A stretch of 36,336 nucleotides of DNA from Thermoproteales archaeon (GCA_021163245.1 JAGGXB010000144.1:1-36336), one strand, 5' to 3'; positions 1 through 36,336 are shown, counted from the stretch's first letter. Translations and numbers: made by a program. The notes: generated by a model from the sequence alone, not told the origin.

Positions 1-35
1 AATAATCCAAAAATAATATAAAAATGATATTGATT

Positions 36-58
36 ATCAAAAAATTTAATTTTTTGAT
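36..58. promoter_or_regulatory. Inverted repeat upstream of the first ATPase gene
   Basis: Nine-base arms ATCAAAAAA (36-44) and TTTTTTGAT (50-58) flank a five-base spacer. The repeat ends 15 bases before the ATG at 74 and covers the place where a leaderless archaeal gene would have its TATA element (TTTAAT, about 45-50). This fits an operator or simply AT-rich promoter DNA; A/T runs make chance symmetry likely, so the regulatory reading is weak. Confidence 0.35.
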
Positions 59-73
59 ATTTTATTATCAATT

Positions 74-1384
74 ATGGAGATTAGGCTACTGACAGAGCAG
101 AATCCGTGGTGGATTGATAAGGAGAAGATTTATGATGATGAAAAAGTTAAAGAGGCTTTATCAAAGGTTAAAAAAATAGAATATTCTTTTAAGGAGTTTG
201 AAAATAGAAATTTGTTGATAATAGGACCTAGACAAGTTGGAAAAACTACTTTTCTTAAACTGTTTGTCAGGTACCTGATTGAGAAAGGAGTGGATCCCAG
301 ATGTATACTATATTTTTCATGTGAACCAATAAGAGATTTTGAAAAAGTTATAGAAATTATTAGGTTTTCTGACTCTCTAATAAGTTGTAGAAAGTATATA
401 TTGTTTGATGAGATAACTTTTGTACCTGAGTGGTATCGAGCTATAAAATATATCTTGGATTCATCTATAGGGAAAGGTAAAACAATATTTGTTACAGGGT
501 CTTCTTCTATTGAGCTTAGGAAGGAAATGTTTCCAGGTAGGGATATAAGGATAAAATATTTTCTCCCCTTATCTTTTAAAGATTTTTGTAACGTTTTTGG
601 TAGTAAGATGCTTAAAGAAGAGATTAAAGCAAGAATATCTATGCTATCTATGGATGAGATTGTCGAAAAATCTAGAAGATTAATCTTTTATTTTAATGAA
701 ATTGAACGGCTCTTCGATCTCTATCTTAGGTCTGGAGGCTTTCCAAGAAGTATGTACGAGCTTATCGAAGATGGAAAAATAAGAGAGGAAACCTATCAAA
801 TATATTGGAACTGGCTTATTTCGGATATAGCTAAGATAGGAAGAAGTGAAAGAATAACTTCTGCCGTTCTGTTAGGTGTATTAAAAAACTATGGTACTAG
901 ATTTTCGCTTAATTCAATAGCCAGAGAGACGGAGATTGGTTCACATGTAACTGTTAGAGAATATCTCGAGATACTAGAGAATTTATTTGTTTTGAGAAAT
1001 ATCTTCCCGATGGTAAAGGGGCAGGTTGCGTTCAGAAGAATGAGAAAAGTATACTTTATTGATCCATTTCTTTTTCATGTGTTTAAGAAGCAACTTACAC
1101 AGACTAGGATTAAAGAGGAAGAAATCCCTGGGCTAGTTGAAGGGGTTGTAGGGGAACATTTAATCAGAAGATTTGGAAGAATATTCTATTATAGTCAGAA
1201 AAAAGAAGTTGACTTCTGCACTACTAATACAGGTATCGAAGTAAAATGGCAAAAAAGGGTTGATAAGAGAGATTTCCCAAATGTTGGATTTAAAAATAAA
1301 ATTTTGTTAAGTATGGATCAATTCGAGGTGGCTAAGGATAGATTGGTAATTATTCCTGTTTCCATATTTTTACTATTGCTCTAA
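74..1384 (+). CDS. AAA-type ATPase with C-terminal DUF4143 domain
   Basis: A 436-residue protein of the large archaeal/bacterial ATPase group annotated as 'ATP-binding protein, DUF4143'. The Walker A loop GPRQVGKT lies at residues 51-58 and the Walker B strand YILFDE ends at D112-E113. The C-terminal third is DUF4143-like. Near its end EVDF followed by IEVKW resembles the E-x-D and E-x-K elements of a PD-(D/E)XK nuclease fold, common in this family. The substrate is unknown; relatives are scattered, often mobile, and suspected to act in defence or toxin-like systems (inference). The start is the first ATG, in a likely leaderless arrangement behind an AT-rich inverted repeat. It faces a second ATPase of related architecture across a gene-free, decayed stretch. 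Confidence 0.85.
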   Translation: MEIRLLTEQNPWWIDKEKIYDDEKVKEALSKVKKIEYSFKEFENRNLLIIGPRQVGKTTFLKLFVRYLIEKGVDPRCILYFSCEPIRDFEKVIEIIRFSDSLISCRKYILFDEITFVPEWYRAIKYILDSSIGKGKTIFVTGSSSIELRKEMFPGRDIRIKYFLPLSFKDFCNVFGSKMLKEEIKARISMLSMDEIVEKSRRLIFYFNEIERLFDLYLRSGGFPRSMYELIEDGKIREETYQIYWNWLISDIAKIGRSERITSAVLLGVLKNYGTRFSLNSIARETEIGSHVTVREYLEILENLFVLRNIFPMVKGQVAFRRMRKVYFIDPFLFHVFKKQLTQTRIKEEEIPGLVEGVVGEHLIRRFGRIFYYSQKKEVDFCTTNTGIEVKWQKRVDKRDFPNVGFKNKILLSMDQFEVAKDRLVIIPVSIFLLLL

Positions 1385-1387
1385 GGT

Positions 1388-1672
1388 TTATACTCTTTTA
1401 CAGATAATCTCTTTCTCTATATATGGCTTTGTATAGGGGCTAATGCTTTCTAGAGTAAACAAATCGACTTTTCTACCAGATAGTTTCTCAATGAAGAACA
1501 CGAGGTTTATAAAATTGTTAAATTTTTCCCCTTTTTCAAACCAAACAACTATATCGATGTTACTCCTCTTTTTTCCTGCCTCTTGTAAAGGAGTCGAGGA
1601 TTTCTTATTCTTTTAACACTGAAGCTCCGTATCTTTTCACTTTATCTTTCTAAGAATTTCTTCTCTCTTCAT
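1388..1672 (-). pseudogene. Decayed minimal nucleotidyltransferase (MNT)
   Basis: Reading the minus strand from an ATG at 1672 gives MKREEILRKIK and then a stop. Homology continues in other frames: KRYGAS, then a fragment equivalent to the GSxxRG motif (DSFTRGRKK), then RSNIDIVVWFEKGEKF and a C-terminal piece ending EKEIICKRV before a stop at 1388-1390. The order (KRYGAS, G-S-x-x-R-G, D-x-D) is that of MNT-type nucleotidyltransferases, normally about 95-100 residues and usually paired with a HEPN partner. Several frame changes and in-frame stops make this a dead gene. No HEPN partner is visible beside it, so that partner was probably lost too (inference). Confidence 0.7.
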
Positions 1673-1973
1673 AAGCTCTATGGCTTTATGGCTTTAGGCA
1701 AATTTATTATGGATTGGTGTGAATTTAACAAGGGTTTATAGTCTACTTGAAAAATAAAAGAAAAGTGGTATCTAATGTGATAAAGTTACTAGGATAGCAG
1801 TAGGCTCAATCTTAGAGCTCTTGGTTGTAGGAGCAAAAACCCGAGGAGATAGCAGATGATTATAAGATAACTTTTCAAGATATGAGAGGCAATGTTATTG
1901 TATGTATCTAAAATTCTAGGTGGGAAGAGGTAATTATTGTATCAGAGACTTAGATTACCATTATTTGGCCTAA
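1673..1973. other. Gene-free stretch, probably eroded coding DNA
   Basis: No open frame of useful length exists on either strand here. On the plus strand around 1800-1850 a broken frame gives VGAKTRGDSR, which vaguely recalls a second nucleotidyltransferase G-S/A-x-x-R-G motif, and then runs into stops. Together with the MNT pseudogene it suggests a decayed accessory locus between two intact ATPase genes. I see no RNA gene or clear repeat in it. Confidence 0.35.
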
Positions 1974-3383
1974 TTATCTGAATGTTAATAATGTAGTTTT
2001 AGGCATGTTCTTGTTAAACTCTTCTTCTAGATTTTTGAGGTCAAAAAGTAGTATGTTTTTTTCTTTCTTAAAAGTGAAACCAGCTCTACTATATATAACA
2101 TAGATGTTTTTTCTGTTTTCTTTTTTCCAAGGGAATTTTTCGGATTTTGTTATTAGTTGGTAGAGTACTTTTTTGTCTATAGGATTTTTTGTCCATTTGC
2201 ATTCAATAAAATATGCTGTGTTTCTTGTTTCATCTAATGCTATAAAATCTATCTCTGTGTCTTTAGACCACCATCCTCCTATTCTAGTAAAAGATATTTC
2301 TCCTTTATTTGCAAGTAGAATAAAGTGTTGGAACGCTACTTGTTCAAATATCTTAGAGGTATAATAATCAATTTTTGCCCATATCTGTTCAAGAACTTGG
2401 TTATATTGGCCTAGCTCGATAATTCTCATATATGGGAATACTAGACTGTACCAAAATTTAAAGAAATTATTTTTTATATAGTATCTAGTTTTTCCCCTTT
2501 TTCCCTCTTCTAACAATGGGTAACGTCTTTCAATTAAGTCAAGCTCGGATTCAAGTATCCTTATATATTTTCCTACCTCGTTAACTTTTATCCCTGATTT
2601 ATTAGCTATGTCACCTAGTTTTGTTGCACCAGATGCAATCGCTTCCAGGATCTGAGTATATCTTGAAGGTTCTCTTATCTCAGTAGCTAATAGAAAATAT
2701 GGTTCTTCTCTTAGCGGCGCGCCAGGCTTTAGCACAAGATCCCTAATATTTTCTTTAAGTGTCTTTGTCTCATCTATTTGGGATAGATAGCCTGGTGTGC
2801 CTCCAAAGACTGCATATGTTCTAATTTTATCTTTTTCATCATACTCTTTAACAAAGGCTCTTGTTGAATTGTAGCTGAAATCTTCTATTTTTAATATTCT
2901 TGTAGCTCTCCCATAAAGTGGAGATTCATGAGAGAGACCTATCCTTTCCATCATGCCTACGGATGATCCAGATAATATCATCAATATACTTTTTTTCGAA
3001 AAAAGTTTATCCCAAAAACCTTGGAGCTCTGTTACACCACCTGTTCCATGTAATCGTTGAAATTCATCGATAACTATTAGATTAGTTCTAATAGTTGTCA
3101 ACAATTTATAGAAGTCACTAAAGCTCTCTACTTTTGGTGGATATGGTAACTTTACTTGTTCTTCTAACTGTTTTATCAGATCTCTTAAAGCTGCATCTCT
3201 ATCTTCAAAGTTCACTACTAGATAAACTCCTTTTCTCCTTTTAATGAAAAAAGAGAGAAGAAATGTTTTTCCTATTCTTCTTCTACCATATATGATTACA
3301 AGTTCTTTCCGTCCACTATTATAAGCTTCTTCTAAAACATTTAGTTCTTTCTCTCTATCTATAAATATACTTATATTACTCAT
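1974..3383 (-). CDS. Archaeal ATPase with DUF234-type C-terminal domain
   Basis: A 469-residue protein of the archaeal ATPase family carrying a C-terminal DUF234 region. Walker A GRRRIGKT is at residues 33-40 and Walker B LIVIDEF has D106-E107. A winged-helix-like segment (about 240-290, ILEAIASGATKLGDIANKSG) follows the ATPase core. The end carries EIDFIAL and FIECKW, the E/D and E-x-K elements of a PD-(D/E)XK nuclease-like fold. Such proteins are abundant in archaea and their role is unproven; switch-like STAND-type ATPases is the usual suggestion. The ATG at 3383 lies 28 bases from a TATA element (ATTTATA, 3408-3414) on the minus strand, so the transcript is probably leaderless. Two tandem palindromes cover the promoter, suggesting tight or autogenous repression. 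Confidence 0.85.
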   Translation of the reverse strand: MSNISIFIDREKELNVLEEAYNSGRKELVIIYGRRRIGKTFLLSFFIKRRKGVYLVVNFEDRDAALRDLIKQLEEQVKLPYPPKVESFSDFYKLLTTIRTNLIVIDEFQRLHGTGGVTELQGFWDKLFSKKSILMILSGSSVGMMERIGLSHESPLYGRATRILKIEDFSYNSTRAFVKEYDEKDKIRTYAVFGGTPGYLSQIDETKTLKENIRDLVLKPGAPLREEPYFLLATEIREPSRYTQILEAIASGATKLGDIANKSGIKVNEVGKYIRILESELDLIERRYPLLEEGKRGKTRYYIKNNFFKFWYSLVFPYMRIIELGQYNQVLEQIWAKIDYYTSKIFEQVAFQHFILLANKGEISFTRIGGWWSKDTEIDFIALDETRNTAYFIECKWTKNPIDKKVLYQLITKSEKFPWKKENRKNIYVIYSRAGFTFKKEKNILLFDLKNLEEEFNKNMPKTTLLTFR

Positions 3384-3410
3384 ACTTTAAAGTATAATAC
3401 TTTAAAGTAT
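3382..3410. promoter_or_regulatory. Two tandem 14-bp palindromes covering the DUF234 ATPase promoter
   Basis: The perfect palindrome ATACTTTAAAGTAT occurs twice, at 3382-3395 and 3397-3410, one base apart and 15 bp centre to centre. The copy nearest the gene overlaps its ATG (3381-3383), and the distal copy touches the TATA element at 3408-3414. Occupancy would block both TBP and the start of a leaderless transcript, so this reads as a repressor operator. The regulator is unknown; the ATPase's own winged-helix segment is a candidate (inference). Confidence 0.7.
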
Positions 3411-3442
3411 AAATCTTTTTATTATATTCTATAAGAAAAACA

Positions 3443-3790
3443 TTAATTTGTACGATTTTCATTATTCTCAATCGTTACTTTGAAATCTTTTATTACTTTT
3501 TTGACAAATAAGAAATGTTTATCTTGTGTAATAATTTTTAGTTTTCTATTTATGGCTATGGCTGAAATTATTATATCGATAGCCGGTATAGGTTTTCCTA
3601 TGTTTAGCAGCTTTGTAGAAATATTTAAGGCTAGTTTATAATCCTTTTTTGATGGATATAAGACGATGAGATCAAATTCCAAAGCTTTTGGAAATTCTAT
3701 AATGTTGAATATTGTTGTGTATCCTTTGATATTTTCTTTTTTCTTATAGGCTTTGATTAATCTACTTGTATCATAGAGAGCCTCTTCCAT
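3443..3790 (-). CDS. vapC: VapC-like PIN-domain ribonuclease toxin
   Basis: A 115-residue PIN-domain protein. The four conserved acidic residues are in place: D7 (YDTS), E32 (FNIIEFPK), D72 (PAIDIIISA) and D90 (ITQDKHF), so the Mg-dependent RNase site looks intact. It overlaps the preceding antitoxin gene by 34 bases in another frame, the usual translationally coupled antitoxin-toxin order. VapC toxins cut tRNA or rRNA when the labile antitoxin is lost; many copies in thermophilic archaea respond to heat stress. The target here cannot be told from sequence. Confidence 0.88.
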   Translation of the reverse strand: MEEALYDTSRLIKAYKKKENIKGYTTIFNIIEFPKALEFDLIVLYPSKKDYKLALNISTKLLNIGKPIPAIDIIISAIAINRKLKIITQDKHFLFVKKVIKDFKVTIENNENRTN

Positions 3791-4035
3791 TCTAGACTCC
3801 TCATCTTTCTATATTCTTTTATAGCTTTTTCTAATTCTAGTTTCTCTAATTCTTTTCTAAACTCGCTACCAAGTTCCTCTAAAAGTTTTTTCGTACTAAC
3901 TTCAAGCTTATTCTTCTCTAATTTCTCTAAGTATTCAATTATTGCTTTTCTAACAACCTCACTCCACTTTATTTCACTATACTCTTTCATTTTCTTATAT
4001 ATGTCATTTGGTATTGACAAAGTAATGTTTGGCAT
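3757..4035 (-). CDS. vapB: VapB-like ribbon-helix-helix antitoxin
   Basis: A 92-residue protein starting with a ribbon-helix-helix DNA-binding region (MPNITLSIPNDIYKKMKEY, then helix WSEVVRKAIIEYLEKL). A long charged helix (about 40-85) follows, which would wrap around the toxin. It is the first gene of the pair and its 3' end overlaps vapC. As in other VapBC pairs it should bind VapC, block its active site, and repress its own promoter with VapC as co-repressor. The direct repeats just upstream (4038-4067) are the likely binding sites. Start is the ATG next to those repeats. Confidence 0.85.
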   Translation of the reverse strand: MPNITLSIPNDIYKKMKEYSEIKWSEVVRKAIIEYLEKLEKNKLEVSTKKLLEELGSEFRKELEKLELEKAIKEYRKMRSLEWKRLSMIQVD

Positions 4036-4037
4036 AC

Positions 4038-4067
4038 AAATATTTATGTATATTAAAATATTTATGT
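4038..4067. promoter_or_regulatory. Direct repeat at the vapBC promoter (candidate VapB operator)
   Basis: The 12-base unit AAATATTTATGT occurs at 4038-4049 and again at 4056-4067, 18 bp apart, and each unit contains the palindrome AAATATTT. Read on the minus strand the units contain ATAAATATT, so they also include the TATA region for vapB. Short repeated half-sites immediately before the antitoxin gene are typical of ribbon-helix-helix operators. Confidence 0.55.
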
Positions 4068-4114
4068 GTTATCACTATTGTGTTACATAATATATTATTG
4101 CCTAGAAGAATATA

Positions 4115-4122
4115 CTTATAAT
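4115..4122 (+). promoter_or_regulatory. TATA box for the LysO-type exporter
   Basis: CTTATAAT lies about 26 bases before the ATG at 4144, the spacing of an archaeal leaderless transcript. This supports 4144 rather than the upstream in-frame ATG at 4066 as the true start. Confidence 0.55.
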
Positions 4123-4143
4123 AATTCACTAATTTTTATTCAT

Positions 4144-5001
4144 ATGTTTGACAGCATTACACTAATACTGGTGTTTATGGCTTTCTTAGTGTTAGGTAGG
4201 TTTTTCTATCATAGGAATCTAGAGAAGCTATCCATGGTTATCGTAGGTATATTAGTGTTTACTATAGGTGTGTGGAGCGGTAAAAGTTTATCTTCAAATA
4301 TGTTTTTGATAATTTTTTCAGCTTTTCTATATTTGTCTTGTTTGTTTACTATAACTCTAATATCAGGAATCATTATTCATAGAAGTTTCAGTTTAAGCAG
4401 TAGAAAAAGATCTGGGTTTTCAATTACTATACTTTTTATGGTTCTACTAGGTTGGATTACTAGCTTTTTTATTCCTGAGCATTTTTCGATTTTTCTCAGT
4501 ATGCTTATTAGACTTGAGCTATATGTTCTTATAGCTCTGATTGCTTTGTCTGTATCCAGATATTTTACTAAAGAGACAATTTTTTCGAACGGACGTGAGG
4601 CCGTTAAAGCTGTAAGTGAAAGTTTTCTGAATGGTTTATTTACAGGTCTTGTTTTTTGGTTTATAACTGGCACAGATCTCCGTGTCTCGATAGCAATAGC
4701 TTGGGGTATGGGTTGGTACAGTTTCACTGGACCATTTATAGGTCTTCAAGCAGGTCCCATTATGGGTATGCTGGCTTTTCTGGTTAATCTTCTTAGGGAG
4801 CAATTAACGTTTTTAGTCGTTCCATTGATAAAGGAACCCCGTCTATCTCTGCTAAGTATAGGTGGTGCTACTACCATGGATAATACTCTTCCTGTATACT
4901 CGATGGTTTATGGAAAAGAGTTTTCGATGACTGCCTTAATACATGGAGCTATACATACACTTCTCGTTCCGTTAATATTAACTATAATATTTACTATATA
5001 A
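4144..5001 (+). CDS. LysO/DUF340-family membrane exporter
   Basis: A 285-residue integral membrane protein with about eight hydrophobic segments. The second half carries the LysO (YbjE, DUF340) signature: WGMGWYSFTGPFIG with LQAGPIMG, then NLLREQLTFLVVPL, then SIGGATTMDNTLP and a final HGAIHTLLVPL helix. Characterised LysO in E. coli exports lysine; archaeal members are assigned by homology and may carry other basic compounds. An in-frame ATG at 4066 would add 26 residues, but the family begins close to MFDSITLIL. A TATA element 26 bases before that codon supports 4144. It is divergent from vapBC and shares their intergenic region. Confidence 0.82.
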   Translation: MFDSITLILVFMAFLVLGRFFYHRNLEKLSMVIVGILVFTIGVWSGKSLSSNMFLIIFSAFLYLSCLFTITLISGIIIHRSFSLSSRKRSGFSITILFMVLLGWITSFFIPEHFSIFLSMLIRLELYVLIALIALSVSRYFTKETIFSNGREAVKAVSESFLNGLFTGLVFWFITGTDLRVSIAIAWGMGWYSFTGPFIGLQAGPIMGMLAFLVNLLREQLTFLVVPLIKEPRLSLLSIGGATTMDNTLPVYSMVYGKEFSMTALIHGAIHTLLVPLILTIIFTI

Positions 5002-5060
5002 TGTATTTATAATGTTTCTAACTTCATACTTTTTAATCATATATGAGTAAATTATATTTT

Positions 5061-5067
5061 GGGGAGG
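5061..5067 (+). promoter_or_regulatory. Strong ribosome binding site fixing a TTG start
   Basis: GGGGAGG ends four bases before the TTG at 5072. This strong match to the 16S rRNA 3' end decides the non-ATG start of the PIG-L gene. Confidence 0.65.
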
Positions 5068-5071
5068 AATT

Positions 5072-5755
5072 TTGAATAAGATCATTGCTTTATTTGTTGC
5101 TCACCCAGATGACGAAATTTTTTCTGCGGGTACGCTTGCTAAGCATGCTAGGAACGGTTATAAGGTTTTTATCATTTGGATGACTAACGGAGAATATGGA
5201 CATTATAGTATTCCTCCAGAGAAGCTTAAGGAGATTAGACATAAAGAATGTCTTGAATCTGCTAAAATTATTGGGGCAGAACCAATTTTTATAGGTTATA
5301 GGGATGCGCATCTAGAATATAATATGAATTCTATACTAGAAGTTGTTAAAGTAATTAGGAGGATTAAACCCAATATTGTTATAACACATGCATTGGATGA
5401 ATATCATAAAGATCATAGGAATACTTCTATGATCGTTAGAGATGCTGTATTTATTGCAGGACTTCCAACTCTTGAGGTAGAAGGCGAGCCACATGTGGTT
5501 GATAGCTTATATTTTTATGGTAAAGGGTTAAAGACTGATATCTATGTTGATATAAGCGATTATTTAGAATATAAGATTAAAGCCATGGAAGCACATAAGT
5601 CTCAGGTTGATTGGCTGAGAAGTACTAGGCTTCATGGTTTTGATCCTATTGAAAGGATAAAGACTGTGACTTCATATCATGGTTTGTTAGCTGGTGTTAA
5701 GTATGCAGAAGTTTTTACTCCTTCAAAGTCTCTTAGTTTTGATTTTCTTCTTTAA
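5072..5755 (+). CDS. PIG-L/LmbE-family N-acetyl-sugar deacetylase
   Basis: A 227-residue zinc-dependent deacetylase of the LmbE/PIG-L family. The metal motif AHPDDE is at residues 10-15 (H11, D13, D14) and the C-terminal histidine motif HKDHR at 112-116. Members remove acetyl groups from N-acetylglucosaminyl lipids or oligosaccharides (GlcNAc-PI, chitobiose, mycothiol precursors). Archaeal members include diacetylchitobiose deacetylases, so a GlcNAc-containing substrate is the best guess. No signal peptide is seen, so it should be cytoplasmic. Start is TTG behind a strong GGGGAGG site. Its 3' end overlaps the convergent SWIM gene by 23 bases. Confidence 0.85.
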   Translation: MNKIIALFVAHPDDEIFSAGTLAKHARNGYKVFIIWMTNGEYGHYSIPPEKLKEIRHKECLESAKIIGAEPIFIGYRDAHLEYNMNSILEVVKVIRRIKPNIVITHALDEYHKDHRNTSMIVRDAVFIAGLPTLEVEGEPHVVDSLYFYGKGLKTDIYVDISDYLEYKIKAMEAHKSQVDWLRSTRLHGFDPIERIKTVTSYHGLLAGVKYAEVFTPSKSLSFDFLL

Positions 5756-6089
5756 ATTTTTTATTTTTTGAATAGAAAATAGTTTCTTTTTTAGGCCATA
5801 TACCTGTTTTCTGACAGACGGCCAATATATGACTACATATTTGTCTATGTTTAAAGAAGGGACAGTTACATTCATATTTTCCTCGGTAATATTTGACTCT
5901 ATATTTGCCATATTTCTTTGATTTTACTATGTATTCGAAGCTTATCCATTCGCCTGTTTCTTTGTCTTTTACACCTTTTACAAACCGTATTCTTTTTGGA
6001 TGTCTCAGATATTCTAGACTTATCCTATATTTGTTATATACTAGTCTATCTTTAGCTATCCATTCTCTTATCCAGTCAGGAATATCCAT
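5733..6089 (-). CDS. SWIM zinc-finger protein
   Basis: A 118-residue protein with a SWIM-type zinc finger: C74-x-C76-x8-C85-x-H87 within YECNCPFFKHRQICSHILAV. The N-terminal half is basic and rich in aromatic residues, with no other recognised domain. Small stand-alone SWIM proteins are common in archaea; the domain binds DNA or proteins, but the role of this size class is unknown. It converges on the PIG-L gene with a 23-base overlap, so there is no terminator spacer between them. Confidence 0.75.
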   Translation of the reverse strand: MDIPDWIREWIAKDRLVYNKYRISLEYLRHPKRIRFVKGVKDKETGEWISFEYIVKSKKYGKYRVKYYRGKYECNCPFFKHRQICSHILAVCQKTGIWPKKETIFYSKNKKFKEENQN

Positions 6090-6220
6090 TGATAGATAAT
6101 AAAGACTTATTGTTCATGAATTTTTCTATTTAGAAAATAGTGTTTTATCCATTGCAAAAAGATATGCCTTTTGTAAATATATCAAAAAATAGATAAGTTA
6201 TATTTTTCATTTAGATACAT

Positions 6221-6508
6221 ATGAGTGTTGAAGAGTTTTTCAAAAGTGTCTATCCTGTATGTGTGAGCAGTAATTCATACGGTGGAAAACTTAAGGATGA
6301 AAAGGTTGAAGAATTTAAAAAGAGGATGGATAGGGTAGCTAAAAAGAAGAGTGGTGTAGCTGATTTCGTTATAAAGTATGAGTTTGAAGAGGCTAGTATA
6401 AGTTTTATTCCTCCTAATGCTGTGATAATTACTATGAAGAAGATTGCTTCTTTGGATGAGGTTAAGGAGTTACTCAACAAGTTATTGCAAGCCGGTGTAG
6501 AAGTATAG
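6221..6508 (+). CDS. Small conserved-looking protein of unknown function
   Basis: A 95-residue protein I do not recognise. It starts with a helix (SVEEFFKSVYPV), has a basic stretch (KRMDRVAKKKSG), and ends in alternating beta-like segments (DFVIKYEFEEASISFI, AVIITMKKI) followed by an amphipathic helix. The composition suggests a compact cytoplasmic alpha/beta protein with no membrane segment and only one cysteine (C14). The ATG at 6221 lies about 20-25 bases after AGTTATATTTT, a plausible TATA element for a leaderless transcript, so the frame looks genuine. It stands alone between the SWIM gene and the glycoside hydrolase gene. Confidence 0.6.
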   Translation: MSVEEFFKSVYPVCVSSNSYGGKLKDEKVEEFKKRMDRVAKKKSGVADFVIKYEFEEASISFIPPNAVIITMKKIASLDEVKELLNKLLQAGVEV

Positions 6509-6597
6509 TTTTTCATGTCAAATTTTAGTAATATATTTAAAATTGATAGTTTTATAATTATTATATATCTATCTATTAATATATATGAGATGATTAA

Positions 6598-8088
6598 ATG
6601 AGAAAACCTTTTTTAATATTATTAATAGTTCTACTTTTATCCACAATAGTTTTTGTCAGTATTTTCTTAAGGTGTCTTAGAAGTAAGAATTTTTGGCATA
6701 GATTTACACGAGACAAAATAAAAGATGTAAGATTTGGCGTTAATCATCTCGTCGAAGAATATTCCAACAACATATCTAGTTCTGGTGTTGGATGGGTTTC
6801 AATGTCTCCTGTTGTTGTATGGGGAATAGTCGAGCCTTCTAGAGGAGTATATAACTGGAAGAGCGTCGATGCTATAGTGAAAAAAATTCAGAGTTTAGAT
6901 CTAGAGCCCACATTTACTATTATGCCTGTTAGTCCTTGGGCAACGCCATGGAGTTTTTCTAGGTACAAAAGAGGTCTTCTTGGTGTATGTGATTATCCTA
7001 ATGATATAGAGGCATGGAAAAATTTTCTTAAAGCTATGGCCGAGAGATACGACTATGATGGCATCGATGATATGGAGGGTTTAAAGGCACCTGTTAAGAA
7101 TTGGCATATATTAGAGGAATGGCCTACTTTTTGGTATGACAGAGGTGATTCATCTCCAGAAAATCCTGAAAATGCTAAAAGATATGTTAATTTACTGAAA
7201 GCTTCTAGTGAAGCTATTAAAGAGGTTATGCCGGATGCCAAAATAATATTGTGTGGTTTTGCATCCGATAAACTTAGACTTATAGCTTATGTGGACGGCT
7301 TTATCAATGATCCTGATGGCGGTATATTTCATGGTATAAACTATACACGAGAGCAACTAGAAAATTCTAGAGAATTTAGGCAGTTAAAAGCTGATGTGAA
7401 CTACATACTTGAAAAGGGAAGGGATTATTTTGACATCGTTGATCTACATCTCCAAGATGCAAAAATATGTTTTACAGAAGGAAAGATTAGATGGATACTA
7501 GATAAAATGAGAAGTTTCGGTTATTCAAAACCTATATGGGTTGTTGAGGCTGGTGGACCATTTAAACGTCTTATAAGTGATACTACATCTAGGGCAGGTG
7601 ATTCATTATTTGGTTATTTTACCCGTAAAGAACATGCTGAGTTTGTGATTAAGATGCACGTATTATCTTATGCTCTAGGAGTTGAACGGTTCCAATGGAA
7701 CTGGATTGCAAAGGAGAATTCTTTCTGGGATGGGCCGTTTTTGCTTATACCATTATTAACCACTAGTGGGAAGCCGACACCCGCATATTATACGTACTTT
7801 ATACTACAATACTATATGAATGGATTCGATAGTATTGAGGAGATCTATGTTAAAGACAACGTAAGGTTTTTCAAGATTTATGTAGGAGGTAAAGTGATTT
7901 ATGTTGCTTGGAGCAATGCTGAAGTAACCATAGATCTTTCAGCTTTTATAGACTCATCAAATGTCAAGATAATACATATTGTAACAAGAGTTGACTCAAA
8001 GAATAATCCAATTATGGTAAAAGATAATATTGTTAATGTTAACAAAGTTAAGCTTTCAACTACACCTGTCTTTATAGAAAAAATATAA
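6598..8088 (+). CDS. Membrane-anchored glycoside hydrolase, TIM-barrel (clan GH-A-like)
   Basis: A 496-residue protein with an N-terminal hydrophobic helix (residues 4-24) acting as an uncleaved anchor or signal, so the enzyme faces outward. The barrel (about 45-400) has RFGVNH at strand 1 and WHILEEWP near 169-176, whose E173 or E174 is the likely acid/base. KPIWVVEAGGP at 311-321 has E317 as the likely nucleophile. The order and spacing fit a clan GH-A retaining glycosidase, closest in feel to GH39/GH5/GH42-type enzymes, though the canonical NEP is not present. A beta-rich C-terminal domain (about 415-496) follows. The substrate is not predictable. GAGATGATT before the ATG may serve as ribosome site. 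Confidence 0.68.
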   Translation: MRKPFLILLIVLLLSTIVFVSIFLRCLRSKNFWHRFTRDKIKDVRFGVNHLVEEYSNNISSSGVGWVSMSPVVVWGIVEPSRGVYNWKSVDAIVKKIQSLDLEPTFTIMPVSPWATPWSFSRYKRGLLGVCDYPNDIEAWKNFLKAMAERYDYDGIDDMEGLKAPVKNWHILEEWPTFWYDRGDSSPENPENAKRYVNLLKASSEAIKEVMPDAKIILCGFASDKLRLIAYVDGFINDPDGGIFHGINYTREQLENSREFRQLKADVNYILEKGRDYFDIVDLHLQDAKICFTEGKIRWILDKMRSFGYSKPIWVVEAGGPFKRLISDTTSRAGDSLFGYFTRKEHAEFVIKMHVLSYALGVERFQWNWIAKENSFWDGPFLLIPLLTTSGKPTPAYYTYFILQYYMNGFDSIEEIYVKDNVRFFKIYVGGKVIYVAWSNAEVTIDLSAFIDSSNVKIIHIVTRVDSKNNPIMVKDNIVNVNKVKLSTTPVFIEKI

Positions 8089-8098
8089 TATTTTAATT

Positions 8099-9082
8099 TC
8101 ATTTATGGCCATATATTGGTTTAGGTTTATATGGTTCTTCTAGGTATTTAATTTCATTCTCTGAGAGTTTTATTTCGAGGGCTTCTACAGCATCTTCTAC
8201 ATGTTCAGGTTTTGTAGTAGCTACTATTGGAGCTGTAACTCCTTTATGGAGTAACCATGCAAGTGCTATCTGAACAGGCTTAACATCCTTGCTATGGGCT
8301 ATCTCAATTACTCTCTTAACTATCTCAGCATTTTCTGGGGGCTCGATATAAAGTTTGTATGAAGGTGTACCGGGTTTTAGTCTACTTATTACATTTTCAT
8401 CAACTACAAGTTTTCCATCTTTGTAATATTTACCGGCTAATACGCCGATAGCAGTTGGACTCCAAGGTATTAATCCAATATTGTGCTCTTTACAGAAGGG
8501 TATCATTTCTCTCTCTTCTTCTCTATAGAGCAGATTATACAGGTTCTGCATGCTTACAAATTTTTCATACCCTTTCATCTCTGCTATATAGAAGGCTTTT
8601 GCAAATTGCCAAGCCCACATGCTTGAGGCTCCAATATATCTTACTTTTCCATCTTTTACGAGTTCTGTTAGGGTTGAGAGAGTTTCCTCTATTGGTGTAG
8701 TATAATCCCATCTATGTATTTGATATAGATCTATATAATCTGTCTTTAATCTTTTTAAAGAATCTTTAACCTGTTTTAATATATGTTTTCTAGAGAGACC
8801 TCTGTCATTTGGTCCTTCTCCCATTTTTGCATAGACTTTTGTAGCAATAACAGCTTCTTCCCTAACATCATGTAAAAGTTCTCCTACTATTTCCTCAGAT
8901 CTGCCACGAGAGTAAACGTTTGCAGTATCATAAAAGTTTATACCTAGATCCCAAGCTTTATTTACTACTTTTCTAGCTTGGTCTATTTCAACCATCCAGT
9001 CAGCAGCATTACCAAAAGACATAGTGCCTAGACAAATCCTGGAAACCTTTAAACCTGAGAAGCCGAGATTTACATACTCCAT
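8099..9082 (-). CDS. Aldo/keto reductase
   Basis: A 327-residue NAD(P)H-dependent aldo/keto reductase. The catalytic tetrad is complete: D52 and Y57 in FYDTANVYSRG, K82 in IATKVY, H123 in YQIHRWD. The C-terminal NADP-binding region is present (LAWLLHKGVTAPIVATTKPEHVEDA). Layout and length resemble the AKR group that includes YajO/YhdN-like sugar-aldehyde reductases; the substrate is unknown. A TTG three codons upstream (9091) is open, but the ATG at 9082 starts the family's usual MEYVNLGFSGLKVS and is preferred. It converges on the glycoside hydrolase gene with a ten-base gap. Confidence 0.88.
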   Translation of the reverse strand: MEYVNLGFSGLKVSRICLGTMSFGNAADWMVEIDQARKVVNKAWDLGINFYDTANVYSRGRSEEIVGELLHDVREEAVIATKVYAKMGEGPNDRGLSRKHILKQVKDSLKRLKTDYIDLYQIHRWDYTTPIEETLSTLTELVKDGKVRYIGASSMWAWQFAKAFYIAEMKGYEKFVSMQNLYNLLYREEEREMIPFCKEHNIGLIPWSPTAIGVLAGKYYKDGKLVVDENVISRLKPGTPSYKLYIEPPENAEIVKRVIEIAHSKDVKPVQIALAWLLHKGVTAPIVATTKPEHVEDAVEALEIKLSENEIKYLEEPYKPKPIYGHK

Positions 9083-9145
9083 ATTTATCAAATAAAAATT
9101 ATGGGAATAACTAAAAAGTTTTATTGACTATTTATGTAAAGTCAT

Positions 9146-11296
9146 CTATGATTTTAGCAATTTTGCATTTATAGCAACTATTACTGTACTTAAACTCATC
9201 AAGATTGCTCCAACTGCAGGACTTAATAATATGCCACTTGAATAAAGTATACCTCCAGCTAATGGTATAGCAAAAGCATTATATCCTGTAGCCCATAAAA
9301 GGTTCTCTATCATTTTTCTATATGTAGATTTTGCTAAGCTTATAATTTCAACTATGTCTCTTGGATCATTTTTAACCAATATTATATCAGCACTTTCAAT
9401 TGCTACGTCTGTACCAGCCCCGATCGCTACACCTATGTCTGCTTGTACAAGAGCAGGTGCATCATTTATTCCATCTCCCACCATCGCAACGACATAGCCT
9501 TCTTTCTTCAATCCTTTTATTTTCTCAGATTTTTGATGAGGTAATACTTCAGCAAAATAACCGTCTAGATTTAAGCTTTTGGAAACCCATCGTGCAACCT
9601 TAGCATTATCTCCTGTAAGCATATATGTTTTTATACCTATACTCTTTAGTTTTCTAACTGCTTCATATGACTCTGGTCTAATCTTGTCGGCTAAAGCTAA
9701 AGCTCCTACAAGCTTATCATCTACTATGAGAAAAACAACTGTCTTTCCTTGTTTAAATACATTATCTGTTTCAGAGTTTTTAATAGATAATCCCTTTTCT
9801 TCAAGATAGTATGGGCTAACGACCATAACGTTTTTCCCTCTAACAATTCCTTCTACACCTTTTCCTGGAATGGCTTTAAAATCAGTCGGATTATAAAGAC
9901 TAAGCCCTTTTTCTTTTGCTTTTCTTACAATACTTTGCGCTATAGGATGCTCTGAATATGCTTCAAGTGAAGCTGAAAACATCAGTATCTCATCTTTGCT
10001 ATAATTGTTCAGAGGTATTATGTCAGTAACTTCAAAGTCACCCTGTGTTAAAGTACCAGTTTTATCGAATACGACGATCTGAATATCTTTAGCTTTTTCA
10101 AAGGCTTCACGATTTCTGATAAGTATTCCTTTCTTTGCTGAAAGAGATGTTGATACAGCGACTACTAGGGGTATAGCTAGACCTAACGCATGAGGACATG
10201 TTATAACCATTACGGTTACAGTTCGTTCAATAGCGAACACGAAGGATTTGCCTGCATATAGCCATGCCAGTAAAGTTATAGTACCTGCTATTATAGCAAT
10301 TAAAGTCAGCCAAAACGCTGCTTTATTAGCTAAGTCTTGAGTTTTAGAACGGGTTTCTTGAGCTTGTCTAACTAGATCAATTACTTGCATTAGATAAGTC
10401 TCCTTTCCAATTTTTTCAATCTTAACTTTTATTGAACCTTCTAAATTAATAGATCCTCCTATAACAGTATCTCCAGACTTTTTATACACTGGCTTTGATT
10501 CGCCTGTTAGCATTGATTCATCGATTGTGGTTTCACCATCAATTACGACTCCGTCAGAAGGAATCTTTTCACCAGGTTTAACTAATACAATGTCTCCTTT
10601 GGATAATTGGTTTATCGGAACATCCACTATACCTTTAGTAGTAATTAAGTGTGCTTCTGATGGCATAAGTTTTATCAACATTTCTAATGCTCTAGATGCG
10701 CCAAGTAAGGATTTCATCTCTATATAATGGCCTATGAGCATAACATCTATAAGTGTGGCTAGTTCCCAAAAGAATGTTTTACCTTTTAAACCAAATATTA
10801 TTGATGCACTATAAAAGAAAGCTATTGATATTGCTAAACCTATGAGAGTCATCATTCCAGGAGTCTTAGTTTTTATCTCCTTAATCATTCCTTCGAGAAA
10901 AGGTTTTCCTCCATAGAAATAGATAGCTACTGATAACAGAAAAAGAATGATATCTCTACCATAAAATGATAATGAGTAACCTAGAAGATTCTGTATAAAT
11001 GGTGAAAGTAATAAAACGGGTATTGTCAATATAGAGGAGATTATAAAACGTATTTTAAAATCTTGCATCATCATCTCGTGATGTGATGCATGTGAAGTAT
11101 GACCTTTATGTTTTTCATGTTTTTTAGATGAAAAATCTTGCACAGAAGCATCCTTTTGGATATATTTATCTGGGTTTTTAGTGAATTCATCCAAACATTT
11201 ATCAGAGCAGAAAAAATATGTTTTATCTTGATAAACGAGCTTAAAATCGGTTTCGTCTTCGTTTATTTCCATTCCACAAACGGGATCTATAGCCAT
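9146..11296 (-). CDS. copB: Copper-translocating P1B-type ATPase with N-terminal YHS domain (CopB-like)
   Basis: A 716-residue heavy-metal P-type ATPase. Residues 1-46 form a YHS metal-binding domain (DPVCGM, C7; FFCSDKC, C30 and C34). A histidine-rich linker (60-73, HEKHKGHTSHASHH) follows. The core has TGES (264-267), the intramembrane metal motif CPH (367-369), the phosphorylation motif DKTGTLT (D411) and GDGINDAP (about 605-612). CPH rather than CPC defines the CopB (P1B-3) group, which exports copper. It is downstream of a small membrane protein (18-base gap) and the CopT-like regulator on the same strand. This indicates copper-induced expression and a role in copper efflux. Confidence 0.92.
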   Translation of the reverse strand: MAIDPVCGMEINEDETDFKLVYQDKTYFFCSDKCLDEFTKNPDKYIQKDASVQDFSSKKHEKHKGHTSHASHHEMMMQDFKIRFIISSILTIPVLLLSPFIQNLLGYSLSFYGRDIILFLLSVAIYFYGGKPFLEGMIKEIKTKTPGMMTLIGLAISIAFFYSASIIFGLKGKTFFWELATLIDVMLIGHYIEMKSLLGASRALEMLIKLMPSEAHLITTKGIVDVPINQLSKGDIVLVKPGEKIPSDGVVIDGETTIDESMLTGESKPVYKKSGDTVIGGSINLEGSIKVKIEKIGKETYLMQVIDLVRQAQETRSKTQDLANKAAFWLTLIAIIAGTITLLAWLYAGKSFVFAIERTVTVMVITCPHALGLAIPLVVAVSTSLSAKKGILIRNREAFEKAKDIQIVVFDKTGTLTQGDFEVTDIIPLNNYSKDEILMFSASLEAYSEHPIAQSIVRKAKEKGLSLYNPTDFKAIPGKGVEGIVRGKNVMVVSPYYLEEKGLSIKNSETDNVFKQGKTVVFLIVDDKLVGALALADKIRPESYEAVRKLKSIGIKTYMLTGDNAKVARWVSKSLNLDGYFAEVLPHQKSEKIKGLKKEGYVVAMVGDGINDAPALVQADIGVAIGAGTDVAIESADIILVKNDPRDIVEIISLAKSTYRKMIENLLWATGYNAFAIPLAGGILYSSGILLSPAVGAILMSLSTVIVAINAKLLKS

Positions 11297-11314
11297 ATTT
11301 ATCTCCAGTTTAAT

Positions 11315-11560
11315 TTATCTAGAATGAGTGTTTGAACTTCCTACATGCTGTTGGTTAGGAGGCATCATGTTTGGATAATTCTGTTGTCTGTTCAATGTAG
11401 ATAGCCATTTAAGGAATAGGATTATTCCAACTATAGCTAGTACAGTGAATATAATAGTTAATATTCCTCCTATCAAAAACATTGTCCATGAATTCCACCA
11501 ACCAAAGGGACCATGCATACAACAAAAGCCTTCTACTATTATTTCTTCAAAATATTCCAT
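11315..11560 (-). CDS. Small single-span membrane protein in the copper operon
   Basis: An 81-residue protein with one long hydrophobic helix (about residues 25-55) preceded by a CCMHGPFGWWNSW stretch. The helix is followed by a polar tail rich in N, Q, P, M and H (NYPNMMPPNQQHVGSSNTHS). The Cys, Met and His content on both sides of the membrane fits metal handling. The position directly before copB suggests a partner or feeder of the pump, replacing the TRASH chaperone CopM of Sulfolobus copTMA clusters (inference). GGTGA lies eight bases before the ATG at 11560 and selects this start over the TTG at 11575. I do not recognise a named family. Confidence 0.6.
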   Translation of the reverse strand: MEYFEEIIVEGFCCMHGPFGWWNSWTMFLIGGILTIIFTVLAIVGIILFLKWLSTLNRQQNYPNMMPPNQQHVGSSNTHSR

Positions 11561-11586
11561 CAAACTAATCACCAAATAAATAAATC

Positions 11587-11597
11587 AAATATATAGT
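11587..11597 (-). promoter_or_regulatory. Candidate TATA box of the copB operon
   Basis: On the minus strand ACTATATATTT lies about 32 bases before the ATG at 11560, leaving room for a short leader carrying the GGTGA site. The rest of the 11576-11664 gap is very AT-rich, and no symmetric operator stands out. Confidence 0.4.
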
Positions 11598-11664
11598 ATT
11601 AATTTTATTATTTTCAATATTTAAAAAATAAAAATAAATTATTAAGATAAGGAAGATAATATAA

Positions 11665-12264
11665 TTATAATTTCTTAGTTTTTCTTATTTTCTTTTTGTA
11701 TTCTCTAAGGCATGTTGGACAGCAAAAATAATATTTTCTATTATAGAGGGTGTATGTTAATGGCTCAGATACAATTTTCTTTCCACAATAATCACATACA
11801 AGAGTAACTAATCCTAAACGAGCCAGTCTATCATATGTAATGTTTTTTCTTAGCCGCTTTGATGCTATTTTAATATCATACTTTATTTCCATTTTGGAAA
11901 ATTTTGAGATTATTTTCTGAAGATTTTTCATATCTTTTATTTCAACGAAACATATGATGTCTTTTGATCCCTCTAATTGATAAATCTCTGATACTTCCTC
12001 AATATTTTTAAGTTGTTCAAATATCTTATCCTGTTTCTCTGGTTTCAAAATAAAAACTATTGTGGTATAGTCAAGATATTTTTCTCCAATATTGATGGTA
12101 TATCCCTTTATGACACCAGTATTTATTAGTCTTTCCAATCTTTTTCTTACTGTTGGTCTACTAAGATTTAATTCTTTAGCTATTTCAGAAATAGGTGTTC
12201 TCGAATCTATAAGTAATATTCTGAGAATTTTACTATCTATTTCATCTAACACAGGGTTTTTCAC
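11665..12264 (-). CDS. copT: CopT-like copper-responsive regulator (Lrp-type HTH plus TRASH domain)
   Basis: A 199-residue regulator. The N-terminal AsnC/Lrp-type helix-turn-helix (about 6-55) is TPISEIAKELNLSRPTVRKR; a RAM-like beta-alpha segment (60-130) follows. The C-terminal TRASH metal-sensing domain carries C157-x2-C160, then the CC pair 181-182 and C185. This two-domain design is that of CopT (CopR) in Sulfolobus, which controls copper ATPase expression in response to copper. Its position on the same strand just upstream of the CopB operon fits that role. There is no ATG; adjacent TTG (12267) and GTG (12264) are possible starts, and GTG is chosen because a TATA element lies near 12281-12290. 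Confidence 0.88.
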   Translation of the reverse strand: MKNPVLDEIDSKILRILLIDSRTPISEIAKELNLSRPTVRKRLERLINTGVIKGYTINIGEKYLDYTTIVFILKPEKQDKIFEQLKNIEEVSEIYQLEGSKDIICFVEIKDMKNLQKIISKFSKMEIKYDIKIASKRLRKNITYDRLARLGLVTLVCDYCGKKIVSEPLTYTLYNRKYYFCCPTCLREYKKKIRKTKKL

Positions 12265-12280
12265 CAAAAATTAAAGAAGC

Positions 12281-12290
12281 TATTATATCT
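12281..12290 (-). promoter_or_regulatory. TATA box for the copT-like gene
   Basis: AGATATAATA on the minus strand is centred about 22 bases before the GTG at 12264, slightly close for a leaderless start but the only good candidate. It is flanked upstream by the long inverted repeat at 12315-12360. Confidence 0.45.
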
Positions 12291-12314
12291 TGAGATATAT
12301 ATTTTAAGGCATAT

Positions 12315-12360
12315 ATAGATAAATTTTGTTGAATAACTAAAATTATCCAAATTTATCTAT
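12315..12360. promoter_or_regulatory. 12-bp inverted repeat between copT-like and DUF438 genes
   Basis: ATAGATAAATTT (12315-12326) and its exact reverse complement AAATTTATCTAT (12349-12360) are separated by 22 bases, so the arm centres are 34 bp apart, close to three helical turns. The repeat is in the divergent promoter region of the copper regulator and the DUF438 gene. It could bind the Lrp-type regulator as a multi-dimer site (inference). Confidence 0.5.
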
Positions 12361-12421
12361 GATATATTCAAAAATAGACTCTATGAGTTATATGATTTAA
12401 ACCAGAAGATTTATTTTAACG

Positions 12422-12436
12422 TATGACATTGTCATA
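12422..12436. promoter_or_regulatory. TATGAC-N3-GTCATA operator-like palindrome before the DUF438 gene
   Basis: Perfect six-base arms TATGAC and GTCATA flank ATT. The site sits between a TATA-like TTTATTTTA (about 12410-12418) and the GGAG ribosome site (12439-12442), where a bound protein would block transcription start. The same core with a different spacer occurs at 18222-18234 before the M24-like gene. Confidence 0.65.
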
Positions 12437-12448
12437 TTGGAGATTATA

Positions 12449-13765
12449 ATGGGTATAGAAAAGAAAATGGATTATAAGAAAGAGATACTTAAAGAAATGC
12501 TTAAGATGTTGCATAAAGGTCAAAAAGTTAGTGAGATTAAAGAAAAGTATAAAGAGTGGTTGCTACAAGTGACTTCTTTTGAGATACCTATTATAGAACA
12601 AGAATTAATAAAAGATGGTATAGATCCTAGCGATATAGCGAGGCTATGTGACCTACATGTAGAGCTGTTTAGGGAATCTGTTGCTAATAAAACAGAGTTT
12701 AAAGATTTGATATCGGGACATCCTTTATACAACTTACTTAAAGAAAACGAATATATTCTCAAAGATGTTGAATTACTTAATCTTTATTTAGAAGCTTTGC
12801 GGTTCTCGGCAAATGATAAGAGAATAGAAATACTTGAAAAAATCAATGTCTTGATTAATGATTTATCTAGTATACGAGTACACTTTACCAAGCTTCAGAT
12901 GCTGATATTTCCATACATAGAAAAACGGGGCATAAAGGCTGTTCCAACAGTATTGTGGACGAAACAAGATCAAATAAAGCTTAAGTTAAAGCTTTTTGGA
13001 AAAATTGTTAAAAGGGCTTTATCTGATAAAGGAGAAGAAATAGATAAGATTATTAAAAATGGAAGAGATTTATCCAATTCTGTTATAGATATGATATTTC
13101 GAGAAAACAATATACTTTATCCGACGCTTAAAATTTTATTGTCTGAAGGTGAATGGGTAGCTATAAAACAACAGGAAGAACTGATAGGTTACTATAAAAA
13201 CATAGTTATAGACGATTTATGGAGATCTGGTTCTAAACCTATACATCCCTATCAAGTATTAGCTATTATAGATCCTGAAAAGGTTGAAAGACTTCCTTTG
13301 AGTGTACGGAAATTTCTAAGAAGTATAAAGGATGAAGATCAGGGATTTATTAGAAAAGAGGATATTAATTTAGAAACAGGCTATTTATCTCCTGTAGAGG
13401 TTGAAGCCATACTGAACAATCTTCCGATAGATCTATCATTCATTGATGAAAATGACAGGGTTAGATATTTTAATAATCCAAAAAAGGATAGGATTTTTCT
13501 AAGAACGGTATCTGTTCTTGGTAGAAATGTAAAGTATTGTCATCCGCCTAAAAGTGTCCATATAGTCGAGAAGATAATAAAAGAGTTTAAAGAAGGTAGA
13601 ATGGATAAGGCAGAGTTCTGGATACATATGGGAGATAAATTTATCTATATTAGATATTTTCCTGTTAGAGACAATAGTGGAAAATATATAGGAACATTAG
13701 AAGTTGTCCAGGACATAGCAAGGATAAAAACACTTAGGGGAGAAAAACGTTTATTGGATGATTAG
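12449..13765 (+). CDS. DUF438 protein with hemerythrin-like and PAS domains
   Basis: A 438-residue cytoplasmic protein. The N-terminal DUF438 helical domain (about 10-80) leads into a hemerythrin-like segment (about 135-210). There HFTKLQMLIFPYIEKRGI and VLWTKQD match the family pattern but lack several usual iron ligands. The C-terminal PAS domain (about 325-425) has the DUF438-typical YCHPPKSVHIVEKI and FWIHMGDKFIYIRYFPVRD. Such proteins are thought to sense redox, oxygen or small ligands; no output domain is present, so it probably acts on a partner. GGAG six bases before the ATG at 12449 selects this start over the TTG at 12437. It converges on the winged-helix gene eight bases downstream. 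Confidence 0.82.
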   Translation: MGIEKKMDYKKEILKEMLKMLHKGQKVSEIKEKYKEWLLQVTSFEIPIIEQELIKDGIDPSDIARLCDLHVELFRESVANKTEFKDLISGHPLYNLLKENEYILKDVELLNLYLEALRFSANDKRIEILEKINVLINDLSSIRVHFTKLQMLIFPYIEKRGIKAVPTVLWTKQDQIKLKLKLFGKIVKRALSDKGEEIDKIIKNGRDLSNSVIDMIFRENNILYPTLKILLSEGEWVAIKQQEELIGYYKNIVIDDLWRSGSKPIHPYQVLAIIDPEKVERLPLSVRKFLRSIKDEDQGFIRKEDINLETGYLSPVEVEAILNNLPIDLSFIDENDRVRYFNNPKKDRIFLRTVSVLGRNVKYCHPPKSVHIVEKIIKEFKEGRMDKAEFWIHMGDKFIYIRYFPVRDNSGKYIGTLEVVQDIARIKTLRGEKRLLDD

Positions 13766-13773
13766 ATAAATAG

Positions 13774-14043
13774 TTATTCCAGACCAAGATTTTTCAATAT
13801 CCTATAAGCTTCACGTAGTCTGTTTAATGCATCTATACCATCTGATGTGATTCTATAGATTTTTGCTTTTCCGACAACTTTAAATGTAACAAATTTTTTC
13901 TCTTCAAGTTCATCTAATATAGGTTTTAGTCGGTCATAGGGCATGTTAGCATATTCTCCTATTCTGCTAGCTGCCATTTCTTCATTAAGTATAGTCTCGA
14001 GTATTGAGATTATTATTCCTAGTCTACTCCTTTTTTGAGGCAA
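13774..14043 (-). CDS. Winged-helix transcriptional regulator
   Basis: An 89-residue single-domain winged-helix protein of the short archaeal type (PF14947/HTH_45-like). Helices are in IISILETILNEEMAASRIGEYANMP and YDRLKPILDELEEKK, followed by the wing FVTFKVVGKAKIYRITSDGIDAL. It carries no ligand or metal domain. It is the last gene of a four-gene cluster and overlaps the preceding membrane protein gene by 20 bases, so the two are translationally coupled. Start is TTG, supported by GGGGTGA about seven bases upstream (minus strand). It may control its own cluster, the facing DUF438 gene, or both; that is inference from position. Confidence 0.78.
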   Translation of the reverse strand: MPQKRSRLGIIISILETILNEEMAASRIGEYANMPYDRLKPILDELEEKKFVTFKVVGKAKIYRITSDGIDALNRLREAYRILKNLGLE

Positions 14044-14662
14044 TGGAAATCACCCCGCATCCAAGAACGAGCGTCAATAAAGCTAGTGAACGAATAACTG
14101 AAGAAGTCAATATGAATCTCGGTGAGGATTGAAAAGCAATTATATGGGATAAGGATAGCAGGAAAAATGAAATTGTTGTTAATAGGTTTGCCTTATTTCT
14201 ATAGGAAAATATTCCTATTAACGCTGAGATTAATGCTGATATTGATTGAATGCCTATCCATATAAATGATAATGGTATAATTGTAAACAAGTCTTTTATT
14301 CTGTTTTTCTCAGTTGTTGCATAGCTATATAAGAGTATTAAGTAACTTGCTAAAAAGAATAAGAATGATGGTTTTTCCCATAGTAATCCTGTAAGGAGAA
14401 GTTTTGCTAGTCGTCTAATTTCTCCTTTAGGTATGAGAAGTATATTGGTTAAAAAAATGGTTTCGATTATGATACCGATAAACATTAGTGAGAATCCTAT
14501 TGTTAAATAAAGATATCTTTTTACTTTGAGGGTTTTCCATACGTAGAATATTTTAAGTATGCATCCGAAAAGGAAAGCTAGAGAAAAAATATTTACTACA
14601 ACTGAAAGAAAAATAACGTAGGGATGTAAGAAATCTATCCCTGATAGACTCAATATAAACAC
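14024..14662 (-). CDS. Six-helix membrane protein of unknown function
   Basis: A 212-residue integral membrane protein with six predicted helices (about 15-40, 50-75, 98-115, 125-150, 158-175, 180-207) and positive loops KTLKVKR and TTEKNRIKD. I recognise no family. Few conserved-looking polar residues lie in the membrane: H13, a histidine in SLSHIIAF and E66. Its partners are the DUF4405 protein (22-base gap upstream) and the winged-helix regulator (20-base overlap downstream), so it is likely part of one complex or pathway with the ferritin-like protein. Start is GTG at 14662; a TTG at 14653 with AGGTG before it is an equally good alternative. Confidence 0.65.
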   Translation of the reverse strand: MFILSLSGIDFLHPYVIFLSVVVNIFSLAFLFGCILKIFYVWKTLKVKRYLYLTIGFSLMFIGIIIETIFLTNILLIPKGEIRRLAKLLLTGLLWEKPSFLFFLASYLILLYSYATTEKNRIKDLFTIIPLSFIWIGIQSISALISALIGIFSYRNKANLLTTISFFLLSLSHIIAFQSSPRFILTSSVIRSLALLTLVLGCGVISIASKKE

Positions 14663-14684
14663 CTAGTTAAAAAAGTAAAAATGC

Positions 14685-14945
14685 TTATTTTATTATTCTT
14701 TTAAGATAGAATGATAGTGCATGAATATTTGCTGCTAAATGTACTATGAGTGTTCCAGTTGCAGCGAAGCCTGAATATGTGTGTAGATCACTTATTGAAT
14801 GTTTAGATAAACCTAGCAATGTTATTCTTCCGCTACCCGGTCCCTCTGGAAAGAGTTCAAGGAATATTCCAGTTATTAGCACTATTGCTCCAGTTATCAA
14901 CAGGATTAATACAGTAATTTGTCTTACCCTAGTTACGATATTCAT
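14685..14945 (-). CDS. DUF4405-like membrane protein, possible heme carrier
   Basis: An 86-residue protein with two membrane helices (about 9-30 and 57-80). The second helix region carries H55, H69 and H75 (DLHTYSGF, LIVHLAANIHALSFY), and H49 lies just before it. This is the DUF4405 pattern, distantly like the cytochrome b561 bundle in which pairs of such helices hold heme. Heme binding is inferred, not shown. GGTGAG four bases before the ATG at 14945 marks it as the start; an in-frame ATG at 14972 would overlap the upstream DUF2202 gene. The gap to that gene is ten bases. Confidence 0.68.
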   Translation of the reverse strand: MNIVTRVRQITVLILLITGAIVLITGIFLELFPEGPGSGRITLLGLSKHSISDLHTYSGFAATGTLIVHLAANIHALSFYLKRIIK

Positions 14946-14955
14946 GTTTCTCACC

Positions 14956-15681
14956 TTATCCTCGCTTATCATGACTGGCTCCTTTTTGTCCTGTTTCTAT
15001 ATGAATGCTTATAATTCTGTTAAATTCTTCCTGAGATAGATATTGTGGAGAATAGGTTATGCCGTATTTTTTCATAGTGCTAACGAAGGAGCGAAGATGA
15101 TTTTGGGAACCTTTTATCAAATTATTAAAAATAAACTGTATATCCTGATTGTCTACTTTTGATAGATACTTTTTAATATCTACTATATCAACTTCCTCGA
15201 TTGATGCTCCGACCTGCAAAGCTTCCTCAAGAGACTTACTGCCTTTATTGACAAGTTTATTGTATAGTTCTTGTAGTTCTGGATTGGTAAATTTACCTAT
15301 TTCACCTACTACCGAGTCCTTTAACCCATATCTATCGATAAGCTGTTTTACTGCATCCATATGAATCTGTTCAGAACTAGCTATGTTTTTGAATATGGGA
15401 AGATTCCATTTCTCATAGAGTGTAAGATAAACATCTCTTGCAAGCTTTTCTTCTTCACGAATATAAAGTATTGCGTCAACTTCATCGTTATTCAAATCAC
15501 TTTTAGGAATTGAATTGATCGATGTATTTTCGTGATCTTTAATATGTTCTCCCTTCCTATAAGAATCGTAATGTGTGTTAGGAAATATGGCTTGACTTAT
15601 GTTAGATGAATATAGTGGAAAAGCAGCAATTATCAATCCGGCTAGTATCGCTATTATTAATACATATGTATATTTTATCAT
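14956..15681 (-). CDS. DUF2202 ferritin-like protein, exported or membrane-anchored
   Basis: A 241-residue protein. Residues 1-22 (MIKYTYVLIIAILAGLIIAA) are a signal or anchor helix, and a polar linker (25-65) precedes the DUF2202 domain (about 66-230). That domain is a ferritin-like four-helix bundle: E76-E78 in LYIREEEKLARDVY, E104 and H107 in SSEQIHMDAV, and the family's GSQNHLRSF near its end supply the likely di-metal ligands. DUF2202 function is unproven; rubrerythrin-like peroxide or metal chemistry is the usual suggestion. GGTGAG four bases before the ATG at 15681 selects this start over 15702. It is the first gene of the cluster running to 13774. Confidence 0.82.
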   Translation of the reverse strand: MIKYTYVLIIAILAGLIIAAFPLYSSNISQAIFPNTHYDSYRKGEHIKDHENTSINSIPKSDLNNDEVDAILYIREEEKLARDVYLTLYEKWNLPIFKNIASSEQIHMDAVKQLIDRYGLKDSVVGEIGKFTNPELQELYNKLVNKGSKSLEEALQVGASIEEVDIVDIKKYLSKVDNQDIQFIFNNLIKGSQNHLRSFVSTMKKYGITYSPQYLSQEEFNRIISIHIETGQKGASHDKRG

Positions 15682-15726
15682 ATTTCTCACCGGACTAAAC
15701 ATTGATGATTTATATTTTAAGGAATT

Positions 15727-15741
15727 CTCACAAAATGTGAG
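15727..15741. promoter_or_regulatory. CTCACA-N3-TGTGAG palindrome upstream of the DUF2202 cluster
   Basis: Perfect six-base arms flank AAA. The site lies just upstream of a TATA-like stretch (TTAAAATATAAA on the minus strand, about 15709-15720). That is the position expected for an activator or for a regulator that affects TFB/TBP loading. The GC content of the arms stands out against the surrounding AT-rich DNA. Confidence 0.5.
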
Positions 15742-15829
15742 TATTTAGTAAAATATTATAATTGATGAAAAATATATATTAATAAAAACAATGTTTTAAT
15801 TAAAATAAATTAAAAATTTTAAATTATTT

Positions 15830-16678
15830 TTATTTTTCAAGATCTAGATAAACTTTAAATTTTTTATCTATTTTATCCCAATCTTCTTTATTTAATCTCC
15901 ATCCCATAGCTCCTGCATTTTCTTTTAAATGATCGATTCTACCAGCCTTAGGAATAGGTACGACTGGGTCTATGCATATCAGCCAATTTAAGGCCACTTG
16001 TATAGCAGTTTTTCCATATTTCTTGCCTATCTCTATTAGGAAATCGTTGTTTGCTAAGGCGCCTTTAGCTATCGGGGTATATGACATGAACATCATTCCC
16101 TCTCTTTTACAATAAGGTATAACGTCTTTTTCATATTTCCTATACACTAGGCTGTGTTTGTTTTGTACTGCTGCTATGTCTACCTTACTTAGACATGATC
16201 TGGCTTCTTCTATCCCTTTAACGTCAAAATTGCTTAGGCCAATATATCTTACAAATCCTTTGTTAACTAGCTCCTCCATAGCTTTCATAGTTTCACATAT
16301 TGGCACATTTTCTGCTGGCCAATGTAGAAGATAAAGATCTATATATGTACCTAGTCTTTTCATACTGCCTTGAACTGCCTTAAATACATCTTCTCTATGA
16401 GCATGTGTTGGCCAAACTTTACTAACAATAAATAATTCATCTCGAGGATATCCTTTTATTGCTTCGCCTACCAATTCTTCTGAATGACCAGCTCCATAGA
16501 TTTCAGCTGTATCTATAAGTGTGAGTCCCAACTCAATCCCTTTACGTAAAGCCATGATCCATTCTTTATCTCTGCTATAGTCTGGTGACATACTGCCTCC
16601 GATTTGCCATGTACCCATTCCGAGAACAGGGATTTTTTCATTTATTTTTTTAAAAATTTTATAATCATTCATCGACAT
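15830..16678 (-). CDS. Aldo/keto reductase (second copy)
   Basis: A 282-residue aldo/keto reductase with the complete tetrad: D56 and Y61 in IDTAEIYGAGHSE, K87 in VSKVWPTH, H119 in LLHWP. The cofactor-binding C-terminus VPIPKAGRIDHLKENAGAMGW is present. It is shorter than, and in a different subgroup from, the aldo/keto reductase at 8099-9082; it resembles the archaeal and bacterial 2,5-diketogluconate/xylose reductase-like class. Reduction of sugar aldehydes or ketoacids is likely; the exact substrate is unknown. Two ATGs two codons apart start the frame; the first is used. It stands alone. Confidence 0.87.
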   Translation of the reverse strand: MSMNDYKIFKKINEKIPVLGMGTWQIGGSMSPDYSRDKEWIMALRKGIELGLTLIDTAEIYGAGHSEELVGEAIKGYPRDELFIVSKVWPTHAHREDVFKAVQGSMKRLGTYIDLYLLHWPAENVPICETMKAMEELVNKGFVRYIGLSNFDVKGIEEARSCLSKVDIAAVQNKHSLVYRKYEKDVIPYCKREGMMFMSYTPIAKGALANNDFLIEIGKKYGKTAIQVALNWLICIDPVVPIPKAGRIDHLKENAGAMGWRLNKEDWDKIDKKFKVYLDLEK

Positions 16679-16915
16679 CAGTTAAATATTCTAGAAGAGA
16701 CTAAAAAATCAAACTATATTAATAGATTTTTAAAATTTTAGTCCTGGTATTCAAGAAAACTTTGTAAGTAAGAGTCTCTTTACATATTTCATCATGTCAA
16801 TGTATGAATAACCCGGTAATTACTAATAATATGGAAGTTTGCTGGGTGATAGATAGGTTTCTGGTATTTTATAAGTTAGGAAAACAGTATACTTGTATTT
16901 ATCAGTAATTTTTTA

Positions 16916-16929
16916 TTCTCAATTGAGAA
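16916..16929. promoter_or_regulatory. Perfect 14-bp palindrome before the amidohydrolase gene
   Basis: TTCTCAATTGAGAA occupies 16916-16929, ending nine bases before the ATG at 16939, between the TATA region and the start codon. It fits a small operator. The remaining 16679-16915 gap between the two divergent genes shows no gene or RNA that I can recognise. Confidence 0.5.
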
Positions 16930-16938
16930 AATTATATT

Positions 16939-18201
16939 ATGAGCATAAAAAGTATATTTGAATATATTTTTTCAGAACTTAAAAACTTTGAAATTGTTGA
17001 TGCTCATGAACATTTACCACCTGAGAAGGTTCGATTAAGTCTAGAGCCTGATGTTTGTTTTCTTTTTTCACATTATACAGCTGTTGATCTTGTTTCTGCG
17101 GGTTGTAGACCCTGGAATATAACTTCTCAGCAGAGGAGACGTTTAATAGATTTTCTTCAAGATACCTCTATTCCACTTGAGCAAAGATGGAAAGTTATAG
17201 AGCCTTACATAGATTATATAAGATATGGTACATATTTTAGGGCAGTAAAAATAGCTCTCAAAGAAATATATGGTTTTGATAGGGTGGATTCATCTAATTA
17301 TAAGGATATTTCTGAAGCTATGAGAAAAATGAATAAGCCGGGTATATATGATAAGATTCTTAGAGATAAGTGTGGAGCTCGATATGTTCTTCCTCAGGCC
17401 GGAAGAACAGATTATGAGAAGAAATATATGAGACCTTTGATGTGGATAAATTCCATCGCACTTCTAAATAATCCTAAGGAGGTTCATTCTAAGGCAGAAA
17501 AAATAGGATTGGAAATAAAAAGTTTAGATGACTATGAAATGTTTATACATTTACAGTTAGAGAAATGGAAAAAAGAGAATGTTGTTGGAATGAAAACAGT
17601 GTCAGAAAAGTATGTAAAGCCTCCTGCAAAGGATAAGGCGGCTATTATTTTTTCACAGTATTTAAATGGAAAGATAGATGAGGATTCTAGGAAGGCGTTA
17701 TACTATTATTTGAAAGAGAAGGTTATCGAAACATGTCAGGAGCTGGATCTTGTAGTTGCTATACATGCGGGTGTGTGGGATGATTTTAGGAGACTGGATC
17801 CTAGATATAATATTCCCTTATTTGAAAAGTTTTCTGAGGTGAAATTTGATTTATATCATATGGGTATGCCTTGGGTTAGATCGACGGCTTTTCTAGGAAA
17901 GAATTATCATAATGTGTACCTTAACCTTTGTTGGTCTCATATTGTTTCTGCTAATATGGCTCGAAGTGGCTTACTTGAATATATTGATATAGTTCCTATC
18001 AATAAAATAATAGCCTTTGGTGGAGACTATCATGCATATTCTTTTGAGAAGGTAGTTGGGCATCTTTATATAGCTAAGGAAAATGTTGCGTGGGTTCTTG
18101 CAAGATTGGTTGACGATAAAAGAATGACGCGGGAAGAGGCTATAGAAGTTGCTAGAATGTGGTTCTTAGAAAATCCATTAAAAGTATATGATTTATCTTA
18201 A
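16939..18201 (+). CDS. Amidohydrolase-superfamily protein
   Basis: A 420-residue TIM-barrel metal enzyme. The strand-1 motif DAHEH gives H23 and H25. Further ligands appear as H276 (VVAIHAGVWDD), H307 (LYHMGMPW) and D363 (AFGGDYHAYS), the order of the amidohydrolase superfamily (COG2159-like). A large helical insertion at about 45-150 separates the first motif from the rest, similar in layout to uronate isomerase-like members, so hydrolysis and sugar-acid isomerisation are both possible. No signal peptide. The next gene, 58 bases downstream, is the M24-like protein, and the pair may act on one substrate. ATG start; a palindrome precedes it. Confidence 0.8.
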   Translation: MSIKSIFEYIFSELKNFEIVDAHEHLPPEKVRLSLEPDVCFLFSHYTAVDLVSAGCRPWNITSQQRRRLIDFLQDTSIPLEQRWKVIEPYIDYIRYGTYFRAVKIALKEIYGFDRVDSSNYKDISEAMRKMNKPGIYDKILRDKCGARYVLPQAGRTDYEKKYMRPLMWINSIALLNNPKEVHSKAEKIGLEIKSLDDYEMFIHLQLEKWKKENVVGMKTVSEKYVKPPAKDKAAIIFSQYLNGKIDEDSRKALYYYLKEKVIETCQELDLVVAIHAGVWDDFRRLDPRYNIPLFEKFSEVKFDLYHMGMPWVRSTAFLGKNYHNVYLNLCWSHIVSANMARSGLLEYIDIVPINKIIAFGGDYHAYSFEKVVGHLYIAKENVAWVLARLVDDKRMTREEAIEVARMWFLENPLKVYDLS

Positions 18202-18210
18202 TTTTTAGGT

Positions 18211-18243
18211 ATTTTTATATATGACTATGTCATATATAAAAAT
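18211..18243. promoter_or_regulatory. 33-bp perfect palindrome over the M24-like gene promoter
   Basis: Fifteen-base arms (18211-18225 and 18229-18243) are exact reverse complements around a three-base spacer TAT. The centre is TATGAC-TAT-GTCATA, the same core as at 12422-12436. The left arm includes a TATA-like TTTTTATATAT about 26 bases before the right end. The AGGGAG ribosome site follows at 18251-18256, so the palindrome covers promoter and start site. It could also fold as an RNA hairpin ending the upstream amidohydrolase transcript. Confidence 0.7.
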
Positions 18244-18259
18244 CTGAAGTAGGGAGACT

Positions 18260-19357
18260 ATGAGATTTCCTAAAGAAATTCTTATAAAAAGATTAAATAA
18301 GTTTCAGTCTAAGATAAGGGAGCAGAACATAGACGCTGTTATGATTCGTACCCAGAGTAGTTATATCTATTTTACTGGGATTAAATGGCTGAGACCAGCA
18401 TTATTAATACCAAGTGAAGGAGAACCTATAGCTTTTATAGCTTTTGGAGAAAAAGAGGGTTTCATCGAAAGGACATGGATTAGAAATATATTAACTTTTA
18501 AAGAAGGTGGTGAACTTATAGCTCAAGTTACTGGTACTATCAGGCAAAATGGATATAAAACGATTGGTATGGAGTTCGGAATTGAGCGAGATGCATATAT
18601 TTTGTTTTATGAGATGTTTAAACGACTTAATCGTAATGTGAAGATTGTTGACGTATCACCTCTTCTTTCTGAAATGAGAATGTTAAAGGATAGATATGAG
18701 CTTTCATTTATACGTCGTGCTGGAAAAATTGTGTCGAATACTATGGAAAAAGCCTTGGGTTTGATTGATGTCGGCGTTTCTGAGACAGAAATAGCAGCTG
18801 AAATATATAAGATACTTTATTCGTTAGGTTCGGAAGAACCTAAAGTTTATGTTAATGCAGGTCCTTATCCTAGAATTCATTCAGAGCCTTTCAGAGACAG
18901 TAAAGTGGAGAAAGAATCATTTGTCTCTATTATAATTGGTGGAGATTATAATGGATACTATGCAAATATGGCTAGGACAGTTTTTGTAGGAGAACCTAGG
19001 GATATTAGTTTAGATGCTTTAAAATGTATTGAAGAGGTTTATAATTTAGCTTTTGAGATGACGACATCTAATACAAAGTTTATTGATGTAATGAAAGCAC
19101 TTGATAAAGTTTATTCTAAGTATAATTTATTAGATTATAGAGTTGTTGGATATTCTCATGGTGTTGGGCTACAGATAGAGGAGATGCCTATAACTACAAT
19201 CTTGCCTAAACATCGTTTTATGAGAGTGAAACCGGGTATGGTTTTAGCATTTGTACATGCACCTATAATGTTAAAAAATTATGGTCAAGTAAAAAAGGAG
19301 GATACGTTTATTATTAAGGAGGATGGAGGATTAGAAGCAGTAACATGTCTAAACTAA
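18260..19357 (+). CDS. Creatinase/M24 peptidase-fold protein lacking metal ligands
   Basis: A 365-residue protein with the creatinase N-terminal domain (1-130) and the pita-bread M24 domain (about 140-360). In M24 peptidases two Asp, one His and two Glu bind metal. Here the first Asp position is in SIIIGG (about 224-225), the second is N236 (NMART), and the Glu after the PGM motif is missing (GMVLAFVHAP). H300 (SHGVG) and a Glu in KKED remain. It is thus unlikely to be a metal-dependent Xaa-Pro peptidase. Creatinase itself uses this fold without metal, so a metal-free C-N hydrolase or a non-catalytic protein is possible. AGGGAG precedes the ATG. Confidence 0.78.
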   Translation: MRFPKEILIKRLNKFQSKIREQNIDAVMIRTQSSYIYFTGIKWLRPALLIPSEGEPIAFIAFGEKEGFIERTWIRNILTFKEGGELIAQVTGTIRQNGYKTIGMEFGIERDAYILFYEMFKRLNRNVKIVDVSPLLSEMRMLKDRYELSFIRRAGKIVSNTMEKALGLIDVGVSETEIAAEIYKILYSLGSEEPKVYVNAGPYPRIHSEPFRDSKVEKESFVSIIIGGDYNGYYANMARTVFVGEPRDISLDALKCIEEVYNLAFEMTTSNTKFIDVMKALDKVYSKYNLLDYRVVGYSHGVGLQIEEMPITTILPKHRFMRVKPGMVLAFVHAPIMLKNYGQVKKEDTFIIKEDGGLEAVTCLN

Positions 19358-19397
19358 TAAATGATCAATTTTTATTCCTTGGATAAAATCTCGATAA

Positions 19398-19406
19398 CTT
19401 TAAAAC
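19398..19406 (+). promoter_or_regulatory. TATA box of the SAM decarboxylase gene
   Basis: CTTTAAAAC is centred 27 bases before the GTG at 19429, matching a leaderless transcript and supporting this non-ATG start. Confidence 0.5.
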
Positions 19407-19428
19407 TAGCTTAATTATTTACATAGAT

Positions 19429-19833
19429 GTGAACACTTTAGGATATCATTATGTAATTGAAGCATCAGAATGTAATCCAGAGATCTTAGAAGACCCTAAG
19501 AAGCTGAAAGAAATAATACTTGAAGCAGCCAAAATAGGTGAGATGGAAGTCAAGTCTACATATTTTTACAAGTTTTCACCTAGAGGAGTAAGTGGAATGG
19601 TTGTCGTTTCAGGATCACATATATCTATACATACTTGGCCTGAGAGATCATACGCTGCGATCGATGTATATACATGCGATGTAGATTCAAAGCCAGAGAA
19701 ATCTCTCCAATATATATTGGAAAAAATAAAGGCAAGCTATGCTCATATAACGGAAATCGAAAGAGGTATAGAAGACGAGGACGGGACATACACGCACACA
19801 ATCTTATCTTGGGACGAAGAGCCAGAAGAATAA
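19429..19833 (+). CDS. speD: S-adenosylmethionine decarboxylase proenzyme
   Basis: A 134-residue class 1b SAM decarboxylase (SpeD/SpeH), cytoplasmic. It self-cleaves to make a pyruvoyl cofactor; S63 in VSGSHISIHTWPE becomes the pyruvoyl group. Catalytic H68 and C83 (DVYTCD) are at the same numbers as in the well-studied Thermotoga maritima enzyme. It yields decarboxylated SAM for aminopropyl transfer in polyamine synthesis; in Crenarchaeota a close paralogue makes arginine decarboxylase (ArgDC). The distinction rests on a few residues that I cannot settle by eye, so ADC activity is the alternative. It starts at GTG with a TATA box 27 bases upstream and stands alone. Confidence 0.9.
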   Translation: MNTLGYHYVIEASECNPEILEDPKKLKEIILEAAKIGEMEVKSTYFYKFSPRGVSGMVVVSGSHISIHTWPERSYAAIDVYTCDVDSKPEKSLQYILEKIKASYAHITEIERGIEDEDGTYTHTILSWDEEPEE

Positions 19834-20001
19834 CTAGCAATAAAAGATGAAAATATTTAAGGTATTTTATATTATAGTTGATTTTCCTTAGTTGTATTCA
19901 TTTAAAGTTTCTATTCAAATAAGTTTATTTCTTTATGGTAACAATTATCGTTTTGAACAAAGATATATTCTAAACAATTTTAGATGAGAGCTAAGATCAA
20001 A

Positions 20002-21306
20002 TCAGGGTTTACTTCTAGGTGAATAAGCTATGAAAAAGTGTCCTATCCATAAAGGTTTAGTAAATATTGGAGGTTTTTTGGCGTGGATCCGGAAGAGAAA
20101 TACGATTTTTGTATTAATATCCCTTGGGCTTTTGTAGACTTTGTCTGAGAATGTTTCAGCCCAATACCTAATTTTTACATCAGGAATGATTATAGCGTAT
20201 CCTCTTTCCTCCAATGATTTAACTATCATTTTAAGTTCTTGGTATTCGGGAGGTATTATGGTGGGTCGAACAAGATTGTAGGTTCCTATGCTGGAAAATA
20301 ATAGTAATGTTGTTATAAATATAATAATTGGAAAAGTTTTGTAGTCTTTCTCTGTTAGATATAGGGCTGATCCAATACTTAGGGAGAGTGGGATCATATT
20401 CATCAATTGAAATCTAAACAGCCATTTACGAGGTATTATTGGTAGATTAAGTAGTAATGCAAGGATTCCAGATGCAAAAAAGAGTAATGATAATTTATCT
20501 TTTTTGAGAAGTATTAAGGAAACTGTGATAAGAGTTAAAAACATTCCTATTGAAAGAATAAAATTTTGTGCTCTTACAACAACAAAGTTATTTTCCTCAA
20601 TAAGATCTTCAACAAAGGCAATTCCCTTATAAATATCGCCTCCTAGAATCATAGGTAGGGTTAACCCGATTACTATTGTAGATAGGCTTAGTAGAAGAAT
20701 TATCACTGTTTTTTTATCTATTTTTCTATAAAGTATAAAGTATAGAAATGGGATTGTTAACGAATAGAAGATGGCTATTCCAAGATCTAAGATGTGTGTT
20801 AGGGCGGTTAGGATAAATGATATAACGAGAAATATTAGGGATTTTCTATCGTTTTTTTGGAAATATTGAAACATGAAGAAAACATATAGTGAGAGCCATA
20901 ATAATCCGATAGAGTTTTTCATAAAATCTGAGGCTAGTCTTAGTGAATACCAGTTTATTATAAATGATAAGCTACTTGCTACTCCTGATAATATTTTGTT
21001 TCTATTTGAGAAAAGAAAATACCATGGTAATGAAGCTAAAGAAGTAAAGATTAAGACTGTTAATTTTATACCTAGGAAAGTATTTTTAACTAAAAGTGTC
21101 ATAAATGTCATTAGAATAAATGTTAGAGGAGGGTCAGGATATTTTAATCTACCATACTGTAATATCCAACGTACTTGGATAGCATAGTATGGGCCATCTA
21201 TTCCAGTTAGTAGAGGCGCCTTTAATATTGGGATAGATAGGAATATGAAAGAGCTTAAGAAAATAGCAATAGGTATGATTGTTTTGGTTAGAGCTTTTCT
21301 TAACAC
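20002..21306 (-). CDS. Multi-pass membrane protein, GT-C glycosyltransferase-like
   Basis: A 434-residue protein with about ten to twelve membrane helices. The first extracellular loop carries GIDGPYYAIQVRWILQYG followed by YPDPPLTF. An acidic pair in this loop, then YY and a proline-rich segment, is the layout of GT-C fold glycosyltransferases (PMT/ArnT/AglB-like), which use lipid-linked sugars on the outer face. The C-terminal 70 residues form a soluble region (EYQELKMIVKSLEERGYAII). A specific family is not recognised, and a transport role cannot be excluded. GTG start with TTTATAAAT about 24 bases upstream. It is convergent with the SAM decarboxylase gene. Confidence 0.62.
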   Translation of the reverse strand: MLRKALTKTIIPIAIFLSSFIFLSIPILKAPLLTGIDGPYYAIQVRWILQYGRLKYPDPPLTFILMTFMTLLVKNTFLGIKLTVLIFTSLASLPWYFLFSNRNKILSGVASSLSFIINWYSLRLASDFMKNSIGLLWLSLYVFFMFQYFQKNDRKSLIFLVISFILTALTHILDLGIAIFYSLTIPFLYFILYRKIDKKTVIILLLSLSTIVIGLTLPMILGGDIYKGIAFVEDLIEENNFVVVRAQNFILSIGMFLTLITVSLILLKKDKLSLLFFASGILALLLNLPIIPRKWLFRFQLMNMIPLSLSIGSALYLTEKDYKTFPIIIFITTLLLFSSIGTYNLVRPTIIPPEYQELKMIVKSLEERGYAIIIPDVKIRYWAETFSDKVYKSPRDINTKIVFLFRIHAKKPPIFTKPLWIGHFFIAYSPRSKP

Positions 21307-21325
21307 CTAATACAAGAATTTTTTG

Positions 21326-21336
21326 TTTATAAATAT
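21326..21336 (-). promoter_or_regulatory. TATA box of the GT-C-like gene
   Basis: On the minus strand ATTTATAAA is centred about 24 bases before the GTG at 21306, consistent with a leaderless transcript from that codon. Confidence 0.45.
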
Positions 21337-21423
21337 TTAATGTATTAATAGTCTATTTATTTGTCAAGAGTATTGTATCCTATACCTATAACCTTAATAA
21401 AGTTATGATACCTTAGTTTTTTG

Positions 21424-22845
21424 ATGAATGTTATAATAATTATGTTGGATAGTCTTAGGCCCGATCACTTAGGATGTTATGGTAATCCTTGGATTGATAC
21501 GCCAAACATAGATGATTTTTCGAGGGAATGTTTAATATTTGATAGAGCTTATTCTGAAGGATTGCCAACATTACCGGTAAGAACGGCTTTATTCACGGGA
21601 AGATATACTTTAATGCGTAGAGGTTGGCAGCGTCTTGAACCGTCTGATAAACCGATAGCAGAGGTTCTCTGGGACGCAGGATATGATACAGCTCTTATAA
21701 GTGATACATATCATATGCATAAACCGTCTATGGCATATGAGAGAGGCTTTAATTATGTTAAGTGGATAAGGGGTCAGGAATCTGATCCTTATATTATAGA
21801 TGAAAATATCAAGGTTGATTTATCGAAATGGAGCACTAAAAATTATTTAACTGATTTCGACAGAATGGTTTTTACACAGTATCTTAAAAATATCCACTTT
21901 TGGACTAGTGAGGAAGATCATTTTATTGCACAAGTTGTCAAAGAAGGTATTAAATGGCTTAAAGGTCAAGTAGATAATGCTCATAAAGATAGGCTTTTCC
22001 TTTGGCTTGATAGCTTTGATCCTCATGAACCTTGGGATCCGCCATTTGAATATTATGAAAAATATGCGGTAGAGTATGATGGTTTACCTATAATTCATCC
22101 CTCAACTGGTGGTAAACGGGGAGGTTTTATAGAAAACTTTACTATTGATGAGGTTAGACATATTAGGGCTCAGTATGCTGGAGAAGTATCATTAGTAGAT
22201 AAGTGGATTGGTATCTTTTTTGAGAATTTAAAAAATCTAGGAATATGGGAAGATTCTCTCATAATATTGTTGAGTGATCATGGAGAACCTCTAGGCGAAC
22301 ACGGTATTATAAGAAAAGTTAGACCTTGGCCATATGAGGAGCTTTCCCGTATCGTTTTGATGATTAAGCCTCCTAAGGAATTGGGAGTTAAGCCGGGGCG
22401 TGTTAAAGCATTTGTACAAACTGTTGATATTGCTCCAACAATAATAGATATGTTAGAAATCAAAGGTGAAAGAAGTAGATGGACTATAAATCTTGAGTCA
22501 GAGGGTATTAGCTTGTATCCGCTGATTATGAAAGAAGATAATTTGGTTAGAGGCTATGCAATCTCAGGTCATTATGGAAGATCATGGAGCATACATAGTG
22601 AGGAATATTCGCTTTATATTTGGCCTGGACAAATGACGCCGTACACATTTGGGACAAATTATATTAAAGAACAAGAGAAAATGAACCCGGAACTTTATAA
22701 ACTTGATAGGAGCTATACTCCTCCGCGACCTGATAGATGGGAAATAGGGGATCAGCCTGAAGTAAGAAATATTTATGAGGAAGAGCATGAAATTGCGAAA
22801 CAGTTAGAATTGGATCTTAGAAGGGTTTTGACAAACATATTATAA
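21424..22845 (+). CDS. Sulfatase/alkaline-phosphatase superfamily hydrolase with Thr at the nucleophile position
   Basis: A 473-residue sulfatase-fold enzyme. Counting from the ATG, the first metal ligand is D9 (IIMLDSLRPDHLG). The family motif appears as TLPVRTALFTGR, with T49 exactly four residues before R53 where Cys or Ser becomes formylglycine in true sulfatases. The later ligand pair D285-H286 is in LLSDHGEPLGEHG. The metal site is therefore intact but the nucleophile is Thr, as in nucleotide pyrophosphatase/phosphodiesterases of the same superfamily. No signal peptide, so it is probably cytoplasmic. The ATG at 21424 is preferred over a TTG one codon earlier; TTAATAAA lies about 28 bases upstream. 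Substrate unknown; sulfate or phosphate esters of sugars fit the neighbourhood. Confidence 0.82.
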   Translation: MNVIIIMLDSLRPDHLGCYGNPWIDTPNIDDFSRECLIFDRAYSEGLPTLPVRTALFTGRYTLMRRGWQRLEPSDKPIAEVLWDAGYDTALISDTYHMHKPSMAYERGFNYVKWIRGQESDPYIIDENIKVDLSKWSTKNYLTDFDRMVFTQYLKNIHFWTSEEDHFIAQVVKEGIKWLKGQVDNAHKDRLFLWLDSFDPHEPWDPPFEYYEKYAVEYDGLPIIHPSTGGKRGGFIENFTIDEVRHIRAQYAGEVSLVDKWIGIFFENLKNLGIWEDSLIILLSDHGEPLGEHGIIRKVRPWPYEELSRIVLMIKPPKELGVKPGRVKAFVQTVDIAPTIIDMLEIKGERSRWTINLESEGISLYPLIMKEDNLVRGYAISGHYGRSWSIHSEEYSLYIWPGQMTPYTFGTNYIKEQEKMNPELYKLDRSYTPPRPDRWEIGDQPEVRNIYEEEHEIAKQLELDLRRVLTNIL

Positions 22846-23033
22846 ATTTTAGAGATTAATTAGTATAGGAAGGTAAAGATAGAAAACTGAAAATATTATA
22901 TTTTTCAATTGATATATTGATTAAGTTTTCAGTATTTACTATTAAAGTTTATAAGTTTATAGAGATAAAAGTTGAATACTGAATAGCTAAATATTAATTT
23001 GGGTTTCTTGATTATTTTCTGAGTTGATTATGT

Positions 23034-24902
23034 ATGGATTCCCTTAGTTATCTTAGGGAAAGAATGGATTATGACCATTATAAGAAGTTAGAAGAGATAG
23101 ACAATGATTTTCTCCATAAGTTTTTAGCTAAATATATTATGTTACTTAATCCTTCGAGTATTTTTGTATGTAGCGATAAAAAGGAAGATGAAGAGTATAT
23201 TAGGAGGAAAGCATTAGAATACGGTGAAGAAAGAGAGCTTAGGCAAAAAGATCATACGGTTCATTTTGATAATTATTATGATCAAGCACGTGATAAGAAA
23301 AATACTAAGATACTTGTTGATAAAGATGTTAGTCTACCTTTTATCAATACCCTAGAGAGAGAAAAGGGTTTAGAAGAAATTCATACACTAATGAGAAATA
23401 TTATGGTTGATAAAGAATTGTTTATATGCTTTTTTTCTCTAGGTCCAAAGAATTCGCCTTTTATGATTCCAGCTGTTCAGCTAACGGATTCAGCGTATGT
23501 TGCACATAGCGAGTTTCTATTATATAGAAATGCATATGATGTGTTTAGAGAAAATGGTAGAGGGTTAAGATTCTTAAGGTTTGTACATTCAGCGGGTGAG
23601 TTAGATGAGAGAAAAACCAGTAAGAATCTTGATAAGAGAAGGATATTTCTAGATGTTGATAATGAGATTGGTTTTGCTGTTAATACACAATATGGAGGAA
23701 ATACTATAGGTTTGAAGAAACCAGCGTTTAGGATGACTATAAATCGAGCTGTAAAAGAAGGTTGGCTTTCTGAACATATGTTTCTTATGGGTGTACATGG
23801 CCCTAATGGTAGAATAAGTTATTTTACGGGGGCATTTCCCTCGATGTGTGGAAAAACATCCACATGTATGCTTCCCCATGAACGTTTAGTTGGTGATGAT
23901 CTAGCTTTTATAAAAATTATAGATGGTGAGGCTAGGGCTGTAAATGTTGAGATTGGTGTTTTTGGTATCTTACAAGGCGTTAATGAGAAGGATGATCCAA
24001 TTATTTGGGAAGTACTTCATTCTCCTAATGAGATAATATTTTCAAATGTTCTTATACATGATGGTAGGCCTTATTGGAATGATATGGGAGTTGAAATACC
24101 TGAGAGGGGAGAGAATCATAGTGGTAAATGGTGGAAGGGGAAAAGGGATGCTGAAGGCAACGTTATACCTCCTGCGCATAAGAATGCTAGATTTACTGCT
24201 AGGCTTATTTATTTTAAAAATTTAGATAAAGAGGCTCTAGAGAATCCAAAAGGTGTAAAATTGAGTGGAATGATTTTTGGTGGTAGAGATGCAGATACTT
24301 GGCCTCCTGTATGTGAATCATTTAACTGGAGACATGGTGTTATATTAAAGGCTGCAGCTCTTGAATCTGAAACTACGGCAGCAACATTAGGTAAAGAAGG
24401 TGAAAGAAAGTTTAACTTGATGGCTATACTAGATTTTCTTTCGGTACATATCGGTAGATATATTGAAAATTATCTAGACTTTGGTAATAAACTGAGAGTT
24501 CCTCCCAGAATTTTTGCAGTGAATTATTTTCTCAGAGATAAGAACGGAGTTTTTCTAAATGATAAAGTCGATAAGAGTATATGGTTAAAATGGATGGAGT
24601 TACGTGTACATGATGATGTGGAAGCTATTGAAACGCCTATTGGATTTATTCCTATTTATGATGATCTTAGAATATTATTCAAAGAGGTATTAGGTAAACA
24701 ATATTCTAAAGAAGATTATGAGAAACAATTTATGATTCGGGTCCCTGAATTGTTAGCTAAAATAAACAGGGTAAGAAACATATATAGGAGAATTGATAAT
24801 ATTCCTAAAATATTATTTGAAGAGTTATATCTAGAGGAAAAAAGACTTAGAAATATTAAAGAAAAATTTGGAGAATATGTCTCTCCCTTCTCTTTTCTTT
24901 AA
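23034..24902 (+). CDS. pckG: Phosphoenolpyruvate carboxykinase (GTP)
   Basis: A 622-residue GTP-dependent PEP carboxykinase, the expected length. The kinase P-loop GAFPSMCGKTS is at 266-276 with the reactive C272 and K274-T275. LVGDDLAFIK supplies the Mg/Mn-binding acidic pair, and CESFNWRHGV matches the guanine-binding loop of the GTP class. It interconverts oxaloacetate and PEP in the cytoplasm, driving gluconeogenesis or, in some archaea, anaplerosis. It lies between a sulfatase-like gene and an MFS transporter on the same strand but with a 188-base gap before it, so it probably has its own promoter. Confidence 0.95.
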   Translation: MDSLSYLRERMDYDHYKKLEEIDNDFLHKFLAKYIMLLNPSSIFVCSDKKEDEEYIRRKALEYGEERELRQKDHTVHFDNYYDQARDKKNTKILVDKDVSLPFINTLEREKGLEEIHTLMRNIMVDKELFICFFSLGPKNSPFMIPAVQLTDSAYVAHSEFLLYRNAYDVFRENGRGLRFLRFVHSAGELDERKTSKNLDKRRIFLDVDNEIGFAVNTQYGGNTIGLKKPAFRMTINRAVKEGWLSEHMFLMGVHGPNGRISYFTGAFPSMCGKTSTCMLPHERLVGDDLAFIKIIDGEARAVNVEIGVFGILQGVNEKDDPIIWEVLHSPNEIIFSNVLIHDGRPYWNDMGVEIPERGENHSGKWWKGKRDAEGNVIPPAHKNARFTARLIYFKNLDKEALENPKGVKLSGMIFGGRDADTWPPVCESFNWRHGVILKAAALESETTAATLGKEGERKFNLMAILDFLSVHIGRYIENYLDFGNKLRVPPRIFAVNYFLRDKNGVFLNDKVDKSIWLKWMELRVHDDVEAIETPIGFIPIYDDLRILFKEVLGKQYSKEDYEKQFMIRVPELLAKINRVRNIYRRIDNIPKILFEELYLEEKRLRNIKEKFGEYVSPFSFL

Positions 24903-24946
24903 TTAAAATTAATATATATTTTCCTAACTACTTTACTAGGGATCAA

Positions 24947-26236
24947 TTGAAGCTTAAACATGCTATAAGTGTGACTTTAATACTTTTTATATTCTTAGTA
25001 TTACATGAGGCTGATAGATTTTTAATATCTCCTTTAACGCCACAAATAATGAAAGAGTTTAGGATTTCTCATACTGAAATGGGTGCTGTATTCACTTTAA
25101 CTATCGTTGTTTCAGCTTTATTATTTCCCATTTGGGGTTATTTATTTGATAAGTTTTCTCGTAGATTTCTAATAACGATAGCTGGTCTGATATGGGGATT
25201 TACTACTTGGCTGAATGCATTAGCACAAAATTTTATCCAACTTATGATAACTAGATCGTCAACAGGAGTCGATGATGCTTCAACAGTAGGTATCTATAGT
25301 TTGATTTCGGATTATTTTAGGCCTGAGAAAAGAGGTAAGGTAATAGGATTGTTAAACTCGTCCAGTGCTTTGGGTGCTATACTTGGAACTCTTCTCGGGC
25401 TTTCTATAGGTATACAGATGGGATGGAGATATACTTTTTATATTACGGGTTCTGTGGGAATAATTGTTGCTTTAGCTGTATATTTTATAGTTAAGGATGT
25501 TCCTAGGGGTAGTTCTGATCCTGGTCTAGAAGGTGTATTAAGAGAAGATATATTTAGATTTAATATAGAAACAGCGAAAAAACTTCTTAAGAAAAAGTCT
25601 ATGATTTTGCTATGTTTACAAGGTTTCTTTGGTGTGTTTCCGTGGCAGGTTTTGACGTTTTGGATGATTAAATATCTTATAGATGAAAGGAATTTTACGA
25701 CTGATCAAGCTATGACTGTAATGGTTTTGCTCTTGGTTTTTCTCTCTATAGGCTATATATTGGGTGGGGTTATCGGAGACTTTGTCTTTAGAAAGACTAT
25801 TAGAGGAAGGGCTATTATTGTGTCTATAGTAGTATTTGCAAGTGCTCTAATGATATATATCACATTTAGTATTCCTTACAAAGATGTTCTGGGTTTTACA
25901 TTAATGTCTTCTATCACTGCTATAGTTATACCTATGGCTGCAGCGAATGTAGGCGCGTTGGTTTTTGATATTACTGAGCCGGAAGTTAGAAGTACCGCTA
26001 GAAGTATACTTAGAGTGTTGGAGAATTCGGGTTCAGCTCTTGCTCCGTTAGTAGCTGGTATATTAGCTGATATGTATAGTCTTCATTTTGCAATACTATG
26101 GATATCTGTTTCTACATGGCTTCTTTGCGGTATTTTCTCGCTTTTCTTAGTGGTTGTTGTAAGAAGTGATATTGAGAGACTATACGAATTGCTCAGGGAA
26201 AGAGGTAGAAAAATAAAGAGTGGTGGAGTTTATTGA
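24947..26236 (+). CDS. Major facilitator superfamily transporter
   Basis: A 429-residue MFS protein with about twelve membrane helices. The loop 2-3 signature is seen as GYLFDKFSRRFLITIAG (pattern G-x3-D-x2-G/S-R-R), and a long central cytoplasmic loop (about 185-215) separates the halves. It should import or export a small organic solute by ion coupling; the subfamily (organic acid or sugar acid porters) is a guess. Start is TTG with AGGGA five to six bases upstream. The downstream nitrilase-family gene overlaps its stop codon (TTGA), so the two are translationally coupled, suggesting that the amidase acts on the transported compound. Confidence 0.85.
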   Translation: MKLKHAISVTLILFIFLVLHEADRFLISPLTPQIMKEFRISHTEMGAVFTLTIVVSALLFPIWGYLFDKFSRRFLITIAGLIWGFTTWLNALAQNFIQLMITRSSTGVDDASTVGIYSLISDYFRPEKRGKVIGLLNSSSALGAILGTLLGLSIGIQMGWRYTFYITGSVGIIVALAVYFIVKDVPRGSSDPGLEGVLREDIFRFNIETAKKLLKKKSMILLCLQGFFGVFPWQVLTFWMIKYLIDERNFTTDQAMTVMVLLLVFLSIGYILGGVIGDFVFRKTIRGRAIIVSIVVFASALMIYITFSIPYKDVLGFTLMSSITAIVIPMAAANVGALVFDITEPEVRSTARSILRVLENSGSALAPLVAGILADMYSLHFAILWISVSTWLLCGIFSLFLVVVVRSDIERLYELLRERGRKIKSGGVY

Positions 26237-27168
26237 AAATAAAAGCTGTCGCTGTCCAAATGGAATTTAGGCTTAACGATTTCTTGTCGAGTAGGAATTT
26301 TAGGGAAAGGATATTTGATATAATGAAGAGAATCGATAAAATGGTAGAGCTAAATGAGAGATCCCTTGTTGTTTTTCCTGAGGATGTAGGGTCTTTTCTA
26401 GTGTTTCTAGACGAGGATGTTTCATCATTTGACGGGTTGGAAAAAGCTGCTAAAGCTATTATAAAGAAAAATTTTTTTACGCTTTTATTAAAAAGAATTC
26501 GATATAATGTAGGATGGATCACTAGTTTTATCCTGAGTAAATATAGGAAGATATGGGATAGTTATTACGGAACATTTTCTGATGTTGCAAAGGAATACGG
26601 ATGTTATATTGTTGGAGGTTCTCTATTAATTCCAAGGATAGAAGTCCAAAAGGGGAAGGTTAACAGAATTTCAAATAGAATCTATAATACTAGTTATCTT
26701 TTTGGAACTAAAGGCGAGATCTTAGGCGTTCAGAGAAAAGTTCATCTGATTGAACTAGAGGAAAAATTAGAGATTTCTTCAGCGTCTTTAAGTGAATTAA
26801 GAGTTTATAAAACAAGTATTGGTAGAATAGGGATAGCTATATGCTATGATGCTTTCTTCAAAGATGTTGTGGAGAAATTAGTATTGCAGGAAACAGACAT
26901 ATTAGTTCAGCCGTCAGCTAATCCAGAATTATGGGATGAAAGATTGGAAAAGGAGTGGCCTACTGGATGCTGGCAAGCCGTTCAGAAATATCCGACATTA
27001 AAATATGGTATTAATCCGATGGGCGTTGGCAAGATATTTGATCTAGTATTTGAAGGAATGTCAAGTATAATAGCTAAAAGAGATAAAACAAAGGACAAAA
27101 GCGGATACCTTGCGAAGTCTACGTCAAGAAATAAAGAAGAAATAATTTATGCTGATATCCTGTTGTAA
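26233..27168 (+). CDS. Carbon-nitrogen hydrolase (nitrilase superfamily)
   Basis: A 311-residue nitrilase-superfamily protein with the complete catalytic triad: E50 (VVFPED), K169 (QRKVHL) and C204 (ICYDAFF). A helical insertion at about 65-105 (AIIKKNFFTLLLKRIRYN) is longer than in typical omega-amidases. It hydrolyses an amide, carbamoyl or nitrile bond; the substrate is unknown. The TTG start overlaps the TGA stop of the MFS gene, and GGTGGAG lies four bases before it, so it is expressed with the transporter. It converges on the glycoside hydrolase-like gene with a five-base gap. Confidence 0.85.
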   Translation: MKIKAVAVQMEFRLNDFLSSRNFRERIFDIMKRIDKMVELNERSLVVFPEDVGSFLVFLDEDVSSFDGLEKAAKAIIKKNFFTLLLKRIRYNVGWITSFILSKYRKIWDSYYGTFSDVAKEYGCYIVGGSLLIPRIEVQKGKVNRISNRIYNTSYLFGTKGEILGVQRKVHLIELEEKLEISSASLSELRVYKTSIGRIGIAICYDAFFKDVVEKLVLQETDILVQPSANPELWDERLEKEWPTGCWQAVQKYPTLKYGINPMGVGKIFDLVFEGMSSIIAKRDKTKDKSGYLAKSTSRNKEEIIYADILL

Positions 27169-27173
27169 CAAAA

Positions 27174-29144
27174 TTATTTTTCTATGACTACTATTGAATG
27201 TATTTTTATCTTTGATATGTTTAATTTAAGCTCATTGTTTTCTGAAGTATAGTTTAATTCTTCATTACTAGGTACAATATATATATTTCTGGGAGTTTTT
27301 GACATTTTAACTTTGATGTTTATTGGTCCTATTGGAGGTATATGGTCTATTAGTGAATAATTTGGCGAGGTTTGTTTTCTTGAGAGATTTATTAAATGTA
27401 TCAAAAGCTTATTATCTTTTTTTCTTAGAACAACATCTAAGTAAGGTGGTGCATTTACTTTGACCTTTGGACTAAATACTTTTTCTATAATATTCCCAAT
27501 AAATTCTCTTATAGCAGGTATATGCCAGTTGAAATATATTTTCCCTAATGGTCCATAGATTGCTGATATTGTTCCTTTACCTAAATGGTTGAGTGATGCT
27601 GAACATTTCCCTCTTTTTCTCAAATCTATGGAATAGTACTTTAAACCTATACATTCTGCTGTTTCGATTTCTATATTTTGCCATAGTCCTCCAATCCATC
27701 CTAGAACATCTTGGGAAGGAACATATACATTTTTTTCTAATTGTGGTTCGTTGAGAAACTTTACTCCAAGATAATCTTTAAATAATGAGGCACTATATGC
27801 TCCTGTTATAAGAAGATTTCCACCTTTCTCTACATAAGAGAGAAGTTGTTTTAAGCTATTTTCACTTAACTCTTTCCATTCAGGAAGTATAACTAATGGA
27901 TACTCCATGATCCTTCCAATATTATACTCATCTAGAATATCTACTGAATAATGTAGTTCAAGTAATGCATGAAGCATTCCTTTAAAAGCATCATGTGTTT
28001 TGTCTACTATACCAAATATTCTTCCTTTCTCGTCAAGTTTACTAAAATGTTCAGTGTTTGAAAAAATTATAGCTATTTGTGGCACTGTTCTAGTTTTATA
28101 AGAAAAATCTTTTCTAATATTACAAAAATTAGAAACTTTGGCTAGAGCTTTAATCATCCATTTATCTATCCATCCAGATCGGGTAGGTTTATAGTAGACT
28201 TGAAATCCCCCTCCCTGTGAAATAACTATTGCTGCTTCTTGTAACATTTGTGTGATAGGTTTAAACAATCTAGCATTATCTTCTCCTAGATTAAATCCCC
28301 AGGTCATTAAGTCCCAGGTTTTTTCTTTTGAAGCGAGATATCTTGCTTCAACTCTAAAACGGTCTATTGCGTTTTGTGGTGTTACGTCACCTGAGAGATA
28401 ATCTATATTTATATCTACTGGTAGGGGCGAAATAGTAGAATACAGCCAGTTTACTGTGATTTTAAAATCTGGTTTTATATCGTGAACAGCCATGACATAT
28501 TTTTTTACATATTCTAAGTATTTTTTTCTTTGAAACTCCATCCATTCTTTCCAATAGGGATCTTTGGGGGAGAGTGGAATTTCTTTTACATTATATGTCT
28601 TCTGGAATTCTTCTATAGCCTTTTTACTCCAGTCAGGTTTTACGGCCCAGCTGTCTCCATCTATCCATGCTCCATCTATATCATATTTCTCTATAAGCTC
28701 CTTTAGTTGAGGTATCATTATTTTATCTACATAGGGGCTGAAAAAACTTAATATCTTTGTATCATGTGAACCATCGGGGTTAACTATAGTCCATTCAGGA
28801 TAATTTTTTGCTGCTATCTCGTCCCATGCACCAGAATAATGTACGTATAAATCTATGTTATATTTTTTAGTTATCTTCCTCCATATTGCTAGAGAATCCT
28901 TTTTTATTCCCGGTGAAGCCCATCCAATTTTTGTAGGATACCCTGTATATCCTGGATGTCCTTTACAATCATATTGAATATAGTCTGGTTTTACATTTTC
29001 TAAGAGAGTCTTTATCATCTCCTCTGTTATATCTGCTCCTAAACAAGTATCATTTTCTCGTGGATGTAAATCAAAATGTAAACCAAAGTATCTTGATATC
29101 TTTTTGCTAGAATGATGTTTTGAAACAGACATAATATAAGGCAT
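27174..29144 (-). CDS. Putative glycoside hydrolase, GH29-like barrel with GATase-like domain
   Basis: A 656-residue cytoplasmic protein. The barrel (about 15-330) begins FGLHFDLHPREND, as alpha-L-fucosidase-related families do (FGxFxHW). DIDGAWIDGDSW has D162 at the place of the GH29-type nucleophile. A Rossmann/GATase-like domain (about 355-470, VDILDEYNIG, YPLVILPEW, YVEKGGNLLITG) resembles the trimerisation domain of GH42-type enzymes. A beta-rich C-terminus (560-656) follows. The combination suggests a retaining glycosidase of an unassigned family; the sugar is unknown. It is divergent from the alpha-mannosidase gene with only 94 bases between them, pointing to joint control. Confidence 0.68.
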   Translation of the reverse strand: MPYIMSVSKHHSSKKISRYFGLHFDLHPRENDTCLGADITEEMIKTLLENVKPDYIQYDCKGHPGYTGYPTKIGWASPGIKKDSLAIWRKITKKYNIDLYVHYSGAWDEIAAKNYPEWTIVNPDGSHDTKILSFFSPYVDKIMIPQLKELIEKYDIDGAWIDGDSWAVKPDWSKKAIEEFQKTYNVKEIPLSPKDPYWKEWMEFQRKKYLEYVKKYVMAVHDIKPDFKITVNWLYSTISPLPVDINIDYLSGDVTPQNAIDRFRVEARYLASKEKTWDLMTWGFNLGEDNARLFKPITQMLQEAAIVISQGGGFQVYYKPTRSGWIDKWMIKALAKVSNFCNIRKDFSYKTRTVPQIAIIFSNTEHFSKLDEKGRIFGIVDKTHDAFKGMLHALLELHYSVDILDEYNIGRIMEYPLVILPEWKELSENSLKQLLSYVEKGGNLLITGAYSASLFKDYLGVKFLNEPQLEKNVYVPSQDVLGWIGGLWQNIEIETAECIGLKYYSIDLRKRGKCSASLNHLGKGTISAIYGPLGKIYFNWHIPAIREFIGNIIEKVFSPKVKVNAPPYLDVVLRKKDNKLLIHLINLSRKQTSPNYSLIDHIPPIGPINIKVKMSKTPRNIYIVPSNEELNYTSENNELKLNISKIKIHSIVVIEK

Positions 29145-29238
29145 GTTTTCTCTTACTATTATTTTTAATGCATGACTAAAGGTATTATTTAGACTGTTAG
29201 GAGAAAGACTTTTTTAGTAGTTAATTTAAAGTGTGTTT

Positions 29239-32200
29239 ATGCAGCTCTTTGTCTATTATGATGAAAAGAATCCTGGATCGTGGATAAGTAAGGAAGAGAG
29301 TTCAATAATAAAAGAAATCTGTCTCAAAAGAGGAGCAAAAATAATAGATTCTGTATCTCTACCGAGTATTCTTGATAGTGAACCGAGCATTATTGTCTTA
29401 GCTCATGATCTTCTACCCGAGAATACTCTTCATTTGTTAAGAAAGTTTATGGAAAAAGGAGGTATCATAATATGGATTGGTGATATACCTTTTATAAAAG
29501 TGCTTTCTCAGAGTACTATTAAATCGATGGGTAAAGAAGGAGGAATAAAAGTATTAGGTTTTTATCCTTCGACGAGCTGGATTACAGATATAGCATTCCC
29601 AACGAGAGAGGGAGAGGACTATGGGTTAGTCTTTCCAACTCTTTCTATAAGGTCGATTGATAGATCGCTTATTGATATTGCTCTTTCAATAAATAGTGAG
29701 GGAGAAGCTTCTTCATGGATAAAGAGAATAGGTAAAGGTATGTTTATAAGATTATTGGATAGAGGGCGTCCCATAAAGGGATCAGGATATTTTATATTTA
29801 GTATATTTCTTGATTCTCTTCTGACCAAGATAGGTGTTAGTTATACTAGAGCAGCATGGACTGATAAGGTTAAGGAAAAAGCTAAGGATATAAGAAATAA
29901 GGGCCAGGCAATAGCGTTTGATATAGTTTTGTCTTCTGTGTTCGATGTTGGGAAAAGTCCTGAAAGTGTTATTAAAGAAATACTTCATGATAAGAACATA
30001 AATGTGGCTGTAGAGAAATTAGCTAAAGATATAGAGAAGGGACTGTCTATAGGTGATACTTTTTGGATTGGGCAAAGTCATCTAGATTGGGCATGGCTTT
30101 GGACATGGGAAGTTAGTATTGAGAAATGTAGGTTTACATTGAAACAAGCTTTAGAACATATGAAAAAGTATCCAAACTTTAAATATACACAGAGTACAGC
30201 TGCTTATTATGAATGGATGGAGAAATATTATCCAGATATCTTTGAAGAAATAAAGAAAAGAATTGGAGAGGGTAGATGGGGACTGGTGGGTGGTTCATGG
30301 GTTGAACATGACTCAAATATTCCATCTGGAGAAAGCATGATAAGGCAAAGATTGTATGGACAGAGATATTATTTATCGAGATTTGGTAAAATAGCTGATG
30401 TTGAATGGATGCCTGATACCTTTGGTTTTACCTGGACCTTGCCACAGATAATGCTTAAGAGTGGACAGAAATACATGTTTACTACTAAAATGGATTGGTC
30501 ATATGTTAATAAATTGCCTTTTAGGATATTTTTGTGGGAAGGACTTGATGGAAGCAAGGTTTTAGCTTATCAAGGAAGATTTGCTCACGGATACTATCTT
30601 AGTCAAGAAGTTTATAACGAGTTTGCTTCACGGACTCCTTTAATGAAAGGTACATATGACTCAGTGCATTTACCCAAAGAGAAGACTAATATTCATGTTA
30701 AAGAATTAGGTATGATTTATGGTGCTGGAGACGGTGGTAGAGGCCCTACTCCCTTGGAGGTTATGGCTGTAGATAAATTATCTAAGCTTTTCTCAAAGGT
30801 TAAACAGGTAACTGGAGATGAATATATGCATCTTCTAGAAAAATATGTGGATAAGTTACCTACTTGGAGAGATGAGCTATATTTAGAAAATCATAGAGGT
30901 ACATATACTGCTCAATGGATAATTAAATCGCTTAATAGAGATGCAGAAAATTTGTTGGTTACTGCTGAAAAAGCTGCTGTTATAGCGTTTCTTAATGGAT
31001 ATACTTATCCTAGTGATGATTTTAGAGATGCTTGGAAATGGTTGTTATCGTATCAGTGGCATGATCCTTTACCTGGAAGTGCTATAAAGGAGGTTTATGA
31101 GGAGGCAAAGAGAGACTTCAATACTTATATCTTTCCAGTAGTAAGAAAAATTTTAGAAGATTCGATAACTAGTCTTCAAAGTGGAGATAGAGAAAATATT
31201 GTAGTCTTTAATCCTTTATCTTGGGAGCGTAGAGATATTGTTGAAATAGAATATAAGGGATATATTCCAGAGACTGATGCCCAATTAACATTAGATGGTA
31301 AATTAGTATTTGCCGTCGATATAGGGCCAGTAAGATTTAAGACGATGAAGATAAGAAAAGGTAAACCTTCTTTACCGACTATAAAAATCGTTGATAAAGA
31401 GGTAGAGATAGAAAATAAATATTATAAATTAAAAGTAAGTGTTGAAGGAGTATTAAGCCTATATGATAAAGAGTTAAATAAAGAATTTCTAAAGGATAAG
31501 ATCTCTATTGTTTCATATTATTGTAAACCTGCTCAATGGGGTAATTGGAATATAATGCCTGGATACTGGAAGCATAGAGAAGATGTGTTTCGAGCTAGAA
31601 GAATATTGTTTATTGAGGGTCCTGTATACTCTGCAGTTATTCTTGAGGGAGAGATCGATGGATCTCCAGCAATATGGGAAATTAGATTATATAGTGAGAT
31701 AAAAAGAATCGATTTCCTGATATGGTTAGATTGGAGAAAAACAGATAGGATTGTGAAAATGTGGGTTCCAACCAGTCTAGATGCAGAATATGTTTATTCA
31801 TCTATACCTTTTGGTGTGTATCCTAGGCCTTTTAAACCAAGAACAAGATTTGAGAAAGAGAAATGGGAGTTTCCCCATCAGAAATGGGTATGTATAAGTG
31901 ATAATAACTATGGGGTTAGTATAGCGAATTGGCCAATATATGGTAGTGGAATAATCGAAGGAGTATACGGATTGACTCTTGTTAAGAGCGGGACAGAACC
32001 TGATCCTTATTGTGATATATATCCGCACATGTTTAGAATTTCTTTTAATACATTTGCTGGTTCATGGAAGGAAGGTATGCCTTGGAGACTTGGAGACGAG
32101 ATTAATTACCCCTTATATTCTCAATATATTAAAGGAAACATTGATGTTTCTTTCATCGAAAAAGTTGAGCCTAAAAATATAGTTATAGAAGCTGTTAAGA

Positions 32201-32415
32201 AACATGAAGATAGTAATAATATAGTTCTAAGAGTATATGATGCTACAGGTGAGGGAGGAAGGGTTAAGATAGTATTTCAAAAAAAGATTAGAGAAGCATA
32301 TGAGCTAGATTTTATCGAACTTAATACCTTGGCAAATGACATAGATACTGAAGACTCTTCTATAATATTTGAGATGAAACCTTGGGAGATTAAGACAATA
32401 AGTATTTCTTTCTAA
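29239..32415 (+). CDS. GH38 alpha-mannosidase
   Basis: A 1058-residue family 38 alpha-mannosidase, about the usual length for archaeal and bacterial members. After a 240-residue N-terminal domain, the catalytic zinc motif HLDWAW has H281 and D283. WMPDTFGFTWTLPQI gives the nucleophile D393, with HGYY and WHDPLPGS downstream as further zinc and substrate-contact elements. The C-terminal 450 residues are the beta-sandwich domains. It is cytoplasmic (no signal peptide) and releases alpha-linked mannose, so imported mannosides or internal glycans are the substrates. A GTG at 29233 is in frame, but the ATG at 29239 is preferred. A sulfatase-like gene and an SDR follow closely on the same strand. 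Confidence 0.93.
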   Translation: MQLFVYYDEKNPGSWISKEESSIIKEICLKRGAKIIDSVSLPSILDSEPSIIVLAHDLLPENTLHLLRKFMEKGGIIIWIGDIPFIKVLSQSTIKSMGKEGGIKVLGFYPSTSWITDIAFPTREGEDYGLVFPTLSIRSIDRSLIDIALSINSEGEASSWIKRIGKGMFIRLLDRGRPIKGSGYFIFSIFLDSLLTKIGVSYTRAAWTDKVKEKAKDIRNKGQAIAFDIVLSSVFDVGKSPESVIKEILHDKNINVAVEKLAKDIEKGLSIGDTFWIGQSHLDWAWLWTWEVSIEKCRFTLKQALEHMKKYPNFKYTQSTAAYYEWMEKYYPDIFEEIKKRIGEGRWGLVGGSWVEHDSNIPSGESMIRQRLYGQRYYLSRFGKIADVEWMPDTFGFTWTLPQIMLKSGQKYMFTTKMDWSYVNKLPFRIFLWEGLDGSKVLAYQGRFAHGYYLSQEVYNEFASRTPLMKGTYDSVHLPKEKTNIHVKELGMIYGAGDGGRGPTPLEVMAVDKLSKLFSKVKQVTGDEYMHLLEKYVDKLPTWRDELYLENHRGTYTAQWIIKSLNRDAENLLVTAEKAAVIAFLNGYTYPSDDFRDAWKWLLSYQWHDPLPGSAIKEVYEEAKRDFNTYIFPVVRKILEDSITSLQSGDRENIVVFNPLSWERRDIVEIEYKGYIPETDAQLTLDGKLVFAVDIGPVRFKTMKIRKGKPSLPTIKIVDKEVEIENKYYKLKVSVEGVLSLYDKELNKEFLKDKISIVSYYCKPAQWGNWNIMPGYWKHREDVFRARRILFIEGPVYSAVILEGEIDGSPAIWEIRLYSEIKRIDFLIWLDWRKTDRIVKMWVPTSLDAEYVYSSIPFGVYPRPFKPRTRFEKEKWEFPHQKWVCISDNNYGVSIANWPIYGSGIIEGVYGLTLVKSGTEPDPYCDIYPHMFRISFNTFAGSWKEGMPWRLGDEINYPLYSQYIKGNIDVSFIEKVEPKNIVIEAVKKHEDSNNIVLRVYDATGEGGRVKIVFQKKIREAYELDFIELNTLANDIDTEDSSIIFEMKPWEIKTISISF

Positions 32416-32487
32416 TTCTCTTTGTCTAATAATAAATTAAGTTTTTTATCCGGTTTTAGCTATACTAGCTCTTAGAGGTTAGATAAA

Positions 32488-33903
32488 ATGTCTAATAGAC
32501 CCAATATTTTGTTAATTACTACTGATCAGCATAGAGGCGATCATCTAAGTATTGCTGGACATCCTATAGTTGAGACACCTAATCTTGATTCGTTTATTAA
32601 CCATGGAGCATATTTTCCGAATGCTTATTCAGAAATTCCTTCAACAACTGGTGCTAGACTATGTATGTTGAGAGGACGTAAGAGTTATTATAGTGGATTA
32701 ATAGGATATGCTGCGGTTGAATGGAATGAACATAATTCTTTAGCTGATGTACTAGCAAGAAACGGATATCATTGTATTAATGTTGGTTGGCGTAATCTAC
32801 ATCCTAGACGTAAGCTATATGGTTTTCATGTCGTTATTCCTCATGATTTACGTGAAGGTGTAGATGATTATTTAGAGTGGTTGAAAAACGTCGTGGGACC
32901 AGATGCTAATGAGTTTGGTCATGGTTTGGATCCAAATGGATGGACTGCACGTCCATGGCATCTAGAAGAAAGATTCCATCCAGTGGTCTGGACAGTTAAT
33001 AAGACGTTGGAGATGTTGAGAAAGAGGGATCCTACTCGTCCATTTTTTGTCTGGATGTCTTTTCATAGACCTCATTCTCCATATGACCCACCAAGATCTT
33101 TCTGGGACATGTATATAAATCGTGAATTACCTGAGATTCCTGTGGGTGAATGGGCTAAGAAATATGAAGTTCCTAATCCGGGACTGCCTATAACTGCTTG
33201 GTATGGAAAATTTAATCCAGAGCAGACACATAGAATGAGGGCAGCATATATGGCTATGATCTCGTTTATAGACTCTCAGATCGGTAGACTTTTGACTTCT
33301 ATGAGAAGGGAGCTAGGTGTTTTCGATAATACTCTAATTATATTTGTTTCTGATCATGGAGATATGATGGGTGATCATAATCTTCATAGAAAAACATATG
33401 CTTATGAAGGGTCTGCACGAATACCTTTCTTGATAAGATATCCTAAGGATTGGGATCTTCCTTCTGGTGTTTTTAACCATGTAGTTGGTTTACAAGATAT
33501 TATGCCAACTATACTTGATGCTGCAGGTATAAAGCCTGTAGAAGGTATTACTGGAAGAAGTGTGTTTGATGCTATTCGTGGTAAACCTTGGAGAAATTTT
33601 ATTCATGGTGAACATTCACCATGTTATGGTCTTCAAGAAGCTATGCATTATTTGACTGATGGACATGAAAAATATATATGGTTTCCAGCGAGGAATGAGG
33701 AAATGTTATTCAATTTAGATAAGGATCGGAGTGAGCTCTATAATCTTGCTACAAATCCCGAGTACTCTGATCGTGTAAAATATTGGAGAAACAAACTTAT
33801 AGAGCTTTTATCTAAACGTGGTGATGGTTTCTCAGATGGTAAAAAGCTTATTCCTAGAACTGAATGGTGGAGTCCAATAGTTGAAGAATATCTTAAAAAA
33901 TGA
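32488..33903 (+). CDS. Sulfatase-superfamily hydrolase, second copy, also with Thr at the nucleophile position
   Basis: A 471-residue enzyme of the sulfatase/phosphonate monoester hydrolase group. The first metal site is TDQHRGD (D13-Q14). The motif region is STTGARLCMLRGR, where T53 occupies the Cys/Ser position four residues before R57, and the usual Pro is G55. The late ligands D289-H290 are in FVSDHGDMMGDHN. D-Q followed by D-H is the metal set of phosphonate monoester hydrolase-like members. As in the other copy, no formylglycine precursor exists. GAGGT eight bases before the ATG is the ribosome site. It is 72 bases after the alpha-mannosidase and 41 before the SDR, probably one transcription unit. 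Confidence 0.82.
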   Translation: MSNRPNILLITTDQHRGDHLSIAGHPIVETPNLDSFINHGAYFPNAYSEIPSTTGARLCMLRGRKSYYSGLIGYAAVEWNEHNSLADVLARNGYHCINVGWRNLHPRRKLYGFHVVIPHDLREGVDDYLEWLKNVVGPDANEFGHGLDPNGWTARPWHLEERFHPVVWTVNKTLEMLRKRDPTRPFFVWMSFHRPHSPYDPPRSFWDMYINRELPEIPVGEWAKKYEVPNPGLPITAWYGKFNPEQTHRMRAAYMAMISFIDSQIGRLLTSMRRELGVFDNTLIIFVSDHGDMMGDHNLHRKTYAYEGSARIPFLIRYPKDWDLPSGVFNHVVGLQDIMPTILDAAGIKPVEGITGRSVFDAIRGKPWRNFIHGEHSPCYGLQEAMHYLTDGHEKYIWFPARNEEMLFNLDKDRSELYNLATNPEYSDRVKYWRNKLIELLSKRGDGFSDGKKLIPRTEWWSPIVEEYLKK

Positions 33904-33944
33904 TTTTTCTATTCTATTTTTGTTCGTATATCTAGTATGGCTAT

Positions 33945-34762
33945 ATGATTATAATGTCATCGGTGAAGGATAAAAGCATATATGATTTGATTTCGTTAAA
34001 GGGTAAAAGAGTATTAATTACAGGAGCTGCATCAGGTATAGGAAAAGCAATATCTTATAGATTGGCTGAGGCTGGTGCAGATCTTTATTTAGTGGATATA
34101 AATGAGAAAGATCTCATAATTCTAAAAAATGAGTTATATGAAAAATATAAGGTGGATGTGGAAGAATTTATAGTTGATTTGTCAAAGAAAAAGAATATTG
34201 ACGAACTTTGGAAAATGATTGAAGGTAGAGAGCCAGATATACTAGTCAATAACGCGGGAATATATTTGTTTAAAGACTTTATTGAGGTGGATGAAAGATT
34301 TCTTGAAAAGATACTGAATGTAAATCTTAATGCTGTCTTCTGGATGTGTCAGTATATGATAAAAACAAGAAAAGATAAAGGTGGAATTATAATAAATGTA
34401 GGCTCGATTGAAGCTATATTACCTTTTGCTGAGTGGCTCGTACATTATGATGTGGCTAAAGCTGGATTACTAGTATTAACAAGGGCATTAGTCAAAGAAT
34501 ATGGAAGAAATGGTTTTAGAATAAACGCAATTATTCCAGGTGGTATAAAGACAGCTAGTGTAGAAAAGCTAAGACGTGAGGCATTGTTGAAAATAAGGGT
34601 TGATGTAATTAAAACAGGAATAAATTTTATGAATAGACTTCCATTAGGTAGAATGGGGATCCAGACGAGGTTGCCAGAGTCGTAGTATTCTTGGCTAGTG
34701 AATTATCTAGTTATGTTCACGGCACTTTTATTCCTGTTGATGGTGGATTCTTATCTGCATAA
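33945..34762 (+). pseudogene. Short-chain dehydrogenase/reductase broken by a one-base frameshift
   Basis: The main frame (33945-34685) encodes the SDR fold: cofactor loop GAASGIGKA (27-35), NNAG, catalytic S154 (NVGS) and Y168-x3-K172 (HYDVAK). It then ends abnormally as GRMGIQTRLPES. In the next frame the sequence continues as DPDEVARVVVFLASELSS and HGTFIPVDGGFLSA to a stop at 34760-34762, the normal SDR C-terminus. One base is missing in the G run 34655-34658; restoring it gives a 272-residue protein. Either a recent mutation or a sequencing error. An intact enzyme would oxidise or reduce a sugar or sugar acid. Start may be 33945 or the ATG at 33954, which is about 26 bases after GTATAT. 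Confidence 0.82.
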
Positions 34763-34768
34763 CATATT

Positions 34769-35608
34769 TTATATAGTAAGAAGATAATCTGTTATTTTTT
34801 CTAGAAGTTTTATTTGGTTTATTTTCTTTCCCTTTTCCATATTTCCTCGAACTTCGAAAATCAGTGGATATTTATAGTCTATTTCTCTAAATGCTTTCAT
34901 TACTTTTTTCCAATCAATGGTACCCATTAGTGGAGGATAATGTTGATCATGTCTACCATTATTATCATGTATATGGGTGGCAATGAGATGATTGCCTACT
35001 TGTCTTATGGCCTGTCCTACATCTAGATGATTTGCATGTATATGTCCTGTGTCAAGGCATATCCCTATATGGTTGGAATCTACATTTGATATAAACCATA
35101 GGAGATCTGCTGGGCTACCACCAAACCAGGGTTCTAAACAGTTTTCAAAAGCTATCTTTATATCATATTCTTCGGCAGTCTTCGCTATTTTCTTTGCTAG
35201 CTTAATATTTATCTGTGCTACGCGTTCAACTGCCTTCATATATGTTTGGTTCTGTAGCGAACGGGTAAATGCAAAATGTACAACGAGAACAGGAACATTA
35301 AGAATATATGAATATTTTATCCATTTCTCTATTTTATTAATGGCTTCTTTCCTCACTTTTTCGTCAACTGACGCGAGTTGAAAATTAATCTCTCCATATA
35401 TCGCATGTAGCTGGTAAGGTTCTACACTATAAGACTCTGCGATTTTTGAAATTTTGACCATATATTCTTCTAGATTAGATTTTTCATGATTTTTAAAATA
35501 TTCATAAGGATATTCGATATATCTAAATTTTGATTTCTCTGTTAGATTAAGTGCTTCTTCTATAGTAAAACTAGGATAGAATATTCCTATATCTAATCCA
35601 AACTCCAT
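34769..35608 (-). CDS. Sugar phosphate isomerase/epimerase-like TIM-barrel protein
   Basis: A 279-residue xylose isomerase-like barrel protein (COG1082, AP endonuclease 2 superfamily). The metal ligands are in the expected order: E155 (AFENCLEPW), D186 and H189 (CLDTGHIH), H212/H214 (THIHDNNG) and E252 (FEVRG). Members epimerise or isomerise ketoses or sugar acids, or act as inosose dehydratases; the exact reaction is open. It converges on the SDR gene, with the restored SDR stop six bases away. A TATA element (35629-35637) lies about 25 bases before the ATG, so the transcript is probably leaderless. Confidence 0.83.
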   Translation of the reverse strand: MEFGLDIGIFYPSFTIEEALNLTEKSKFRYIEYPYEYFKNHEKSNLEEYMVKISKIAESYSVEPYQLHAIYGEINFQLASVDEKVRKEAINKIEKWIKYSYILNVPVLVVHFAFTRSLQNQTYMKAVERVAQINIKLAKKIAKTAEEYDIKIAFENCLEPWFGGSPADLLWFISNVDSNHIGICLDTGHIHANHLDVGQAIRQVGNHLIATHIHDNNGRHDQHYPPLMGTIDWKKVMKAFREIDYKYPLIFEVRGNMEKGKKINQIKLLEKITDYLLTI

Positions 35609-35628
35609 AATACTGGTTATAACGATTA

Positions 35629-35637
35629 TATTTATAA
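35629..35637 (-). promoter_or_regulatory. TATA box of the isomerase-like gene
   Basis: TTATAAATA on the minus strand is centred 25 bases before the ATG at 35608, as expected for a leaderless archaeal gene. Confidence 0.5.
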
Positions 35638-35685
35638 CTACTTCTATTCTAAAGAATTCTCTCCACTGATGATAAAGTATATTAG

Positions 35686-36198
35686 TTAATAGAATGCTAA
35701 ACTTTCTCTGACTTTTTCTCTTATAAAATTATATTTTTCTAATCTGTTTTTCTCTGATAATTGGTCAGAATACCTTTTCTGTATTTCATTGGCTTTGAAA
35801 TAGGAGTATAATGCATCCCATATCTTGAATCCTATATCTAGAGCATCCATATCCTTTTCAACAGCGAATCTTAATCCCGATATAATCATTCTTATACCTA
35901 TAGCCTCAGGAACTTTTTCTAATTCTCCTTCAAAATCCATAGCATGTACAAGTCTTGCAATTTTGTGAACTATCGGATCTGTGATATTATATTTTTCTAC
36001 TATAGTTTCAAATGTGCATTTATTACCATGATGACCATGTTCCACTCCTTTAATATCAAAGGGAATGGCATCCTCGGGAATTCTTTCATTCGGCCAATCA
36101 ATAAATAAGAATTCGGCTTCAGGATCTACGTATCTTTTTATTAACCATGCGCTTGCTGTACGGTCTACATGGGGGAATTTTCTAGTAACCCATTTCAT
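35686..36198 (-). CDS. Stand-alone ChrB C-terminal domain protein (chromate resistance-associated)
   Basis: A 170-residue protein matching the C-terminal domain of ChrB: WVTRKFPHVDRTASAWLIKR, DPEAEFLFIDW, AIPFDIKGVEHGHHGNKCTFE and the later PEAIGIRM/DALYSYF. In proteobacteria ChrB regulates the chromate exporter ChrA. Here the regulatory N-terminal half is absent and no chrA is in the window, so the real role may be general metal or oxidant handling. The conserved HGHHGNKC cluster is a plausible metal site. The start is the ATG at 36198, with overlapping palindromes 8-37 bases upstream that suggest inducible expression. Confidence 0.85.
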   Translation of the reverse strand: MKWVTRKFPHVDRTASAWLIKRYVDPEAEFLFIDWPNERIPEDAIPFDIKGVEHGHHGNKCTFETIVEKYNITDPIVHKIARLVHAMDFEGELEKVPEAIGIRMIISGLRFAVEKDMDALDIGFKIWDALYSYFKANEIQKRYSDQLSEKNRLEKYNFIREKVRESLAFY

Positions 36199-36206
36199 AT
36201 TTAACC

Positions 36207-36235
36207 ATCATACATAGTATGATTGTTATCATACT
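36207..36235. promoter_or_regulatory. Two interlocked palindromes before the ChrB-like gene
   Basis: ATCATAC (36207-36213) pairs with GTATGAT (36217-36223) across ATA. AGTATGAT (36216-36223) also pairs with ATCATACT (36228-36235) across TGTT. The middle half-site is shared, and the two dyad centres are 10.5 bp apart, one helical turn. A TATA-like AATATATTTT (about 36247-36256, minus strand) lies upstream, which puts the repeats at the probable transcription start. This reads as a repressor operator. Confidence 0.62.
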
Positions 36236-36256
36236 TATGCCTAATTGAAAATATAT

Positions 36257-36336
36257 TAGGTTGGATAACGTAAAAAAGAAATGGGTCCTTCGTCACTTAG
36301 GAGATAACTCAAATTTTTGTTTCTTAGCATTTTTTC
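36257..36336. other. Window edge without recognised feature
   Basis: The last 80 bases contain no convincing open frame, RNA or repeat. They are probably the upstream region of a neighbouring gene outside the window. Confidence 0.3.

What the first reader, a model, noticed from the sequence alone, without database searches (positions are those of the whole stretch)
21424..33903. Two sulfatase-fold enzymes with threonine instead of the formylglycine-forming residue
Seen: in both proteins (21424-22845 and 32488-33903) the residue four positions before the motif Arg is Thr (TLPVR and TTGAR), while the metal-binding D and DH motifs are intact. Known: type I sulfatases and phosphonate monoester hydrolases need Cys/Ser converted to formylglycine, while NPP-type members of the superfamily use a plain Thr nucleophile. 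Inference: these may be Thr-nucleophile phosphodiesterases, or a sulfatase type independent of formylglycine-generating enzyme. Finding the same change in two divergent copies within 12 kb argues against random decay.
Basis: partly seen in the sequence, partly recalled or inferred. Interest (0 to 1): 0.66.

Follow-up and report, generated by a model that had tools for sequence, protein, structure and literature searches.

The report
Sulfatase-like enzymes with threonine nucleophiles
Both genes encode enzymes folded like sulfatases that carry a plain threonine where sulfatases need a specially converted cysteine or serine; they belong to two separately evolved, widely conserved threonine lineages, so they probably cleave phosphate esters, or sulfate esters by an unproven route, without the usual activation step.

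Summary
Both proteins (21424-22845; 32488-33903) are confident sulfatase folds with Thr (T49; T53) at the formylglycine (fGly) position and metal-ligand motifs intact. All 12 sulfatase-type genes of this archaeal genome have Thr; the genome has no FGE and no anaerobic maturase. Among 46 archaeal genomes with readable sulfatase-fold genes, Cys-type enzymes occur in exactly the three with a true anSME. The fGly-contacting Lys is missing from 113 of 114 distinct Thr sequences and present in 48 of 50 Cys/Ser ones.

The two genes are not the same event. Gene 1 belongs to an old all-Thr branch. Gene 2 lies inside the fGly sulfatases, beside S1_46 (BT1918, TM 0.93), in a clade spanning archaea and many bacterial phyla with concerted swaps (C>T, P>G, K>W, H>N, S/A>E), kept even in genomes full of Cys-type sulfatases: a secondary loss of fGly, not decay.

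Best reading: cytosolic Thr-nucleophile phosphoesterases in sugar-catabolic gene sets. The substrate is inferred; an fGly-independent sulfatase is not excluded. They are neither NPP members nor fGly sulfatases. Thr-bearing PF00884 proteins were noted in 2016; the derived clade and the maturase correlation appear new.

The parts
21424..22845 (+). Gene 1: sulfatase-fold enzyme, motif T49-L-P-V-R53, member of an all-Thr archaeal branch that also occurs in bacteria
   Evidence: PF00884 131.5 bits; AF2 pLDDT 92.5; 59-71% identical to its nearest homologues in order and class relatives, all readable ones Thr
21568..21570 (+). Codon of T49, predicted nucleophile of gene 1 (ACA)
   Evidence: invariant; N-cap of helix 50-58
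21448..21450 (+). D9, metal-ligand motif of gene 1
   Evidence: nearly invariant
21703..21705 (+). D94, at the position of the fGly-contacting Lys of sulfatases
22276..22281 (+). D285-H286, metal-ligand motif of gene 1
   Evidence: invariant
32488..33903 (+). Gene 2: sulfatase-fold enzyme, motif T53-T-G-A-R57, member of the TTGAR/GWRN clade derived from S1_46-like fGly sulfatases
   Evidence: NF010322 arylsulfatase 522 bits, cut-off 481; Foldseek TM 0.93 to 7oz8 BT1918 S1_46; trees
32644..32646 (+). Codon of T53, predicted nucleophile of gene 2 (ACA)
   Evidence: 26/26 T in clade versus 52 C + 1 S in sister sequences
32650..32652 (+). G55, replacing the Pro/Ala of CxPxR
   Evidence: 26/26 G versus 48 P/5 A
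32788..32796 (+). W101-R102-N103, replacing K-M-H of the GK-M-H motif (K and H contact the fGly)
32524..32529 (+). D13-Q14, metal-ligand motif of gene 2
   Evidence: kept in both clades
33073..33075 (+). H196, substrate-side His kept from sulfatases
   Evidence: invariant in Thr and Cys/Ser clades
33352..33357 (+). D289-H290, metal-ligand motif of gene 2
33391..33393 (+). K302, substrate-side Lys kept from sulfatases
29233..32415 (+). GH38 alpha-mannosidase, 72 bases upstream of gene 2, same strand
   Evidence: PF01074 214 bits
33945..34685 (+). Short-chain dehydrogenase, 41 bases downstream of gene 2
   Evidence: an SDR also lies near gene 2's relative in L071
34769..35608 (-). Sugar isomerase/epimerase-like TIM barrel (AP_endonuc_2)
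24947..26236 (+). MFS transporter (best NCBIfam match D-galactonate type, below cut-off), between the two genes

Best explanation
Both proteins are soluble enzymes of the sulfatase branch of the alkaline phosphatase superfamily that use an unmodified Thr as nucleophile, probably with one divalent metal, so they need no formylglycine maturation. Shown: Thr placement, conservation, absence of known maturases, loss of the fGly-contacting Lys, and two separate Thr lineages. Inferred: the metal-polarised Thr attacks a charged ester, the conserved His/Lys pair on the substrate side stabilises the leaving group, and water resolves the covalent Thr adduct. Because the fGly route (loss of the second hydroxyl's proton, then elimination) is impossible for Thr, the likeliest substrates are phosphomono- or phosphodiesters of sugars or polyols in carbohydrate catabolism. 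Gene 1 is from an old all-Thr branch; gene 2 descends from an S1_46-like fGly sulfatase that swapped Cys/Ser for Thr and rebuilt the nucleophile side of its site.
For: Census: all 12 sulfatase-type genes of the genome are Thr; no FGE and no anSME, the two radical-SAM hits resembling NirJ2/AhbD. Among 46 archaeal genomes with readable genes, Cys types occur only in G024, G115 and G122, the only ones with a true anSME. Lys position: K in 48/50 Cys/Ser(+Arg) sequences, 1/114 Thr sequences. Gene 2 clade: concerted C>T, P>G, K>W, H>N, S/A>E with metal residues, H196 and K302 kept. Trees and AU test. Models begin at the first core strand, so no signal peptide or membrane domain. Thr clades coexist with Cys-type sulfatases. 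Neighbours are sugar catabolic. Literature: in phosphonate monoester hydrolases the Lys is Tyr and the His is Thr/Asp, Thr being called a signature of proficient phosphodiesterases (PMC5488252); in S1 a His takes the proton that ejects sulfate (PMC10154612); choline sulfatase K102L lost all detectable activity (PMC5870055); LtaS and MCR-1 are precedents for a Thr nucleophile with a metal (PMC4192460, PMC5031297).
Against: No activity or bound metal was measured. The substrate-side His/Lys of gene 2 are those of a sulfatase, so sulfate esters remain possible. Unmodified Cys and Cys-to-Ser sulfatases still turn over slowly (PMC6189696, PMC5870055), so plain-nucleophile sulfatase chemistry is not impossible. 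Gene neighbourhoods differ between lineages and do not name a substrate. Whether one or two metals bind was not tested.
Confidence: 0.62

Rival explanations
1. fGly-independent sulfatases: the Thr attacks sulfur, forms a sulfo-threonine and water hydrolyses it, so these archaea desulfate sugars without a maturase.
For: Gene 2 keeps the S1_46 fold (TM 0.93), H196 and K302 and scores above the arylsulfatase cut-off; the genome makes activated sulfate (ATP sulfurylase and APS kinase beside Thr-type L011); [quoted passage not shown]
Against: The Lys (and in gene 2 the His) needed by sulfatases are lost in step with Cys; no Thr sulfatase has been demonstrated (SulfAtlas, PMC5066984); Cys-type sulfatases reappear exactly where anSME does, as if Thr enzymes cannot do that job.
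Confidence: 0.2
2. Transferases: the Thr takes a phosphoryl-alcohol or similar group from a donor and passes it to a sugar or lipid acceptor, like LtaS or phosphoethanolamine transferases.
For: LtaS and MCR-1 use a Thr nucleophile with a D/H metal site (PMC4192460, PMC5031297).
Against: No membrane domain; the LtaS model scores 26 and 19 bits against a cut-off of 970; neighbours are catabolic, with glycosidases and sugar dehydrogenases.
Confidence: 0.1
3. Catalytically dead relatives (pseudo-enzymes or decaying sulfatases) that only bind substrate.
For: The formylglycine precursor and its Lys/His partners are gone compared with sulfatases.
Against: Thr with synonymous codon variation is fixed in 26/26 members across two domains; metal residues are intact; dN 0.10 with dS saturated; Thr has precedent as a nucleophile in the superfamily.
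Confidence: 0.05
4. An unknown maturase modifies the Thr (for example to a ketone).
For: The genome has radical-SAM/SPASM proteins.
Against: Their best models are NirJ2/AhbD-like; Thr oxidation would give a ketone, never shown in this setting (PMC5066984); the Arg of the CxPxR recognition motif is lost in about half of the Thr sequences; Thr clades occur across many phyla.
Confidence: 0.03

Closest known systems
S1_46 sulfatase BT1918 (PDB 7oz8), 3-O-desulfation of 3S,6S-GlcNAc (PMC10154612)
   Same: Fold (TM 0.93, 37% identity), metal residues, substrate-side H196 and K302 (gene 2)
   Different: Thr for the fGly precursor, Gly for Pro, Trp for Lys, Asn for His
Enterococcus faecium arylsulfatase (PDB 9koq) and NCBIfam NF010322
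   Same: TM 0.90; gene 2 scores 522 bits over the NF010322 cut-off of 481
   Different: CVPAR and GKMH motifs are TTGAR and GWRN in gene 2
Phosphonate monoester hydrolases/phosphodiesterases (PMH, PehA; PDB 4uph, 2vqr)
   Same: Sulfatase-branch fold (TM about 0.7), loss of the sulfatase Lys, as PMHs have Tyr there
   Different: PMHs use fGly; NCBIfam PehA scores 127 and 159 bits against a cut-off of 900
LtaS and EptA/MCR phosphotransferases
   Same: Unmodified Thr nucleophile with a metal held by D/H residues
   Different: Membrane-anchored transferases; far below their model cut-offs
Uncharacterised Thr-bearing PF00884 proteins noted in SulfAtlas (PMC5066984)
   Same: Thr in place of Cys/Ser
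   Different: That note gives no lineage, maturase correlation or derivation from fGly enzymes

Membership tests
fGly-dependent sulfatases, SulfAtlas S1 | Catalytic signature with [CS]-x-[PA]-x-R | tested here: not met
   Published pattern (PMC5066984) fails in both genes and in 26/26 of gene 2's clade
fGly-dependent sulfatases, SulfAtlas S1 | Second signature G-Y-x-[TSCV]-x3-G-K with the fGly-contacting Lys | tested here: not met
   Both genes fail; D94 in gene 1 and W101 in gene 2 at the Lys position
fGly-dependent sulfatases, SulfAtlas S1 | Maturase (FGE or anSME) in the genome | tested here: not met
   0 FGE; best anSME score 62 bits, cut-off 349; assembly is 93% complete
fGly-dependent sulfatases, SulfAtlas S1 | Alkaline-phosphatase fold with sulfatase metal residues | tested here: met
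fGly-dependent sulfatases, SulfAtlas S1 | Descent from within the family (gene 2) | tested here: met
   Thr clade lies inside a 41-row group of Cys/Ser sulfatases plus itself (99/99); sulfatase activity itself untested
NPP (PF01663) | Best and full-length match to PF01663 | tested here: not met
   32-33 bits over about 38 residues, against 131-142 bits for PF00884
NPP (PF01663) | Two-zinc site | not tested
   No coordinates or metal data to inspect
NPP (PF01663) | Thr nucleophile | tested here: met
   Alignment and model placement
LtaS/EptA phosphotransferases | N-terminal membrane domain and family-model score | tested here: not met
   Core strand starts at residue 2 or 6; LtaS 26 and 19 bits, cut-off 970
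PMH/PehA | fGly nucleophile and family-model cut-off | tested here: not met
   Thr; 127 and 159 bits, cut-off 900
NCBIfam NF010322 arylsulfatase | Score over cut-off (gene 2) | tested here: met
   522.1 against 481
NCBIfam NF010322 arylsulfatase | Arylsulfatase activity | not testable with these tools
   needs an enzyme assay

The most novel reading that the evidence does not exclude
Gene 2's clade are true sulfatases that gave up formylglycine: they cleave sulfate esters with a plain Thr, a sulfatase chemistry not known before, spread across archaea and bacteria that also keep the fGly version.
Probability: 0.17. Interest if true: 0.82.

Novelty: new variant of a known kind. Interest (0 to 1): 0.56.

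Why it matters
Formylglycine is usually treated as the defining mark of this sulfatase branch. A clade nested inside it that dropped the modification and rebuilt the nucleophile side in a concerted way is a natural experiment on why fGly exists, with close Cys-type relatives (about 40-49% identical) as controls. It also shows that a large set of archaeal genes annotated as sulfatases is probably misnamed, and gives a rule to tell: Thr without the Lys of G-K-x-H, set against Cys/Ser with it and a maturase in the genome.

Tried and rejected
A conserved operon partner for gene 2's clade was sought by clustering neighbours of 25 relatives; only close Chloroflexi shared neighbours, so no substrate could be named. 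Thr as mere compensation for lack of a maturase was rejected for gene 2's clade: its bacterial hosts are rich in Cys-type sulfatases; 18 of 20 have PF03781 matches, but that family includes non-FGE proteins (L185 scores best with GldK, below its cut-off; an archaeal hit is EgtB), so the sulfatases themselves are the better evidence. Nesting of the Thr clade among its nearest Cys relatives was not significant on its own (AU p 0.32); the claim of secondary loss rests on more distant Cys sulfatases lying outside (all Cys/Ser as one clade rejected, p 0.0006; larger tree). A regular expression for the GK motif proved too loose and was replaced by an alignment column. Literature searches found no characterised Thr-type sulfatase, but the library lacks most subscription journals.

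Full report
OBSERVATION. The two reading frames are real and both are PF00884 sulfatase-fold proteins. In gene 2, phmmer aligns T53 with the nucleophile of two solved S1 sulfatases, 7oz8 and 9koq. In confident AlphaFold2 models the Thr begins the nucleophile helix in both proteins. The metal motifs are intact.

NOT TWO BUT ALL. The genome (1.95 Mb, 93% complete) has 15 PF00884 matches in 14 genes. All 12 sulfatase-type genes, one of them a fragment, have Thr; of two phosphodiesterase-like ones, one has Thr and one Ser. The genome has no FGE match. The best match to the anaerobic maturase model scores 62 bits against a cut-off of 349, and the two hits resemble NirJ2/AhbD-type heme enzymes.

A NATURAL TEST. 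Across the class (81 genomes) FGE is absent and only G024 has an anSME over the cut-off (432 bits). G024 is also the only one with Cys-type sulfatases: CTPSR, CAPAR and CSPTR, beside at least ten Thr types. In a sample of 151 genomes of the phylum, anSME over the cut-off occurs only in G115 and G122, and these again are the only ones with Cys types, one lying next to the anSME gene. Over 46 genomes with readable genes the match is 3 of 3 against 0 of 43 (Fisher p 7e-5). G115 and G122 are one genus, so the three are not fully independent, and some genomes are incomplete. PF03781 hits occur in 18 genomes of one archaeal family; the one tested is EgtB, not FGE.

THE SITE IS REBUILT. In S1 sulfatases a Lys and a His of the G-K-x-H motif lie next to the formylglycine, and a His takes the proton that lets sulfate leave (PMC10154612; PMC5488252). 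In 50 Cys/Ser sequences with the motif Arg, the Lys is present in 48; in 114 distinct Thr sequences it is present in one distant, doubtfully aligned case. Gene 2's clade shows this sharply against its sister sequences: C/S to T, P/A to G, K to W, H to N and S/A to E, all fixed or nearly so, while D13, Q14, R57, H196, D289, H290 and K302 stay. Both published S1 signatures (PMC5066984) fail in both genes.

TWO ORIGINS. With motif columns left out, gene 2's clade (100/100) groups with Cys/Ser sulfatases and gene 1 with the other Thr proteins. One clade of all Thr sequences is rejected (AU p 0.001). Adding 22 diverse Cys sulfatases gives the same picture: 41 rows of Cys/Ser sulfatases plus gene 2's clade on one side and 21 Thr rows on the other (99/99), with gene 2's clade deep inside the former. 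Its exact place among the nearest Cys relatives is open (p 0.32). So gene 2's Thr is best read as a secondary replacement of a formylglycine precursor, and gene 1's as a member of a branch that may never have had one. The root is not inferred by the method; this direction rests on parsimony.

SPREAD. Gene 2's clade was found in Bathyarchaeota, Latescibacterota, Armatimonadota/Zipacnadia, Poribacteria, KSB1, Chloroflexi, Planctomycetota, Spirochaetes and WS1, with third-base variation at the Thr codon. Ten of those bacterial genomes that were checked have 3 to 53 strong PF00884 genes each, and Cys types with the G-K motif were read in every one. Thr is therefore a maintained alternative, not only a way round a missing maturase.

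CONTEXT. Gene 2 lies between a GH38 alpha-mannosidase and a short-chain dehydrogenase on the same strand, with a sugar-isomerase-like gene beyond. Other Thr paralogues in the genome lie near Gfo/Idh/MocA dehydrogenases, sugar isomerases, GH38, a GH78 rhamnosidase, MFS transporters and amidohydrolases. This suggests carbohydrate catabolism but does not name a substrate.

MECHANISM. Shown: Thr placement, conservation, loss of the Lys, absence of known maturases. Inferred: metal-activated Thr attack, leaving-group help from the kept His/Lys, hydrolysis of the Thr adduct by water. Phosphoesters are favoured because the fGly elimination route is closed and because phosphonate monoester hydrolases, the phosphodiesterase members of this branch, have also lost the Lys and His. 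Sulfate esters are not excluded: unmodified sulfatases can turn over slowly.

NOVELTY. Thr-bearing PF00884 proteins were noted in 2016 with the warning that such proteins cannot be called sulfatases without experiment (PMC5066984). What appears new is the derived clade inside the formylglycine sulfatases, the concerted changes, and the link to maturase presence. The paper library is incomplete, so earlier description elsewhere is possible.

Noticed in passing
L182 (own genome, G000 contig 131) 1501-6183: A Thr-type PF00884 gene (L011) lies beside ATP sulfurylase, APS kinase and a PF01663 phosphodiesterase, a set that would make PAPS and suggests sulfated products in this archaeon.
   Followed up: partly
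L219 1453-3900 (G115) and its counterpart in G122 (L218): An anSME sits next to a Cys-type sulfatase (CSPSR) whose second motif is GFQH rather than GKxH, an odd sulfatase lacking the usual Lys.
   Followed up: partly
L245 1489-2808 and similar hits in 18 genomes of one archaeal family: A PF03781 match in this archaeal family scores as ergothioneine synthase EgtB (483 bits, cut-off 360), a caution for anyone using PF03781 as a marker of FGE.
   Followed up: partly
L190 (G088, KSB1 bacterium): A gene 1-like Thr enzyme (TIPAR with DTYH) is encoded in a bacterium close to Cys-type sulfatases, so gene 1's branch is not only archaeal.
   Followed up: partly
window 9146-12267: A YHS-domain P-type ATPase beside a TRASH-domain regulator, which looks like a copper export pair.
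   Followed up: no
window 12437-13765 and 14956-15702: A DUF438-hemerythrin-PAS protein and a DUF2202 protein, possibly an oxygen or iron stress module.
   Followed up: no
window 27174-29144 (-): A 656-residue protein with weak matches to several glycoside hydrolase models (GHL10, fucosidase, GH42 trimerisation domain), perhaps an undescribed glycosidase.
   Followed up: no
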